From assembly GCF_013369335.1 (NCBI RefSeq), contig NZ_SZQJ01000001.1, positions 62,001 through 126,000 on the forward strand: a DNA stretch of 64,000 nt. Reading direction: 5' to 3'. Shown here piece by piece: positions 1 to 64,000 of this stretch (position 1 is the stretch's first letter; each line of letters begins with the position of its first letter). Made by a program: the position numbers and the translations under genes. Below the pieces are notes generated by a model, which worked only from the letters and a program-made list of their open reading frames with translations, searched no databases and had not been told where the DNA came from. The DNA comes from Vibrio sp. JPW-9-11-11. Its GTDB lineage: Bacteria; Pseudomonadota; Gammaproteobacteria; Enterobacterales; Vibrionaceae.

Positions 1-992
1 CTAGTATATTTGTTGGAGCTTCCTATTTTATACACGGGGCAAGTAGTCAAGAACTTAGAGGACTACTAATATCTCTAGTATATTTAGCTCTATTGCCGAT
101 TGGTTTTATTACCATCAATAGGGCACAGACTATAACTTTCCTAGCCTCTTTATCATCATTTTCTTTGTCTATTTGGTATTTTATTATCGAACCTTCAGAT
201 AGAATGTTATGGCCAACCAACCCTATCCCATTAGCTATACACCAAGGTATGATATACTTACTTTCTTTAGCATTATTACTTACTGATTTTGACAAAAAGA
301 AAAAATGGCTTCTAGTATTATCCATGCTATTAAGTGGTTTTTCTATACTTCCTACGGAGTCTCGGGGGCCGATAATTTTAGTAGCTATGTTGAGTCTATT
401 ATCTTTGGTTATATCGATTTATAAAAAAAGAATACGTGCCAAGCATACACTATTAATTTTCTTGGCTGTGTTTTTAGTATTGTTCGTTACTAAAGAGCCT
501 ATATTATCTCGCATAGCAGATACTTCGGCAGAAGTCGTACGTATCAAAAATGGAGACTTAAATTCATCAATGGGCTTAAGAGCTCAGATGTATTCATCTG
601 GAATTGAGCTTTTTATTCAGAAACCATTTTTGGGGCATGGAGAGATCTCCTCAGAGTATGCTGAAAAACATGTTCCAGGCTATAGCCGATCTGCTTATTG
701 GTATATGAAAGGACATTTTCATAATAACTATATTGATAAAATGGCTAAGTCGGGAGTATTTGGATTAGTCTTCTTCCTGTTTTTTCTAGTGTATCCTTTT
801 TATATGGCATTAAAAAAATATAAATTTTGTTTTTGGGTATTAGGTTTACCCTCTATATATTATGTTCTTGTTAGCTTGTTTGATAGTCCGTTTCGTAACG
901 GAGATACAACCGTGCTATATTTAGTTGTCGTGGGGCTAACTCTTCAAGTAATAAGTGCTAGAAGTCAAGATAATAGAGTAGGTGTTGATTAG
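1..992 (+). CDS. waaL: O-antigen ligase family protein (Wzy_C/WaaL-like), 5' end outside window
   Basis: Inner-membrane polytopic protein of the O-antigen ligase/polymerase superfamily (Wzy_C). In an LPS core locus the likely role is joining undecaprenyl-linked O-antigen to lipid A-core on the periplasmic side. The reading frame is open back to base 3, so the start lies upstream; a TTG at 93 is only an internal codon. The visible part has many hydrophobic segments, a T-x-S-R-G stretch near 350-365 and a periplasmic loop with H-x-H-N-N (about 715-730), typical of the ligase family, followed by more membrane segments. It is AT-rich compared with the genes after it. The next gene starts 2 bases after its stop. 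Family call is firm; ligase rather than polymerase rests on context. Confidence 0.75.
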   Translation, partial: SIFVGASYFIHGASSQELRGLLISLVYLALLPIGFITINRAQTITFLASLSSFSLSIWYFIIEPSDRMLWPTNPIPLAIHQGMIYLLSLALLLTDFDKKKKWLLVLSMLLSGFSILPTESRGPIILVAMLSLLSLVISIYKKRIRAKHTLLIFLAVFLVLFVTKEPILSRIADTSAEVVRIKNGDLNSSMGLRAQMYSSGIELFIQKPFLGHGEISSEYAEKHVPGYSRSAYWYMKGHFHNNYIDKMAKSGVFGLVFFLFFLVYPFYMALKKYKFCFWVLGLPSIYYVLVSLFDSPFRNGDTTVLYLVVVGLTLQVISARSQDNRVGVD

Positions 993-994
993 TT

Positions 995-1921
995 ATGAAG
1001 TTGTTTTACTACCTCAAGCATATGGGACTTGGTCTCGTGCCCTATGTTCTATTTATAAGATATAAGCAGTCATTAGAAAAGAGGTATGCAAACAAAGAGG
1101 ACTATATTCAAAAAAGAGTTAATTACTGCTGTAAACTCAGTCGAGGTTTGCAAGTTTCAAATTTTAAAACGCCCATATATGCGTATCAGCGCAAAGGCTA
1201 CACATCCTACTACCTTGATTTAAAAGAATTCCTACACTACTTTCCTAAATCATGCCGATTTAACTATTACTTTGGTGATGAAACGCACATAGAACCAGTA
1301 CCCACTCTATTTAAAGCACGTCCAATTGAAGGTGATAATAGTAACTCAGTCCTCTTCAAGCTTGATAAGCGTCGACACTTTCGATTTGTAAACGATAAGC
1401 TGAGCTTCATAGACAAAAAAGACGCAGCGGTGTTTCGTGGTGCAGTGACCCAACCACATCGAATTCGATTTATGCAGGAAATGTTTGGCCACCCTTTAGT
1501 TGACGCGGGTCAGTCAAATAGTTCCGATGAGCACCCAGAATGGCAAAAGCCATTTATGTCTGTTGAAGAACAGCTTCAATACAAATTTCTAATCTGTTTG
1601 GAAGGAAATGACGTGGCTTCGAACTTAAAGTGGGCGATGTCTTCAAACTCTGTTGTAGTGACACCAAAAATGAAGTTTGAAACTTGGTTTATGGAGGGGA
1701 CGCTTCAGGCGGGTGTGCATTACATTGAAGTCAGAGATGATTGGTCTGACTTTGAAGAAAAGATTCAGTACTACATTGATAACCCTTCGGAAGCTGAAGA
1801 AATCGTCAAAAATGCTCATGAATATATAGCTCCATTTAAAGATGAGAAGCTAGAGCAGCTAGTATGTATTAAAACGTTGGAGCGATACTTCGAGCTATCT
1901 GGGCAGTTAGAGAAAAAGTAA
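995..1921 (+). CDS. Glycosyltransferase family 90 / LpsA-like (CAP10-type) LPS core transferase
   Basis: Predicted cytoplasmic or membrane-associated sugar transferase of 308 residues, in the family of bacterial LPS-modifying proteins related to eukaryotic CAP10 (GT90). Diagnostic stretches are F-R-G-A-V near residue 147 and C-L-E-G-N-D-V-A-S-N-L-K-W near residue 200, followed by a W-F region; these match the donor-binding half of the family. The N-terminus is basic with a short hydrophobic stretch but no clear signal peptide. It lies between the ligase and waaF with only 2-3 base gaps, so it is probably co-transcribed and adds an outer-core sugar. The sugar and acceptor cannot be read from sequence. 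Confidence 0.8.
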   Translation: MKLFYYLKHMGLGLVPYVLFIRYKQSLEKRYANKEDYIQKRVNYCCKLSRGLQVSNFKTPIYAYQRKGYTSYYLDLKEFLHYFPKSCRFNYYFGDETHIEPVPTLFKARPIEGDNSNSVLFKLDKRRHFRFVNDKLSFIDKKDAAVFRGAVTQPHRIRFMQEMFGHPLVDAGQSNSSDEHPEWQKPFMSVEEQLQYKFLICLEGNDVASNLKWAMSSNSVVVTPKMKFETWFMEGTLQAGVHYIEVRDDWSDFEEKIQYYIDNPSEAEEIVKNAHEYIAPFKDEKLEQLVCIKTLERYFELSGQLEKK

Positions 1922-1924
1922 GCA

Positions 1925-2977
1925 ATGAAAAAAATTCTAATCGTAGGTCCTTCTTGGGTTGGTGATATGGTCATGTCTCAGGGCCTGTATATTGAACTTA
2001 AAAAACAGTACCCAGACTCACAGATTGACGTATTAGCACCTGCTTGGTGCAAAGCTATCCTTGAGAGAATGCCACAGGTTGATCAAGCGTTAGAGATGCC
2101 GCTTGGTCATGGACAATTTGATCTAAAGACTCGCTACCAAATGGGCAAGCAATTGAGACGCGCAAACTATACCCAAGCATATGTATTGCCCAACTCTGCT
2201 AAATCAGCATTGATTCCTTTTTTTGCTAAAATACCCCAACGAGTGGGTTGGAAAGGGGAAATGCGCTTTGGTCTACTCAATGATATCCGTACCAATAAGA
2301 AGTCTTTCCAGTACATGCTGGAGCGTTATGTGGCTTTGGCTCACTCTAAATCTACTATGACAGGCAGTGGGTGTTTAGGTGAGCTGAAAGATCTGCCATA
2401 TCCCGCTTTGAGCCTGCAGCCTAAAAGCCAGCAACAAGCTATGGAACAGTTCGAGCTTAATGATGAGCGTCCTATATTAGGTTTATGTCCAGGTGCTGAG
2501 TTTGGCCCAGCTAAGCGTTGGCCAGAAGGACATTTTGCCCATGTGGCTTCGGAGATGATTAGCAAGGGTTACCAAGTCTGGCTATTTGGCTCGGCTAAGG
2601 ATCGTGAAGTGACTTCTGCCATTATCGATCAGATCGCTCCTGAGAATCAGCAACATTGTTATAACCTAGCGGGTAGCACTTCTTTAGTTCAAGCTGTCGA
2701 CTTGATAGGCGCATGTCAAACAATAGTAAGTAATGACTCTGGACTAATGCATGTCGCTGCGGCAGTTGGTTGCAATGTCGTTGCCATATACGGTTCAAGT
2801 TCACCCAAATATACTCCGCCACTCACTGACAAACTGGCTATTCTAAATACAGATATTGAATGCCGACCTTGTTTCGAACGTACTTGCCCTAAGCAGCACC
2901 TTAAATGCTTACAAGAACTTATGCCAGAGAAGGTAATTGAGGCAATTACTAAACTTGATGCTTTGGTAGTGGCCTAA
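1925..2977 (+). CDS. waaF: ADP-heptose:LPS heptosyltransferase II
   Basis: GT9-family enzyme adding the second L-glycero-D-manno-heptose to the inner core. The 350-residue length matches the family. Visible marks are the N-terminal G-P-S-W-V-G-D-M-V-M (residues 8-17), the P-G-A-E-F-G-P-A-K-R-W-P nucleotide-sugar motif near residue 190, S-N-D-S-G-L-M-H-V-A near residue 269, and a C-terminal Cys-rich segment (C-R-P-C, C-P, C-L-Q) typical of WaaF. It starts 4 bases after the GT90 stop and shares a TAATG overlap with waaA, so translation is probably coupled. Substrate is ADP-heptose made through hldD at 11430-12371. Confidence 0.93.
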   Translation: MKKILIVGPSWVGDMVMSQGLYIELKKQYPDSQIDVLAPAWCKAILERMPQVDQALEMPLGHGQFDLKTRYQMGKQLRRANYTQAYVLPNSAKSALIPFFAKIPQRVGWKGEMRFGLLNDIRTNKKSFQYMLERYVALAHSKSTMTGSGCLGELKDLPYPALSLQPKSQQQAMEQFELNDERPILGLCPGAEFGPAKRWPEGHFAHVASEMISKGYQVWLFGSAKDREVTSAIIDQIAPENQQHCYNLAGSTSLVQAVDLIGACQTIVSNDSGLMHVAAAVGCNVVAIYGSSSPKYTPPLTDKLAILNTDIECRPCFERTCPKQHLKCLQELMPEKVIEAITKLDALVVA

Positions 2978-4275
2978 TGTCTGGATTGGTTCGCTTCGTT
3001 TATACCTTGTTACTGGTAGCTTTTAGCCCTTTGCTGCTTTGGGTGCTTTATCGAGCAAAATCGAACAAACCTAAGTTCGGGCAGCGATGGAAAGAGCATT
3101 TTGGCTTTACACCTAAGCTAGGTAATCAGAGAAAAGGCGTCATTTGGGTTCACGCTGTTTCTGTCGGCGAGGTACTTGCGAGCAAAGGGCTAGTGAATCG
3201 CTTAGCAAAACAATACCCAGACAAGCAGCTACTTGTTACAACCACAACCAGTACAGGCGCTGAACAAGTATCTAAAATGGGCAGTCATGTCACTCACCGC
3301 TATATGCCTATAGACTTCTCTTGGTGTGTACGAAGGTTTGTTAATGTTGTTAAGCCTGACGCATTGCTCATTATTGAAACCGAGCTTTGGCCTAACACCA
3401 TCCACACTGTCTCTTCAATTAACATCCCCATAATACTTGTTAATGGTCGATTATCTCAGAAGTCATTTTTAAATTATCGGAAGCTTAGCCTACTGATATC
3501 ACCAGTACTGCAAAAACTGTCGACGATAATGACTGTTCACGCTGATGATGCGAATCGCTTCAGGCAATTAGGCATTAGCGGTAAAAAGGTTATTGATACG
3601 GGTTCGATTAAGTATGATGTAAGCCTTGATGAAGAGGTCTATCTTCAAGGCTTAAAACTAAGGGCTAAACTTGGTGACAATCGCAAGGTCTTGATTGCAG
3701 CAAGTACGCATCTAGGTGAGGACGAGAAAGTCCTTGCTGCTTTTAAAGCTGCAAAATTGGAATATCCGGAATTGCTACTTGTGCTGGTTCCACGCCACCC
3801 TGAGCGTTTTGACTCTGTGGCTGAACTTGTAAAAAATCAGCAGCTATCTTTGGTTCGACGAAGTAGTGGAAGTTTAGATAGGCTACCTGAAGGTACAGAC
3901 GTCTATTTGGGTGATACTATGGGTGAAATGATTAAGTATCTTGCGGCGAGTGATCTTGTATTTATGGGCGGTAGTCTAATCGGAGACAAGGTGGGTGGGC
4001 ACAACTTTGTCGAGCCCGCTATGCTCTCTAAGCTAACGATTACCGGACCAAGCTACTATAACTTTGCAGATCTAGGTAAACAATTAATTGCTGCAGGCGC
4101 TCTAGAAGTCGTCGAGGATGAAGAGCAATTAGCCAGTAAAGTTATCGAGTATTTCTCGTCACCGTTAAAACTAGAACAAGGTGGTAAAGAAGCTTTATCC
4201 GTTGTAGAACAAAACCAAGGTGCGCTGCAGCGTAGCGTTGATATTATCAACAGAGTTATAGAGAGTGCTAAGTGA
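2977..4275 (+). CDS. waaA: 3-deoxy-D-manno-octulosonic acid (Kdo) transferase
   Basis: Transfers Kdo from CMP-Kdo to lipid IVA at the cytoplasmic face of the inner membrane. The 432-residue protein has an N-terminal membrane anchor (about residues 2-22), H-A-V-S-V-G-E with the catalytic glutamate near residue 60, T-T-T-S-T-G near residue 90, E-T-E-L-W-P-N near residue 135 and G-H-N-F-V-E-P-A near residue 342. All are hallmarks of WaaA/KdtA. It overlaps waaF by one base and the next GT25 gene by four bases. Together with kdkA nearby, the gene set fits the vibrio arrangement of a single phosphorylated Kdo; the number of Kdo residues added cannot be told from sequence. Confidence 0.95.
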   Translation: MSGLVRFVYTLLLVAFSPLLLWVLYRAKSNKPKFGQRWKEHFGFTPKLGNQRKGVIWVHAVSVGEVLASKGLVNRLAKQYPDKQLLVTTTTSTGAEQVSKMGSHVTHRYMPIDFSWCVRRFVNVVKPDALLIIETELWPNTIHTVSSINIPIILVNGRLSQKSFLNYRKLSLLISPVLQKLSTIMTVHADDANRFRQLGISGKKVIDTGSIKYDVSLDEEVYLQGLKLRAKLGDNRKVLIAASTHLGEDEKVLAAFKAAKLEYPELLLVLVPRHPERFDSVAELVKNQQLSLVRRSSGSLDRLPEGTDVYLGDTMGEMIKYLAASDLVFMGGSLIGDKVGGHNFVEPAMLSKLTITGPSYYNFADLGKQLIAAGALEVVEDEEQLASKVIEYFSSPLKLEQGGKEALSVVEQNQGALQRSVDIINRVIESAK

Positions 4276-5012
4276 TTAAAACATTCATCATTCATGTCAG
4301 CAAAGGCTATGAAGATCGCCGCAAGCATATCGATAGTCATCTTCCCTCTCGCGGGATCAATGAATATGAATATATGCTTCGTGGTGATATCGACGATTTG
4401 AGTGATGCTGTACGTCACGAATTTTTTGGCTCGAAGCTTACCTTGGCCGAAAAATCTTGCTTCTATAAGCATTATCTCGTAATGAAAGCCGCTATAGAGC
4501 AAAACATAGAACAAGTTTTAGTGTTAGAAGATGATGCGTTATTGGTGGAGAGCTTTCTCCATGACTTTTCTCTCATTTTGTCAGAGTTAGAGGGGAAGAG
4601 TAATTATTTCGCTAATATTGAGGAAGCATCTAACTCGGTACCGCTAAGTGTAAGAAAATCAAACCAATACCTATATCCTTGTAAAGTGAACAAGCTATGC
4701 GGAGGCTATGTGTTTGATTTAGTCTTTGCCAAAAAGATGGTCGAATACATCGAATCTCAACAAATCGATACGCCAATCGATGGTTTGATTGGTGATAAGA
4801 TTGATGAACTTCAGTTCAATCTGTATTGGGTTCACCCTCCTGTAGTAAAACAGGGGAGTAAAGTGGGTATGTTTGAAAGCCAGCTGAGTGGTCGTACATC
4901 AGGTTTGTATGCCACGGTCAGAAGCTGGTTCAAAGAGGGTTATCGTACTCACATTCGTAGCCATTTAAGTAAAAAGCAAAAAGCCCTATTTAAAAACGTA
5001 ACCAAGTATTGA
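4272..5012 (+). CDS. Glycosyltransferase family 25 (LPS biosynthesis)
   Basis: GT25-family LPS core glycosyltransferase (LgtB/LpsE type), 246 residues; members usually transfer galactose or glucose. The N-terminus V-S-K-G-Y-E-D-R-R-K-H-I, the acidic metal/donor motif L-E-D-D-A near residue 85 and the C-G-G-Y-V-F-D stretch near residue 143 are in the expected order. It starts with GTG in a GTGA overlap with the waaA stop, so translation is probably coupled. Donor and linkage are unknown. Confidence 0.85.
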   Translation: MIKTFIIHVSKGYEDRRKHIDSHLPSRGINEYEYMLRGDIDDLSDAVRHEFFGSKLTLAEKSCFYKHYLVMKAAIEQNIEQVLVLEDDALLVESFLHDFSLILSELEGKSNYFANIEEASNSVPLSVRKSNQYLYPCKVNKLCGGYVFDLVFAKKMVEYIESQQIDTPIDGLIGDKIDELQFNLYWVHPPVVKQGSKVGMFESQLSGRTSGLYATVRSWFKEGYRTHIRSHLSKKQKALFKNVTKY

Positions 5013-5014
5013 TT

Positions 5015-5905
5015 ATGACTAGAACCGCCAAGAAATATTTAGCTTTTGTCATTTATGGCAATGATAAGACCTATTATCAGGGTGCACGCTTCTGCATCTT
5101 GTCTTTCTTATCTAATTGGCAAGGAGATAAAGGCTCTAGGCCTGAGGTCGTTGTTCTAGCAGAGGAAACAGAGCATTTTTCGGGTTTGCCTATTCATCTT
5201 TTTCTGATCAGTGCGGAGCAAAAGCGCGAATGGAGCCTCAATAATACTTATCATTTTCGAATCAAAAACCGAGGCTTAAAGTACCTCGGTGAGCAGTTAG
5301 AATTAGAAGAAGACGATAAGTTACTGTTCCTAGATACAGATACGTATTTTGAGCAGTCGACAAATATTTATTTTGATTCCATCACTGCACAGCAGTCACT
5401 GATGTTTTTTCCTGAAGTCGCTATCAACACTCTGCCCGACACTAATGAATACGCCGTTATTCGTAACAAAACCTTTGAGCTTGAGGATGGCTCGACTTAT
5501 CACGTTAGTGACGATTCGACCATGTGGGCTTCGGCTGTGATCGGTATTACAGGCGCGCAATTGAAGGCATTTGATTATGCTGACCAGCTTATCAAGGCGC
5601 TACGTAACGGCGGTTGTAAAGCTCATACACTGGAGCAGTTTGCTCTGTCTGAAGCTTTGAGCCGCGAAGTAACATTGGTACCAAGCAAAGATTGGCTCAA
5701 GCACTATTCGACCAGCGGCCGTAAGGACTGGGGGCGAAAAGTGCTAGAACGTTTCTTTACTGTGCACGGTAGGAAGCCTTTCGAAGAGCAAATCAAATTA
5801 GCAAAAAATGTCAGTTTCACTCGTCCGCTTACTGAAGTCATTCGCGGGCATATATATAAAAAGAAGAAAAAGCTGCGTAAGCTATTGGGACTAAAAGAAG
5901 AGTAG
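5015..5905 (+). CDS. Putative GT-A type glycosyltransferase of the LPS core locus
   Basis: Protein of 296 residues with no family I can name firmly. The segment L-F-L-D-T-D-T-Y-F near residue 105 is a D-x-D metal-binding motif of GT-A glycosyltransferases, and the N-terminal beta-strand pattern (Y-L-A-F-V-I-Y-G-N-D) fits a nucleotide-sugar fold. The C-terminus is strongly basic (K-K-K-K-K-L-R-K), suggesting membrane association. ATG at 5015 is preferred over the TTG at 5009 because the TTG overlaps the previous stop. It faces kdkA convergently across 25 bases. A role in core extension is inferred from context. Confidence 0.7.
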   Translation: MTRTAKKYLAFVIYGNDKTYYQGARFCILSFLSNWQGDKGSRPEVVVLAEETEHFSGLPIHLFLISAEQKREWSLNNTYHFRIKNRGLKYLGEQLELEEDDKLLFLDTDTYFEQSTNIYFDSITAQQSLMFFPEVAINTLPDTNEYAVIRNKTFELEDGSTYHVSDDSTMWASAVIGITGAQLKAFDYADQLIKALRNGGCKAHTLEQFALSEALSREVTLVPSKDWLKHYSTSGRKDWGRKVLERFFTVHGRKPFEEQIKLAKNVSFTRPLTEVIRGHIYKKKKKLRKLLGLKEE

Positions 5906-5930
5906 GTTTCGAGAGTTTCAGCAACATCTC

Positions 5931-6644
5931 CTATTTATTACTCTTATAGCCTTCTTCTAGGCTTGTCCACGCGTAATCTGGAAGTTGGATATTACCGAGC
6001 CGAACTTCTTTGTCAAAAGACCGTTTGAGTCGCTCTAGATTGCTCTGCTTCCAGCCATTATCTATTTCTTCCCTCTTACATTTATCAAAGTCGATAAGCC
6101 AAACTTGGTTGCTTTGGTCGATCAGAATATTGTGAATATTAAGGTCGGTGTGATTGACGTTCGCATCATGCATTTTCTTTATTTCCCGACCGACTTTCTT
6201 AAAGAGGTCTTTCGATAGCACTTGTTGAGACAGCAATCCGACAAGGTCGTTAGCATTGCTGATTCGTTGAACAATAATATCCGCTTGATAGGTTAGGCCG
6301 CTTTTCGTCACTCGTGCAGCAACAGGAGCGGGTACACTTACATTGCATTCGATTAGGTGACGCAGTAGTTTTAACTCTTGATAGGCCCGAGTATCTTCGA
6401 GTGATGTAAACCAATAACTGTCTTTGATGAGTTTGCCAAATAGCCCACCCCTGCGGTAGTGCCTTAGTGCAAATTCGCCGCGATACCCTTGTACAAACCA
6501 AGTCGTGCCTCGGCCTCGAGCGCTGCCTGTTACCGCATTGTGTTTTTGCCAGTAGTCGACAGAGAAAGCGTGTTCAACATTTTCAGTCAATAGTAAAGGG
6601 TCATGCCAGTATGTGGTGTTATTGATTTGTGTTTGCTTGAACAT
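5931..6644 (-). CDS. kdkA: 3-deoxy-D-manno-octulosonic acid kinase
   Basis: Phosphorylates Kdo on the nascent LPS, giving the phosphorylated single-Kdo inner core seen in Vibrio and Haemophilus. The 237-residue protein has a kinase-like fold: an R-G-R-G-T-T-W N-terminal stretch, the catalytic loop H-T-D-L-N-I-H-N-I-L-I-D near residue 163 and the metal-binding L-I-D-F-D-K-C near residue 183. It is encoded against the flanking glycosyltransferases, ending 25 bases from the preceding gene and reading away from the GT9 gene at 6714, so it has its own promoter. Length and motifs agree with KdkA. Confidence 0.92.
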   Translation of the reverse strand: MFKQTQINNTTYWHDPLLLTENVEHAFSVDYWQKHNAVTGSARGRGTTWFVQGYRGEFALRHYRRGGLFGKLIKDSYWFTSLEDTRAYQELKLLRHLIECNVSVPAPVAARVTKSGLTYQADIIVQRISNANDLVGLLSQQVLSKDLFKKVGREIKKMHDANVNHTDLNIHNILIDQSNQVWLIDFDKCKREEIDNGWKQSNLERLKRSFDKEVRLGNIQLPDYAWTSLEEGYKSNK

Positions 6645-6713
6645 CTATCTCTGTCTCGACTTGGTCAGTTTGTGGCATACTAGGCGCATGATTATATCAA
6701 ACACTTGCTGCAA

Positions 6714-7811
6714 ATGAGCCTCTCAAATAATTATCGGAAGATTCTTGTTATCGCAACACACTGCATTGGAGACAGTTTGTTGATCACAACCTTTACTCGC
6801 AGCCTTCGCGCAGCGTATCCAAATGCTCAAATTGATGTATTAGTGAATGCGAGAGGTGAGATGGTGTTTGGTACTAACCCAGATATTAATGAACTGGTAG
6901 AAATTCCGCCCCGTCCCAAGCTCAAAGATTACTTGCGCATTCTTCGTCAGCGTGGGCGCTACGATCTTGTCGTCAATGAAATGCTTAATGATCGAACTGC
7001 TATCTACAGCTTTGTGTTTGGTAAAAAGCGTTTAGGGGCAGTAGATGATTCTCTTGGCGGTGCTTGGCTAAAGAAGTTTATCTTTAATCATCATATCGTA
7101 GAGCAACATCGTTATGAACACAAAATGAGCCGCGCTGCGCGGATGCTAAAACTGATAGGGGTTGATATCGAGCCTCGACTCATTTCCCCAGAACAAGCAT
7201 TACCCAGCGAGATAACAAAGAAATTGCCTGACTCTTTTATTGTGGTTCATGCGCCATCATCTAATGAAATCAAGCAGTGGCCAGTTAACCATTGGCTAGA
7301 AGTGATTACAGCGCTCTTAGAGAAAGGATACAAAATAGTGCTGACTGGGGCCGATATTCCTCGCGATAGAATGATTGTAGAAGAGATTCTTACTGCTTTA
7401 CCAGAATCACCGCATCTAGTCAGTGTGCTTGGGCAGTTAACTCTTGCTCAAACATCGAGCTTATTAAAAATGAGCCAAGGTTTTGTTGGTCCTGACAGCG
7501 GGCCTGGGCATATGGCATCGGGCTACCCAATCCCAATTGTTTCGATTATCAGTGTTGCACCTGCGAGCATGTGGTCGCCTTGGCCATATGCTCAGCCTGT
7601 TGATATGGAGAACAATCTCTACACAAATGGTACGCCTTCTCAAACCGTGGGCAATATTTGTTTGGTTCAGTCACAGCGTGATTGCGTCCCTTGTTATGGC
7701 AATAAATGTAAGATCAGCGATGATTTATACTCTCCCTGTCTACAAGATATAACACCTAATGCTGTCATCGATGCAGTGAGGTCGATGATTCCTTTGCAAA
7801 GAGATAAGTAA
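6714..7811 (+). CDS. GT9 heptosyltransferase family protein (LPS core)
   Basis: GT9-family glycosyltransferase of 365 residues, related to WaaF/WaaQ, probably adding a core heptose or related sugar. Seen are H-C-I-G-D-S-L-L-I-T near the N-terminus, P-S-S-N-E-I-K-Q-W-P near residue 181, G-P-D-S-G-P-G-H-M-A-S-G near residue 259 and a C-terminal cysteine cluster (C-V-P-C-Y-G-N-K-C) as in WaaF. ATG at 6714 is preferred over the TTG at 6705. It is followed without a gap by a second GT9 gene, so the two are co-transcribed. Which heptose it adds is not clear. Confidence 0.85.
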   Translation: MSLSNNYRKILVIATHCIGDSLLITTFTRSLRAAYPNAQIDVLVNARGEMVFGTNPDINELVEIPPRPKLKDYLRILRQRGRYDLVVNEMLNDRTAIYSFVFGKKRLGAVDDSLGGAWLKKFIFNHHIVEQHRYEHKMSRAARMLKLIGVDIEPRLISPEQALPSEITKKLPDSFIVVHAPSSNEIKQWPVNHWLEVITALLEKGYKIVLTGADIPRDRMIVEEILTALPESPHLVSVLGQLTLAQTSSLLKMSQGFVGPDSGPGHMASGYPIPIVSIISVAPASMWSPWPYAQPVDMENNLYTNGTPSQTVGNICLVQSQRDCVPCYGNKCKISDDLYSPCLQDITPNAVIDAVRSMIPLQRDK

Positions 7812-8867
7812 ATGCATAAAGAACCCAAAAGTATCTGTGTATTGCGTCTCTCAGCAATTGGCGACGTTTGCCATGCTCTCTCTGTCGTTCAGCAGATTCA
7901 ACGGCGTTATCCGAGTTGCAACATTACTTGGATAATGGGCAAGATTGAGGCGCAGTTATTGGGTGACCTTGAAGGTATTAATGTCGTTGTTTTCGATAAG
8001 AAGCGCGGTTTTAAAGGGATGAAAGAGGTCTGGCAGCAACTTAAAGGCCAGCGATTTGATTACCTACTGCATATGCAGGTTGCATTAAGAGCGAGCCTGC
8101 TGACGCTCGGTATTAAAGCTAAAAAGAGAGTCGGGTTTAGCTGGCATAGAGCCAAAGAAGGCCAGTGGTTATTTACTAATGTTAAGCTGCCTACAACGGG
8201 TGCCCCCCATGTTCTCGACAATTTCGCTCAGTTTGCCCTTTACTTGGATTGCCCGGCCCAAGAGCCAAAATGGAATATCCCTCTTGCCGAGAGCGATTAT
8301 TCGGCGCTGGCTCAACTTGGTGGTAAGCCCTATATTGTTATTAGTCCTGCAGCGAGCAAAGATGAACGCAATTGGCTTCCGGAGCGTTATGCGAGTATTG
8401 CAGATTATGCTGCTGGAAAAGGTTATCAAGTCGTGCTTTGTGGTGCCCCTACTGATCGAGAACGCCGCTTAGCAGATAGCATCATAAGCTTTGCCGAGAA
8501 ACCGATTCATAATCTCGTTGGGCAGACCAGCTTAAAGCAATTAACGGCGGTACTCTCAAAAGCAGAAGTGGTGATTGCTCCAGATTCAGGCCCCGCCCAT
8601 ATCGCTACAACTCAAGGCACACCGGTTATCGGTCTCTATGCTCATAGTAACCCTCGCCGAACAGGGCCTTATAATAGTTTGCCGTATGTGGCCTCTGTTT
8701 ATGAGCAAGTTGCAGAAGCCCAATATGGTAAAGCGGTCTCTGATTTACCTTGGGGCGCGAGGGTAAAAGGAGCTGACTTAATGTCGAACATCTCTGTTGA
8801 GTTAGTCGAGCAGCAATTAGATAAAGTATTGACTGTACCACAAGCTGAAAAGTCAGCGGTGCAATAA
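7812..8867 (+). CDS. GT9 heptosyltransferase family protein, WaaC-like
   Basis: Second of two adjacent GT9 proteins, 351 residues. It has the heptosyltransferase N-terminus [11 protein letters not shown], a [12 protein letters not shown] donor motif in the middle and [12 protein letters not shown] near residue 256. The R-L-S-A-I-G-D form resembles WaaC (heptosyltransferase I), and no other waaC candidate is in the window, so this may be the first heptosyltransferase; the 6714 gene is then the extra one. The start codon directly follows the upstream stop. Substrate assignment is inference. Confidence 0.82.
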
Positions 8868-8892
8868 GAAACGGAATATATATAGGATAGTT

Positions 8893-9375
8893 ATGCGTAT
8901 CGCCATCTACCCAGGCACTTTCGATCCAGTGACCAATGGTCATTATGACTTAGTAAAACGAGCGGCGAGTATGTTTGATCACCTTGTTATTGGTGTTGCA
9001 GAAAGCCCGAGTAAGAATACTTTGTTTTCTCTTGATGAGCGAGTAGCACTGCTGAAAGAAACCTGCTCAGATCTTAATAATGTTTCAGTCGATGGTTTTA
9101 GTGGCTTGCTGGTTGATTTTGCCACGGAAAAGAAAGCGACGATATTGGTTCGCGGCCTAAGAACGACAATGGATTTCGAGTATGAGTTTGGTTTAACGAC
9201 CATGTACCGTCGTTTGAAACCAGAGCTTGAAAGCTTGTTCCTTACACCCGCTGAAGAATATGCGTTTCTTTCTTCTACCTTGGTTCGAGAGGTTGCTATT
9301 CATGGTGGTGAAGTAGAGCAGTTTGTTCCAAAGTGCGTTCACCGTGCAATTGCCCAAAAGTTGGCAGCTAAATAG
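8893..9375 (+). CDS. coaD: Phosphopantetheine adenylyltransferase
   Basis: Penultimate step of coenzyme A synthesis: ATP + 4'-phosphopantetheine to dephospho-CoA + PPi, in the cytoplasm. At 160 residues it is the normal family length. The nucleotidyltransferase motif [12 protein letters not shown] spans residues 7-18 (T-x-G-H) and the L-S-S-T-L-V-R-E motif is near residue 126. It is embedded between LPS core glycosyltransferases, a common coaD/waaA-area arrangement in proteobacteria. Confidence 0.96.
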
Positions 9376-9388
9376 TCAAGAGAGTCCA

Positions 9389-10357
9389 ATGAATATACTG
9401 ATTTACACTCATGCGACTTTGCCTGTAGTCAATTATGGTGGTACTGAGCGCGTTATATGGGATCTTGTCTATGCGCTTCATCTGCAAGGTCATCAGGTTA
9501 CGCTTCTCGCAGGTAAAGGGACGGTTTGCGATTGGGCTAGGGTTATCGAGTATAACTCAGAGGTGCCACTTGAAAACCAAATCCCTAGCGATGTTGATGT
9601 GGTGCATTTTCATGGTGATTTTGAACCTATCACGCGTCCTTACGTGATTACTCAGCACGGAAATTCGGACGGACCTATCGATCCAAATACCATTTTTGTC
9701 TCTTCACAGCATGCTCGTAATCACGGAGCGCAAGCTTATGTGCATAACGGGCTAAATTGGGACAACTACCTCAAACCAAACCTAAACACCGACCGACAAC
9801 GCTTCCACTTTTTAGGCAAGGCGGCATGGCGAGTTAAGAATGTTCAAGGTGCGATTGATATAACCAAGCGCGCTGGTGAGCAACTCGATGTGCTGGGTGG
9901 TCATCGTCTCAACTTCAAAATGGGCTTTCGTCTTACACTAGACCGTCATGTCCGTTTCTTAGGCATGGTGGATGACACGACGAAGTCGCAAGTCATGACC
10001 CAATCTAAGGGGTTAATCTTTCCGGTGACTTGGCACGAGCCGTTTGGTCTCGCTATCACCGAGAGCCTTTACTTTGGCTGCCCTGTTTTTGGTACACCTT
10101 ACGGGTCACTGCCTGAGCTTGTGAGTGATGAAGTCGGTTTTTTATCAGAGAAGCAAGCAGAACTAATAGAGGCAGTTAGTGGTGCTTCGAAGTATAGCTC
10201 TAAAGTTTGCCATGAATATGCAAGAGATTTGTTTAATGCGGATCTAATGGCGAAAGCGTATGTGGTTATGTATGAGAAGGCGGCTTCAGGAGAGGCGCTC
10301 AATCCTAACTTGGGTAAGATTATTACTGACTTTAAGCGCCTACCTTACATAAAGTAA
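9389..10357 (+). CDS. Glycosyltransferase family 4 (GT-B), LPS core
   Basis: Retaining GT-B glycosyltransferase of 322 residues. It starts M-N-I-L-I-Y-T-H with a glycine-rich G-G-T-E-R loop and carries the donor-binding E-x7-E motif (E-P-F-G-L-A-I-T-E) near residue 215, as in GT4 enzymes. I chose ATG at 9389, 14 bases after the coaD stop; an upstream in-frame start at 9323 would overlap coaD deeply. It converges with the acyltransferase gene across a small hairpin. Sugar donor unknown. Confidence 0.85.
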   Translation: MNILIYTHATLPVVNYGGTERVIWDLVYALHLQGHQVTLLAGKGTVCDWARVIEYNSEVPLENQIPSDVDVVHFHGDFEPITRPYVITQHGNSDGPIDPNTIFVSSQHARNHGAQAYVHNGLNWDNYLKPNLNTDRQRFHFLGKAAWRVKNVQGAIDITKRAGEQLDVLGGHRLNFKMGFRLTLDRHVRFLGMVDDTTKSQVMTQSKGLIFPVTWHEPFGLAITESLYFGCPVFGTPYGSLPELVSDEVGFLSEKQAELIEAVSGASKYSSKVCHEYARDLFNADLMAKAYVVMYEKAASGEALNPNLGKIITDFKRLPYIK

Positions 10358-10359
10358 GA

Positions 10360-10375
10360 CCACGCATTTGCGTGG
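10360..10375. terminator. Short inverted repeat between convergent genes
   Basis: Perfect 6-bp stem CCACGC/GCGTGG with an ATTT loop, 3 bases after the GT4 stop and 12 bases before the lpxM stop on the opposite strand. No clear T-run follows on either strand, so if it terminates transcription it is weak. Confidence 0.4.
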
Positions 10376-10386
10376 CCTATCTATGA

Positions 10387-11343
10387 CTAGTAACCCACGT
10401 AAGGGTCGTTGCCGTCTCGGCGCGTCTTGAGTAATTTGAGTATCCACATATATTGCTCTGGACGCGGATTGACAAATTGCTCGACCACTTCATTCATAAC
10501 TCGAGCGTCTTTATGCTCATCGCCAGATAAGTCCTCAAGCGGCGCTTTTATCTCGATCTCATATTTGCCAGTTTCGATATTGTAGCTGGCAAAAGTCGGA
10601 ACAATCTTGGCGCGGCTCACTTTAGCTAGCTTACCAAGCCCTGGTAGGGTCGCTTTTTCTGTTGCAAAGAAATCAACGAAAACGCTTTGTTCTGGCCCGT
10701 GGTCTTGGTCGGGTAGGTAGTAACCTAAATAGCCATCTTTGACTGATTTAATAAACGGTTTTATACCACCACTGCGGTCATAAACTCGACCACCATATTG
10801 CACTCGCTGTTTATGCATCAGCCAATCGGTTAGAGGATTCTTCTGGCTGTTGGCCATCGCAGATACTGGCAGCCCTCGTGATGCGAGTAAGATTGCTGGG
10901 ATGTCAATACACCAGGAGTGTGGCACAAGCAAAATAGCGCTTTGATCGTTTTTTCTTAGTTCTTGTAGGTGTTCAATTCCTTTTATCTCCGAGTGATTTT
11001 CAAGCCACTTTTTACTTCTAAGAGTGATGGCTGGAAAACCGAGTAGAAAAGCACCAGCTGTGGTTAGACATTTTTCTAGGATCTCTTCGCGCTCTTGCTC
11101 AGACTTTGCTGGGAAGCAAAGCGATAAGTTAATACGAGCTTTCTGAATAGAACCTCTTTGCTTTTTACACAGTTTCTTTGCGACAAAGGAGGCCACTGAA
11201 ACTCGAACTGAGTTAGGTAGTAAGGATATAGGTAACCCAATTAATAGCCCAAGCCACGTTCCCCAATGTTTGGGAGCAAGGAATGCTTTTTGGAATGTTG
11301 GGTTATATGCTTTAGGGTCGTAGTCGTTGCGATTTGTAGTCAC
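10387..11343 (-). CDS. lpxM: Lipid A late acyltransferase (LpxM/MsbB/LpxN family)
   Basis: Inner-membrane acyltransferase adding a secondary acyl chain to Kdo-lipid A from acyl-ACP. The 318-residue protein has an N-terminal hydrophobic anchor (about residues 31-55), the catalytic H-x4-D motif (H-S-W-C-I-D) near residue 141 and the D-R-S-G-G and Y-Y-L-P-D-Q-D-H-G segments of the LpxL/LpxM family. Vibrio cholerae has a homologue (LpxN) that adds a 3-hydroxy fatty acid, so the exact acyl donor is uncertain. It lies downstream of hldD on the same strand, separated by a probable terminator. Confidence 0.87.
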   Translation of the reverse strand: MTTNRNDYDPKAYNPTFQKAFLAPKHWGTWLGLLIGLPISLLPNSVRVSVASFVAKKLCKKQRGSIQKARINLSLCFPAKSEQEREEILEKCLTTAGAFLLGFPAITLRSKKWLENHSEIKGIEHLQELRKNDQSAILLVPHSWCIDIPAILLASRGLPVSAMANSQKNPLTDWLMHKQRVQYGGRVYDRSGGIKPFIKSVKDGYLGYYLPDQDHGPEQSVFVDFFATEKATLPGLGKLAKVSRAKIVPTFASYNIETGKYEIEIKAPLEDLSGDEHKDARVMNEVVEQFVNPRPEQYMWILKLLKTRRDGNDPYVGY

Positions 11344-11369
11344 GAAAAACCTTTATCTGACAAGAAAAG

Positions 11370-11410
11370 AAAAAAGCCAAGAGTTAATACTAAGATAACG
11401 TCTTGGCTTT
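11370..11410 (-). terminator. Rho-independent terminator after hldD
   Basis: On the minus strand a 10-bp stem (AAAGCCAAGA at 11410-11401 pairing with TCTTGGCTTT at 11382-11373) encloses an 18-base loop whose ends can pair further (GTTA/TAAC). The stem runs into six T residues (minus strand, 11375-11370). It sits 20 bases beyond the hldD stop and about 27 bases before lpxM, so hldD transcripts would mostly end here. Confidence 0.7.
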
Positions 11411-11429
11411 CAATCAGCAAACAGTTCGA

Positions 11430-12371
11430 TCAGCGGTTAATCAAGCTCATATACTCCGCCACACCCTCAGCCACAGTCTTAAACTGGTGATCGCAACCTG
11501 CCGCGCGCAGTTTAGTTAAGTCTGCCTGAGTGTACTCCTGATAAGCGCCTTTTAAATGCTCAGGGAACGGGATGGTCTCGACCTCGCCTTTGCCATGGTG
11601 CGCAATCACGGCTTTGGCTACTTCGTTGAACGACCCAGCATTGCCCGTACCTAGGTTGAAAATGCCCGATACGCCATGCTCAAAGAACCACAAGTTAACC
11701 GCAGCTACATCACCCACATAGACAAAATCACGCTTAAAGTGTTCGCTACCGGCGAACAGTTTTGGGTTTTCACCGGCGTTCATTTGGTTATTGAGGTGGA
11801 AAGCAACCGAGGCCATCGAGCCTTTGTGTTGCTCACGAGGGCCATAGACGTTGAAGTAACGGAACCCTGTCACTTGAGACAGTTTTTCTCCGTGCTGTTC
11901 GGCGTCTTGCCAAATGCGGCGTACGTAGTTGTCAAACTGCTGCTTTGAGTAGCCGTATACGTTTAATGCGCCTTCGTACTCTTTTTCTTCAATGAAAGTA
12001 TCAGTTTCACCGTAAGTTGCAGCCGAAGAAGCATAAAGGAAAGGAATTTCACGTTCTAAACAGAAATGCAGTAGTTCTTTTGAATACTCATAGTTGTTGA
12101 GCATCATGTACTTACCATCCCACTCAGTTGTCGTAGAACAAGCACCTTCATGGAAGATAGCTTCGATGGGCCCAAAGTCATCACCTGCCATGACTTGAGT
12201 TAGAAAATCGTCACGGTCCATGTAGTCTGTGATGTCCAAATCAACCAAGTTCTGGAACTTCTTACCATTCTTAAGGTTGTCGACTACCAAAATGTCGTTA
12301 ATACCTTGCTCATTCAGTGCTTTAACGATGTTGCTGCCAATCATCCCCGCACCGCCCGTTACGATGATCAT
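11430..12371 (-). CDS. hldD: ADP-L-glycero-D-manno-heptose 6-epimerase
   Basis: Converts ADP-D-glycero- to ADP-L-glycero-D-manno-heptose, the donor for the heptosyltransferases in this locus. The 313-residue SDR protein has the dinucleotide motif G-G-A-G-M-I-G-S near residue 6, H-E-G-A-C-S-T-T near residue 80, catalytic Y-G-Y-S-K near residue 140 and [10 protein letters not shown], all matching HldD/RfaD/GmhD. In vibrios this gene commonly marks the boundary between the LPS core locus and the O-antigen/capsule locus, as seen here. Confidence 0.95.
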
Positions 12372-12417
12372 ACTTTTACCTGCATTAATACTGAGTTGTT
12401 GTGAGTATATCAGTTAT

Positions 12418-12517
12418 TAGTTCCTAGTTCCTAGAGGCGAGTTCCTAGAGAGGGCAATGAACATCTTTTTCTAGGAATTCATTTTTAGAAACTAGAAACT
12501 GCTTTCAACTAGGAACC
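12418..12517. repeat. Short-word repeat cluster (TTCCTAG / CTAGGAA)
   Basis: Between the hldD start and the holin stop. TAGTTCCTAG and GTTCCTAG words occur three times in 12418-12450, followed by the complementary words CTAGGAA (12471), ACTAGAAA (12491) and AACTAGGAAC (12507). The outer copies form an imperfect 10-of-11 inverted repeat with a 77-base spacer. The holin stop codon lies inside the last copy. A similar word recurs at 60248-60279. Confidence 0.6.
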
Positions 12518-12850
12518 TTTTTTCACTACCCCACCCGTCAAATACAACCCAATCGCTGCCAACACCGGATAACCAAACGCCTCATTAATCATCACGCTGA
12601 TGGGCTGCCACTCAAACCCATGCATACAGCCGAGCACCACCGCCGAGTGCAATACCACATAGGGAATGGTAAACAGCAGCACAATGTAGCGCTGCACCAA
12701 CTTAAAGGGTTCGAACGCCTTAAGCAGGGCGAGTTTGTGCTGCGCTTTTTCTTCGTTAGCAAAAAACATCGCATCTCCACTGTTGGTGAGGGCTTGTAAG
12801 CTCTTATCGATAAACGAGGGGCTACCGAATATTTGGCTCCATAAACTCAT
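12509..12850 (-). CDS. Holin-like small membrane protein of a phage lysis cassette
   Basis: Protein of 113 residues with two clear hydrophobic segments (about residues 53-78 and 88-107) and a charged N-terminal half, resembling the three-TM holins found next to endolysins in prophages and gene-transfer agents (GTA_holin_3TM type). It overlaps the upstream endolysin gene by 4 bases (ATGA), the usual lysis-cassette coupling. The C-terminus ends K-K-G-S, with its stop codon inside a short repeat. Holin function is inferred from size, topology and partner. Confidence 0.65.
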   Translation of the reverse strand: MSLWSQIFGSPSFIDKSLQALTNSGDAMFFANEEKAQHKLALLKAFEPFKLVQRYIVLLFTIPYVVLHSAVVLGCMHGFEWQPISVMINEAFGYPVLAAIGLYLTGGVVKKGS

Positions 12851-13284
12851 GCTTGCTCCTTGAGATTAGATAACTGGGGCTGGATGACCATCACCGGGCA
12901 CGCCTTGTTGGCCCAATAATGGTGTGGCTGAACCTGTTCGTCGGCAATAGAGAACAGCGCTTGTAAGCGCGCAATTAACTCAAATAACGCCTTACGTTGG
13001 GCGAGGGTGAAGTTGTCTTGTGGCTGATTGTGCTCATCACAACCGCCGACTAAGCAAATTCCAATATTGCCGCGATTGTGCCCGCTCACGTGGGCGCCGA
13101 TTTGATGCAGCGACCGCCCTTGCTCGATATCACCTTGGCGAGTGATCACATAGTGATACCCCACATCACGCCAGCCTTTGGCGAGGTGCCATTTACGGAT
13201 TGCCTCTACACCAATGGCTTGGCTCGGCGGTCTTACGCTGCAATGTACTGTGATAGCACGCAGCGGATGGTGAGATGAACTCAT
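12847..13284 (-). CDS. Phage endolysin, N-acetylmuramoyl-L-alanine amidase (T7 lysozyme-like)
   Basis: Amidase_2-family endolysin of 145 residues, cutting the MurNAc-L-Ala bond of peptidoglycan. Expected zinc ligands are visible: H14 in I-T-V-H-C-S, a histidine in H-H-Y-W near residue 118 and the cysteine of K-A-C-P near residue 126. V-G-Y-H-Y-V-I and H-V-S-G-H-N-R-G-N-I-G lie between, as in T7 lysozyme. ATG at 13284 is chosen because AGGAG lies 5 bases upstream and the codon forms an ATGA overlap with the preceding gene; an upstream start at 13305 is less likely. No signal peptide, consistent with holin-dependent release. Confidence 0.85.
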   Translation of the reverse strand: MSSSHHPLRAITVHCSVRPPSQAIGVEAIRKWHLAKGWRDVGYHYVITRQGDIEQGRSLHQIGAHVSGHNRGNIGICLVGGCDEHNQPQDNFTLAQRKALFELIARLQALFSIADEQVQPHHYWANKACPVMVIQPQLSNLKEQA

Positions 13285-13646
13285 AGAGACTCCTGTTTTT
13301 GGCAAAGGTGAATCAAGTACACCACAAACGCCTCAAGCTGTTGCTCGAGCGAGTGTAGCGCCAGTTCGGATGGATGTTGCATCGCGGCTTTTTTCGAGTG
13401 CGCCGCCTGCTTGGCAATATCGGCCAGCGACATCTTTTGCAAATACAACAGCACCGCCAGTTCATGGCCAATCGGTTCGGCTCGCTGAGCTTGGGCGAGT
13501 AAGCCGATAAACCCCTCACGGCATAATCGCTTAGGAAACGGAAAATAGAACTCCTCTTGGTTGGGTTGAAAATGGGAATAGACGTAAATCAAGCGCTGCA
13601 ACGCTTGAGAACGAGGGGCTAGGGCGTATGAATGACATACCGGCAT
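13281..13646 (-). CDS. Hypothetical protein, first gene of the lysis-type operon
   Basis: Soluble protein of 121 residues that I do not recognise. It is helix-forming, with R-S-Q-A-L-Q-R-L-I-Y-V-Y-S-H-F and a middle part rich in Ala, Leu and Gln. ATG at 13646 is preferred to ATG at 13676 because GGGAG lies 5 bases upstream of it. Its stop overlaps the endolysin start by 4 bases, so it belongs to the same transcript. It may be a phage regulatory or structural leftover; function unknown. Confidence 0.6.
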   Translation of the reverse strand: MPVCHSYALAPRSQALQRLIYVYSHFQPNQEEFYFPFPKRLCREGFIGLLAQAQRAEPIGHELAVLLYLQKMSLADIAKQAAHSKKAAMQHPSELALHSLEQQLEAFVVYLIHLCQKQESL

Positions 13647-13902
13647 AGCAACTCCCTTTTTGAACAGAGCCGCCATGTTAATTGGCTAATCGCACCTAGG
13701 GTCGGGCGGTAAGTGGTTTATCGAGTTTAATAACCGGAAGTGTGACGTGGGTATTGTATTGGTTGCATATTTGGGCGCGTGTTGTTTATTACGCTGTGAT
13801 CTGGCTGGAAAATCTCCAAATAAGGGGCGATACACTCAACCCCAATCGCGCAGAGCTTGGTGTGGTAAGCGGCTTTGGCTAAGGAAATACAAGGACACCA
13901 CC

Positions 13903-14436
13903 ATGAGCCACACGCTGGTTGCCGCATTGATGAAGGCGAAAACCGGATCGCCCATCAGTAAATTGATTTTGTTAAAGCTGGCCGACAATGCCGATATCCA
14001 CGGCCGCTGCTTTCCCTCCTAGCAGTATCTTGCGCTGTATTGCGAAGTGTCGCTGCGAACGGTAAAGCAGCACATCAAGCTGCTCGAACAGCAAGGTTTT
14101 ATCGAACTGGTGCACCGCTTTGATAAGCGTGGTCGACAGCGCAGCAATCTTTATCAGCTACATACCCCTGCTCATTTGCATGTTGAGCTGGGCGATACTC
14201 ACAGCCCAAAGCATTCAGACGCTTCTCCCTCTCACCGTGCAGCGACTGCACCCATAATCTCTCAATTAAATACTCATACAGAGGATTATAGGCAGGCAGC
14301 AGCAACCATGCGCCCTGTGGATAAGCAGGTAGAGGCATTTCATCGAGAGGGAAAGTCGCATCCGTTTAGTGAGCGCATTCAGACCATGAACGACAGCCAC
14401 AAACGCAAGGCAAAAGTGGGAGAAAACGATGAATGA
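13903..14436 (+). pseudogene. Phage-type helix-turn-helix (replication/regulatory) gene with in-frame amber codon
   Basis: One coding frame of 178 codons interrupted by TAG at 14020-14022. Before the stop the frame reads M-S-H-T-L-V-A...L-L-K-L-A-D-N-A-D-I-H-G-R-C-F-P-S, and directly after it Q-Y-L-A-L-Y-C-E-V-S-L-R-T-V-K-Q-H-I-K-L-L-E-Q-Q-G-F-I. Together these are one HTH_36-type winged helix as found in phage replication (O-like) proteins. The stop sits where such proteins often have Gln, and TAG differs from CAG by one base, so a C-to-T nonsense change is the simple reading. AAGGA precedes the ATG by 7 bases. A GTG restart at 14047 could give a truncated 129-residue product lacking part of the domain. 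Confidence 0.75.
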
Positions 14437-14740
14437 GCTACTGTCGCTGAGCGAGAAAAAATCGATACTGCGCCAATACAGTGCCCGAGCCGATGGCAGG
14501 CATCAAGAGTTACTCGATGCCATGATAGACCATTACCCCAAACCGATGAGCGGGCTCGAGATAAAACAAGCGCTAAAGATGCAAGGGCCGTTTGCGCTCT
14601 CATCGGCGCTGCGCAACAGCAAAATATTTCTCGAGATCGACAAGGTATACGACTCAGATCGCAAGCAGTGGGTGTATGTGCTAGATAACGCGCCAATAGC
14701 CAGGGCCAAAGCTGCCAGACTGATGAACCAGTTAGTGTAA
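14429..14740 (+). CDS. Hypothetical small phage-associated protein
   Basis: Protein of 103 residues whose ATG overlaps the end of the interrupted HTH gene by 8 bases, so it was probably translated from the same phage transcript. The sequence shows a helical N-terminus (L-S-E-K-K-S-I-L-R-Q-Y), M-S-G-L-E-I-K-Q-A-L-K and a C-terminal basic helix (A-R-A-K-A-A-R-L-M). It may hold a small winged-helix-like fold, but I do not recognise a family. It could be a partner of the upstream DNA-binding protein. Confidence 0.6.
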   Translation: MNELLSLSEKKSILRQYSARADGRHQELLDAMIDHYPKPMSGLEIKQALKMQGPFALSSALRNSKIFLEIDKVYDSDRKQWVYVLDNAPIARAKAARLMNQLV

Positions 14741-15093
14741 CCTAACCACGGAAATCGAGCGGTTAACTTGCACCCATCAAATGAAGCGAATACAATCCCG
14801 GGTTAGGCTGAAAGTTTATCGGGATAGCCCATTGTGCGGGAAACAAACAAAGCCAAGCCGGTGTTTTGCCCCAGCACATACGTGCACGCCAAGACTGCGC
14901 TATCTCGAACGTTTCGCGAAGTCTTTCCCATGGAGAATTTCCTATTGGGGCGGGTTGGAAGAAATAGGTGAAACAATGCTTTATAAGGGGTGGGGAGAAA
15001 TTCACTGTCTCAAAATGAATAAGAAGTGTCTCGGGCTTGGTTGAATGGCTGAGATGAAAATGCAACAAATAACAATTTTTGGAAGTGTAAGTG
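14741..15093. other. Gene-poor junction between phage remnant and cysD
   Basis: Stretch of about 350 bases. Both strands show short open frames (for example 14781-15044 plus and 14763-15068 minus), but neither has a convincing ribosome site or a recognisable protein. It must hold the promoter of the cysD block; I could not pick a promoter with confidence. GGAAG at 15081-15085 serves as the cysD ribosome site. It may be the right-hand edge of the phage remnant. Confidence 0.4.
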
Positions 15094-16008
15094 ATGACAA
15101 TATCACCTGAGAGAATGACTCACCTGAAACAATTGGAAGCGGAATCGATTCACATTATGCGTGAAGTCGCCGCGGAATTTGATAACCCAGTGATGCTTTA
15201 TTCAGTAGGCAAAGACTCCTCCGTTATGCTGCATTTGGCAAAAAAAGCCTTTGCCCCGGGTATCCCTCCTTTCCCTCTGATGCACGTCGATACCACCTGG
15301 AAATTTAAAGAGATGATCGAGTTTCGTGACCAGATGGCCGAAAAACTGGGCATGAAATTGATTGTGCATCAAAACCCAGAAGGGCTTAAGATGAACATTA
15401 GTCCATTCGTTCACGGTAGCTCGAAACACACCGATATCATGAAAACCCAAGGGCTAAAGCAAGCGCTGGATAAGCATGGGTTTGATGCCGCCTTCGGTGG
15501 TGCGCGCCGAGACGAAGAAAAATCTCGCGCCAAAGAGCGTGTTTACTCGTTCCGTGATGAACACCATCGTTGGGACCCTAAAAATCAACGTCCTGAGCTG
15601 TGGAACATCTACAACGGCAAAGTGAACAAAGGCGAAAGCATTCGCGTGTTCCCTTTATCAAACTGGACTGAGCTCGATATCTGGCAGTACATTTATCTAG
15701 AAAACATCGAGATCCCGAGCCTTTACCTTGCTAAGAAGCGCCCTGTGGTTGAGCGAGACGGTATGCTGATCATGCTGGACGATGAGCGGATGGAGCTAAA
15801 AGAGGGCGAAGTTGTTGAAGAGAAAATGGTTCGTTTCCGCACCCTTGGTTGTTATCCACTGACTGGGGCGGTGGAATCTGAAGCGACAACACTGCCAGAA
15901 ATCATTCAAGAAATGTTATTGACTACAACGTCAGAACGCCAAGGGCGCGCAATTGATCACGATAGCTCCGGGTCGATGGAAAAGAAAAAGCGCGAAGGCT
16001 ATTTTTAA
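15094..16008 (+). CDS. cysD: Sulfate adenylyltransferase subunit 2 (ATP sulfurylase small subunit)
   Basis: With CysN makes adenosine 5'-phosphosulfate (APS) from ATP and sulfate. The 304-residue PP-loop protein shows the ATP-pyrophosphatase motif [10 protein letters not shown] near residue 34, [15 protein letters not shown] and the C-terminal basic tail K-K-K-R-E-G-Y-F of CysD. ATG at 15094 is chosen over GTG at 15091 by comparison with the normal N-terminus. Here cysD heads a block that also holds cysC and cysN, but cysN is displaced by three genes (19361), unlike the usual cysDN order. Confidence 0.95.
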
Positions 16009-16034
16009 AGATTCGCTCTGGTTAGTCATTCCCC

Positions 16035-17750
16035 GTGCTTACTACCGCGTTGGTTATTGCTGGTTTGTTGCTCTGCCTGATACTTACTAAGTATCGGGCG
16101 GTTTCTTTATTTGTTGTCGCGACGATTTTGCTCTATCTCTCTGGTCAAATAGAGCAAAGCGACATTTTATCCAATGTGACCAATAGTGCAGTGTTAACAC
16201 TGGTCGGCTTAATGATTGCCTCTTTAGCTTTAGAGAGAAGTCAGCTTCTTACTTGGATTTCGAGTAAGGTATTTCACTCGAGCTACCCCAAAACGCTGTT
16301 CCGCTTAGCCGTTTCGACCTCAATCAGCTCTGCCTTCTTAAATAATACCGCGGTTGTGGCGACCTTGATGAGTAGTGTACAGAGAAACCAAGAGCACGCA
16401 CCTAGTCGACTGCTCATCCCGCTTTCCTACTTTGCCATTTTAGGTGGGACGTTAACCTTAATTGGAACGGCAACCCACTTGGTGGTAAACGCAGTACTGC
16501 TAGGTAGTGGTCATCCTGAGCTTGTTTTTTTCGACTTCACCCCTGTCGGTTTGATTCTTCTGATCTCGGTCGGCGCGGTGATCGCTCTGAGTAGTCGGCA
16601 TCTTGAGAATAAAAGTTCGAGTGAAAAAGCGCAACAAGGCTACTTTATTGACGCCGAAGTGAGCGCTACCAGTCAGTTGGTCGGCAAAACGGTAAGAGAA
16701 AACCATCTGCGAGCATTAGATGGACTGTTTTTGGCGGAAATTGTTCGCGGTCAACAGTTGATTTCTCCTGTTACACCAGAAACAAAAATTGAAGCCAATG
16801 ACAAGCTGGTGTTTACAGGAGATGTAGAAAATATTAAGCAGCTTACCCAACTTGATGGAGTAGTAGTCTTTGCTGATAATAGCCGATTGCTTAGCAGCAA
16901 TTTAACCGAAGTTATTGTTAGTCCTGAATCTGTCCTCATTGGAAAAACGCTTAAGAGCAGTGGTTTTCGATCTCGCTTTGACGCAGCAGTGGTGGCGATT
17001 AATCGCCAAGGTCAACGTCTGTCAGGCAAACTAGGGGAGCAAATACTCCAATCGGGAGACAAACTGGTCTTGGCGATTGGTCAGGATTTTAACAAGAGAC
17101 AAAACCTCACACGTAACTTCTTTATCTTAAATGGTATTGATCTTAATAGCACCCTAACAGCTTGGCAAAACGCGTTAACCATAACGGGCTTTATTGCCGC
17201 AATTGTTACCTCTGCATTTACTCATATAAATCTATTAGAATCTATTGGGGCTTATATTATCCTAATGCGGGCAATCCATGTGATTGATGGCGCAACGATT
17301 CGCCGCCGCTTTCCGTTTGAGCTGTGGCTTATTTTAATTTGCGCGCTTTCAATCGCTCAAGCATTTGTTGATTCAGGTTTGGCGAATGGTGTGACAGAGG
17401 TGCTATACCAGGTGTTAGGTGATGCATCACCATACATGGCGTTAATCGTGTTATTTTTGGTGACAGTAGTTATGACCGAAGTCATGACCAATACTGCCGC
17501 TGCTGCCATTATGTTACCTATTGGTGTATCATTAGCTAGCATTTATCAGGTAAGTAATATGCCGTTTATTATGGCGATAGTATATGCAGCCAGTGCAAGT
17601 TTTTTAAGCCCTTATGGGTATCAAACAAACTTGATGGTCATGAATGCGGGTGGATACCATTTTAAGGACTTTATTCGAGTTGGATGGAAGGTGTCTCTTA
17701 GCTATATCTTGGTGGCTCTTATCGCGATACCTTTAGTTTTTCCTTTGTAA
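16035..17750 (+). CDS. SLC13-family permease with two RCK_C (TrkA_C) domains, possible sulfate importer
   Basis: Polytopic inner-membrane transporter of 571 residues: N-terminal membrane half (to about residue 185), two cytosolic RCK_C domains (about 205-275 and 290-345, each with the V-G-K-T / I-G-K-T-L start), then a C-terminal membrane half ending in Y-G-Y-Q-T-N-L-M-V. The architecture is that of the SLC13/DASS relatives that occur beside cysDNC genes and are proposed sulfate transporters. It starts with GTG 26 bases after cysD and ends 6 bases before cysC, so it is in the same operon. Sulfate as substrate is inferred from the neighbours. Confidence 0.85.
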   Translation: MLTTALVIAGLLLCLILTKYRAVSLFVVATILLYLSGQIEQSDILSNVTNSAVLTLVGLMIASLALERSQLLTWISSKVFHSSYPKTLFRLAVSTSISSAFLNNTAVVATLMSSVQRNQEHAPSRLLIPLSYFAILGGTLTLIGTATHLVVNAVLLGSGHPELVFFDFTPVGLILLISVGAVIALSSRHLENKSSSEKAQQGYFIDAEVSATSQLVGKTVRENHLRALDGLFLAEIVRGQQLISPVTPETKIEANDKLVFTGDVENIKQLTQLDGVVVFADNSRLLSSNLTEVIVSPESVLIGKTLKSSGFRSRFDAAVVAINRQGQRLSGKLGEQILQSGDKLVLAIGQDFNKRQNLTRNFFILNGIDLNSTLTAWQNALTITGFIAAIVTSAFTHINLLESIGAYIILMRAIHVIDGATIRRRFPFELWLILICALSIAQAFVDSGLANGVTEVLYQVLGDASPYMALIVLFLVTVVMTEVMTNTAAAAIMLPIGVSLASIYQVSNMPFIMAIVYAASASFLSPYGYQTNLMVMNAGGYHFKDFIRVGWKVSLSYILVALIAIPLVFPL

Positions 17751-17756
17751 CGAGTT

Positions 17757-18383
17757 ATGAATCCATACAGCAAAAAACAGAATCAATCAGTCAGTGACAA
17801 TCTTGTCTGGCACAACGCGACGGTAACACTTGAACAGCGTTCATTGCTCAAGAAGCAAAAGCCGGTTGTATTGTGGTTTACCGGATTAAGTGGCTCGGGA
17901 AAATCTACCGTGGCAAATGCGGTTGAAAAAAAACTGCTCGCTTTGGGTAAGCATAGCTACCTTCTCGATGGCGACAATGTACGCCACGGACTTAATAAAG
18001 ATCTCGGCTTTAGTGACGCAGATAGAGTGGAAAACATCCGCCGTATTGGCGAAGTGGCGAAGCTTTTTGTCGATTCTGGCTCGATTGTGCTAACCGCTTT
18101 TATCTCACCGTTTATTTCAGATAGGCAGCAAGTGAGAGAGCTATTAAGTGAAGGGCAATTTTTAGAAGTGTTTATTGATACACCACTGGAGATCTGCGAG
18201 CAGCGAGATCCTAAAGGGCTTTATAAAAAAGCGCGCGCGGGAGAAATAAAGCACTTTACTGGCATTGATTCTGAGTACCAAGCGCCGACTGGTGCAGAAA
18301 TTCATGTTAAAACGGCGCAAGCGAGTGTAGATGCATGTGCACAGTACATTGTTAACACACTTATCGAGCAAGGATACATTTAA
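17757..18383 (+). CDS. cysC: Adenylyl-sulfate (APS) kinase
   Basis: Phosphorylates APS to PAPS, the sulfate donor of sulfotransferases and of reductive assimilation. In the 208-residue protein the Walker A motif G-L-S-G-S-G-K-S-T is near residue 43, followed by [15 protein letters not shown] and the [13 protein letters not shown] signature with F-T-G-I-D. All catalytic segments are intact. It lies between the permease (6 bases upstream) and the DHH gene (3 bases downstream), so it is co-transcribed. Confidence 0.96.
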
Positions 18384-18386
18384 ACG

Positions 18387-19352
18387 ATGCATTACGACGT
18401 GTTTAATGGTGATGCAGATGGCATCTTGTCATTGGTGCAACTTCGAAAGTTTGAGCCTAAAAGCTCGACTCTGATCACTGGATTGAAGCGAGATATCAAA
18501 TTGTTGCAGCAAGTGGTTGCCCAATCGGATACCAGTGGTGTTACGGTTTTAGATATCTCAATGGAAAAAAACATCGATGCCTTGCACTCATTACTAGAGA
18601 GAGACATTCCGGTTTTCTATTGCGATCATCATCGTACTGGCGAAGTGCCGCAAGCCAACAACTTTACCGCATTGATCAACCTTGATGCGCAAATTTGTAC
18701 CAGTCTTCTGATTAACAAGCACATTGGTGGGCGTTATGCCCATTGGGCCATTGCAGGGGCGTTTGGCGACAATTTAAATGCCCAAGCTGAGGCGCTGGCC
18801 ATAAAGTGTGATTTATCCGCGGAGCAAATCGCCTTCTTAAAAGAGCTGGGCGTGTTGGTGAATTACAACGGTTATGGTGCTAGCTTGGCGGATTTGCACA
18901 TAGAGCCCACAGATCTTTTCGTGAAATTAATGGCTTATGAGTCACCTTTTGATTTGCAAACGGATACCAGTTCACCATACTTTTTGCTCAAACAAGGTTA
19001 TGAGCAAGACGTAAATCACCTACGAACATTAAAGCCAACTTTTTATAGTTCGGTTGCCAAAGTATACAGTTTACCGTGTGAGGCCTGGGCGAGACGTATT
19101 AGTGGGGTATTTGGCAACCAATTAGCCAATCAATCGCCAGATAAAGCGCATGCAGTCATGACACTCAACCAAAACAGCGAAGATTATACTGTGAGTGTGA
19201 GAGCACCTTTAGAAAATCGAAGTGGTGCCGATGAAGTTTGCAGCCAATTTGTAACTGGTGGCGGCAGAAAGGCCGCTGCTGGGATTAATCAATTACCAAA
19301 GTCTGAAGTGGAAAACTTTGTTCAGGCTTTGAATGAATATTACGAGAAGTAG
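18387..19352 (+). CDS. DHH/DHHA1-family phosphoesterase, candidate PAP phosphatase
   Basis: Predicted cytoplasmic phosphoesterase of 321 residues. Metal-binding residues of the DHH family are visible: G-D-A-D-G (about residues 8-12), V-L-D-I-S (about 53-57), C-D-H-H-R (about 78-82) and F-G-D-N (about 127-130). The C-terminal DHHA1 domain ends in G-G-G-R-K-A-A-A-G. Relatives such as NrnA cut short oligonucleotides and also 3'-phosphoadenosine 5'-phosphate (PAP), the by-product of PAPS-dependent sulfation. Placement between cysC and cysN, 3 and 8 bases away, suggests PAP removal for the sulfotransferase at 23317. That role is inference; the fold is firm. Confidence 0.85.
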   Translation: MHYDVFNGDADGILSLVQLRKFEPKSSTLITGLKRDIKLLQQVVAQSDTSGVTVLDISMEKNIDALHSLLERDIPVFYCDHHRTGEVPQANNFTALINLDAQICTSLLINKHIGGRYAHWAIAGAFGDNLNAQAEALAIKCDLSAEQIAFLKELGVLVNYNGYGASLADLHIEPTDLFVKLMAYESPFDLQTDTSSPYFLLKQGYEQDVNHLRTLKPTFYSSVAKVYSLPCEAWARRISGVFGNQLANQSPDKAHAVMTLNQNSEDYTVSVRAPLENRSGADEVCSQFVTGGGRKAAAGINQLPKSEVENFVQALNEYYEK

Positions 19353-19360
19353 GATACAAG

Positions 19361-20770
19361 ATGTCACACTCTTCAGACTTGATTACAAAAGATATTGAAG
19401 CCTATTTGAAGGTTCATGAAAACAAGGATTTATTACGTTTTCTCACCTGTGGCAATGTAGATGATGGTAAATCAACCCTAATTGGCCGCCTGCTATACGA
19501 TTCAAAGCTGATCTACGAGGATCAGATGGCAGCGATTGAGAAAGACTCACAAAAATTCAATACCACCGATGAGGCGTTTGATCTAGCTTTGTTGGTTGAT
19601 GGATTGCAATCTGAGCGTGAACAAGGCATCACCATAGATGTAGCTTACCGCTACTTTTCGACAGACAAGCGTAAGTTTATTATTGCCGATACCCCAGGGC
19701 ATGAGCAGTACACTCGTAATATGGTGACAGGTGCATCGACATGTGACCTGGCAATTGTAATAGTGGATGCTCGCCGTGGTATTCAGGCCCAAACTCGCCG
19801 ACACAGCTACATTTGCTCTCTATTGGGTATCAAACACATTATAGTTGCCATTAACAAAATGGACTTGATGGATTACAGCCAAGAGGTGTATCAACAGATC
19901 AAAGCCAATTACCGAGAAATGGCGAAAAACTTCAATATCGATGATATTCGCTTTGTACCGATTTCAGCGCTAAAGGGCGACAATGTGGTGACCCCAAGTG
20001 TAAAAATGGATTGGTACCCTGGCGCTACATTAATGAGGTTGCTGGAAACAGTGAAAGTCGATAAAGATAAAGACCTCGAACACATGCGCTTTCCTGTTCA
20101 ATATGTTAACCGCCCTAACTCAAACTTCCGTGGGTTCTGCGGCACATTAGCTTCAGGCTTAGTGCAACTGGGTGATGAAGTAGTTTCGCTTCCTTCAGGC
20201 AAAACCTCTCGCGTGAAAAGTATTTACACTTTTGACGGTGAACTAAGTGCCGTACAGCCAGGCCAAGCAGTCACACTCACATTAGAAGATGAAATTGACA
20301 TCTCACGTGGCGACATGATTGTACACAAAGGGCACGAGCCTAAAGTGACCAATCAATGTGAAGCACACCTAGTGTGGATGGGCGAGCAGCCGATGTTGAC
20401 TCACAAAGAGTATCTATTTAAGTTTGCGACCAAGAGCTGCGCAGGTAAAATCTCTGAAGTTGTTCATAAAGTAGATGTTAATACGTTAGAACAGCATGCA
20501 GAAAAATCTGAGAGTCTAGAGCTTAACGAAATTGCTCTAACTAGTATTAAGCTCATGGATAAAGTGGCAATAGATAAGTATCAGCAATTGCCACAAACGG
20601 GTGCTTTCATTGTTATTGACCGAGTTAGAAACGTGACAGTTGGCGCAGGAATGGTCAATAGTTTGTCAGAATATAAAAAAACAACAGATAGATTATATTC
20701 TCAAGCAGAAAAAGAGCTAAATAGTTATGTTCGTAAGCACTACCCTGAGTGGGGTTGCGCAGAAATCTAA
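19361..20770 (+). CDS. cysN: Sulfate adenylyltransferase subunit 1 (GTPase)
   Basis: GTP-hydrolysing large subunit of ATP sulfurylase, working with CysD. The 469-residue EF-Tu-like protein has G1 G-N-V-D-D-G-K-S-T near residue 31, G3 D-T-P-G-H near residue 109 and G4 N-K-M-D near residue 165, then beta-barrel domains. No fused APS kinase domain is present; CysC is separate. Its stop overlaps the flippase start (TAATG), which physically couples sulfate activation to the polysaccharide genes. Confidence 0.96.
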   Translation: MSHSSDLITKDIEAYLKVHENKDLLRFLTCGNVDDGKSTLIGRLLYDSKLIYEDQMAAIEKDSQKFNTTDEAFDLALLVDGLQSEREQGITIDVAYRYFSTDKRKFIIADTPGHEQYTRNMVTGASTCDLAIVIVDARRGIQAQTRRHSYICSLLGIKHIIVAINKMDLMDYSQEVYQQIKANYREMAKNFNIDDIRFVPISALKGDNVVTPSVKMDWYPGATLMRLLETVKVDKDKDLEHMRFPVQYVNRPNSNFRGFCGTLASGLVQLGDEVVSLPSGKTSRVKSIYTFDGELSAVQPGQAVTLTLEDEIDISRGDMIVHKGHEPKVTNQCEAHLVWMGEQPMLTHKEYLFKFATKSCAGKISEVVHKVDVNTLEQHAEKSESLELNEIALTSIKLMDKVAIDKYQQLPQTGAFIVIDRVRNVTVGAGMVNSLSEYKKTTDRLYSQAEKELNSYVRKHYPEWGCAEI

Positions 20771-22020
20771 TGAAATTAATTAGAGTTTTTTCACAAGTTG
20801 CTTCAATTCAAATTATAGCTACAGCATTAACTCTTTTTCTGGTGTTGTACTATACGAGAGTTCTTACAATTGAAGAGTTCGGATCTTATGCGTTATTAAT
20901 GTCAGTGGTTTCACTAGCTTCTCTCTTAGCTGTAGCGGGAATAAACATATCATTGGTAAGAACAATACCTGTTTCTAGCAAAGAGACTAGCCTAAGACTA
21001 ATAGAGCTGTCACGTAGAAGGGTATTTTATCGTATTTTTTTTATAACACCTTTTGTTGTACTGTTCCTTTTCGAAAAGTCTGACTACCTATCCATTGTTT
21101 TCTCTTGTATCTTGATCGTTTTAAAGTGCCTAACTATTAGGGAAACATCAATACTCAATGGAATGGGAAAACATAAAGTTTCACAAATCTTCTTATTTCT
21201 TTTATTTCCTTTGTACAATGGGGTTATAAATTTTGTGTTATTTTTATTCGATATTAAGCTTACGATTACATTGATAATTGCTGTAATGTCCTTATCAAGT
21301 CTACTAGTCCAATATCAGAGTAGATGCTACAGAAAACGTAATATATCAAGTCACGAATTTGAAGAAGAGGATAGCTCCAAAATTGTAGCTAACTCTAGCA
21401 TCTTTTGGTTATCTTTAGTCTCTGTAATTGATATGATTGGAGTGGAACTTGGGACCTTGATACTTGGTTTTTTTGGTAGTCCAGATGATATTGCGCTCTT
21501 TAGAATTGCATCGCAAACAATGATTTTGGCTGTAATGGTTATCAGTTCAATGAACATTATACTAAACCCCAATATATCAAAATTGTACGGAAAGAGTTGT
21601 AATAATACGTCTGCGCTACAGCTCTATTTAACTAAATCTGTTCGGTTAACCTGCTTTATAATATTTCCAATACTGAGTATACTATTCATATTTGGAGAAT
21701 ATGCCATTGTTACTGTGTTCGGCCAAGAGTACAAGTATAGCCATGAAATTATAAAAATACTTATTTTTGGACAGGTTTTTAATTCTTTATGCGGTTCTGT
21801 GGGGGTAGTTTTAAATATGACTACTAATGAAAAAATTAGCGTTTTTATCTCTACTCTGGGACTGATTATTTATATTTCTCTCGTAATTATTGGTCTCGCT
21901 TTGAAGTTCAATGTATTATATTTGGTTGCGATTGGTTCTGCTTTGAATGTTATTTTTATAAATGTATCCTCCTCTTACTACATAAATAAGAAGTTTGGAC
22001 TAATTACTTGGCTTAGATAA
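20770..22020 (+). CDS. wzx: Oligosaccharide flippase (Wzx family)
   Basis: Polytopic membrane protein of 416 residues in the MATE/MVF polysaccharide transporter group, expected to flip the undecaprenyl-linked repeat unit to the periplasm. It shows about a dozen hydrophobic segments, an N-terminal Y-T-R-V-L-T-I-E-E-F-G pattern typical of Wzx and no other domain. ATG at 20770 overlaps the cysN stop. Base composition drops sharply to AT-rich here, marking the start of an imported glycan island. Family call is sound; substrate unknown. Confidence 0.85.
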   Translation: MKLIRVFSQVASIQIIATALTLFLVLYYTRVLTIEEFGSYALLMSVVSLASLLAVAGINISLVRTIPVSSKETSLRLIELSRRRVFYRIFFITPFVVLFLFEKSDYLSIVFSCILIVLKCLTIRETSILNGMGKHKVSQIFLFLLFPLYNGVINFVLFLFDIKLTITLIIAVMSLSSLLVQYQSRCYRKRNISSHEFEEEDSSKIVANSSIFWLSLVSVIDMIGVELGTLILGFFGSPDDIALFRIASQTMILAVMVISSMNIILNPNISKLYGKSCNNTSALQLYLTKSVRLTCFIIFPILSILFIFGEYAIVTVFGQEYKYSHEIIKILIFGQVFNSLCGSVGVVLNMTTNEKISVFISTLGLIIYISLVIIGLALKFNVLYLVAIGSALNVIFINVSSSYYINKKFGLITWLR

Positions 22021-22091
22021 TGGTTTTTAATAATCGATAAATAATCTACCTGACATATAACATATAAAAAAGCTTATTAGGGAGTGTGTAA

Positions 22092-23327
22092 ATGTTGAAT
22101 ATTGCAGTTGTAGGGGCAGGAATTTCGGGCCTTTCTGTGGCAAAAATGTTACAAAAAGAAGGGGCTAATGTTCATGTTTTTGAAAAGTCTTCCACTATCG
22201 GTGGTATAGCGCGTGTAACAGATATTGAAGGTTATGGGCCTTATCATACTGTAGGAGGACACTGTTTCAATAGTAAATATGATGCGGTTAAAAAGTTTGT
22301 ATTTGAGGAAGTTCTACCCAAGGACAAATGGAATAAAATCAATAGAAATGCAAAGATATCATTTCAATCAAGTTTGATACCATACCCTATTGAGTTAAAT
22401 TTACATGCTTTGGCCAAAGTAGACCAAGACTTGGCGAGTGATGCCCTGGTAGATTTTATGACTGCGCCAGGAGGAAGCTTAAACGACAACCTGGCGAGTT
22501 GGTTTAAAGATAGTTTTGGTACTACGTTATCAGATAGGTATTTTATTCCTTACAATCGGAAAATTTGGGGAAGAGAGCCAAGTCAAATGTCTTCGACTTG
22601 GGTATCAGACAAACTCCCTCTACCAAACAAAAAACAAGTTGCTCAGAGCTTGTTTACTCCTCAACAAGATTTCATGCCACATGCTAGCTTCTATTATCCA
22701 AAGTCTGGTAGTCAAAATGAGTTTATCGAAGCGCTTTCTCAAGGTCTAAAAATTACTAAGTCGTTTGAGGTAAAGAGTATAAATAATGGTATTATCAATG
22801 ATGAGTTAAAGTTCGATTTTGTCATCTCTACGATACCATTAAACGAAATATGTAATGTGGTATCGTTAAGTCGAGAAGAGAATGAGCTTTGTAAAGCTCT
22901 GAAGTATAATAAAGTAACTACGATGCTTTGGGAGACTAATGAAATAGAGGAAACATGGTTATATTACCCTGAAGAGAAGTTTAAGTTTCATCGACTAATA
23001 AATATCGGGTCATTTATTCGTCCAAAAAGGAATATTGCGATAACAGAGGCGGTTGGAGAGGTAGATTACGACGAGATGGTTAATAGTGGAAAGGAAATTC
23101 ATCAGTTGATCAAGCCTATATCCTATAATGTATCAAGTCATGCTTATGTAGTATTCGAAGAAGAAACAAGACAGAAGTCAGAACAACTTATAAAAACCCT
23201 AGAAACCCATGGTGTATATTCACACGGTCGATTTGGCCATTGGGAATATTATAATATGGATATTTGCATTCAAAAGTCATTTGAATTGGTCGAGAGGTTG
23301 AAGAGGATTTACAAAAATGAATTTTAA
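22092..23327 (+). CDS. FAD-dependent oxidoreductase resembling UDP-galactopyranose mutase
   Basis: Protein of 411 residues with an N-terminal dinucleotide-binding motif V-G-A-G-I-S-G-L-S-V (residues 6-15), V-F-E-K-S-S-T-I-G-G-I-A-R and a C-terminal G-R-F-G-H-W-E-Y-Y-N-M-D segment that echoes the G-R-x-x-x-Y-x-Y-x-D-M-D end of UDP-galactopyranose mutase and amine-oxidase-like relatives. It may therefore act on a nucleotide sugar, for example making a furanose, or on another locus-specific substrate. GGGAG lies 8 bases upstream of the ATG. It overlaps the sulfotransferase gene by 11 bases. Overall class is clear; reaction not known. Confidence 0.7.
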   Translation: MLNIAVVGAGISGLSVAKMLQKEGANVHVFEKSSTIGGIARVTDIEGYGPYHTVGGHCFNSKYDAVKKFVFEEVLPKDKWNKINRNAKISFQSSLIPYPIELNLHALAKVDQDLASDALVDFMTAPGGSLNDNLASWFKDSFGTTLSDRYFIPYNRKIWGREPSQMSSTWVSDKLPLPNKKQVAQSLFTPQQDFMPHASFYYPKSGSQNEFIEALSQGLKITKSFEVKSINNGIINDELKFDFVISTIPLNEICNVVSLSREENELCKALKYNKVTTMLWETNEIEETWLYYPEEKFKFHRLINIGSFIRPKRNIAITEAVGEVDYDEMVNSGKEIHQLIKPISYNVSSHAYVVFEEETRQKSEQLIKTLETHGVYSHGRFGHWEYYNMDICIQKSFELVERLKRIYKNEF

Positions 23328-24123
23328 TTTCAAGTTAAAAATAGTGATTCTTGGACTAAAAAAAACCAAAAGAATCTTGGTTTCATTTTACAGGATCATC
23401 TTTGCAAGCTTTATTAATTCTATAGATTGTAATGGTGTAGTTAAAAGTGATAGAGCGAAAGTATTATACATTCCTATCGCTAAAAATGGATGTTCTTCAA
23501 TCAAGAAACTTATTTATGAATATGAAAGTAGAAAATCTATTGGATCAGACCATGAGCTACATAAGATTGTTAACTCGAACGAATCTATTTTCTCTGAATC
23601 CTTAACTGTTGAGCATCAAGGTTACCAAAAGCTATTTGTATGCAGGAATCCTTTTTTAAGAACCATTTCCTTTTATAGAAACAAGTTTGAAGAGTACAAT
23701 AAGCCACGTGGAAGTGGCCGTCCTGAATTTGCTTACAGCGAATACCTCAATGGTGTTTTTAGATCGAGTATGAAATTTGAAGAAGTAGTTGATGTTTTGT
23801 CCCAAATTCCTGATAGCTTGTCAGAGCGCCACTTTCAATCTCAATCTTTTGGTTTTGATTATTATTTGAAAAAGAATGACAATGATATAACGATAATAGC
23901 TCTTGAGGACAGAGATAAGCTTAATGAGTTTTGTAGAGGATATTTTGGAAAGTTGATGTACACGACAAACAGTACGTCAACAGATGATGGTGAAATTGAC
24001 TTAATTAAAAAGTACTATACTATCGAAACCTTGAATAATATCTATGAAAGGTATAAATCTGATGTAAATCGTTTCGGATACAAAAGCGACTATGATAGGT
24101 ACAAGGAAGTGTTAGTTAGATGA
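23317..24123 (+). CDS. Sulfotransferase family 2 protein (glycan sulfotransferase)
   Basis: Predicted PAPS-dependent carbohydrate sulfotransferase of 268 residues. The 5'-phosphosulfate-binding loop I-P-I-A-K-N-G-C-S-S-I-K is near residue 52 and the 3'-phosphate-binding motif V-C-R-N-P-F-L-R-T-I-S-F-Y near residue 108, in the same order and spacing as Sulfotransfer_2 (carbohydrate 2-O/chondroitin type) proteins. The basic N-terminus may contact the membrane. It sits in the AT-rich glycan island directly downstream of the cysD-cysC-cysN block that would supply PAPS. It overlaps both neighbours by a few bases, so it is translated within the same operon. Confidence 0.83.
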   Translation: MNFNFKLKIVILGLKKTKRILVSFYRIIFASFINSIDCNGVVKSDRAKVLYIPIAKNGCSSIKKLIYEYESRKSIGSDHELHKIVNSNESIFSESLTVEHQGYQKLFVCRNPFLRTISFYRNKFEEYNKPRGSGRPEFAYSEYLNGVFRSSMKFEEVVDVLSQIPDSLSERHFQSQSFGFDYYLKKNDNDITIIALEDRDKLNEFCRGYFGKLMYTTNSTSTDDGEIDLIKKYYTIETLNNIYERYKSDVNRFGYKSDYDRYKEVLVR

Positions 24124-24869
24124 AGAAGTTTGTTTATTTGGTTCAAGGTCGGTCTAGTAATGTAGATGTCTTTTTTTCTTGGGAATCTGAAGACGCTGAC
24201 ATAATTATATTGACTTGGGATAAGGAGAAAGAAGGATGTATTTTTTATCCAAATAGTACTTGGGCTACGGGGAGAAACCGATTATTGTCAGAAGCTCTAG
24301 AACGAGATGATTATATGTACTTCATATTTATGGATGAAGACGTAGATTTTACTCTAGGCTCGCATAAAGATCTTGAACGCTGTCTTATAGAATACCAACC
24401 TTTAATCGGAGCTCCAGTGCAATTTAAAAGTTCAAGACTTCAGCACATTATAGATAATATACCGCTCCTTTCTAGAAATAAAGTTCAGTATCAGTATCAT
24501 ATTGATGAGCAGTTACAAGCATTTCATAGAGATGCATTGAAAGAAGAATTGCTGTTACCTTACAGAACAACATATGATGATGTTTGTTGGTGGTACAATA
24601 CCGAACTATTACAATATATTATTAGAGATAAATACCATTCATCATCCTTGCAATTCAATAACATTGAAATAATTAATGAGCAACATATAGACTACCCTCA
24701 GAGCTACGACTTGGAAACAGCGAACAATATAATTGATATGGAGGTAGGTCCAGGAAATTATAGGAGAAGGCTAATAGAAGTAGGTATGGGTAAACATGGA
24801 TGGCTTATGTCTAAGTTTATTATCCTGTATCATCTAATCTGCGAATATTGGAAATCCGCAATAAAATGA
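24120..24869 (+). CDS. Putative glycosyltransferase (GT-A-like) of the glycan island
   Basis: Protein of 249 residues without a family I can name. F-I-F-M-D-E-D-V-D-F near residue 70 looks like a D-x-D motif of a GT-A nucleotide-sugar transferase, preceded by beta-strand-like I-I-I-L-T-W-D and a conserved-looking R-N-R-L-L-S-E-A-L. Later segments (T-Y-D-D-V-C-W-W-Y-N) are rich in Asp and Trp. The C-terminus is hydrophobic. It overlaps the sulfotransferase stop (ATGA) and the polymerase start (ATGA). A glycosyltransferase role is inferred from the motif and position. Confidence 0.55.
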   Translation: MKKFVYLVQGRSSNVDVFFSWESEDADIIILTWDKEKEGCIFYPNSTWATGRNRLLSEALERDDYMYFIFMDEDVDFTLGSHKDLERCLIEYQPLIGAPVQFKSSRLQHIIDNIPLLSRNKVQYQYHIDEQLQAFHRDALKEELLLPYRTTYDDVCWWYNTELLQYIIRDKYHSSSLQFNNIEIINEQHIDYPQSYDLETANNIIDMEVGPGNYRRRLIEVGMGKHGWLMSKFIILYHLICEYWKSAIK

Positions 24870-26191
24870 ACGTTAATTCAAAGTTCCATGCCAACTTTAT
24901 TGTTGGCTGGTTCGTTTTTTTTCTTTTAATATTGTCATCGCTTTTACATTATTTAGTGCCAGGTTATTATGGATTTGATTATCTAGCTGGATTTACCCTA
25001 CTTTTGATTTTAATAAATTTCAGGTTGGAGAAGCAAACAATATTACCGTTGTTTTACTTTGCTGTTATTTCCTACACTTACATTATTTCATTTACTGGAT
25101 ATTTATATGATACCCCATTTGGTTTTTTTGAAGGGGCTAGTGGTGAGGAAGTTAGAACTACTTTAAACATATTTACTTATGCTGCAATAGCCTTTATGAT
25201 GCCATTGCAAATTAAAAGATTTTTCATAAAGAGAAATGAATATGCAAGGATAGATAGATTTAAAAATATTCCAATTCTAGTATTCAAGGAAAAGTTGATT
25301 AAGCTATCCTCTTCGCTAATTGGATATATTGTTATCTTATTTCCATTTTCTGCCTATTTTTTCTCTTTTGACGATCCTATGTTGTTTCTGTATCGAATAG
25401 GATATGAGTATGAATCTGAGCGTATATATCGAGTTTTAGCAACCATAATAATGCCATTCTCATTTCTTCTTTTAGGTGCGGTTAAACGTAGAAGTGCAAG
25501 GTATTTACTGTTTTCTCTTAATTTTATCATGTTTTTTGGTCTTACATCGAGGACAACTTTGCTTCTTCTCGTTATTTATTTTTTTGTGAGGACTTTTATT
25601 AGTCGTAAGAGATTTTGGCATTATGGCATGTATTCGTTTATCTTTATGATAATAGCGACGTCGGTCTTGTCTTTTAGGGTCAATCTTCATCAAGGATTTC
25701 TTCCTAACTTATTGTCCCTTGTAACGTTAAGTCTTGATTGGGGAGCAATAATTTCTGGTTTTAATTACATTCTTTCTTTCTCTGTATCAGTTGTTCATTA
25801 TTCTGTGAATGAGTTGACTTTGGACTCTGACATTTTCTGGACATCTATCAATCCTTTACCCAGCGCAATGTTAGATTTGTCGGTAATATACGATAGTCAA
25901 ATTAACCCATTTGTTCCTGTACCTGCTATTGGTTTGGTGGCCACTTTGGGATTTAACTATCTGATTTTAACCTATTTTACTTTGGGAATGGTTTTTTCTT
26001 TGATGTTTGATACTTGCAAAAGTAAGCTTTTAACATCTGTATTAGTATTGTTCCTATTACTAATATCATTACTATCAACACAATATAATTTGAGAGGTTG
26101 CTCTAGAATTCTTTCTGTTTCATTTATCCTATATGTCAGCTATTATTTTATGTTACTTATGTCGAGGGAAAGAAAATGCTATTCATTTTAG
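24866..26191 (+). CDS. wzy: O-antigen/capsule polymerase-like membrane protein (Wzy)
   Basis: Polytopic inner-membrane protein of 441 residues with about ten or more hydrophobic segments and one larger periplasmic loop (about residues 290-350), the usual plan of Wzy polymerases, whose sequences are poorly conserved. ATG at 24866 is chosen because it forms an ATGA overlap with the previous gene; an upstream in-frame codon at 24848 is unlikely. No other polymerase candidate lies between wzx and wzz, which supports the call. It would polymerise repeat units at the periplasmic face. Confidence 0.7.
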   Translation: MNVNSKFHANFIVGWFVFFLLILSSLLHYLVPGYYGFDYLAGFTLLLILINFRLEKQTILPLFYFAVISYTYIISFTGYLYDTPFGFFEGASGEEVRTTLNIFTYAAIAFMMPLQIKRFFIKRNEYARIDRFKNIPILVFKEKLIKLSSSLIGYIVILFPFSAYFFSFDDPMLFLYRIGYEYESERIYRVLATIIMPFSFLLLGAVKRRSARYLLFSLNFIMFFGLTSRTTLLLLVIYFFVRTFISRKRFWHYGMYSFIFMIIATSVLSFRVNLHQGFLPNLLSLVTLSLDWGAIISGFNYILSFSVSVVHYSVNELTLDSDIFWTSINPLPSAMLDLSVIYDSQINPFVPVPAIGLVATLGFNYLILTYFTLGMVFSLMFDTCKSKLLTSVLVLFLLLISLLSTQYNLRGCSRILSVSFILYVSYYFMLLMSRERKCYSF

Positions 26192-27261
26192 GTCCGTCAA
26201 AGGGGCCTGTTACTGGCCAGAGTTACGCTTTGAATAAGTTTGTCGAAAAAACTAGCTCCAACTGTATTGTTGTTTCAACATCATCAAGATCTTCAAATGT
26301 TCTACTCAAGACCCTCTACAACATTATGCTATTCCCGCATATTTTATTTAGATTGATGTCCAGTAATCCTTCCAGAGCCTACATTAGTATCTCTAGAGGT
26401 AACCTCTCGCATTTAAGGGACTTGTATGCGATCTTTATTTGTCGGTCTATGTCGATTCCAGTAATATTACACTTACATGGCGCAGACCTAAAACAATTAC
26501 GCAACTCAATCCCAAGGTTTTGGCGATATATTTTTGACTCATGCTATCGTTATAGTACTGCTAATATTGTACTTTCTGAATCTATGAAAGAACAATTTGA
26601 CTTTTGCGACGCGTTTAAGACTAAAGTGGTTCCCAATTTTCATGGTTTTGACAATAGAATTGAAGATGTAATATCTCATATAGAAAGCTCTGATCTTTCA
26701 ACTATTCGGATATGTTATTTTTCTAATGTGATGGCTAGTAAGGGGATCGGGTGCCTTTTAGATGCTTTGAATGATTTGGATTGTGACTTTGAGTTGAAAG
26801 TTGCAGGAAAGATTATGGACGATGGTACAATGCCCTTTGAAAGTTTCAAACATGATTTCTTATCTAGAGTAGAGAGTGATGAAAGAATAACTTACTTGGA
26901 TGGTGTCTACGGAGATGATAAATATAGATTCCTTCTAGACAATCATATTATGGTATTACCAACATTTTATAAAACCGAAGCTCAGCCAATTTCAATTATT
27001 GAAGCACTATCTCTTGGGAATATTGTCATTACTACAAAGCATAACTATCTGTCCGACTTGATAGAAAATGATAGAAATGGCCAATTAGTTAATGTGAAAT
27101 CCCCTGAAGAAATTTCATATGCTATTAATGGGCTATCCAGAGATAGGAGGCGTCTCAAATCGATAATGCTTAGAAATGCTCGTTTTTACTATAACGACTA
27201 TTCATTGTTGTCACATGTTAACCGTGTAGAGGAAGTGATTTTCCATGGCAAAAGAAGTTGA
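26176..27261 (+). CDS. Glycosyltransferase family 4
   Basis: GT-B glycosyltransferase of 361 residues. The N-terminal half has L-G-P-S-K-G-P-V-T-G-Q-S and H-L-H-G-A-D-L, the linker V-V-P-N-F-H-G, and the C-terminal donor domain carries an E-x7-E motif (E-A-Q-P-I-S-I-I-E) near residue 275 followed by A-L-S-L-G-N. It overlaps wzy by 16 bases and the next GT2 gene by 17 bases. It would add one sugar of the repeat unit; donor unknown. Strongly AT-rich like its neighbours. Confidence 0.85.
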   Translation: MLFILGPSKGPVTGQSYALNKFVEKTSSNCIVVSTSSRSSNVLLKTLYNIMLFPHILFRLMSSNPSRAYISISRGNLSHLRDLYAIFICRSMSIPVILHLHGADLKQLRNSIPRFWRYIFDSCYRYSTANIVLSESMKEQFDFCDAFKTKVVPNFHGFDNRIEDVISHIESSDLSTIRICYFSNVMASKGIGCLLDALNDLDCDFELKVAGKIMDDGTMPFESFKHDFLSRVESDERITYLDGVYGDDKYRFLLDNHIMVLPTFYKTEAQPISIIEALSLGNIVITTKHNYLSDLIENDRNGQLVNVKSPEEISYAINGLSRDRRRLKSIMLRNARFYYNDYSLLSHVNRVEEVIFHGKRS

Positions 27262-28186
27262 GCCTCTAATTTCAGTGATAGTTCCAACCTATAATGTGGA
27301 AGAATATATTACTGAAGCTATTGTCAGTATTTTTAATCAAACATACAATAACCTAGAAATTATCGTAGTAGATGATGCATCAACTGATAATACATATGCT
27401 ATTTTGCAGAGTTTGCAATCTAAGGACCCTAGATTAAAATTATTCCGTAACGATACTAATTTGAAGATATCCAAGACATTAAATCGTGCTTTGAAATACG
27501 CTTCTGGTGATTATATAGCAAGAATGGATGGAGATGATATATCTTATCCTGAAAGAATTGAGAAGCAATTGTCCTATATTAAATCTATGAATGTTGATAT
27601 TGTCGGTGTTTCCAACGAGTTCTTTAACAGTCAAGGTGTTTTTGCTGTTAATAATTTGGGTGCGGATTCCGTTCAAATAGTTAATGAAGCTAAATTTAGG
27701 AATCCAATGTCACATAATTGGTTGGCAAGAAGAAAAGTCTACGATTTTCTATGTGGCTACAACGATTGCCCTCCAGTTGAAGACTACGACTTTGTTTGTA
27801 GAGCCATACTAAATGATTTTAAACTTGTTAATTTGAGTTATGTTGGTATGAAAATAAGATTCCGCCAAGGGAACACATTTGATCAAGGTGCATATTTACA
27901 GTATTGTTTAGCCAAATATCTTTCAAAAGAATTTCGAAAGAGTCTGTTACGTGGCGATAAATCTATTTCTTATAATAGGCTAAAAAAAGTAGAGCCATCA
28001 CATTTGGTCCAAGGTATGTACAGAGAATCACTTCGCTACCGAAGAAAGTACATGAAATACAGAAATGATAGGAATTATTTCGGCATGGTTGTCTCTTCGG
28101 TTTTCGCAATGTTCTTGCATCCGAACTCAGTCATTGACGGTTTATTGTTGAGATTTGTTACTAATAAGAAAGGTGATTTTATATGA
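27245..28186 (+). CDS. Glycosyltransferase family 2
   Basis: GT-A inverting glycosyltransferase of 313 residues: [13 protein letters not shown] at the N-terminus, [10 protein letters not shown], the D-x-D region R-M-D-G-D-D near residue 94 and a later P-P-V-E-D-Y-D-F acceptor/catalytic segment near residue 177 (the E-D base). A basic helix and hydrophobic C-terminal stretch suggest membrane contact. It overlaps gmd by 4 bases (ATGA). It is the last AT-rich gene; gmd returns to typical composition. Confidence 0.88.
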
Positions 28187-29289
28187 AGCGTGCTTTTATA
28201 ACGGGTATCACAGGCCAGGATGGATCATACCTAGCGGAGTTATTATTGGATAAAGGATATGAAGTTCATGGTCTTATTCGCCGAGCATCACTATATAATA
28301 CAGAACGAATCGATGCGCTGATTAATGTTGGCGCCAATATTAAACTGCACTATGGTGACCTAACCGATTCTTCAAACTTGATTCGACTAGTTAAAGAAAT
28401 CCAACCTGATGAAATCTACAACCTAGGTGCAATGTCTCACGTAGCAGTTTCTTTTGAATCTCCAGAATATGTTGCAGATGCAGATGGCATGGGTACTCTT
28501 CGCCTCTTGGAAGCGATTCGTATCAACGGTTTGGAAAAGAAAACGCGTTTTTACCAGGCTTCTACCTCTGAACTTTACGGTGAGGTTCGTGAAATTCCCC
28601 AGCGTGAAACCACCCCTTTTTATCCGCGCTCTCCATACGCCGTAGCGAAAATGTACGCCTACTGGATTGTAGTTAACTATCGTGAATCTTATGGTATGTA
28701 CGCGTGTAATGGTATCTTGTTTAACCACGAATCACCGCGCCGTGGTGAAACTTTTGTAACTCGCAAGATTACGCGTGCTATTGCTAACATCTCTCAAGGT
28801 CTGGAATCTTGTCTAGAACTTGGCAATATGGACGCTCTCCGTGATTGGGGCCATGCTAAAGATTACGTACGTATGCAGTGGATGATGCTGCAACAAGATC
28901 AGGCTGAAGATTTCGTGATTGCGACGGGTAAGCAAATCTCTGTGCGTGAGTTTGTTCGCTTATCAGCGAAGGAAGCGGGGATCGAGCTTGAGTTTTCCGG
29001 CGAAGGCATTGATGAAATTGCTACTGTGGTCGCTATTGATGCAACAAAAACCCCAAAAGTTAAAGTTGGAGATGTCATTGTAAAAGTCAACCCTCGCTTC
29101 TTCCGCCCGGCAGAAGTTGAGACACTGCTTGGTGATCCAAGTAAAGCGAAAGCCAAACTTGGCTGGACTCCAGAAATCACTGTGGAAGAAATGTGTGCAG
29201 AAATGGTTGCCTCTGATATCGACAAGGCAAAACAACACGATGTTCTCAAAGAGCACGGTTTTGAAGTTGCGATCTCACTTGAAAGCTAA
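28183..29289 (+). CDS. gmd: GDP-mannose 4,6-dehydratase
   Basis: Makes GDP-4-keto-6-deoxy-D-mannose from GDP-mannose, the branch point to GDP-L-fucose, colitose, rhamnose or perosamine. The 368-residue SDR enzyme has [11 protein letters not shown] near residue 7, the N-L-G-A-M-S-H-V stretch, catalytic S-T-S-E-L-Y-G-E and Y-A-V-A-K, and F-N-H-E-S-P-R-R-G, all characteristic of Gmd. It is followed by a probable terminator and then fcl. Confidence 0.96.
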
Positions 29290-29318
29290 TTAATCATAAA
29301 TACTATCTCGTTTATATT

Positions 29319-29350
29319 GCAGAGCTCCTTAATTCAAGCTCTGCTTTTCT
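29319..29350 (+). terminator. Rho-independent-like terminator between gmd and fcl
   Basis: 8-bp perfect stem GCAGAGCT/AGCTCTGC with a 10-base loop, followed by TTTTCT. It lies 30 bases after the gmd stop and 22 bases before fcl, so it could reduce read-through within the nucleotide-sugar genes. Confidence 0.65.
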
Positions 29351-29371
29351 ATTTAAATTATCGGTACTAGT

Positions 29372-30331
29372 ATGAAAAGAGTATTTGTCGCAGGTCATAA
29401 GGGGATGGTTGGCTCTGCTATCGTTCGTCAACTCTCTAAAGACAGCTCAGTGGAAGTTATTACTAAAGATCGCAGCGAACTAAATTTGCTAGATGCATTA
29501 GCTGTTGAGGCTTTTTTTGCTGACCACCAAATAGACCAAGTTTACCTTGCAGCTGCAAAAGTCGGGGGGATTGTTGCCAACAATACGTACCCCGCCGAGT
29601 TTATTTATCAAAACCTGACGATTCAAAATAACATTATCCATTCGGCACATCTCAATAATGTTCAAGACCTTTTATTCTTAGGTTCTTCTTGTATTTACCC
29701 TAAGTTCGCACAGCAACCGATGCGTGAAGATTCTTTGTTGACGGGTACCCTGGAAGAAACCAACGAACCTTATGCCATTGCCAAGATTGCCGGTATCAAA
29801 ATGTGTGAGTCTTACAATCGCCAGTATGGTCGTAATTACCGCTCTGTTATGCCGACAAACCTCTATGGCGAGAATGACAACTTCCACCCTGAGAATTCGC
29901 ATGTGATCCCAGCGCTCTTACGCCGTTTCCATGAAGCCAAACTCAATGGCGATTCTAAGGTGGTTGCTTGGGGGAGCGGCAAACCAATGCGAGAGTTCTT
30001 GCATGTGGATGATATGGCGGCGGCGTCTATTTATGTCATGAATTTAGATCAAGCAATCTATCAAGCGAATACAGAGCCCATGTTAAGTCATATTAACGTT
30101 GGAACCGGGGTTGATTGCACTATACGTGAGCTGGTGGAAACCGTAGCAAAAGTGGTTGGCTTTGAGGGTGATATTGAATTTGATACGACCAAACCAGACG
30201 GTACTCCGCGCAAATTAATGGACGTCTCTCGCCTCAAACAGTTAGGCTGGGAAGCGACAACGAGCCTAGAAGAAGGCTTGTCGATGACGTACCAATGGTT
30301 TCTAGAAAACCAAGAGACCTATCGCGGTTAA
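29372..30331 (+). CDS. fcl: GDP-L-fucose synthase (GDP-4-keto-6-deoxymannose epimerase/reductase)
   Basis: Converts the Gmd product to GDP-L-fucose with NADPH. The 319-residue protein has [11 protein letters not shown] near the N-terminus, the L-G-S-S-C-I-Y-P segment with the catalytic Ser-Cys near residue 107, Y-A-I-A-K near residue 135 and M-P-T-N-L-Y-G. These residues distinguish it from other SDRs. The gene is preceded by a terminator-like hairpin, so it may have its own promoter. Presence of fcl argues for fucose rather than perosamine or colitose in the repeat unit. Confidence 0.95.
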
Positions 30332-30359
30332 GCGTATGGGTAGAAGGTGACCACACAAT

Positions 30360-30815
30360 ATGTTTTTAAGCAAAGAGCGGTTTTCTCACGTCATTGAAAG
30401 TACGCCACTCGTGTCCATAGATTTGGTGATTGAGGATGAAAATGGACAAATCCTCCTGGGTGAGCGCTTGAATCGACCCGCTCAAGGATTTTGGTTTGTT
30501 CCGGGTGGTCGTATCTTTAAAAATGAGACGCTGGAACAGGCTTTTCTCCGCTTAACGAGAGATGAGTTGGGCCTTGGCTACGATATGTCTCAAGCGACGT
30601 TACTTGGTCCTTACACTCATCGGTATGAAGACTGTGTGTTCGGTAGCGAGATCTCTACACATTATGTGGCGATCGCTTACCGGTTAGCGGTTGTTCGCAG
30701 TGATCTCAATTTACCGCTGGATATTCAACATGCTCGGTATCGTTGGTACGACAAAGCCGAGCTTTTGACCAGTGACAAAGTGCACCTTCATACCAAATGG
30801 TACTTTAAAGAATAA
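30360..30815 (+). CDS. gmm: GDP-mannose mannosyl hydrolase (Nudix family)
   Basis: Hydrolyses GDP-mannose or GDP-glucose to GDP and sugar, tuning the GDP-sugar pool. The 151-residue protein carries the deviant Nudix box of this subfamily: G-R-I-F-K-N-E-T-L-E-Q-A-F followed by L-T-R-D-E-L-G-L, where the usual R-E-x-x-E-E pattern is altered as in E. coli WcaH/NudD. Position between fcl and manC is the classic colanic-acid-like order. Confidence 0.93.
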   Translation: MFLSKERFSHVIESTPLVSIDLVIEDENGQILLGERLNRPAQGFWFVPGGRIFKNETLEQAFLRLTRDELGLGYDMSQATLLGPYTHRYEDCVFGSEISTHYVAIAYRLAVVRSDLNLPLDIQHARYRWYDKAELLTSDKVHLHTKWYFKE

Positions 30816-30839
30816 TGAAATTTTAATAACGAGTTGACT

Positions 30840-32270
30840 ATGTTGATCCCAATTGTAATGGCTGGCGGCTCCGGCAGTCGTTTGTGGCCTCTGTCACGAG
30901 CGAAATACCCCAAACAGTTTCTCGCGGTGACAGGTGAGCAGACTATGCTCCAGCAGACGCTGAGTCGCATGGACGGTTTAGCGCACAATGCCCCTTTTGT
31001 CATTTGTAATGAAGAACACCGCTTTCTCGTCGCAGAGCAGTTACGCCGTATTAATGCCGAGCATAGCGGTATTCTATTAGAACCTGTCGGTCGCAACACC
31101 GCGCCAGCGATTGCGCTCGCGGCTCTATTTTTAGCGGAGAAAGACCAACAAGCCATAATGCTGGTTCTGGCGGCTGATCATGTCATTAAAGATAGCCAGG
31201 CTTTTCATGATTCTGTAGAAGCAGCGATCCCCTATGCGCAGCGTGGCGATATGGTCACCTTTGGCATTACCGCTAACGCGCCAGAAACCGGCTACGGCTA
31301 TATTAAAGCAGGGCAGGCGATCAGGCTTGAACAAGAACAACGAGGCTTTAGTGTCGAACGCTTTGTTGAAAAACCGGATTTAGCGACTGCCAAGGAATAC
31401 CTCGAAAGCGGCGATTACTACTGGAACAGTGGCATGTTCTTGTTTAAAGCATCGACCTACTTGGAAGAGCTCGGTAACTGCCGTCCTGATATTTTAGCCG
31501 CATGTGAAAGCGCTTATGAGAGCCACTTTGATGACTTGGACTTTATCCGTATGTCAGCGGAGTTGTTTGAGCAAATACCGGATGAATCTATAGACTTTGC
31601 TGTAATGGAAAAAACAGACAAAGCGGTGGTGGTGCCCATGGATGCGAGCTGGAGTGATGTTGGGTCTTGGTCGGCGCTGTGGGAGGTCAACAACAAAGAT
31701 GAGGCGGGTAATGCCATTAGAGGAGATGTACTAACTCAATCCACTTGTAATAGCTACATCTATGCACAAGACAAGTTAGTTACCACAGTGGGTGTGGATA
31801 ACCTAATTGTCGTAGAGACGAAAGATGCGATTCTAGTCGCGGACAAAGACAAAGTGCAAGATGTCAAAGCCATCGTCAACCAACTTCAAACTCAAAACCG
31901 CAGCGAATGTCAGCAGCACCAAGAGGTGTTTCGCCCATGGGGTTCCCATGAGACTGTATCTGAAGGAGAGCGTTACCATGTGAAGCATGTGTTAGTTAAA
32001 CCAAAAGAGAAAACAGCTCTTCAAATGCATCACCATCGAGCTGAGCATTGGGTTGTGGTATCAGGTACAGCTAAAGTGACAAAAGGTGATGAAACCTTTC
32101 TTCTAACTGAAAATCAGTCAACGTATATTCCGGTCGGGACTCCGCACTCGGTAGAAAATCCAGGGCAAGTGCCTTTAGAGCTTATTGAAGTACGTTCAGG
32201 CTCGTACTTAGAAGAAGACGATATCGTACGCTTTGATAAGCAGGCTTCGAAATTTGGTGGTGACTACTAA
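30840..32270 (+). CDS. manC: Mannose-1-phosphate guanylyltransferase / mannose-6-phosphate isomerase
   Basis: Makes GDP-mannose from mannose-1-phosphate and GTP; the C-terminal cupin adds isomerase activity in the bifunctional family. It has 476 residues. The pyrophosphorylase signature [14 protein letters not shown] is at residues 7-20, F-V-E-K-P-D near residue 178, and the type II PMI domain holds [11 protein letters not shown] near residue 400. ATG at 30840 matches the usual M-L-I-P start; the TTG at 30834 is not needed. Stop and manB start overlap by one base. Confidence 0.95.
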
Positions 32271-33715
32271 TGAATCTGAACAATATAAACTCGACCTTGA
32301 TTGCCGCCGAAGTTTTACGTACATCAGGGGTCCAGTTCGGCACCAGTGGCGCCCGTGGCCTTGTTTCACAGTTTACGCCCGATGTTTGCGCCGCTTTTAC
32401 CCATGCCTTTTTAGCGACCTTGCAGAGCCAGTTTTCGGTGACTCATATGGCGGTTGCGATCGATAACCGGCCAAGCAGTCCTGCTATGGCTCAAGCGATT
32501 GTACAAGCACTCAAAGATGCAGGTGTAGAGCCAATCTATTACGGTGTTGTTCCCACTCCCGCTTTGGCGTATACCGCAATGCAAGACAACATGCCATGTA
32601 TTATGGTCACTGGCTCGCACATTCCGTTTGACCGAAATGGTATCAAGTTTTACCGCCCTGATGGTGAAATTACCAAGGCCGATGAGTTGGCTATTTTATC
32701 GCAGGCCACACCGTTTGAAGCTATATCTGCGTTCCCTGAGCTGGCAGTGAGTAAGAAAGCCAGTGATGTTTATAAAGAGCGTTACGCTCGTTTGTTTGTA
32801 GCAGACTTTCTTAAGGGCAAGCGTATCGGAGTTTATGAGCACTCCAGTGCAGGACGCGATCTCTATCAGCCGCTGTTTGAAGCGTTGGGTGCAGAGGTGA
32901 TCTCGCTAGAAAGGACGAATGAGTTTGTTCCTATTGATACGGAGGCGGTGGCCGAAGAGGATAAGCAAAAAGCGCGCGTTTGGTCTAAGCAGTACGATCT
33001 CGACTTTATTTTCTCGACCGATGGCGATGGCGACCGCCCGCTTGTGGCTGACGAGAACGGCGAGTGGCTCAGAGGCGATATCCTTGGCTTACTCTGTTCA
33101 AAAGCACTTCATATTGAAGCCGTCGCGGTGCCTGTAAGCTGCAATACCGTGATTGCTGCTTCTCCTGAGTTTAGCACCGTAAAGACAACACGAATTGGTT
33201 CACCGTATGTCATTGAAGCTTTTGGGCCTTTGGCACAGCAATACCAACGTATTGCTGGATTTGAGGCGAACGGCGGTTATTTGCTCGGCAGTGATGTCTC
33301 GGTTGGGGAGCGAACCTTAAAAGCACTGCCCACGAGAGATGCGGTATTGCCAGCGTTAATGCTTTTGTCCCTAGCGAAAAAATCAAGTATTACTCGTTTG
33401 GTGGCAAATCTACCTCAGCGTTTCACGAGTAGCGATCGCATTAAAGATTTTGCGAATGAGAAAAGTCGCCGTTTGCTAGAGCAGGGCTCCAATGACCCAG
33501 AGGGCTTGCTCGTCAAACTCGGTTTTGAAGGGCTCAATGTGGTGCAGATCGATCGCACTGATGGGTTGCGTTTGGTTTTGTCTAATCAGACTATTATTCA
33601 CCTTCGTCCATCGGGCAATGCACCAGAGTTGCGTTGTTATGCGGAAGCGGATGATACCCAAACTGCGGATGGCCTGGTCAACAAGGTTTTGACGCGCATA
33701 AAAGACAGCAATTAA
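32270..33715 (+). CDS. manB: Phosphomannomutase
   Basis: Interconverts mannose-6-phosphate and mannose-1-phosphate. The 481-residue alpha-D-phosphohexomutase has the phosphoserine loop [11 protein letters not shown] near residue 114, the metal-binding D-G-D-G-D-R near residue 250, F-E-A-N-G-G-Y near residue 327 and a C-terminal R-P-S-G-N-A-P-E phosphate-binding loop. The T-G-S-H-I-P form differs from the T-A-S-H-N-P of E. coli ManB/CpsG, placing it in a separate phosphomannomutase branch. It overlaps manC by one base. Confidence 0.92.
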
Positions 33716-33757
33716 TGATTGTGCAATAACGCTCCGCATTCCATTTGTTGACTCGAA

Positions 33758-33790
33758 ATCAGGGCTAGAGATTTAGCCCTGATGATTTTT
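33758..33790 (+). terminator. Rho-independent-like terminator between manB and manA
   Basis: 10-bp perfect stem ATCAGGGCTA/TAGCCCTGAT with a 6-base loop, followed by GATTTTT. It lies 43 bases after the manB stop and ends 14 bases before manA, so manA expression would need read-through or a promoter near the hairpin. Confidence 0.65.
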
Positions 33791-33803
33791 GGTAAGTACG
33801 CCC

Positions 33804-34991
33804 ATGATTTATCCTTTAAAGAACCCGATAAAAAACTTTGCTTGGGGAAGTCGCCAGGCCCTTAGTGAACATTTTAACATTGCCAACCCAAACCATCAGC
33901 CTCAAGCGGAACTGTGGATGGGAGCTCACCCTACAGCCAGCTCAGTCATTTCTATTAGTGGTGAAGAGGTGGCTTTGTCGTCTGCGATTGAGACTGACCC
34001 GCAGTTTTGGTTAGGTCAGCGTACGTTGTCTTCAGGTCATACGCTGCCTTTTTTAATGAAATTGCTGGCGGCAGAAACGCCTTTATCCATTCAGGTCCAT
34101 CCTTCGAAAGCTGCAGCAGAGTTGGGTTTTAACAAAGAGAACCAACTCGGTATCGCGATCGATGCGCCCCATCGTAACTACAAAGATGCCAATCATAAGC
34201 CTGAACTCGTGTATGCACTCACGCCCTACTTAGCCATGAATGGCTTTAGGGTGTTCGAGCAGATTGTTGAATATTTTGATTTGGTTAACCTTGAATCTAT
34301 TCGTTCGTTGTTTGCGCCGTTTAAGCGCTCACCGAGTTCGGCAACATTAGCGCATTTTTTCTCGGGCCTATTGGCGATGCAAGCGGAGGAGAGAGCGCGT
34401 GCGATAGCAGAGCTTATTGAGTCAATTAAGAGCTTGTCTGTCTCACAAAACATCGATAAAACATGGGCGTTAGTGACGCGTTTTCATTCGCTGTATCCTA
34501 GTGATATTGGGATTTTTTCTCCTCTATTTTTAAACGTGATAGAACTTCAGCCAGGGGAGGCGATGTTCTTATATGCAGAGACACCTCACGCCTATATTCA
34601 CGGCCTAGGTGTGGAAGTAATGGCGAACTCTGACAACGTGTTGAGAGCAGGGTTAACGCCTAAACACATAGATGTTAATGAATTGGTAAGCAATACGAGG
34701 TTTGAGCCGATCTCCTATGAGCACCTTAGAATGAAGCCAACGAGTAAAAAAGGGCGCGCTGTTTATCCGATACCTGTTGATGACTTCAAATTTGATCTCC
34801 TTCACCCCAGTGATGGCCTTGTATTGGCGGTCTCCTCAGCGGAAGTGTTGCTCGTTTTGACGGATAGTGTGACCATTCGCGTTGAGGATGAGAGTTTAGT
34901 CATTCAAAAAGGGGAATCCGTTGCTTTACCTGCCGCAGTAGGTGAATACCAGCTGGAAGGTAAAGGCGCAGTAGCTAGAGCATATTGTTAA
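33804..34991 (+). CDS. manA: Mannose-6-phosphate isomerase, class I
   Basis: Zinc enzyme converting fructose-6-phosphate to mannose-6-phosphate, the entry to GDP-mannose. The 395-residue protein shows N-F-A-W-G-S near residue 11, A-E-L-W-M-G-A-H near residue 35, S-I-Q-V-H-P near residue 97 and H-K-P-E-L near residue 130, the zinc-site segments of type I PMI. ATG at 33804 matches the family start, while the TTG at 33789 lies in the terminator tail. Seven bases separate it from the next glycosyltransferase. Confidence 0.94.
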   Translation: MIYPLKNPIKNFAWGSRQALSEHFNIANPNHQPQAELWMGAHPTASSVISISGEEVALSSAIETDPQFWLGQRTLSSGHTLPFLMKLLAAETPLSIQVHPSKAAAELGFNKENQLGIAIDAPHRNYKDANHKPELVYALTPYLAMNGFRVFEQIVEYFDLVNLESIRSLFAPFKRSPSSATLAHFFSGLLAMQAEERARAIAELIESIKSLSVSQNIDKTWALVTRFHSLYPSDIGIFSPLFLNVIELQPGEAMFLYAETPHAYIHGLGVEVMANSDNVLRAGLTPKHIDVNELVSNTRFEPISYEHLRMKPTSKKGRAVYPIPVDDFKFDLLHPSDGLVLAVSSAEVLLVLTDSVTIRVEDESLVIQKGESVALPAAVGEYQLEGKGAVARAYC

Positions 34992-34998
34992 GGTAGAA

Positions 34999-35760
34999 AT
35001 GAAAGTATCAATTATTACGGTTTGCTTTAATTCAGAGGCAACGATCGAGGATACCATTCAATCAGTTGCGAGTCAGGATTACGTCGACATTGAGTACATT
35101 GTTATTGATGGTGGATCCATTGATAACACAAACGCGATTATATCTAAGTACGCTGATGTGGTTGACATTCATGTCAGTGAGCCTGACCGCGGACTGTATG
35201 ATGCGATGAATAAAGGTATTCACTTAGCTTCTGGTGATGTTGTTGGCATACTAAACTCGGATGATTTTTTTGTATCGTCAAAAAGTGTTTCAGAATTAAT
35301 GGCCGGCTTTGTAAGCTCGGATGTCGATGCTGTATATTCTGATCTTGTTTATGTTGACCAAGGAGACACGAATAAAATAACTAGGCTTTATAGCTCAAGA
35401 ATGTTTAAAAGATCTCTAATAAAGTTTGGCATTATGTTACCCCACCCCACTTTCTATGCTAAGAAAAAAGTCTATAACGCAGTGGGTGACTACAAGTTAA
35501 CCTACAGGGTGGCCGCTGATTTTGAATTTATCACAAGATGCGTTGTTCATAATATCAGCTTAAAACGTGTCCCCGTGATTACTGTAAAAATGAGAGAAGG
35601 TGGAATCAGCTCTAGTAGTTTACGGTGGCGAATTCATCAGAATATGGAAATTGTCAGAGCTTGTAGAGAGAATGGCGTCAAGACGAATTTGTTTTTCGTT
35701 GCTATGAAGCTGCCTTACAAGATGTTTACTCTAATTACAAGAAAATTGGTTAGGATTTAA
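34999..35760 (+). CDS. Glycosyltransferase family 2 (WcaE-like)
   Basis: GT-A glycosyltransferase of 253 residues, with V-S-I-I-T-V-C-F-N-S at the N-terminus, V-I-D-G-G-S-I-D-N-T, S-E-P-D-R-G-L-Y-D-A-M-N-K-G-I near residue 70 and L-N-S-D-D near residue 91. This pattern matches the WcaE/colanic-acid-type GT2 branch. AAGG precedes the ATG by 6 bases. It has lower GC than the mannose genes before it and starts the last part of the O-unit genes, just before the initiating transferase pair. Confidence 0.87.
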   Translation: MKVSIITVCFNSEATIEDTIQSVASQDYVDIEYIVIDGGSIDNTNAIISKYADVVDIHVSEPDRGLYDAMNKGIHLASGDVVGILNSDDFFVSSKSVSELMAGFVSSDVDAVYSDLVYVDQGDTNKITRLYSSRMFKRSLIKFGIMLPHPTFYAKKKVYNAVGDYKLTYRVAADFEFITRCVVHNISLKRVPVITVKMREGGISSSSLRWRIHQNMEIVRACRENGVKTNLFFVAMKLPYKMFTLITRKLVRI

Positions 35761-35763
35761 TTG

Positions 35764-36678
35764 ATGAACGTTCTTGTTACTGGAGCCACTGGTTTTGTTG
35801 GTAAACATTTTGTTCATGCTCTCGGTCCAGACATTCGAACTCGTCTTGTTACTCGAAAGCCACTGCTTGGCTGCGATAACTTCACGGTCGACGATATCAA
35901 TGGAGATACAGATTGGGCAGAAGGGCTTGTCGGGATTAATACTGTTGTTCACTTAGCTGGTGCGGCACACAATAAGCGATCTAATCAGCGCGATTATGTC
36001 AGAACCAATGTAGAGGGTACGCTCCATTTGGCGCGAATGTCTGCGGAGGCTGGTGTAAAACGTTTTATTTTTGTGAGCTCGATTGGAGTAAATGGTACAA
36101 CTACAGGTAGTAGCCCTTTTACTCCAGATTCCAGTGTGAATCCGCATAATGCTTATTCACAATCCAAGTATGCAGCCGAAGTTGGTTTACAGAGACTTTC
36201 TGAAGAAATGGGTATCGAGGTTGTGATAGTCAGACCAACCTTGGTTTATGGGCCTGATGCTCCGGGGAACTTTGGTTTGCTCACTAAGCTTGTGATGAGA
36301 TTACCTTTATTACCATTTGGGTTGGCGAAAAATAGACGTGACTTCATCTCTGTACAAAATTTGTCGGATCTTTTGTTGTTGTGCATGACTCATCCCAAAG
36401 CTGCGGGACAAATATTTTTGGCAAGCGATGGAGCAGCCGTTTCTACTAAAGAACTTACCAATGCTATTGCATCAGGAATGAACAAAAGGGTGACTCAGTT
36501 TCCCATACCGGTAAGCATAATGCGATTTTTAGGCAAGCTGACTGGTAAATCAGCCATGATCGAACAGTTATACGGTAATTTAGAAGTCGACTCCTCTAAT
36601 GCAAAAGATCTTCTGGATTGGTACCCACCATTGACGATGGAGCAAGCGATGGCTTCATTAAATAACTCGGACAAATAA
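35764..36678 (+). CDS. NAD-dependent epimerase/dehydratase (SDR) paired with initiating transferase
   Basis: SDR protein of 304 residues acting on a nucleotide sugar: V-T-G-A-T-G-F-V-G-K near residue 6, H-L-A-G-A-A-H near residue 62, S-S-I-G-V-N-G and catalytic Y-S-Q-S-K near residue 134. In many O-antigen loci this type (WbpV/WreQ or WbfT-like) acts as a 4-epimerase or 4-reductase directly before the phosphosugar transferase gene. With the WbpM-like dehydratase downstream, production of UDP-QuiNAc or UDP-FucNAc is plausible. ATG at 35764 is chosen over TTG at 35761. Confidence 0.82.
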   Translation: MNVLVTGATGFVGKHFVHALGPDIRTRLVTRKPLLGCDNFTVDDINGDTDWAEGLVGINTVVHLAGAAHNKRSNQRDYVRTNVEGTLHLARMSAEAGVKRFIFVSSIGVNGTTTGSSPFTPDSSVNPHNAYSQSKYAAEVGLQRLSEEMGIEVVIVRPTLVYGPDAPGNFGLLTKLVMRLPLLPFGLAKNRRDFISVQNLSDLLLLCMTHPKAAGQIFLASDGAAVSTKELTNAIASGMNKRVTQFPIPVSIMRFLGKLTGKSAMIEQLYGNLEVDSSNAKDLLDWYPPLTMEQAMASLNNSDK

Positions 36679-36680
36679 TA

Positions 36681-37232
36681 ATGCTCATTCGATTGATTGA
36701 TTTCCTCGCAGCTTTTTTTGGACTGCTTTTCCTATGGCCTATTTTGCTCATTGTCACTGTCATTGGTTTGTTCGACACTGGCTCGCCGATCTTTGTTCAA
36801 GAGCGGGTAGGGCGCAATAAAAAACCTTTTAAGTTGATTAAGTTTCGCACTATGACGGTCGAGACAAAATCCGTAGCCAGCCACCTTGCCAGCAATGCGT
36901 CGATCACCAAACTCGGTGGCTTTTTGCGCAAAACTAAAATCGATGAATTGCCTCAGTTGATCAATGTGTTGAGAGGTGAAATGAGCCTAGTTGGCCCACG
37001 ACCTAACTTGTTTAACCAAGAAGAGCTGATTAAAGAGCGTGAGGCTTTAGGCGTATACGATGTGTTGCCAGGTATAACCGGCCTTGCTCAAGTTCAAAAC
37101 ATTGATATGTCGACCCCCGCGTTGTTAGCAGAAACCGACAAAACCATGATTGATACCTTGACACTAAAAGACTATTTTCGATACATCATCATGACGGCTA
37201 CTGGCAGTGGCTCAGGAGATGCTGTCAAGTAG
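36681..37232 (+). CDS. Initiating sugar-phosphate transferase (polyprenyl-phosphate, PglC-like)
   Basis: Monotopic PglC-type phosphoglycosyl transferase of 183 residues that loads the first sugar-1-phosphate on undecaprenyl phosphate. It has an N-terminal membrane segment (about residues 7-29), Q-E-R-V-G-R-N-K-K-P-F, K-F-R-T-M near residue 53, K-T-K-I-D-E-L-P-Q-L near residue 92 and S-L-V-G-P-R-P near residue 109, all of the catalytic core. It starts 2 bases after the SDR gene. The sugar is likely QuiNAc or FucNAc given its neighbours, but this is inferred. Confidence 0.9.
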   Translation: MLIRLIDFLAAFFGLLFLWPILLIVTVIGLFDTGSPIFVQERVGRNKKPFKLIKFRTMTVETKSVASHLASNASITKLGGFLRKTKIDELPQLINVLRGEMSLVGPRPNLFNQEELIKEREALGVYDVLPGITGLAQVQNIDMSTPALLAETDKTMIDTLTLKDYFRYIIMTATGSGSGDAVK

Positions 37233-37262
37233 TTAGCATCTATAAACAAGACAAGAGCCACA

Positions 37263-37285
37263 AACGCCAGTACAATACTGGCGTT
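37263..37285. promoter_or_regulatory. Intergenic hairpin before the WbpM-like gene
   Basis: 10-bp perfect stem AACGCCAGTA/TACTGGCGTT with a CAA loop, 30 bases after the sugar transferase stop and 24 bases before the next start. No T-run follows, so it may be a processing site or weak terminator rather than a strong intrinsic terminator. Confidence 0.5.
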
Positions 37286-37308
37286 ACAAGAATAAAAAGA
37301 GTTCGAAA

Positions 37309-39243
37309 ATGGCTAGGCTACAATACCTCTGGAATTTATCACGCCCAACTAAACGTGTGATCAGTGTCTTTATTGATACCGTATTTATTGTTGGGGCGTT
37401 TTATGCCGCTTATTGGGTACGAATTGGCGATATTATTCCTTTAGGTGATGCCGTCGCTAAGTATGTGCTTATCGGCACATGGGCTTCAACCATTATCGTG
37501 TTCTCTAAACTCGGTTTGTATCGCGCAATTCTGCGCTATCTCACCTTTCATGCCTTGGCGGTGGTTAGCATCGGAACGCTGTTTTCGGCCAGCATGGTGG
37601 CGATGTTGGCGTTTTACTTCGATGCGCCCATACCACGCTCTATTCCTATTATCTACGGCGCGTTTTTGTGCTTACTCAGTGGCGGCTCTCGGTTAATCGT
37701 GCGCGTGTTGGTCAGTGAGGCTAACAGTAAAGGTAAAAAACGGGTACTCATCTATGGTGCAGGCGCTGCAGGCCGGCAACTGGCACTGGCGCTGCGCTCA
37801 TCCGAAACTCACAGAGTGGTTGGCTTTATTGATGAAGACCCAACCCTCGATAACACCATTATTCTTGGGGTGAAAGTCAAGGCAACTAACAAGGTGGCGC
37901 ACCAAGTGAAAAAACGGCAGGTGAGCCAAATCCTGCTCGCGGTGCCGAGTGCCTCGCGCGCCAAACGTAAAGCGATTTTAGACTCTTTAGTACACCTTCC
38001 AGTGGAAGTGCTTACCGTGCCGGATATGCAAGACATAGTTGAGGGCAAAGCCACTATTGACCAGCTAAAAGATGTGGCGATTGATGATTTGCTCGGCCGC
38101 GATCCGGTTGCACCTCAGCAAGCACTTATGGAAGCCAACATCAAGGGCAAGGTAGTCATGGTGACAGGGGCGGGGGGCTCAATTGGCTCTGAACTGTGTC
38201 GGCAAATACTGCTCAATCAACCTAAAACCGTGATCTTGTTTGAACTGTCTGAGTTTGGCCTGTACCAAATCGACCGAGAGCTCAGTCAATGGATTGAAGA
38301 GCATCAACTCGACATCACCTTAGTGCCGCTACTCGGTTCAGTGCAGCGCATCAACCGCTTGAGTACGGCAATGAAAACCTATCAGGTTGAGACGGTGTAT
38401 CATGCAGCGGCCTATAAGCACGTACCACTGGTTGAATACAATGTGGTCGAAGGGGTGCGAAACAACGTATTTGGCACTTGGTATACTGCCAAGGCAGCGA
38501 TAGAGGCGGGTGTGGAGTCGTTTGTTCTCATATCCACCGATAAAGCGGTGCGCCCGACCAATGTGATGGGCACCACCAAACGTATGGCAGAGCTCGGGCT
38601 GCAAGCGCTGGCGGAACAAGAAAACGCCAAAACTAACGGCACCCGTTTCTGTATGGTACGCTTTGGCAATGTGCTTGGCTCATCAGGCTCGGTGATCCCG
38701 TTGTTTAAAAAGCAGATTGCCGCTGGCGGGCCGGTGACCGTCACGCACCCAGAGATCACTCGCTACTTTATGACCATTCCCGAGGCGGCGCAATTGGTGA
38801 TCCAAGCCGGTGCCATGGGCAAGGGTGGCGATGTGTTTGTACTGGATATGGGTGAGAGCGTCAAAATCACCGATTTGGCAGAGAATCTCATCCATCTTTC
38901 TGGCTTAGAAGTCAAAAACGAACAAAACCCGCATGGAGACATTGCCATCGAGTTTTCAGGATTGCGCCCAGGTGAGAAGCTCTATGAAGAGCTACTGATT
39001 GGCGATAACGTCGAGTGCACTGAGCATCAACGGATCATGACGGCGTTAGAAGATTACCTCTCTTTGGATAGCTATACCGATTTGTTGGCTAAGCTCGATG
39101 AGGCATGCCATAGCTTCAATCACGAGCAGATCCGCGTGCTGCTATTAGAAGCGCCGACGGATTTTAATCCCACTGATGGGATTGGAGATTTAGTGTGGCG
39201 AAAGCTTAATGAACAGGATCAAGACGATAGTACTGTTCATTAA
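37309..39243 (+). CDS. Nucleotide-sugar 4,6-dehydratase, WbpM/CapD/FlaA1-like membrane protein
   Basis: Inner-membrane protein of 644 residues with about four N-terminal membrane segments, a first Rossmann region (Y-G-A-G-A-A-G-R-Q near residue 148) and a C-terminal SDR dehydratase domain (V-T-G-A-G-G-S-I-G-S near residue 285, S-T-D-K-A-V-R-P-T-N near residue 410, R-F-G-N-V-L-G-S-S-G-S-V). WbpM relatives convert UDP-GlcNAc to UDP-4-keto-6-deoxy-GlcNAc, the precursor of UDP-QuiNAc or UDP-FucNAc. It is the standard last enzyme gene of vibrio O-antigen loci (WbfY). Confidence 0.92.
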   Translation: MARLQYLWNLSRPTKRVISVFIDTVFIVGAFYAAYWVRIGDIIPLGDAVAKYVLIGTWASTIIVFSKLGLYRAILRYLTFHALAVVSIGTLFSASMVAMLAFYFDAPIPRSIPIIYGAFLCLLSGGSRLIVRVLVSEANSKGKKRVLIYGAGAAGRQLALALRSSETHRVVGFIDEDPTLDNTIILGVKVKATNKVAHQVKKRQVSQILLAVPSASRAKRKAILDSLVHLPVEVLTVPDMQDIVEGKATIDQLKDVAIDDLLGRDPVAPQQALMEANIKGKVVMVTGAGGSIGSELCRQILLNQPKTVILFELSEFGLYQIDRELSQWIEEHQLDITLVPLLGSVQRINRLSTAMKTYQVETVYHAAAYKHVPLVEYNVVEGVRNNVFGTWYTAKAAIEAGVESFVLISTDKAVRPTNVMGTTKRMAELGLQALAEQENAKTNGTRFCMVRFGNVLGSSGSVIPLFKKQIAAGGPVTVTHPEITRYFMTIPEAAQLVIQAGAMGKGGDVFVLDMGESVKITDLAENLIHLSGLEVKNEQNPHGDIAIEFSGLRPGEKLYEELLIGDNVECTEHQRIMTALEDYLSLDSYTDLLAKLDEACHSFNHEQIRVLLLEAPTDFNPTDGIGDLVWRKLNEQDQDDSTVH

Positions 39244-39348
39244 TTGCTGATGAATGTTCGATTTGTGTAGCTATTTAACTGGTTTCGACTATGGTAACCT
39301 CGGGCCTAACTAACCTTTATTACCCATTGCGAATAAAAAGGAACCATT

Positions 39349-40497
39349 GTGAGCGGGCAAAACCAACCACCTCTGACTCAAACTTCTTATCCACCTCAAG
39401 TGCCGAGCGCCTTTCAACAAAGCGATGAAATCGACTTAAGAGAGCTGTTTAAAGCACTTTGGGATGGCAAAGTTACTATCATTCTTGCCACCTTTGTATT
39501 TGCTGTAGGGGCGGTGATTTATGCCTTAACGGCGCAGGAGTGGTGGTCATCTAAGGCTAAAATTGCCCAGGCGCAGCCACAAGATATTGCGGCCTATCAG
39601 CAGCAGGTAAAGCAATTCCAGCCGGTATTTGATGTGTATCAGGAAGATGGCACTGTATTGGTGAGCAAAGAGCTCGATGATTTGATTGATACCGAAGTGC
39701 TGTTTCAACGTTTAGTCGATACCTTTACCTCGAGTAATAACAAGCGTGCGTTTCTTGATGCCAGTGAGGAATTTACAGTATTTAAGGCTGAACTTGAACT
39801 GAGCTCAGATACTGACAGCGATGCCGCCAAAGAAGCCGAAAGAAAGCTATATAGCGAGTGGTTTGAAAAAATCTCGGCTAGTGTTGTGGACAAAAAAGCA
39901 GAAATCTCACCTTACGATATTAGCTTTCAAGCCACCACTAAACAAAGCAGTGCCCGTTTGCTCACCGATTATATGCAGGTGATCACCGCCAAGGCGCACA
40001 GTGATGCGTTAAACAACTTGCAAGCGATGATTGATGGTAAGCGCAACGAGTTGGTCCAACAAAAGCGCATTTTAGAATCGCAAGCGAAAAATCGTATTCA
40101 GGTGGAAGCTGAAAAGGCGCAATATGCTTACGCCATTGCTAAAGCGGCAGGGGTGGATACCCCAATCCAAACCAATGGCGACAGCGAAATTTTTGCCATC
40201 GATATGGGAACCAAAGCGCTTGAGGCTAAAGTAGCGGCGCTGCAATCGTTGAAAAACCTCAGTGTGGTCGAGCCTCGCCTGCAGCAAATCAACGCCAAGC
40301 TGGATATGTTGGCTAACCTTAAGGTGGATCGTAATATTCAATTTAACACCTTCCGCTACTTAGAAGACATTGAAGCGCCGATTAGTCGTGATAAGCCCAA
40401 ACGTGCCCTTATCGCAGTCCTCGGCACTCTCCTCGGTGGCATGCTGGGTGTGGCAATTGTTTTAGTGCGTTTTGCATTTCGCCGCGAAGACGACTGA
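39349..40497 (+). CDS. wzz: Wzz-family polysaccharide chain-length determinant (first copy)
   Basis: Inner-membrane co-polymerase of 382 residues controlling glycan chain length with Wzy. Two membrane segments flank a large periplasmic region: the N-terminal one near residues 43-62 follows D-E-I-D-L-R-E-L-F-K-A-L-W, and the C-terminal one near 350-372 contains L-G-T-L-L-G-G-M-L-G-V-A. The middle is rich in Gln, Glu and Lys and probably coiled coil. It starts with GTG, 7 bases after AAGGA. No tyrosine kinase domain is fused. A second Wzz at 55635 shares both membrane segments closely but differs in the periplasmic part. Confidence 0.88.
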   Translation: MSGQNQPPLTQTSYPPQVPSAFQQSDEIDLRELFKALWDGKVTIILATFVFAVGAVIYALTAQEWWSSKAKIAQAQPQDIAAYQQQVKQFQPVFDVYQEDGTVLVSKELDDLIDTEVLFQRLVDTFTSSNNKRAFLDASEEFTVFKAELELSSDTDSDAAKEAERKLYSEWFEKISASVVDKKAEISPYDISFQATTKQSSARLLTDYMQVITAKAHSDALNNLQAMIDGKRNELVQQKRILESQAKNRIQVEAEKAQYAYAIAKAAGVDTPIQTNGDSEIFAIDMGTKALEAKVAALQSLKNLSVVEPRLQQINAKLDMLANLKVDRNIQFNTFRYLEDIEAPISRDKPKRALIAVLGTLLGGMLGVAIVLVRFAFRREDD

Positions 40498-40518
40498 TCG
40501 TTATTAAGCAGCAATAAA

Positions 40519-40560
40519 GCCAAAACGCCTCACTGGCATAAACCAGTGAGGCGTTTTGGC
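40519..40560. terminator. Long 18-bp stem hairpin closing the O-antigen locus
   Basis: Perfect 18-bp stem (40519-40536 and 40543-40560) with a 6-base CATAAA loop, placed between the convergent wzz and pssA genes (stops 22 and 23 bases away). There is no long T-run outside, though the stem itself includes TTTT/AAAA near its base, so it could act on both strands. Confidence 0.7.
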
Positions 40561-40582
40561 ATTGTTGCAAAGGTTATTTCAG

Positions 40583-41923
40583 CTACAGAATCCGCTTCAG
40601 CACTCTATCTGCTTTGACTCGGGTGATCTTACGCATTAACTTCTGTACCGCATCTGGGTAGTCTTCCGCTTTCTCCAGCTGTCTGTAGGTACAGATTAAC
40701 TGAGTATGTTGAAGAATATTGTCCACTTCTTTTTCAAACTGCGGCGTTAAGTGGTGGAAGTGATCTTGAATTAGAATCGCGTTTTCTAAATCTAAGCTCC
40801 AAGCACGCGGATTGAGGTTATTTCCGGTGATCAGCATGTAACGCTTGTCGACCCATATCCCTTTCAAATGAAAGCTGTTTTCATCGTGCTTCCATAATCT
40901 TAGAGAGAGCCTTCTTGCGGCGATATTGGCTTCATTGGCTTTGGCAAACTGACGTAAGTTTCTTTCGTATAGATAAGGCAAGCCGCCGATGGTTTTGAAC
41001 TCTTCTTGTGGTGAAATAAAAAAGTCGTTGGCGGTTTTATCCCCCACCACAATCGTCACCTTGACTCCGCGTCTGAGCGCTTTTTTCACTTCTTTTGCTA
41101 CGCTGCGCGGGAAGTTGAAATACGGGGTACAGATGAAAATTTCATCCTTGGCTTTGGCCAGCAGTTGATTGATGCCTTGATTGAGCTTGTTGCGCTTTTT
41201 ACCAACGCCGACCATCGGCGTAATCGCAACTTGCTCGTTAGATACTGGTTGAGATTCAAACGTGTACTGGGCTTTAGCCAGTGAGGCACGCAGTTGGCGA
41301 ATTTGCGCTTTGATCGCTTTGGTCTCTGGCTTAGTTTCTGAGGTAAGATCATTCACCGCGGGGTGGGCCATCAACTCATTCTGTACAAATTCAACCATGC
41401 TGTCTGCTAGTGCTTTATTGGCTAACAAGTGGTAGCGATCAAAGCGATAGCGATCTTTATAGTTAAGGTAGATGTTGTTTAGGCTCGCGCCGCTGTAGAG
41501 CACCTGGTCATCAATGATAAAACCTTTTAAGTGCAACACACCAAATACTTCCCGGCCACGTACAGGGATGCCATATACTGGCACTTTATGCGGATGTTTA
41601 TCCGCAAAGGCTTTATACATAGCGGCATTGGTTTCACCTGGCTCAGCGCCGATTAAACCGCGTTGGGCACGATGCCAGTCCACACAAACATTGATATCTA
41701 GGCCTGGATTACGCTGTTTAGCTTGATAAAGCTCGGCCAATATTTCGCGTCCAGCTTCGTCATCTTCAAGGTAAAGGGCCACAAGGTAGATTCGTTTACT
41801 TGCCTGACGGATCGCTTCTATCAGGCGAATCCGAAAATCTTTGGCAGCGTACAGCGTTTCAAATCCCGCTGGGTCTTGCGCCAAAGTAGGCAGTTGCTCG
41901 AATAAGTTCCTATTGGTCATCAT
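40583..41923 (-). CDS. pssA: CDP-diacylglycerol-serine O-phosphatidyltransferase
   Basis: Makes phosphatidylserine from CDP-diacylglycerol and serine, the first step to phosphatidylethanolamine. The 446-residue PLD-superfamily protein has two H-x-K motifs: H-L-K-G-F-I-I-D-D near residue 133 and H-L-K-G-I-W-V-D near residue 350, followed by I-T-G-N-N-L-N-P-R-A-W. The length equals gammaproteobacterial PssA (451 in E. coli) when the ATG at 41923 is used; an upstream start at 41968 would add 15 atypical residues. Confidence 0.93.
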   Translation of the reverse strand: MMTNRNLFEQLPTLAQDPAGFETLYAAKDFRIRLIEAIRQASKRIYLVALYLEDDEAGREILAELYQAKQRNPGLDINVCVDWHRAQRGLIGAEPGETNAAMYKAFADKHPHKVPVYGIPVRGREVFGVLHLKGFIIDDQVLYSGASLNNIYLNYKDRYRFDRYHLLANKALADSMVEFVQNELMAHPAVNDLTSETKPETKAIKAQIRQLRASLAKAQYTFESQPVSNEQVAITPMVGVGKKRNKLNQGINQLLAKAKDEIFICTPYFNFPRSVAKEVKKALRRGVKVTIVVGDKTANDFFISPQEEFKTIGGLPYLYERNLRQFAKANEANIAARRLSLRLWKHDENSFHLKGIWVDKRYMLITGNNLNPRAWSLDLENAILIQDHFHHLTPQFEKEVDNILQHTQLICTYRQLEKAEDYPDAVQKLMRKITRVKADRVLKRIL

Positions 41924-41973
41924 GTTGGGTGGATTACCTTTACTTAAAGTGGACAGGGATATTAGCAAACAAA

Positions 41974-42006
41974 GCGTCGAGTTTCGAGCGATGAGCGTCG
42001 AGTTTC
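41974..42006. repeat. Two direct copies of a 12-base word between pssA and birA
   Basis: GCGTCGAGTTTC occurs at 41974-41985 and again at 41995-42006, in a short GAGC/CGAG-rich stretch just after the birA stop. The words resemble those in the heptamer repeat at 45781 and near 12430. Confidence 0.55.
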
Positions 42007-42009
42007 ATG

Positions 42010-42978
42010 CTACTCGCTCCCCGCCGCTCTCAAGCTGATCTCGCCACCAATAAAGCTCTCGATGCCTTGCTCGGTTTCAAGCAGCACCGCGCCTTGTTCA
42101 TTAATACCTTGTGAGATACCAACAATCTCACGTGGGCCCATAATCAGTTTAATCGGGCGGCCAATAAAGTTATCTAGGCGATTCCAGCGCTCGACAAAGC
42201 CTTGCATTCCATAAAGCTCATAATCCGAAAGAGCCTGATGCAAGGTTTTGATCAAGGTGACCGCCAGCTGATTGCGATCAAATTGCTCTGATTGCGCCAC
42301 TTCACTTAAGCTTGCCCAGGGTTGGGTAATACCTTCGGTGGATTCGGCCATTGAAAGGTTCATCCCCATTCCTATCACTAGATGTGCCGCCGCGCCCGCT
42401 TGGCCCGACATTTCCACCAATATGCCCGCAAGCTTCCGGTCTTGATAGTAAAGGTCGTTCGGCCACTTGAGCTTAACTCCAGATAGCCCAAGCTTTTCTA
42501 GGGCTTCGACAATGGCCACTCCAACCACTAGACTCAGCCCCATCGCTGCCGCCATGCCAGCATCTAAGCGCCAATACATCGACAAATATAAGTTAGCGCC
42601 AAATGGAGAGACCCAATCGCGCCCGCGACGCCCGCGTCCTTTGGCTTGATATTCGGCAATGCACACCGAGCCTGATTGCAAGCTATCGATTCGATCGAGT
42701 AGATATTGGTTGGTGGAATCAATAATCGGGATCAGAGTAACAGGTGTGGATAGCGCATCAGTCAAAATTTGCTGATCGAGTAGCTGTATCGGCGTCGCGA
42801 GTTGGTAGCCTTTACCTTGCACACGGAATATATCGACTCCCCACTGTTGAATGCCTTTAATGTGTTTACTTATCGCTGCTCGGGTCAGGTTTAACTGCTC
42901 GCCCAATTGTTCCCCTGAGTGGAAGCCACCTTGCGCCAAGGTGTTTAAAATCGCGAGTTTGACCGAATGATCTTTCAT
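42010..42978 (-). CDS. birA: Biotin-protein ligase / biotin operon repressor
   Basis: Bifunctional BirA of 322 residues: an N-terminal winged helix (residues 1-65, L-N-L-T-R-A-A-I-S-K-H-I recognition helix) represses biotin genes, and the ligase domain attaches biotin to carboxylase carrier protein. The biotin/ATP loop G-R-G-R-R-G-R-D-W is near residue 117, K-W-P-N-D-L near residue 174 and G-I-L-V-E near residue 190. It overlaps murB by 4 bases (ATGA), the usual murB-birA arrangement. Confidence 0.95.
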   Translation of the reverse strand: MKDHSVKLAILNTLAQGGFHSGEQLGEQLNLTRAAISKHIKGIQQWGVDIFRVQGKGYQLATPIQLLDQQILTDALSTPVTLIPIIDSTNQYLLDRIDSLQSGSVCIAEYQAKGRGRRGRDWVSPFGANLYLSMYWRLDAGMAAAMGLSLVVGVAIVEALEKLGLSGVKLKWPNDLYYQDRKLAGILVEMSGQAGAAAHLVIGMGMNLSMAESTEGITQPWASLSEVAQSEQFDRNQLAVTLIKTLHQALSDYELYGMQGFVERWNRLDNFIGRPIKLIMGPREIVGISQGINEQGAVLLETEQGIESFIGGEISLRAAGSE

Positions 42979-44063
42979 TGACGATTCTCCAAAATGCGCT
43001 CAAGGGTAGTTTCACCGTTAGCACCCATAAAGCGCACTTCATGTTCCAGGGCGATTTGGTAGCGCTGAAACACCTGATCTCGAATGTGCGCCGCGAGATT
43101 CACCACGTCAGTGGCTTGGGCATTGTCGGCGTTAATCAGCACCAGTGCTTGGTTTTGATGCACCTGTGCGCCTCCGATGGCAAAACCTTTCAGCTGACAT
43201 TGATCAATCAGCCATCCCGCCGCGACTTTCATTTTGTCGCCAGAAGGGTAGGCAACGATAGCGGGAAATTGCTGTTTGAGGCGCTCAAAGTGAGCGAGAG
43301 AAATCAGCGGATTTTTGAAAAAGCTGCCAGCGTTGCCGGTTTTATTAGGATCGGGCAATTTTTCTCTGCGCACTTGGCAAACACGCTCAAAAATAGCTTG
43401 AGCGGTGACCTGGCTCTGCTCATCTGCCAGTGTGCGAAGTGGGCCGTAATCGATATTGGCTTGCCAAGCTTTGTTGAGTTTCAACCCCAGCGCTACAATC
43501 GCCACTTTCCCTTGAAGCTCGCGTTTAAAGATGGAATCGCGATAGCCAAATTGACACTCGTCTGCGCTCAATCGTCGAACCGTAAAACTTTCCAGATCCA
43601 GCACATCGACATAATCACAAACATCTTTCAGTTCAACGCCATAGGCACCAATATTTTGGATCGGCGCACTGCCGGCACAGCCAGGTATTAATGCTAGGTT
43701 TTCCAAGCCGGAGTAGCCTTGTTCGACACACCAAGCCACCAGTGACGGCCAATCTTCACCACCGGCAACGCGCAGGTGCCACGCCTGGTCAGACTCCGAT
43801 ACTTGCTTGCCATGCAGTCGGTTGACGATCACTACGCCTTCAAAGGGGGCGGTAAACAGCACATTGCTACCTTTGCCTAATAATAGCTTTGGCAACTGAG
43901 CCCACTCCGGCTTTTGATAAATAGCCATCAAGTCATCGACGCTATGCGCTTCGACTAAGAATTGACACGTTTGAGAGATAGCGAAAGTGTGGTGTTGACG
44001 TAAGTCTGCGTTGGCTTTTATCTGCATAGTGGTCGGCACTAGTATTTGCGTAGTGGTTTGCAT
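42975..44063 (-). CDS. murB: UDP-N-acetylmuramate dehydrogenase (UDP-N-acetylenolpyruvoylglucosamine reductase)
   Basis: FAD enzyme reducing UDP-GlcNAc-enolpyruvate to UDP-MurNAc with NADPH for peptidoglycan. In this 362-residue protein the FAD-binding L-G-K-G-S-N-V-L near residue 62, I-P-G-C-A-G-S-A-P-I-Q-N-I-G-A near residue 128 and catalytic G-N-A-G-S-F-F-K-N-P near residue 243 are intact. The first ATG at 44063 gives about 20 residues more than E. coli MurB; ATG at 44027 is an alternative but has no better ribosome site. Coupled to birA by overlap. Confidence 0.95.
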   Translation of the reverse strand: MQTTTQILVPTTMQIKANADLRQHHTFAISQTCQFLVEAHSVDDLMAIYQKPEWAQLPKLLLGKGSNVLFTAPFEGVVIVNRLHGKQVSESDQAWHLRVAGGEDWPSLVAWCVEQGYSGLENLALIPGCAGSAPIQNIGAYGVELKDVCDYVDVLDLESFTVRRLSADECQFGYRDSIFKRELQGKVAIVALGLKLNKAWQANIDYGPLRTLADEQSQVTAQAIFERVCQVRREKLPDPNKTGNAGSFFKNPLISLAHFERLKQQFPAIVAYPSGDKMKVAAGWLIDQCQLKGFAIGGAQVHQNQALVLINADNAQATDVVNLAAHIRDQVFQRYQIALEHEVRFMGANGETTLERILENRQ

Positions 44064-44126
44064 TGTGTCGCTTGGCTAATCTAAACTGCCAGCATTCTAC
44101 CTCAATTTGACTCTGGGTTTTACTCT

Positions 44127-44561
44127 TTGATCGACGCGTTAACTATAGAATCCCTCGACCCTATTAAACTTCCTTTGGTTGCTCGTTTGTATAAAGCGCA
44201 TTACCCCTCTGGTAAGGCAAAGAAAGATGAGTTGACCATTGCTGGGTATCATCACAATCACCTCGCCGCTGTGGTGCGGTTTCGCACGGTTGAGCAATAT
44301 CGACTGTTGACCGGAATGCTAGTGGTGCCGGAGTACCGTCAGCAGGGGGTTGGTCATCAATTGATGGCGCATTGCCAGCAGCAGGTATTGCAGCAAGGTG
44401 ATTACTGTTTTGCCTACGCCCATCTTGAAACTTTTTACTCGCAATACGGTTTTAAAACGCTGGAAGGCTCAGCGTTGCCTAACCCGCTCAATAACTTGTT
44501 TGGCCGCTATAGTCGAACTAAAAGTTTAGTGGCGATGCGCTATCAGACTTCCAGTTGTTAA
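44127..44561 (+). CDS. GNAT-family N-acetyltransferase
   Basis: Small acetyltransferase of 144 residues. The acetyl-CoA binding segment G-M-L-V-V-P-E-Y-R-Q-Q-G-V-G-H-Q-L-M (motif A, R/Q-x-x-G-x-G/A) is near residue 63 and a typical F-Y-S-Q-Y-G-F motif near residue 105. The start is TTG at 44127 since no ATG lies in frame before the conserved part. Divergent from murB, with 63 bases between starts. Substrate unknown. Confidence 0.75.
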   Translation: MIDALTIESLDPIKLPLVARLYKAHYPSGKAKKDELTIAGYHHNHLAAVVRFRTVEQYRLLTGMLVVPEYRQQGVGHQLMAHCQQQVLQQGDYCFAYAHLETFYSQYGFKTLEGSALPNPLNNLFGRYSRTKSLVAMRYQTSSC

Positions 44562-44643
44562 ATCTCACTATTCTCAATCTCTGTAAAGCATTTGCTTTAT
44601 AAAGCGCTTGCTGCATAATATTTGAGTGGTTGAGGGAGCAAAA

Positions 44644-45261
44644 ATGAAAAGCGTCGAAAAGATATTACAAACGGTGAAGCGTGAAGGCGCGGTGACCGCT
44701 AAGCAAATTGCTGATGAGCTGAATATGACCACTATGGGCGCTCGTCAACACTTGCAGGCGCTCGAAGACGATGGTTTGTTAGCATTTGAAGACCTTAAGG
44801 TCAAAGTGGGGCGGCCTACGCGTCATTGGTCATTGACGCAAAAGGGCCACACACAGTTTGCTGATCGCCACGGCGAACTGACGATTCAAGTCATTGAGGC
44901 GGTCGAGTCGCTGTTTGGGACCGATGGACTGCAGAAAGTCGCCGATGAACGGGAAGCCAGCACCTATCAACACTATGCCTCAGCGCTGGAAAAATGTCGC
45001 ACTCTGGAGCAAAAGCTGGCTCGGTTGGTTGAGCTGCGGCAGCAAGAGGGCTATATGGCAGAGCTTGAAGTACAGGATGCTGGCTTTGTCTTGATTGAAA
45101 ACCATTGCCCCATCTGTAAAGCGGCCACCCGTTGCCCTAGCTTATGCCAGTCGGAGCTCAATATCTTTCAGCGTTTGTTAGGTGAGCCGTATGTAGTGTC
45201 GCGTAGCGAACATATTGTCGCTGGCGAAAGGCGCTGCGTGTATCAAATTACCCCTCGTTAA
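44644..45261 (+). CDS. HTH transcriptional regulator with cysteine cluster (COG2345/SufR-like)
   Basis: Predicted DNA-binding regulator of 205 residues. The N-terminal winged helix (residues 1-65) has A-K-Q-I-A-D-E-L-N-M-T-T-M-G-A-R-Q-H-L. A helical middle is followed by the C-terminal N-H-C-P-I-C-K-A-A-T-R-C-P-S-L-C with another C near the end (R-R-C-V-Y). In the related SufR family such cysteines bind an iron-sulfur cluster, so redox or iron sensing is plausible. ATG at 44644 with GGGAG 6 bases upstream is better than GTG at 44626. Target genes unknown. Confidence 0.8.
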   Translation: MKSVEKILQTVKREGAVTAKQIADELNMTTMGARQHLQALEDDGLLAFEDLKVKVGRPTRHWSLTQKGHTQFADRHGELTIQVIEAVESLFGTDGLQKVADEREASTYQHYASALEKCRTLEQKLARLVELRQQEGYMAELEVQDAGFVLIENHCPICKAATRCPSLCQSELNIFQRLLGEPYVVSRSEHIVAGERRCVYQITPR

Positions 45262-45336
45262 AAACTGGCTTTATCATTTCTAAAAAATAAGACACCTCCA
45301 TATCCAAAATGTCATTTCTCGACTATTTTTATAGTG

Positions 45337-45356
45337 TGTTGATAAAATCATCAACA
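45337..45356. promoter_or_regulatory. Inverted repeat next to a possible -10 box before the DUF3135 gene
   Basis: TGTTGAT-N6-ATCAACA, 14 bases upstream of the ATG and directly after a TATAGT box at 45330-45335. It could be an operator near the start of transcription or a short mRNA hairpin. No regulator can be named. Confidence 0.35.
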
Positions 45357-45370
45357 GTGTTGGAGGCCGT

Positions 45371-45706
45371 ATGCAATCACCTTTAATCAATCAAACCTTG
45401 CCATCATTCGATGAGTTAATGGCTATGGCCGAGAGTAGCCCAGATGCTTTCAATCGGTTTAAGCAAGAGATGTGTGAAGAAATGATTCAGTCGGCCTCTG
45501 TAGAAATGCAAGACAGACTGTGGGCTCAACAGAGTCATATCGATCGCGTATTGAGTAAGTGTAAGAACCCCAACCAAGCCAACGTAGTGTTGATGCGAGA
45601 ACTGGTATCGCAAATGGTCAAGTTTCAAGACGTACTCGACAGTGATGGCAGCGATCTTGAAAATAAACCGATAGCAGAAGTGATCCCTTTTGATAGCTGG
45701 CGTTGA
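45371..45706 (+). CDS. DUF3135 domain-containing protein
   Basis: Small soluble protein of 111 residues conserved in vibrios and related marine bacteria, function unknown. The N-terminal L-P-S-F-D-E-L-M-A-M-A motif and the later helix with M-R-E-L-V-S-Q-M-V-K-F match the DUF3135 family. No signal peptide or membrane segment. TTGGAGG lies 5-11 bases before the ATG. The downstream region holds a heptamer repeat and the groES promoter. Confidence 0.75.
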   Translation: MQSPLINQTLPSFDELMAMAESSPDAFNRFKQEMCEEMIQSASVEMQDRLWAQQSHIDRVLSKCKNPNQANVVLMRELVSQMVKFQDVLDSDGSDLENKPIAEVIPFDSWR

Positions 45707-45780
45707 GCGGGTATAAGTTTGAAGCGGCGAATTTCGAGCCAAAAGTATTGACATCCAGCCACAAGTACTCAAGCTTTGTC

Positions 45781-45844
45781 GCCACTCGCCACTCGCCACT
45801 CGCCACTCGCCACTCGCCACTCGCCACTCGCCACTCGCCACTCG
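45781..45844. repeat. Nine tandem copies of the heptamer GCCACTC
   Basis: Nine perfect head-to-tail copies (63 bases, 45781-45843), between the DUF3135 stop and the groES promoter, starting about 75 bases after the stop. Unit length 7 and perfect identity suggest replication slippage, so copy number may vary between strains. It lies about 40 bases upstream of the -35 element of the heat-shock promoter. No spacers, so not a CRISPR array. Confidence 0.9.
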
Positions 45845-45881
45845 TTCTGTGCTCTAACTCTCAAAAAAATTCTTTAGCCCC

Positions 45882-45908
45882 CTTGGGTTTCTCCAAACTG
45901 CCCCAAAT
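45882..45908 (+). promoter_or_regulatory. Sigma-32 (heat-shock) promoter of groESL
   Basis: CCCCCTTGGG with -35 core CTTGGG at 45882-45887, then 13 bases, then -10 CCCCAAAT at 45901-45908. Spacing and the C-run match the E. coli groE promoter (CCCCCTTGAA-N13-CCCCATTT). It lies 85 bases before the groES ATG. Confidence 0.82.
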
Positions 45909-45914
45909 ATAGTT

Positions 45915-45940
45915 AGCACAAGGCCTTGACGCCTTGTGCT
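45915..45940 (+). promoter_or_regulatory. Hairpin in the groES 5' leader
   Basis: 10-bp perfect stem AGCACAAGGC/GCCTTGTGCT with a 6-base loop, starting about 7 bases after the sigma-32 -10 box, so it would form at or near the 5' end of the mRNA. A later CAAGGCC (45947-45953) can pair instead with GGCCTTG (45922-45928), giving two mutually exclusive folds. Could affect mRNA stability. Confidence 0.6.
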
Positions 45941-45992
45941 ATTGCGCAAGGCCATTATCAAATCAACATGGAAATTTCAGGAGAGACGACCG

Positions 45993-46283
45993 ATGAACAT
46001 TCGTCCATTACACGACCGAGTTATCGTAGAACGCCAAGAAGTTGAATCTAAGTCAGCGGGTGGCATTGTTTTGACTGGTTCTGCTGCAGAGAAATCGACT
46101 CGCGGTGTTGTTCTAGCTGTGGGTAAAGGCCGCATCCTAGAAAACGGCACAGTACTACCGTTGGACGTTAAAGTTGGCGACACTGTTATCTTCGCTGAAG
46201 GCTACGGCACTAAAACGGAAAAAATCGACGGTAAAGAAGTGCTAGTGATGTCTGAAAACGACATTATGGCGATCGTTGAGTAA
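45993..46283 (+). CDS. groES: Co-chaperonin GroES
   Basis: Heptameric lid of the GroEL chaperonin, 96 residues. It starts [10 protein letters not shown] and contains the mobile loop S-A-G-G-I-V-L-T near residues 20-27. The ATG at 45993 is preceded by CAGGAG; an upstream in-frame start at 45936 would add 19 unlikely residues and overlap the leader hairpin. Transcribed with groEL (76 bases downstream) from the sigma-32 promoter at 45882. Confidence 0.98.
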
Positions 46284-46344
46284 TAGCAATCATTGAGTAA
46301 TTTTTTGCTCAGATTCAACTACTAATCAAAATTTAAGAATTTAG

Positions 46345-48006
<1,662 letters not shown>

Positions 48007-48043
48007 TCATCGCCTAGCTAACTCATAGCTAATAGCAATTGAA

Positions 48044-48068
48044 ACGGAGGCTTCGGTCTCCGTTTTTT
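48044..48068 (+). terminator. Rho-independent terminator of groESL
   Basis: 8-bp stem ACGGAGGC/GTCTCCGT (one G-T pair) closed by a UUCG tetraloop and followed by six T residues, 38 bases after the groEL stop. A near copy of this stem occurs at 56725. Confidence 0.9.
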
Positions 48069-48087
48069 ATTTCCTGCCCTAAACCAT

Positions 48088-48300
48088 CTACTTCAGTAGG
48101 TGGTTATCATTCGCGTCGGCCTTACCTGTCAAACCACTCATACTAAATGCATCTTTGATTTTTCCTGAAGTCAAAGAGGACAAATAACCTGAGTAGATAC
48201 AATCAAACTTCCCACGTATTTTGGTGAGGGGCACCGCTTTCGATCTTTTTCGGAGAGTTGCTTCAAAGCCGTCTCGAGGGTCATATGTACTATCTGCCAT
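48088..48300 (-). CDS. Small hypothetical open frame
   Basis: Possible 70-residue protein starting M-A-D-S-T-Y-D-P-R-D-G-F-E and ending near the groEL terminator on the opposite strand. It is rich in Lys, Ser and Gly, with no signal peptide or known domain. An in-frame ATG at 48348 would lengthen it by 16 residues. Ribosome site is weak. It may be a real small gene or chance frame in a decayed region. Confidence 0.35.
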   Translation of the reverse strand: MADSTYDPRDGFEATLRKRSKAVPLTKIRGKFDCIYSGYLSSLTSGKIKDAFSMSGLTGKADANDNHLLK

Positions 48301-48766
48301 TATTGATTCTTTTCGCTTGCTTAAAGGACTGAAGAGATTTGGCGGCATGTCGGTGTCGTGTTATCTGCATCTTCAGAAAAGTAGACTTTTTGTCACGTGT
48401 TTGGGTCTTCGCTACCACGTTTAGTTTATTTCGCCAAGACTCTAACTTCAGTAGTATCCATAATAAGAGGTGTAATTGGACCTTTAGGTGGATGGCGATA
48501 GTTAGCTCGTCTATCCAGAAAGCGAGCTAATTTCTACTTATGACCATTAGTTGCGTTTTTCGGTTAGTTACAAACTGCGCTTGAGCTTAACCATCACTAT
48601 TTTTAGTCTTCACTAGGGGCAAGTTCGCAGAATTTAGAAAACGTTTAACTGCTTTTAGCAACGCCGTCCTGGAACTAGATTCAGAAAGAAAATTACTATA
48701 CTATTTAATAGCCTATAGCTGTAAATTCATTAATGGGCAAACTTCTTAAATTTAAGGATGTAAACT
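48301..48766. other. Gene-poor region between groEL and yjbE, possible decayed coding sequence
   Basis: No intact gene is seen. On the minus strand a short frame at 48426-48533 reads like real protein (L-D-R-R-A-N-Y-R-H-P-P-K-G-P-I and M-D-T-T-E-V), but it is bounded by stops on both sides, suggesting a decayed gene of unknown origin. The right part (about 48650-48766) is AT-rich and must hold the yjbE promoter; TATACT near 48698 is a possible -10 box. AAGGATG precedes the yjbE ATG. Confidence 0.4.
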
Positions 48767-49015
48767 ATGAAAAATATTGCGTTGGCAATTTTAGTTTCAT
48801 TAGGTATGTCAGCTCACGCTTTTGCTGAAGCAGAAACTGCAGCCGCAGGTTCAAGTGCAGGTTCTACAGCAACGGGTGCAGCGGCTGCAGCTGGTGGTGT
48901 AACTGCTGGTGCTGTGGCTGCAGGCGTAGCATTAGCAGCAGTTGCAGTTGCTGTTGCTGTAGATGACAGTACCGATGGGACAACTGGTACTTCTAGTACG
49001 ACAGGAACTAACTGA
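48767..49015 (+). CDS. yjbE: YjbE/GfcA-like small secreted Ala/Gly/Thr-rich protein
   Basis: 82-residue precursor with a signal peptide (cleavage probably after A-H-A-F-A near residue 20) and a low-complexity mature part of Ala, Gly and Val ending in a Thr/Ser/Gly tail. Size, composition and position before yjbF-yjbG-yjbH match E. coli YjbE and GfcA of exopolysaccharide/group 4 capsule operons. Its exact role is unknown. A terminator lies between it and yjbF, so it can be made in excess of the rest of the operon. Confidence 0.8.
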   Translation: MKNIALAILVSLGMSAHAFAEAETAAAGSSAGSTATGAAAAAGGVTAGAVAAGVALAAVAVAVAVDDSTDGTTGTSSTTGTN

Positions 49016-49041
49016 TCGTCACTAGGCTATAGACCATCAAG

Positions 49042-49065
49042 AGCTCCCACTCGGGGGCTTTTTTT
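49042..49065 (+). terminator. Terminator between yjbE and yjbF
   Basis: 7-bp stem AGCTCCC/GGGGGCT (one T-G pair) with an ACTC loop followed by a run of T residues (49059-49065). Placed 27 bases after yjbE and 26 bases before yjbF; partial read-through would give high yjbE and low yjbFGH. Confidence 0.82.
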
Positions 49066-49090
49066 ACGGTTAGTTTATCAAGGGTGTGTT

Positions 49091-49756
49091 ATGGTTCACT
49101 GTCTTAAAGTCACGCTGTTAGTGTTACTTGTTGTTTTTTCGACAGGATGTAGTCAAAAATTCAAATCGGTTAATGCAACACTCAATGAGGCGTTTCTGGG
49201 TGGCGATGACATCGAGTTAACCAAAGAGCAAGTCGTTGGAATTCCTTACGCCAGTATGTACGTTCGGGTCAATCAAGGTCCGCAGGTGTTTATGGTTCTG
49301 GCATTTGCGGAAATGAATCCCGTTACTGGGGTCGAGCAGTTAAAGTGGGTTTCGGCCGACAGGGCGATGATCGTCACTGAACAAGGCCGTATTGTGAAAA
49401 CACTTAATGTGTTTGGCCACAATCTCATCCATTTCTCCCGTGGTAATACCGCAATGCCCAAAGTGGGTCGTCCATATCAATGGACGGCGCGCTACGATTG
49501 GGAACCACACAATTTCAACCAGTATGCTGAGGTTTCCTTTGGGGGGCGCGAGCGCGATATGGTCGAGTCACTGCTATGGAGCAGCGATACGCGCATCATC
49601 GAAGAAATCGTCCACTTTGAACAAGGCGACATGCAGGTCACCAATCGGTTTTGGCTCAATGAACAAGACCGTGTAGTGAAAAGTGCCCAGTGGCTCATAC
49701 CAGAGCAACTTCTCATCGAATTTGAAATCGTGAAGCCCTACTTGAGCCAACAGTAA
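49091..49756 (+). CDS. yjbF: YjbF/GfcB family lipoprotein
   Basis: Predicted outer-membrane lipoprotein of 221 residues: hydrophobic signal followed by the lipobox V-F-S-T-G-C with Cys near residue 20. The mature part contains the Y-A-S-M-Y-V-R stretch and W-V-S-A-D-R typical of the YjbF (DUF2886) family of exopolysaccharide/capsule operons. The stop overlaps the yjbG start by one base. Confidence 0.85.
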   Translation: MVHCLKVTLLVLLVVFSTGCSQKFKSVNATLNEAFLGGDDIELTKEQVVGIPYASMYVRVNQGPQVFMVLAFAEMNPVTGVEQLKWVSADRAMIVTEQGRIVKTLNVFGHNLIHFSRGNTAMPKVGRPYQWTARYDWEPHNFNQYAEVSFGGRERDMVESLLWSSDTRIIEEIVHFEQGDMQVTNRFWLNEQDRVVKSAQWLIPEQLLIEFEIVKPYLSQQ

Positions 49757-50520
49757 TGACAGTTAAGTTAATGAATAATTTGATTAAGATCGTAGCTGCT
49801 CTGCCTTTGCTAATGAGCAGTTTATACGTATTTTCTGCCGAACTCAGCGTCTATCTACCACAAACCAAGCAACGTTTTGATTATTCTACGCCAATGCGCT
49901 TAGAGCGCGTATTAGCCGACATTCAATCTCAAGCAGACTCGTTAGCGGTTCAGCAGTTTCCTTATGCCATGCAGTTATTTGATCGTAGTGAAGCGCAAAA
50001 GGCCCTGCAGTTAAAACAGCAGGTTATTTCAGAGCTCAAACAGTTAGGTCTACAGGAAGAAAAATGGCAAATTTCTACTCAGCTTTTGGTGGATCAAATC
50101 GAAAAGTGGAAAGTCGGTCAGCGTAAATTTATTGAAATGGATTACGATGCGGTACGCCTTAATCCTGCCTTTAACCCAATGCTTGAAGGTGAATACGAGC
50201 TTGTTGCTCCGCGAAGAGACAACCGAGTGAGCATTGAAGGTTTGGTGTTTAACCCAAGCGCTATAAAACTTAACCCCGACTATACAATATCTGAATATCT
50301 AGATGAGTCGATGATGATATCTAGTAGCCATCCAAGTTACGTGTGGCTGATACAAGCAGACGGTAAGGTATTAAGAGTGGGTTATGCCCATTGGAACAAT
50401 CAAAAACAGCAGGTGATGCCAGGCAGCGTTATATTTGTTGGCTTTAACTCCAAAGCAGACAATATGGTTAAAATGGAGCAAGCGATAGTTTCCTTGATCC
50501 GGATGAGGAAAAAGTATTAA
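49756..50520 (+). CDS. yjbG: YjbG/GfcC family periplasmic polysaccharide protein
   Basis: Periplasmic protein of 254 residues with an N-terminal signal peptide (cleaved near V-F-S-A, about residue 28). The C-terminal half reads like a capsule-biosynthesis GfcC domain with two SLBB-like ubiquitin folds: V-S-I-E-G-L-V-F-N-P-S near residue 157 and S-S-H-P-S-Y-V-W-L-I-Q-A-D-G near residue 194. GfcC relatives are required for surface assembly of group 4 capsule. It overlaps both yjbF and yjbH by one base. Confidence 0.85.
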   Translation: MTVKLMNNLIKIVAALPLLMSSLYVFSAELSVYLPQTKQRFDYSTPMRLERVLADIQSQADSLAVQQFPYAMQLFDRSEAQKALQLKQQVISELKQLGLQEEKWQISTQLLVDQIEKWKVGQRKFIEMDYDAVRLNPAFNPMLEGEYELVAPRRDNRVSIEGLVFNPSAIKLNPDYTISEYLDESMMISSSHPSYVWLIQADGKVLRVGYAHWNNQKQQVMPGSVIFVGFNSKADNMVKMEQAIVSLIRMRKKY

Positions 50521-52778
50521 TGAAACCACTATCTTCAGCGCTTTGGCTTTCGTCCAGCTTAGTCTTTGCTTCAGCTTCAACTATTGCGAAAAACAATGCA
50601 CAATGGGAAATCTCTCAAACGGATTTTGGTGGCGTAGGTCTGATGCAAGTTCCAACTGGGCGTGTGGCCGAACACGGTGAGTTCAATATTGGTCTTAACT
50701 TCAGTGAAGATTATTACCACTACTCAGTCTCTACTCAAATCATGCCTTGGCTTGAAACCACAGTCCGCTATACCCAAGTGCCAGATGTACTCTACAGTGA
50801 TCGAGAAGGGTACAGCGGCAGCACCAAATATACCGATAAAGGCATCGACGTTAAACTGCGTTTGTGGGATGAAAGCTACTGGTTACCTGAAACCTCGGTG
50901 GGGTGGCGCGATTTAGGCGGTACAGGTCTGTTTGATAGTGAGTACGTGGCGGCTACCAAGCGCTTTGGAAACTTGGATGTAACTCTCGGCTTAGGTTGGG
51001 GCTATTTAGGTTTGCACAATGATGTGACTAATCCAGCTTGTAAAGCCAGCGAATCTTACTGTGTTCGCCAAGACGGCTATAAAGGCTCGGGCGGTACCAT
51101 CGACGCCGAACGCTGGTTTACCGGTCCAATGGCAATTTTTGGCGGCTTTGAATATCAAACTCCGTATGAGCCGTTGCGACTAAAACTGGAGTATGAAGGT
51201 AACGATTATAGTACTGACTTTCCTGTTGTTCGAGGTAGCAAAGAGATGAACCAAGGCACTCGATGGAACGCTGGTGTCAATTATCGCTTAGGTGATTGGG
51301 GGGATGTAAAAGTTAGCTATCAGCGTGGCGAACTCTTCTCGGTGGGGCTGAATCTGTACACCAACTTTAATCAAATGACTTCGGTATGGCGGGATGAACC
51401 CAAAGAGGTGCTAACTCAAGGCCAACGACCTGCTGAGGGTGATTCAGAAGCCTATTCCGGTTGGCAAACTGTTTCAAGCAAGCTGCAAAGCAATGCCGGT
51501 TATGCGCAAAACCACCTCTATTTAGAAGATGACACCCTAGTGTTGACCGGATCGCAAATCAAGTATCGCGATCGTGAAGAGGCTCTGGATAGAGCAGCGG
51601 TGATCTTACACAATCACTTAACGACCACAGAAGAAGGCCACAACATCACTAGCTTTAAAGTGGTGGAGCAGTTGAATGGCCTTGCACTGACTCAAACCGA
51701 AATCAACAGAGAAGACTACCTGTTTGCCGCCACTTACTCATCCATTGATGCTAAGTTAAGCGATGCGCTTGAAATGGGTGAGCCCGATGTGTCAGTCAAT
51801 GGTTCTATTGCTAGTAGTTGGAAGCCTTGGGACTACAGTTTATCGCCTGTGCTAAAACAAAGCTTTGGCGGCCCTGAGTCATTTTATTTATACAACTTTG
51901 GCATTAGCGCTGGTGCCCACTATTGGTTTACGGCAAAGCTTGAGTTAAGCGGTGGGATTTACGTTAACTTATTAGATAACTACGATAAGTTTAACTACGG
52001 CACCGACAATCACTTTAACCCACATGTAGATAACGAAGCGACGCCAAGGGTGCGCACCATGATCCGGAGTTATGTGCATGACAATCCAGTCCGTATGAAC
52101 CAGCTGCAACTAACGTGGTTCGAGCAACCTGCTGAGTCCATTTACACCCAAGCTTACGCGGGCTATTTGGAAATGATGTTTGCAGGTGTGGGCAGTGAGG
52201 TGCTCTATCGCCCAATGCAGAGCAACTGGGCGTTAGGTGTCGATCTCAATTTTGTCAGTCAGCGGGATCCAGATTCTTGGTTTGGCGTGTATGATGAGGA
52301 CTACGACTACTTTGATGGCGTTGACTCGAACTCCAGTCGCTGTGTCAGTGCGCCAACGACCTGTCGTGCCTATGTGCTGAACAAAGGTTTTACTGGCCAT
52401 GTTACTGCTTACTATACGCCGCAGTGGAGTCTATTGGACAATACTCTGTTCAAGGTGAGTGCAGGTCAGTTTCTGGGAGGCGATGTTGGTGTCCAAGGTG
52501 ATGTTGCTAAGCAGTTTGATTCTGGTGTTATTATGGGCCTTTATGCGGCCTTTACTGATCTCACTTCGGAAGAGTACGGTGAAGGCAGTTTCAACAAAGG
52601 GTTCTACATCTCGATTCCACTGGATTTGATGACTGTCAAGCCAAGCACCAGCCGCGCAGTATTGGCTTGGGAGCCTATTACGCGTGACGGCGGTCAGAAG
52701 CTGTCGAGAAAATATCACTTGTATGATAGGACCGATGCGCGTGCTCCATGGAGTGAAAAAGCAAGCCGAGTTGAGTAG
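50520..52778 (+). CDS. yjbH: YjbH/GfcD family outer-membrane protein
   Basis: Large outer-membrane beta-barrel protein of 752 residues with a signal peptide (about 1-23). The mature N-terminus F-G-G-V-G-L-M-Q-V-P-T-G-R, followed by many amphipathic aromatic-rich strands, is the YjbH (DUF940) pattern. It probably forms part of an export path for the polysaccharide, with the Wza-like gene 119 bases downstream. It is somewhat longer than E. coli YjbH. Full set yjbE-F-G-H is in order. Confidence 0.87.
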   Translation: MKPLSSALWLSSSLVFASASTIAKNNAQWEISQTDFGGVGLMQVPTGRVAEHGEFNIGLNFSEDYYHYSVSTQIMPWLETTVRYTQVPDVLYSDREGYSGSTKYTDKGIDVKLRLWDESYWLPETSVGWRDLGGTGLFDSEYVAATKRFGNLDVTLGLGWGYLGLHNDVTNPACKASESYCVRQDGYKGSGGTIDAERWFTGPMAIFGGFEYQTPYEPLRLKLEYEGNDYSTDFPVVRGSKEMNQGTRWNAGVNYRLGDWGDVKVSYQRGELFSVGLNLYTNFNQMTSVWRDEPKEVLTQGQRPAEGDSEAYSGWQTVSSKLQSNAGYAQNHLYLEDDTLVLTGSQIKYRDREEALDRAAVILHNHLTTTEEGHNITSFKVVEQLNGLALTQTEINREDYLFAATYSSIDAKLSDALEMGEPDVSVNGSIASSWKPWDYSLSPVLKQSFGGPESFYLYNFGISAGAHYWFTAKLELSGGIYVNLLDNYDKFNYGTDNHFNPHVDNEATPRVRTMIRSYVHDNPVRMNQLQLTWFEQPAESIYTQAYAGYLEMMFAGVGSEVLYRPMQSNWALGVDLNFVSQRDPDSWFGVYDEDYDYFDGVDSNSSRCVSAPTTCRAYVLNKGFTGHVTAYYTPQWSLLDNTLFKVSAGQFLGGDVGVQGDVAKQFDSGVIMGLYAAFTDLTSEEYGEGSFNKGFYISIPLDLMTVKPSTSRAVLAWEPITRDGGQKLSRKYHLYDRTDARAPWSEKASRVE

Positions 52779-52897
52779 GTTAAGCGAGTGAGACCAGTTT
52801 GGTATTATTGGATCCAAGTTTAGCTTGTAGTTAAGTAAGATAATTTCTTTATTAATGGTTCGATTGAACCGCCAAGATAACAATAGTGTTCGACATA

Positions 52898-55552
52898 ATG
52901 AAAAAACAACGTCTATTTCGGTTTTTATGCTCGCTGATACTATTCAGTGTGCCCCTGGTTTTTGCCCAAACACCAACGCCTGAACAGTTGCAAATGTTTA
53001 AGAATTTGCCAGCAGAGCAGCAGCAAGCCTTGATGAAACAATATGGGGTCGCTTTACCGCCTTCAGAGGGGCAAGTGGTTGCTTATCCAACCCCAGAGGT
53101 GATTGAGCCCAGAAATGAAGGGAATAAAAAGTCGCGCGTGGGCGATGAAAATGATAACTCGGCTGAACAAGAAGGCGAGCTACAACGTTTCGGGGTGGAA
53201 TTATTCGCGGGTTCACCGACAACATTTGCCCCTATTAGTGAAGCACCCGTGCCCGCCGATTATACCGTTGGTCCAGGTGATGAAATTGTGGTCCAACTCT
53301 ACGGTAAAGAAAATGATACGCATCGATTGAGAGTCAATCGGGATGGCGGTATTCAGTTTCCAGAACTAGGGCCATTAAAAGTCAGTGGTTTAACTTTTTC
53401 GCAATTGAGAGACTCATTAACTCAGCGCGTGGAAGAGCAAATGATTGGGGTTCGTAGTGATATTACCTTAGGCGAAATGCGTTCGATGCAAATTTTTGTG
53501 ATGGGTGATGCCTACAAGCCAGGCGCTTACACAGTCAGTGCACTGACGACCATTTCACAAGCGATTTATGTCAGCGGTGGCTTTAGTGACACTGGGGCGC
53601 TGCGGAACATTCAACTAAAACGCAATGGCAAACTGGTGCGCCAACTGGATATGTACGACTTGCTGTTAAAAGGCGATACTAGTAATGATGTTCGCCTAAT
53701 GCCAGGCGATGTGGTGTGGATTGATAGTCTGGGTTCTACTGTAACCATTGATGGTGAAATAAATCGTCCTGCCATTTATGAGGTAAAAGTGGGTGAGCGC
53801 TATCAAGACTTAATTCGCATTGCTGGAGGGTTTACTGCCAATGCCTTACCTGAAAAGGTTCAGGTTAAACGTTATGTGAAAGATAACCAACGCCATATTC
53901 AGCTGCTCGATTTAACCTCTCAACGTGGTAAAGCGGAAAGGGTGCAAACGGGCGATATCGTGCAAATCCCAACTCGAAAACAAAAACTCAGCAAATTTGT
54001 ACAAGTGTTGGGTGATGTCGAAGTTCCTGGCTTTTTGGGCTGGAAAAAGGGGATGCGAATCTCCGATGTGTTTAATGCGAAAGACAATGCTTTTAACTCC
54101 ACCGCAGACATCAACTACTCCTTGGTTGTGCGTGAAACGAATCTGCAGCGCGACATTGAGGTGAAACAGTTTAGTTTAGCTAATGCCATTTTAGAACCGT
54201 CCAGCAAAGACAACTTAAAGTTGGAGTCGCGTGACCGAATCCTAGTGTTCAATAAACTCAGTGCTAAAGCGCTCAATAGTTTGTTGATGAACGATGCATC
54301 CATCAAAAGTCTAGAACAAGCGCGGCGAGAGGCGGAGAAAGACAAAGCGGACAAAACAAATAATCAGGACTTATCAAATACGGCTAAAGTACAAGCTCAA
54401 GTTGAGAGAATGTTGGCCTTTGAGCAGATCTCTCCACATGAGCTTGAGCGGCTAAGGAGCTCCACTCGCCAAGCACTGCTGGCACCAGTTTTACTTAAGT
54501 TAAGGCAGCAATCACGTTACGGTCTTGCGCCGGAAATAGCAGAGATCACTGGTGAAGTGAAATTTCCTGGTATCTATCCGATTACTGAAGGTATGAAACT
54601 ATCTGGGTTGTTAAAATCGGCTGGCGGACTCACTTACAGCGCTTATTCCAATAGTGCTGAGCTTGCTCGTTACCGTGAAGATTCGCACACTCAACGTGGT
54701 TTTATTGACATACAACGTGTTGCGCTTGATGGGGCGCTGCGAGGAGACGTGCATAGTGATATTGAAGTACTCGGGCGTGATAAGTTCAATATCTTCACTA
54801 AACCAGATGTTAAGCGTAACTATAGCGTAATTCTAGAGGGGGAGGTTCGTTTCCCCGGAACATACACAATACGTACCGGCGAAACGTTGGCTGAGTTGTT
54901 AGAACGAGCGGGTGGCTTGACAGACCAGGCGCACCCTCGTGGAGCGATCTTTACTCGTGAAGCTTTACGTGTTCAAGAAGAGAAGCTACTTCAGCAGTAT
55001 GCAGAAGAAGTGCGTAAAGAAACTGCGAAAAAGTCGCTTCGAGCTGACAGCAATATGGCATCCTCTATCGGTAATCCAGAATCGACACTTTCATTTATTG
55101 AAGAGTCGGCTAAATCCAAAGCATTGGGCCGAATGGTGGTGCAACTCGACCGAGTTCTAGCGGGTGATGTGAGCGCAGACTTTATGCTTGAAGACGGCGA
55201 CTTCTTGTTTGTCCCTACTTTCCGCAAGACTGTTTCCATTATGGGAGAGGTCCAGGTTTCTATTACTTACCTATTGGATGAAAAACTTGACATTAATGAT
55301 TACCTCTCAAAAGCGGGTGGGTTCAAAAAACAGGCAGATGATGACCGTATTTTTGTGATTCGCGCTGATGGGTCTGTATTTAAACCTGAATTAAATGGAT
55401 GGTTTAGCAGTGTTGCAGGTCAAGAAAAACTAATGCCAGGTGATACAATAGTGGTGCCGCTCGACACTCATTATCGTGATGCGCTCAGTTGGTGGACGGC
55501 AGCTACGCAGGTTCTGTATCAAACAGGCGTAGCAGTGAATGCAATCAACTAA
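52898..55552 (+). CDS. Wza/OtnA (WbfF)-like polysaccharide export protein with repeated SLBB domains
   Basis: Secreted outer-membrane-associated polysaccharide exporter of 884 residues. A signal peptide (M-K-K-Q-R-L-F-R... to about residue 26) is followed by the Poly_export region (D-Y-T-V-G-P-G-D-E-I-V-V-Q-L-Y-G near residue 122) and several SLBB-type domains with G-E-V/G-T-Y repeats (I-T-G-E-V-K-F-P-G-I-Y, L-E-G-E-V-R-F-P-G-T-Y). It is more than twice the length of Wza because of added SLBB copies, like OtnA/WbfF of Vibrio capsule loci. No lipobox cysteine is visible. ATG at 52898 gives the best signal peptide; GTG at 52886 is an alternative. Confidence 0.87.
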   Translation: MKKQRLFRFLCSLILFSVPLVFAQTPTPEQLQMFKNLPAEQQQALMKQYGVALPPSEGQVVAYPTPEVIEPRNEGNKKSRVGDENDNSAEQEGELQRFGVELFAGSPTTFAPISEAPVPADYTVGPGDEIVVQLYGKENDTHRLRVNRDGGIQFPELGPLKVSGLTFSQLRDSLTQRVEEQMIGVRSDITLGEMRSMQIFVMGDAYKPGAYTVSALTTISQAIYVSGGFSDTGALRNIQLKRNGKLVRQLDMYDLLLKGDTSNDVRLMPGDVVWIDSLGSTVTIDGEINRPAIYEVKVGERYQDLIRIAGGFTANALPEKVQVKRYVKDNQRHIQLLDLTSQRGKAERVQTGDIVQIPTRKQKLSKFVQVLGDVEVPGFLGWKKGMRISDVFNAKDNAFNSTADINYSLVVRETNLQRDIEVKQFSLANAILEPSSKDNLKLESRDRILVFNKLSAKALNSLLMNDASIKSLEQARREAEKDKADKTNNQDLSNTAKVQAQVERMLAFEQISPHELERLRSSTRQALLAPVLLKLRQQSRYGLAPEIAEITGEVKFPGIYPITEGMKLSGLLKSAGGLTYSAYSNSAELARYREDSHTQRGFIDIQRVALDGALRGDVHSDIEVLGRDKFNIFTKPDVKRNYSVILEGEVRFPGTYTIRTGETLAELLERAGGLTDQAHPRGAIFTREALRVQEEKLLQQYAEEVRKETAKKSLRADSNMASSIGNPESTLSFIEESAKSKALGRMVVQLDRVLAGDVSADFMLEDGDFLFVPTFRKTVSIMGEVQVSITYLLDEKLDINDYLSKAGGFKKQADDDRIFVIRADGSVFKPELNGWFSSVAGQEKLMPGDTIVVPLDTHYRDALSWWTAATQVLYQTGVAVNAIN

Positions 55553-55595
55553 TATCTGTCTTAATGATTAGTTGGTGACAACTGAGAGAACAAGT

Positions 55596-55620
55596 TTTGG
55601 GCTTATTGTATAAGCCCAAA
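55596..55620 (+). promoter_or_regulatory. Hairpin between the exporter and wzz genes
   Basis: 10-bp perfect stem TTTGGGCTTA/TAAGCCCAAA with a 5-base loop, ending 14 bases before the wzz ATG. No T-run follows on the coding strand; it may shape mRNA processing or limit read-through. Confidence 0.5.
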
Positions 55621-55634
55621 CGCTAGGTTGGAAA

Positions 55635-56636
55635 ATGAATAAAGCAAATAACTCACTAGAGGCTTATCCTCAATTCACAGCGCCGAACGCCGCTGCAGAT
55701 GACGAAATTGATCTAAGAGAATTGTTTTTAGCCCTATGGAAAGGTAAGTGGTTGATCATCGTGATCACAGCGATTTTTGCCATAGGCTCGGTTCTTTTTG
55801 CACTATCGAAGCCTAATATTTATAAAGCGGATGCACTTCTTGCACCTGTAGAGGCATCATCGGGTGGTCGGTTGTCTCGACTCACCTCTCAATTTGGCGG
55901 ACTGGCTGCGTTATCGGGGATTAACTTAGGTGGAGGGGACAGCAATCAAACCACTTTGGCGATTCAGGTGGTGAAATCCCGTCAATTCATTGAGGAGTTT
56001 GTCGCGAAGCACAACTTGTTAGTGCCGATCATGGCGGCAAAAGGTTGGGATATGCAATCCAATGAATTGATCATCAATCAAGAGATTTATGATTCTGAGA
56101 CCGATACCTGGCTAAGAGAACCAGACGGTTTGCGCGGTGCAGTTCCGAGCGCGCAAGAAGTGTATGAAGTATTTAGCAAAGAGATTTTAAGTACTAGCCA
56201 GGATAAAGACAGTGGTTTGTACACTATTTCTGTTATGCATTATTCACCTTTTATGGCGCAGCAATGGGTGATGCTATTGGTTGAAGATCTAAACCAAGTG
56301 ATGCGAGAACGAGCGGTTGCCGAGGCAACGACTAATTTAGAGTATCTTAATCTTCAACTGAATAAAACTTCTGTTGCCGGTATGCAGTCTTTGTTTTACA
56401 ACCTTATCGAAGAACAGACCAAAACCTTGATGATGGCTCAAGTGCAAGCAGAGTTTATCTTCAAAGTGGTTGACCCAGCGGTCGTACCCGAGGTGAAGAG
56501 CAAACCTAAACGTGCTTTAATCTGCGCTCTTGGAACCTTGCTGGGGGGCATGTTTGGCGTGGCAATTGTACTGGTGCGCTTTGCGTTTAGAAAAGAGCCT
56601 ATCCCTCAGCAGTTATTAGAGCTGAATGAAGTGTAA
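55635..56636 (+). CDS. Wzz-family chain-length determinant (second copy, OtnB-like)
   Basis: Inner-membrane co-polymerase of 333 residues. The N-terminal D-E-I-D-L-R-E-L-F-L-A-L-W and membrane segment (about 36-57) and the C-terminal K-P-K-R-A-L-I plus membrane segment (L-G-T-L-L-G-G-M-F-G-V-A) closely match the Wzz at 39349. The periplasmic part differs and has the L-I-E-E-Q-T-K-T-L-M-M-A region of Wzz near the second segment. Its pairing with the OtnA-like exporter suggests control of the second polymer. No kinase domain. Confidence 0.88.
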   Translation: MNKANNSLEAYPQFTAPNAAADDEIDLRELFLALWKGKWLIIVITAIFAIGSVLFALSKPNIYKADALLAPVEASSGGRLSRLTSQFGGLAALSGINLGGGDSNQTTLAIQVVKSRQFIEEFVAKHNLLVPIMAAKGWDMQSNELIINQEIYDSETDTWLREPDGLRGAVPSAQEVYEVFSKEILSTSQDKDSGLYTISVMHYSPFMAQQWVMLLVEDLNQVMRERAVAEATTNLEYLNLQLNKTSVAGMQSLFYNLIEEQTKTLMMAQVQAEFIFKVVDPAVVPEVKSKPKRALICALGTLLGGMFGVAIVLVRFAFRKEPIPQQLLELNEV

Positions 56637-56724
56637 GCTTTTTCTGGTTTAGATAACCGGTACTGGTTACCTAATACAGGTGTCCATTACAAAATCACTC
56701 TCTAGCGACCTATCGCATACAAAA

Positions 56725-56749
56725 ACGGAGACTTTGGTCTCCGTTTTTT
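56725..56749 (+). terminator. Rho-independent terminator after the second wzz
   Basis: 8-bp perfect stem ACGGAGAC/GTCTCCGT with a TTTG loop and six T residues, 89 bases after the wzz stop. The stem core is the same as in the groESL terminator. Confidence 0.9.
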
Positions 56750-56835
56750 GTCTTTAAACTGTCAACCCAGCGTCTTATCGCTGCAACTTGAGCAAGGAAC
56801 TCTAGTTATTCACGAGCAGTGAAGTGGAGTACACA

Positions 56836-58002
56836 ATGAAGATTGCGGTGGTTGGATGTGGGTATGTGGGACTTTCAAACGCGCTATTATTAGCCCAGAA
56901 TCACAAAGTAGTGGCTTTAGATATTAATGCCCATCGAGTCGATTTACTCAAAGACCGAATCTCGCCGATTGGCGACTCTGAGGTAGAGTCATTTCTTCGT
57001 TGCAAGCGTCTAGACTTCCGAGCTACAACCGAGGCACAGTTAGCATATTGTGATGCGAAATATGTCATTATTGCTACCCCGACTGATTATGATCCGGTTA
57101 CTAACTATTTTGATACTTCATCCGTTGAAGCAGTGATTCGAGATGTACTTGCGATTAACCCAGGGGCCATCATGGTGATTAAATCAACGGTGCCAGTCGG
57201 GTATACCGAGCGTATTAAGCGAGAGTTTGGCTGCGAAAATATTATCTTTTCACCAGAGTTTCTTCGTGAAGGAAAAGCGCTTTATGACAACTTGCATCCG
57301 TCGCGTATCATTGTTGGTGAGCAGAGTCTTCGGGCTCGTGAGTTTGCCAACTTATTGGTTGAAGGCGCTGAGAAGCAAGACATTGATGTATTGCTGATCA
57401 ACTCGACCGAAGCTGAGGCGGTAAAACTGTTTTCTAATACCTATCTTGCAATGCGGGTGGCGTATTTCAACGAGCTAGATTCCTATGCAGAAGCGCATGG
57501 ACTAATAGCACGTCAGATAATTGAAGGCGTTGGTTTAGACCCGCGTATTGGTAATCACTACAATAACCCGTCGTTTGGTTACGGTGGCTACTGCTTGCCA
57601 AAAGACACTAAGCAACTGCTCGCCAATTACCAGGATGTGCCAAACAATATCATTGGCGCGATTGTCGACGCTAACCGCACTCGTAAAGACTTTGTCGCAG
57701 AGTCTATTCTTAAGCATGAGCCTAAAGTCGTCGGTATTTATCGCCTTATCATGAAAGCAGGCTCGGATAATTTTCGTGCGTCTTCTATTCAGGGCATCAT
57801 GAAACGCCTCAAAGCGAAAGGTGTGACCGTGATTGTTTATGAACCCGTCCTGGAAGAGGATCTGTTCTTCAACTCGGAAGTGGTTCGTGATCTCGAAGCG
57901 TTTAAAGCTCAATCGGATGTGATTGTCTCTAACCGTATGGCGCTAGAGTTGGCTGATGTTGCCGACAAAATCTACACGCGTGATTTGTTCGGTTGTGATT
58001 AA
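56836..58002 (+). CDS. ugd: UDP-glucose 6-dehydrogenase
   Basis: Oxidises UDP-glucose to UDP-glucuronate with two NAD+, supplying an acidic sugar. Its 388 residues equal E. coli Ugd. Visible are the Rossmann motif [11 protein letters not shown] (residues 5-15), the [10 protein letters not shown] segment near residue 142 and the catalytic Cys in [11 protein letters not shown] near residue 253. ATG at 56836 has GGAG 6 bases upstream; GTG at 56824 would add four residues. Separated from wzz by a terminator, so it has its own promoter. Confidence 0.96.
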
Positions 58003-58040
58003 GTTTGGCGGCTCGAAAGTTGGATGTAAAACTGTCTGAG

Positions 58041-58622
58041 TCAGTCCCTTAAACTCTGGAGGACGTACTGACGAATATACGGAACGATTTTTTCTTCAAA
58101 CCAAGGGTTTCTTGTTATCCAAATGCTATTGCGTGGAGAGGGATGAGGAAGAGGTAAATACTTGGGCGCCCATTGTTGCCAGTTACGTACGGTTTCGGTC
58201 AGTGTCTTGGGTTTATCTTGCAGGTAGTAGTTTTGTGCGTACTGACCAATTAGAAGTGTCATCGTGACATTGGGTAGTTGGTCGAGTATGGCCTGATGCC
58301 ATAGCGGCGCGCACTCTTTTCTTGGTGGCAGGTCGCCACTTTGCCCTTTGCCGGGATAGCATAATCCCATCGGCATAATGGCCACTTGGTTTGGATCGTA
58401 AAAGGTTCGCTTATCGAGTTGTAACCACTCTCTTAGACGCTGACCGCTAGGGTCATTCCAAGGTATCGAAGTCTGATGGACTCGAGCCCCCGGTGCTTGA
58501 CCGATGATCAGCAGACGAGCCGACTTACTGGCTTGGATAACCGGGTTGCAACCGTGTTCTAGGTGAGGTTCACATACTCGACAAGCGCGCACCTGGGCTA
58601 ACAAATTATCCATGTGGATCAT
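58041..58622 (-). CDS. Uracil-DNA glycosylase family protein
   Basis: 193-residue protein of the uracil-DNA glycosylase superfamily. Near the N-terminus it has C-R-V-C, then I-G-Q-A-P-G-A-R-V-H near residue 40 (motif 1) and L-P-H-P-S-P-R-N near residue 159 (motif 2, H-P-S). AAAGG precedes the ATG by 8 bases. Some members of this group are true DNA repair enzymes while others have unknown roles; the C-x-x-C may pair with later Cys residues but an Fe-S cluster is not certain. Confidence 0.82.
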   Translation of the reverse strand: MIHMDNLLAQVRACRVCEPHLEHGCNPVIQASKSARLLIIGQAPGARVHQTSIPWNDPSGQRLREWLQLDKRTFYDPNQVAIMPMGLCYPGKGQSGDLPPRKECAPLWHQAILDQLPNVTMTLLIGQYAQNYYLQDKPKTLTETVRNWQQWAPKYLPLPHPSPRNSIWITRNPWFEEKIVPYIRQYVLQSLRD

Positions 58623-58649
58623 CGGTATAACCTTTGATTAACCCTCATA

Positions 58650-59576
58650 TTAGTAGCCTTTATCTAAGTCAATTTGATTCACCAACCCAAACCCATCACA
58701 CCAGCGCTGGTAGTTGTCAGCGAAAATATCGACCACTTGCTCTGGAAAACTCAGCGCGGCGATGTGTGGTGTTACAGTAATCTTAGGATGAGACCAGAAA
58801 GGGTGACTTTGAGGGAGTGGCTCTTGCTCGAAAACATCAAGAAAAGCATGTTCAATTGCCCCACTTTCTATTGCGGTGAGCAAGCCTAACTCGTCGATGG
58901 CGCTGCCCCGGCCGACATTAAACAACAAGGCTTGCTGACAAGCGGCTAAGCTGGATTGATTTAAGATCTGCTGAGTGTGCGCGGTATTGGGCAGGGTATT
59001 GACCACGATGTCGGCTTGGGTAAGCGCGGTCGCTAGCTCTTGAATATGATAGGTGGCGGAAAACGGGGAGTGCTTTGCAGGGATGCCGCTGCGATTAACG
59101 CCAATCGGCTGCATTGCGAGGCTTTTAATCGCTTGAGCCAGCTCAGCACCAATCGACCCGGTACCGAGAATCACGACTTTTTTTCCACTTAGCGAAGAGT
59201 AGGGAAGTGGTGACCACTCGCTTTTAGCTTGTTGATTTAGGTAGTGATTGAAGTGGCGATAGTGGGCGATGCTGTAGCCAATGACGTATTCGGCAATTTG
59301 CTGGCCGAAGATCCCTTTGACATTGGTGAGTTGGCCATCAAACTGATTGAGCGCTGGAATGAGTGCATCCACCCCGGCGTAAATCGACTGAATCCACTCG
59401 ACATGAGGAAAGTCTTGAATTCGTTTAGCTGCTTTGGGTGGGGAGGCAAGCAATATAGTGGCCTCGCAAGGTTGCTCGGTAAGTGCGAGCTGCGGTAATG
59501 ACGCCTGCTCCAGCAGTTGTCGATATTTATCGTTGTCTTCAGTGAGCAGATAGACTTTGTGGGTAAAATTGTTCAT
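58650..59576 (-). CDS. D-2-hydroxyacid dehydrogenase family protein
   Basis: NAD(P)-dependent D-isomer 2-hydroxyacid dehydrogenase of 308 residues, probably glyoxylate/hydroxypyruvate reductase-like. Present are the Rossmann motif G-T-G-S-I-G near residue 139, N-V-G-R-G-S-A-I-D-E with the substrate Arg near residue 225, an acidic residue in F-E-Q-E-P-L-P and the catalytic His in T-P-H-I-A-A near residue 275. ATG at 59576 is preferred to the TTG at 59606. It follows the yjaG gene divergently and ends 27 bases before the glycosylase start. Confidence 0.85.
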   Translation of the reverse strand: MNNFTHKVYLLTEDNDKYRQLLEQASLPQLALTEQPCEATILLASPPKAAKRIQDFPHVEWIQSIYAGVDALIPALNQFDGQLTNVKGIFGQQIAEYVIGYSIAHYRHFNHYLNQQAKSEWSPLPYSSLSGKKVVILGTGSIGAELAQAIKSLAMQPIGVNRSGIPAKHSPFSATYHIQELATALTQADIVVNTLPNTAHTQQILNQSSLAACQQALLFNVGRGSAIDELGLLTAIESGAIEHAFLDVFEQEPLPQSHPFWSHPKITVTPHIAALSFPEQVVDIFADNYQRWCDGFGLVNQIDLDKGY

Positions 59577-59650
59577 CGCCTTGCTTTTTTCCCTGTTGGT
59601 TATCAAGTAAACTCTCGCTGTCTGAATTAATCATTAGCTCACGAGTCCCT

Positions 59651-60238
59651 ATGCTACAGAACCCTCTTCAGCTTCGTCTAGAGAAGCTCGAACCCTGGAA
59701 ACAGATTACCTTTATGGCTAGCCTGTGTGAACGTATGTACCCAAACTATGCCATGTTTTGTGATAGCACTCAGTTCGCCGAGGCGCGCGTTTATCGCGAT
59801 ATTCTCGATAGCATTTGGGAACAACTGACGGTCAAAACCGCCAAAGTGAACTTTGAGCGCCAGCTTGAAAAGCTCGAAGAAATCATCCCAAGCTCAGAAG
59901 ATTATGACTTTTATGGTGTGTACCCTGCGATTGATGCCTGTGTCGCGCTGTCGTACCTCTTACATGGCTTACTCGACCGCGACTATCTGTTTGAGAACAT
60001 GCATAAAGTGAGTCAGCAGTCGGTGATGACGGTGGCGCAGTTAGAAGAGGCGCAAACCGGTGAAGAAATTACCAACCAAAACCAGAAAGACAATGAAGTG
60101 GTATGCGCCGAGTGGGATGTGCAATGGGCGATCTTCCGTCCTCTACGTGAAGCCGAAGAGCGTGATATTGAGCTGATCAAAGATTTGCGTGCTGAACTAC
60201 GTGATGAGGGTGTGAGTAATATTGGGGTTAGCCTCTAG
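59651..60238 (+). CDS. yjaG: YjaG family protein (DUF416)
   Basis: Conserved soluble protein of 195 residues of unknown function, found near hupA in many gammaproteobacteria. It begins M-L-Q-N-P-L-Q-L-R-L-E-K-L-E and contains E-D-Y-D-F-Y-G-V-Y-P-A-I-D-A-C, matching DUF416. It is rich in acidic residues and helical. Its stop lies in a repeat-rich junction with the convergent CNNM gene. Confidence 0.88.
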   Translation: MLQNPLQLRLEKLEPWKQITFMASLCERMYPNYAMFCDSTQFAEARVYRDILDSIWEQLTVKTAKVNFERQLEKLEEIIPSSEDYDFYGVYPAIDACVALSYLLHGLLDRDYLFENMHKVSQQSVMTVAQLEEAQTGEEITNQNQKDNEVVCAEWDVQWAIFRPLREAEERDIELIKDLRAELRDEGVSNIGVSL

Positions 60239-60241
60239 AGG

Positions 60242-60279
60242 CCAGTGCTAGTTCCTAGCACTGGGTGTCTAGGAACTAG
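60242..60279. repeat. Palindromic repeat with two alternative hairpins
   Basis: CCAGTGCTAG/CTAGCACTGG makes a 10-bp stem with a 3-base loop (60242-60264). Alternatively CTAGTTCCTAG (60248-60258) pairs with CTAGGAACTAG (60269-60279). Sits between the convergent yjaG and CNNM stops, so it may terminate both. Shares the CTAG-rich word with 12418-12517. Confidence 0.6.
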
Positions 60280-60289
60280 GTTGTACCCA

Positions 60290-61399
60290 CTACACGTCTT
60301 TCTCTTTTGGTGGCTCGTTTTGCTCGTCGGCCACTTCCTGTTCTTCATCATCGTCGCGATTTTCAATTACGCCGTGGGTTTGTTTCCAACGCTCCCAGCG
60401 CTCGAATGCCAGCTCTTGCATGTCGGTGGCATGGTCTGCTTCATCGACAATCTTCTCGCCGACCAAGTGTTCAAAGATATCCTCTAGGGTCAAAATGCCC
60501 TGAATCGTGCCGTACTCGTCGACAATCATCGCCAGTTGCAGGCGTTTAGCCATCATTTGTTCAAACGCTTTTGGTAAACGTAGCGTGTTTAGCAAGACGT
60601 GCAACGGACGCATAACGGCGCCTAGCTGGCGACTGCCATGCCCGGCTTGCTGCATTTTAAACAGCTCAAGACGGTGAACAAAACCGATAATGTTGTCGGT
60701 AGACTGGCTATACACTAATGGCCTTGAGAACGGCGTATCCTCATGCTCGGCGAGAAACTCGTCAATAGTCGACTCGGCGTTGACACGAAACACTACCGGG
60801 CGTGGTGTCATCACCTGAGTCACGGGGACATCTTGAATACCAAGCAGATTGGTGAGGATTTTTGACTCCCCTTCGGCAAACTCACCACTCTCGCGGGCCA
60901 ATATCGCCATCGCAGAGAGTTCATCGCGCATTTTTGGCGCTTCGCTGCCACGTGCAAGGCGTTTGGTGATCTGCTCTGAGAACCAAACAAATGGCGTCAA
61001 AGCCCATACCATCCAGCGTAGTACGACAGCAGCAGCGGGAGCGAGCTGGCGCCAATAGGTTGCGCCAATGGTCTTAGGCACAATTTCTGAAAGCACCAAA
61101 ATACCTAAGGTGAGCACGGCAGAGAAAACGCCTAACCACTCACTGCCAAAGACTACCGCCGCTTGAGCACCCGCGCTGGCGGCACCTATGGTGTGTGCGA
61201 TGGTGTTGAGGGTCAAGATGGACGCGAGCGGACGATCGATATCCGCTTTGAGCTTGGCAAGGTGCGCCGCCGAAGGGTGTCCTTGCTGGCGCAATTGGGC
61301 AATATAACTGGGTGAGATGCTTAGAAGCACTGCTTCTAAAACGGAACAGATAAACGATACGCCAATGGCAATTGAAACGTATAGAGTTAGCAGAAACAT
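60290..61399 (-). CDS. CNNM/DUF21 and CBS-domain membrane protein
   Basis: Membrane protein of 369 residues: N-terminal DUF21/CNNM transmembrane domain (about residues 1-165, with S-E-I-V-P-K-T-I-G near 104) followed by a pair of CBS domains (about 195-320, with V-M-T-P-R-P-V-V and D-E-Y-G-T-I-Q-G-I-L-T). The C-terminal transporter-associated domain of CorC/HlyC is lacking; instead there is a short acidic tail. Related CNNM proteins have been linked to magnesium/cobalt efflux. Convergent to yjaG. Confidence 0.88.
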   Translation of the reverse strand: MFLLTLYVSIAIGVSFICSVLEAVLLSISPSYIAQLRQQGHPSAAHLAKLKADIDRPLASILTLNTIAHTIGAASAGAQAAVVFGSEWLGVFSAVLTLGILVLSEIVPKTIGATYWRQLAPAAAVVLRWMVWALTPFVWFSEQITKRLARGSEAPKMRDELSAMAILARESGEFAEGESKILTNLLGIQDVPVTQVMTPRPVVFRVNAESTIDEFLAEHEDTPFSRPLVYSQSTDNIIGFVHRLELFKMQQAGHGSRQLGAVMRPLHVLLNTLRLPKAFEQMMAKRLQLAMIVDEYGTIQGILTLEDIFEHLVGEKIVDEADHATDMQELAFERWERWKQTHGVIENRDDDEEQEVADEQNEPPKEKDV

Positions 61400-61727
61400 A
61401 AAAGTCCTATGTCAGTTCACCCACCTCTAACTTTGCAAGAAAAGGGGCGCTTCTCTTACCTGTGCATTATTGATGTGAGCGTTTTGTGTTCGCTTTGAGC
61501 CCCACAATATCAGGCTTCTAGGGCTTTTGCAGTGTAATAAATAAGGCTTAAAGAGGTGAAAAACAAGGTTTATTCCTTGCTGACAGAGTAACAAATTGTG
61601 AGTTAATACTCAGATTATGGTTAAAAGTACGTCATGAGAGCCAAAGAACGCCTACAAACCTTTGCCAGATGGGGCATTTATGCTTTAGAGTGAGTTGAAT
61701 TCGATAACATATGAGAAGGGAAACCTA
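61400..61727. other. Intergenic region between CNNM gene and hupA
   Basis: Around 330 bases with divergent starts at both ends. It must carry the promoters for both genes. AT-rich sequence near 61560-61630 could bind nucleoid proteins, but I could not mark a promoter or operator with confidence. AGAAGGG at 61714-61720, 7 bases upstream of the ATG, is the hupA ribosome site. Confidence 0.4.
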
Positions 61728-62000
61728 ATGAACAAGACCCAATTAATCGACTTTATCGCAGAGAAAGCAGACCTATCTAAAGCACAAGCTAAAGCTGCTC
61801 TTGAAGCAACTCTTGACGGTGTGACTGATGCACTTAAAGAGGGTGACCAAGTTCAACTAATTGGTTTTGGTACATTCAAAGTTAACCACCGTGCAGCTCG
61901 TACTGGCCGCAACCCAAAAACTGGTGCTGAAATTCAAATCGCTGCTGCAAACGTACCAGCATTCGTAGCAGGTAAAGCACTAAAAGATTCAGTAAAATAA
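61728..62000 (+). CDS. hupA: DNA-binding protein HU-alpha
   Basis: Histone-like dimeric nucleoid protein of 90 residues. It starts [14 protein letters not shown] and has the DNA-binding arm motif [18 protein letters not shown] near residues 46-63. The ATG at 61728 is preferred; the in-frame start at 61695 would add 11 extra residues. Neighbours yjaG and yjaH are the conserved context. Confidence 0.97.
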
Positions 62001-62041
62001 TTTAATACTGATTTCAGAGTTTTACGCTCAGACTGTATATA

Positions 62042-62072
62042 ATACGCCAAGGTAGTTGCTATCTTGGCGTAT
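62042..62072 (+). terminator. Hairpin terminator after hupA
   Basis: 14-bp stem (62042-62055 and 62059-62072, one G-T pair) with a 3-base loop, 41 bases after the hupA stop and followed by a T-rich ATTTATTTT. It ends 9 bases before the yjaH ATG, so yjaH expression relies on read-through or a promoter inside. Confidence 0.7.
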
Positions 62073-62081
62073 ATTTATTTT

Positions 62082-62786
62082 ATGACAATGAAAAAAATAC
62101 TTTTTGCTAGTTTGGTTGCGGCAGTATTGTCGGGCTGTTCGACTAGCGCCCCTACCCCGAATCTTGCCCAGTTCTCGAACTATACGGGTGGGCAAACTAT
62201 TGGTGACTCAACCAGTTTATATTGGTATACCGAACGAACCACTTTTCCTTATACCGCCGGCGATTATGTCAGTGCTGGTGATTATGGGTGGTATCAAACC
62301 GACTATCGTTGGAGCGAGGGAGAGCTGAGAGAGCTGATTCGCCAAGGTGAGCAACTCAAAGATAACCAAGGCTTAGTGCCTTATCGTATTCATGTTCGGT
62401 TTAATAAATTGGGCGAGGCGGTATATCAGCAATACCGCTTTGATGGCAAAGTGCTACCACTTAAAAGCGAAAAGATTGAGTGGCTTAAACAAGAAGCGCG
62501 CAATATTCCCAGTTTGACCAAAAGCCAAACCAGCCGCGGACAAAGCCTTATCCAAGGTTACTGGGATGGTTCAACGTTTGATACCTGCAGTGGTGATAGT
62601 TTTGAGCGCGTAGAGTTCAACGAGACGTTACCGAGTTTTGTGGTGAACCGCTTATCGACTATTGACAGTTATGTCGCGTTTATTGGTTCGACTCGTTCAA
62701 ATAAAGTCGTAGTGAATGAGTTATTGATGCTTGCAGATGACAATCAAGACTGTATCGAGCGCCCCAACCTCATTGAAGAAGAGTAA
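62082..62786 (+). CDS. yjaH: YjaH family lipoprotein (DUF1481)
   Basis: Predicted lipoprotein of 234 residues, with a short signal peptide and the lipobox V-L-S-G-C-S at residues 16-21. The mature part has W-Y-T-E-R-T-T-F and later L-I-Q-G-Y-W-D-G-S-T-F-D, as in the DUF1481 (YjaH) family that follows hupA in enteric and vibrio genomes. Function unknown. ATG at 62088 is an equally good start. Confidence 0.83.
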   Translation: MTMKKILFASLVAAVLSGCSTSAPTPNLAQFSNYTGGQTIGDSTSLYWYTERTTFPYTAGDYVSAGDYGWYQTDYRWSEGELRELIRQGEQLKDNQGLVPYRIHVRFNKLGEAVYQQYRFDGKVLPLKSEKIEWLKQEARNIPSLTKSQTSRGQSLIQGYWDGSTFDTCSGDSFERVEFNETLPSFVVNRLSTIDSYVAFIGSTRSNKVVVNELLMLADDNQDCIERPNLIEEE

Positions 62787-62803
62787 TCGTTAGCCATATG
62801 AAT

Positions 62804-62830
62804 AAAAAGGCGCTCACTGAGCGCCTTTTT
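62804..62830. terminator. Bidirectional terminator between yjaH and purD
   Basis: A5-GGCGCTC-ACT-GAGCGCC-T5: 7-bp perfect GC-rich stem with A and T tracts on either side, between the convergent yjaH and purD genes, so it can act on both strands. Confidence 0.9.
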
Positions 62831-62857
62831 GCTTACCTAGCCAATGCGACGTTGTTA

Positions 62858-64000
62858 TTAGCTGTTTTGTTCGCGCTCAATCGCACGGTAGCCGATGTCG
62901 TTGCGGTGGAACATACCATTCCAGCTCACTTGCTTAGCCAGTGCGTAAGCGCGTTGTTGAGCTTCTGAGACGCTATTTCCTAGTGCGGTGGCACACAATA
63001 CGCGACCGCCATTTGTCACAACCTCACCAGCAGCGTTATTAGCCGTGCCAGCGTGGAAGATTTTTTCGCCGTCCAGTTCGCTTTCTGGGAGAGAAATAAC
63101 GTCACCTTTAGCGTAATCAGCCGGGTAGCCGCCAGCTGCTAGCACGACGCCGATAGACGCACGCGGATCCCACTTAGACTCTGCTTCATCGAGTTTCTCA
63201 TCGATAGCCATCAAACATAGCTCAACAAGGTCCGACTCCATACGCATCATGATAGGTTGCGTTTCTGGATCGCCGAAGCGGCAGTTATATTCGATAACTT
63301 TCGGCGTGCCATCTTTATCGATCATTAGACCTGCGTAGAGGAAGCCTGTGTATGGTGCGCCTTCAGCGTCCATGCCACGTACCGTTGGGTAGATCACTTC
63401 TTCTAGGATGCGTTCGTGGATTTCTGGAGTCACTACAGGGGCAGGAGAGTATGCACCCATGCCGCCAGTATTAGGGCCAGTATCTTTATCGCCTACACGC
63501 TTGTGATCTTGGCTGGTGGCCATTGGTAGCACGCTTTTACCATCTACCATTACGATAAAACTGGCTTCTTCACCATCTAGGAACTCTTCAATTACCACTC
63601 GGCTGCCTGCTTCACCAAAAGCGTTGCCAGCGAGCATGTCTTTAATGGCATCTTCTGCTTCTTGTAGCGTCATCGCCACGATAACGCCCTTACCAGCGGC
63701 AAGACCGTCAGCTTTAACTACGATAGGGGCACCTTGCTCACGTACGTAAGCTAGAGCTGGCTCGATTTCGGTAAAGTTTGCGTAAGCCGCGGTAGGGATG
63801 TTGTGGCGCGCTAGGAAATCTTTAGTGAAGGCCTTAGAGCCCTCTAGCTGTGCAGCTGCTTGAGTTGGACCAAAAATTGGCAGGCCTGCTTCGCGAAATG
63901 CATCCACCACACCGATGACCAGCGGCGCTTCAGGGCCAACAATTGTCAGTTCGATTTGCTTCTCTTTAGCGAAAGCAACCAGTTCAGAGATGCTCTCTAC
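62858..64000 (-). CDS. purD: Phosphoribosylamine-glycine ligase (GAR synthetase), 5' end outside window
   Basis: Second step of de novo purine synthesis: joins glycine to phosphoribosylamine with ATP. The visible 380 residues carry the family's V-G-P-E-A-P-L near residue 26 of this part, [20 protein letters not shown] and [10 protein letters not shown] motifs of the ATP-grasp fold. The frame stays open to the window edge, so the start lies beyond base 64000; an internal ATG at 63910 is not the start. Position after hupA-yjaH matches vibrio and enteric order. Confidence 0.95.

Follow-up and report, generated by a model that had tools for sequence, protein, structure and literature searches.

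A second set of sulfate-activation genes with a DHH-type predicted PAP phosphatase beside a surface-polysaccharide locus of Vibrio sp. JPW-9-11-11

The window analysed here, 64,000 nucleotides of contig NZ_SZQJ01000001.1 of Vibrio sp. JPW-9-11-11, carries a compact block of sulfate-activation genes (cysD, a permease gene, cysC, a DHH phosphoesterase gene and cysN) that runs directly into a polysaccharide locus with a sulfotransferase gene (Table 1). We consider it probable, at roughly three chances in four, that the block is a second, glycan-dedicated supply of PAPS that likely feeds the neighboring sulfotransferase for sulfation of a capsule or O-antigen, with the DHH protein predicted to clear PAP in place of CysQ. 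Vibrio loci for glycan sulfation are already known; what is new is a DHH gene in the slot of CysQ.

In the proposed pathway, the SLC13-type permease would import sulfate, CysDN would form APS and CysC would form PAPS. The sulfotransferase would then act in the cytoplasm, adding sulfate to a repeat-unit sugar before Wzx flips the unit, and the DHH protein would split PAP into AMP and phosphate, allowing sulfation to continue without draining the cysteine pathway. Since PAP inhibits sulfotransferases (PMC8268124, PMC10322725), it would be sensible for genes that supply PAPS locally to be accompanied by one for a PAP phosphatase.

A second set of sulfate-activation genes

The five genes of the block lie in open frames on the forward strand and are separated by only 26, 6, 3, and 8 bases, as tight a spacing as the preliminary description of this DNA had claimed. 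The overlap that it reported between cysN and the start of wzx is likewise real: in TAATG at 20768-20772, the stop codon of cysN and the ATG from which wzx likely starts (20770) have one base in common. A GTG start at 20749, present in a mechanical list of open reading frames, would give a 22-base overlap; the overlap is probably one base only. Since the family scores of cysD, cysC, and cysN lie far above the curated cut-offs, chance is no concern for these three genes. The permease scored below the cut-off of the DASS model, and cysH, cysI, and cysJ are absent from the block.

Table 1. Features of the sulfate-activation block and the adjoining polysaccharide locus (positions in the window)
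Feature	Position	Strand	Basis
cysD, ATP sulfurylase small subunit, second copy	15091..16008	+	NF009214, 543.6 bits (cut-off 413); also TIGR02039
Permease, SLC13/ion-transporter type, predicted sulfate uptake	16035..17750	+	CitMHS and two TrkA_C
cysC, APS kinase, second copy	17757..18383	+	TIGR00455, 288.3 bits (cut-off 138.7)
DHH-DHHA1 phosphoesterase, predicted PAP phosphatase in CysQ's place	18387..19352	+	
cysN, ATP sulfurylase large subunit, second copy	19361..20770	+	NF003478, 718.9 bits (cut-off 590)
wzx-like flippase	20770..22020	+	Polysacc_synt_3, 3.2e-11
FAD-binding protein, distantly like UDP-galactopyranose mutase	22092..23327	+	NAD_binding_8, 2.3e-12
Sulfotransfer_2 sulfotransferase, predicted to sulfate glycan	23317..24123	+	PF03567, 47.8 bits (cut-off 22), 2.7e-12
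Candidate glycosyltransferase	24120..24869	+	By reading only; no Pfam match at 0.01
Membrane protein, 447 aa, Wzy-like	24848..26191	+	By position and composition (reading only)
Two glycosyltransferases, GT4-type and GT2-type	26176..28186	+	PF13692, 8.6e-14; PF00535, 3.4e-39
gmd, fcl, gmm-like, manC, manB, manA (GDP-fucose/GDP-mannose supply)	28183..34991	+	Open frames, named from translations only
GT2, gne-like epimerase, initiating sugar transferase, wbpM-like, wzz	34999..40497	+	PF00535, PF01370, PF02397, PF02719, PF02706

The preliminary description had proposed looking elsewhere in the genome for another cysDNC set, and a complete one was found on another contig (C2), which excludes the adverse case raised there, that the block might be the only such set. 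On C2, a cobA/cysG-type gene is followed by cysD-cysN-permease-cysC and then by cysJ, cysI, and cysH. The window genes and their C2 counterparts are 82% identical for cysD, 60% for cysN, 41% for the permease, and 62-63% for cysC; the C2 permease homologue sits between cysN and cysC in this housekeeping operon, and the DHH gene is absent from the C2 set. Considering that the cysDNC and cysJIH genes on C2 make up a complete set, the window block is a second one, with a gene order of its own. The idea that the block is a dedicated PAPS supply, put forward from the window alone, is thus supported by the separate complete set on C2, the lack of cysHIJ in the block, and the sulfotransferase nearby.

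The G+C content of the block (0.43-0.48) is like that of most of the window, and from wzx through gt2 it is 0.32-0.36; the block may be a stable module for supply, flanked by repeat-unit genes that can be exchanged. Scans for promoters and terminators gave matches at chance level, and the JUMPstart/ops core GGCGGTAG was matched twice, where 0.86 matches would be expected by chance, and both matches lie away from the block.

The sulfotransferase and its polysaccharide locus

The sulfotransferase gene lies three genes past cysN, after wzx and the FAD/Glf-like gene, just where it had been placed before. No other protein encoded in the 4.14-Mb genome matches PF03567 at E <= 0.001, and none matches PF13469 or PF00685 at the same threshold. 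In an alignment of the sulfotransferase with seven of the 13 further PF03567 matches, the Lys and the first Ser were conserved in 8/8 rows, the Arg in 7/8 (with Lys in the remaining row), and the second Ser in 8/8. We take the Lys and Ser to be the 5'-phosphosulfate loop and the Arg...Ser pair to be the 3'-phosphate site. An inactive sulfotransferase had been named as something that would count against the proposal; the PAPS-binding residues appear to be kept, and the sequence gives no sign of inactivity. A search for relatives across 5.8 billion proteins, which depends on shared words, returned 339 candidates, among which only the sulfotransferase itself passed E <= 1e-3, and a sequence search of solved structures gave no match. 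Its lone-sequence model (pLDDT 39.7) was set aside, and a home-made sulfotransferase regular expression was dropped because it matched none of 448 frames, several of which Pfam identifies as sulfotransferases.

The locus extends to ~40.5 kb, past the piece covered by the preliminary description, and contains genes for glycan assembly and transport (wzx, glycosyltransferases, an initiating transferase, and wzz). The FAD-binding protein scored 53.3 bits against TIGR00031, far below the cut-off of 303.75, and at 0.001 the Wzy-like membrane protein matched nothing in Pfam or NCBIfam. The repeat unit probably includes a sugar derived from GDP-mannose or GDP-fucose. Upstream of the locus are core genes and a gene of O-antigen-ligase type (PF04932). 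Wzz is encoded at the end of the run, and a second Wzz belongs to a capsule export set of gfc/Yjb type at 49.1-56.6 kb. In V. parahaemolyticus, the K antigen is determined by the gmhD-rjg locus (PMC7829505). As judged from its genes, the product of the window locus is likely a sulfated capsule or O-antigen.

DHH and CysQ genes beside cysC in related genomes

To place the DHH gene in context, we used a sample of 61 genomes (the strain's own, 36 of the genus, and 24 of the order) with 63 cysC places, some of them fused CysN-CysC genes. A gene was counted as beside cysC when it lay within 2 kb, and as CysQ when it scored over the TIGR01331 cut-off. DHH was beside cysC at 18 places and CysQ at nine; no place had both, and 36 had neither. 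At the 20 places most like that of the window, which is included among them, the neighbor was DHH in 18 cases and CysQ in two, with none lacking both, while the other 43 places had DHH in none, CysQ in seven, and neither in 36. The probability that groups of 18 and nine in 63 do not overlap by chance is 0.037, a weak figure since the genomes are related; more weight falls on the swap of CysQ and DHH at one slot. The cysC-linked DHH genes, that of the window included, represent 18 of 47 DHH places, obtained from 49 rows by counting each of two broken genes, with two rows apiece, once. All 63 cysC rows and the 64 CysQ rows over the cut-off were used in the counts, together with 14/14 sulfotransferase rows for PF03567, 30/48 for PF13469, and 6/43 for PF00685; the omitted rows were repeats of the same gene or, in G049 and G039, lay on contigs without cysC. 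A second cysC set with DHH was found in 14 of the 37 sampled same-genus genomes, and the earlier statement that a sulfated O-antigen or capsule is uncommon in vibrios therefore fails at the gene level.

The same exclusion was seen in 80 loci from named genomes, where DHH occurred in seven and CysQ beside cysC in five, never both, with CysQ sought by a single query (that of L146, E 1e-8, half length) that may miss distant CysQ proteins. In one locus (L042), DHH lies ~2.5 kb from cysC, across cysD-cysN. Four of the five CysQ loci (L040, L057, L081, and L086, from Alteromonas, Paraglaciecola, and an Alteromonadaceae MAG) have the order cysD-cysC-CysQ-cysN-permease, so that CysQ occupies the cysC-X-cysN slot held by DHH in the window; the identity of the L040 CysQ was confirmed by TIGR01331. 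In a second sample, 119 genomes of the order that overlap the first sample in part, 14 of 19 DHH genes outside the genus were within 2 kb of cysC. Of the remaining five, four were on contigs other than any with cysC and one was in a genome with no cysC match. Within the genus, only 2 of 10 DHH genes in this sample were within 2 kb of cysC.

Sulfotransferases follow the same places. A PF03567, PF13469, or PF00685 domain was encoded within 50 kb of 11/27 cysC places with a DHH or CysQ neighbor and of 0/36 without one (Fisher P = 2e-5, a statistic that ignores kinship); one counted sulfotransferase (G016, 19.6 bits) is below its family cut-off, and without it the count is 10/27. Among 44 same-genus cysC loci, such a domain lay within 50 kb of 7/14 that were DHH-linked and of 0/30 others. 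There are counter-cases: 4/14 genomes of the genus with the set carry none of the three sulfotransferase families, and 4/23 without the set carry one. In L138 and L140, cysD-cysN is directly followed by sulfotransferases, other genes, and a wzx-like gene, and then by permease-cysC-DHH; the supply genes thus bracket glycan genes. Labelled neighbors are glycan genes in several of the loci L129-L146 (e.g., L130, L134, L138-L141, and L145).

The DHH protein, known systems and rival explanations

In 55 DHH sequences, residues D9, D11, D56, D80-H81-H82, D128, R272, and G291-293 were invariant, i.e., DHH superfamily motifs I-IV (D.D, D, DHH, D) and the GGG motif of DHHA1 are present and invariant throughout. 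The window protein is under both Pfam cut-offs (DHH, 22.6 vs 28.1 bits; DHHA1, 21.6 vs 25.9 bits), and several of its near relatives carry PF02272 or PF01368. Among NCBIfam models, only that of RecJ matched it at E <= 0.001, and weakly, the CysQ model (TIGR01331-type) giving no match at that threshold; the protein would at most work like CysQ and is not itself a CysQ of the FIG superfamily. At least 8000 relatives were found at E <= 1e-5, part of them away from cysC, and they are currently labelled "DHH family phosphoesterase" or, wrongly, "acetyltransferase". The predicted structure (pLDDT 95.2) has a two-domain DHH-DHHA1 fold like that of 8a8k, a characterised DHH-family PAP phosphatase that was also its top Foldseek match (TM 0.68). 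The DHH/CysQ swap across genomes, this structural match, and the invariant metal-site residues together lead us to predict that the DHH protein does the work of CysQ and removes the PAP left by sulfation, a role that the preliminary description had not proposed.

In a tree of 39 rows, built from frames trimmed to a common start and with the broken copies of L136 and L137 omitted, the window DHH was placed within a group of 10 cys-linked Vibrio rows, with support of only 82/79. A single origin of the cys-linked DHH genes was not supported, since the tree requires five changes, at least four of them forced by starred branches.

Among the closest known systems are two archaeal enzymes. MtPAPP of Methanothermococcus thermolithotrophicus (PDB 8a8k) hydrolyses PAP in archaeal sulfate reduction, and its gene adjoins ATP sulfurylase and APS kinase genes (PMC10322725). 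Both it and the window protein have the DHH fold, and by motif order its Asp8/Asp10/Asp57/His76-His77/Asp127 correspond to D9/D11/D56/H81-H82/D128; the two are, however, only 12-13% identical, and His6 of MtPAPP is Asn7 in the window protein. Similarly, the pApase of Pyrococcus yayanosii is a DHH-DHHA1 PAP phosphatase from an ATP-sulfurylase/APS-kinase cluster (PMC8268124), and the Arg and Gly positions required for its activity are present in the window protein by motif order, whereas its Lys287, after the glycines, is replaced by Arg294.

Among bacteria, Vibrio sp. KMM 8419 has a capsule shown by NMR to be sulfated and a locus with a second cysC, cysN, and cysD and three sulfotransferase genes (PMC11641403). 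Like the window locus, it lies downstream of gmhD and combines these supply genes with sulfotransferase and glycan assembly genes; it differs in having kps/ABC export and rhamnose genes where the window has wzx/wzz and GDP-fucose genes, and three sulfotransferase genes rather than one. The term DHH does not occur in the main text of that paper. The sulfated-capsule cluster of Cobetia marina KMM 1449 holds cysN/C, cysD, cysQ, and a permease gene (PMC11766843) and so has in common with the window an ATP sulfurylase, an APS kinase, a PAP phosphatase (predicted in our case), and a sulfate permease, but its PAP phosphatase is CysQ and its CysN-CysC is one bifunctional gene, while the window has DHH and separate genes. 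In insertion IE1 of V. parahaemolyticus K3/K28, the DHH slot is occupied by OG095 (PMC7829505), which, from gene order, we infer to be DHH. In the portions of the open-licence literature available, we found no report of a DHH protein as a PAP recycler in a bacterial glycan locus. The DHH enzymes described in that literature are from archaea, Bacillus, Mycoplasma, and others, those in a PAPS and sulfotransferase context being archaeal.

Several other explanations can be weighed against this evidence. The DHH protein could be a RecJ/NrnA-type enzyme, either a nanoRNase or a cyclic-dinucleotide (pGpG/pApA) phosphodiesterase, and a passenger among the cys genes of a locus still devoted to sulfation. 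We regard this as unlikely, considering that the link between DHH and cysC recurs in several genera and gene arrangements, that DHH trades places with CysQ at one slot, and that the solved DHH proteins give no usable sequence match (a sequence search of solved structures returned one chance row at E 0.5). Less likely still, the block could be a redundant assimilation set serving cysteine synthesis, its place beside polysaccharide genes being accidental. The 82% identity of its CysD to the housekeeping copy would fit such an origin, but the one-base overlap with wzx and the glycan-gene neighbors in several of L129-L146 speak against it, and a spare cysteine pathway was rejected because the block is without cysHIJ and the full pathway is intact on C2.

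A further proposal, which we rate lowest of all, is that the extra PAPS acts as a signal in biofilm control, as proposed in V. vulnificus, and not as a sulfate donor. It draws on V. vulnificus cysD and cysC mutants, which lose calcium-induced brp expression and rugosity (PMC6113621); however, these mutants are cysteine auxotrophs, and the set concerned is therefore the assimilatory one, and the window block shares its gene run with a sulfotransferase and a glycan locus.

Beyond this strain, we lean toward the wider reading that a bacterial DHH clade comprises PAP phosphatases standing in for CysQ in glycan-sulfation modules of marine Gammaproteobacteria, and that a sulfated-glycan locus, including one for a capsule of the V. 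parahaemolyticus K3/K28 type, can be recognised from sequence alone by a DHH or CysQ gene next to an additional cysC. Few sulfated bacterial surface glycans have been characterised, and chemistry is the only sure means of detecting them. If the reading is true, a second cysC with an adjoining DHH or CysQ gene would be a marker by which candidate sulfated-glycan loci could be read from genomes, and its occurrence in 14/37 same-genus genomes suggests that sulfated glycans are common in vibrios. It would also offer a testable function for a large DHH family that is now unnamed or misnamed, and it would carry PAP removal by DHH enzymes over from archaeal sulfate metabolism, where it has been studied, to the sulfation of bacterial glycans.

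Surroundings of the sulfotransferase and of the locus

When close relatives of the window's sulfotransferase were sought among 339 candidates, none were found. The 249-aa protein encoded after it was without a family-model match in Pfam (threshold 0.01), as was the Wzy-like membrane protein in Pfam and NCBIfam (threshold 0.001). On reading, the Amidase_2 gene and the small genes that accompany it are phage-like or mobile in look.

Genes around the sulfotransferase and flanking the surface-polysaccharide locus
Feature	Window position	Placement
Amidase_2 and small unassigned genes	12509-14740	between hldD-like gene and cys block
Sulfotransferase, 249-aa protein, Wzy-like membrane protein	23317-26191	consecutive
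Group-4-capsule type export set (GfcB/YjbF, GfcC, YjbH, SLBB/Poly_export, second Wzz)	49091-56636	downstream of locus

The sulfotransferase position in related loci

In the compared locus L138, two sulfotransferase genes follow cysN, whereas in L139 that position (5570-7256) holds a transposase of the IS200 type together with two unassigned frames; sulfotransferases may have been lost from L139.

DHH genes with and without cysC

A second DHH gene (52% identical; G000:C8:161398-162351, locus L113) has no cysC nearby and is accompanied by gpmM-, EnvC- and TetR-like genes, surroundings that recur in 9 of the 15 other same-genus loci examined.

In two related genomes the DHH gene close to cysC is broken: in L136 (genome G010, about 9440-10400) and in L137 (genome G001, about 3434-4413). 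With cysC and cysN present as full-length frames in both loci, this hints at a different PAP phosphatase able to stand in for DHH.
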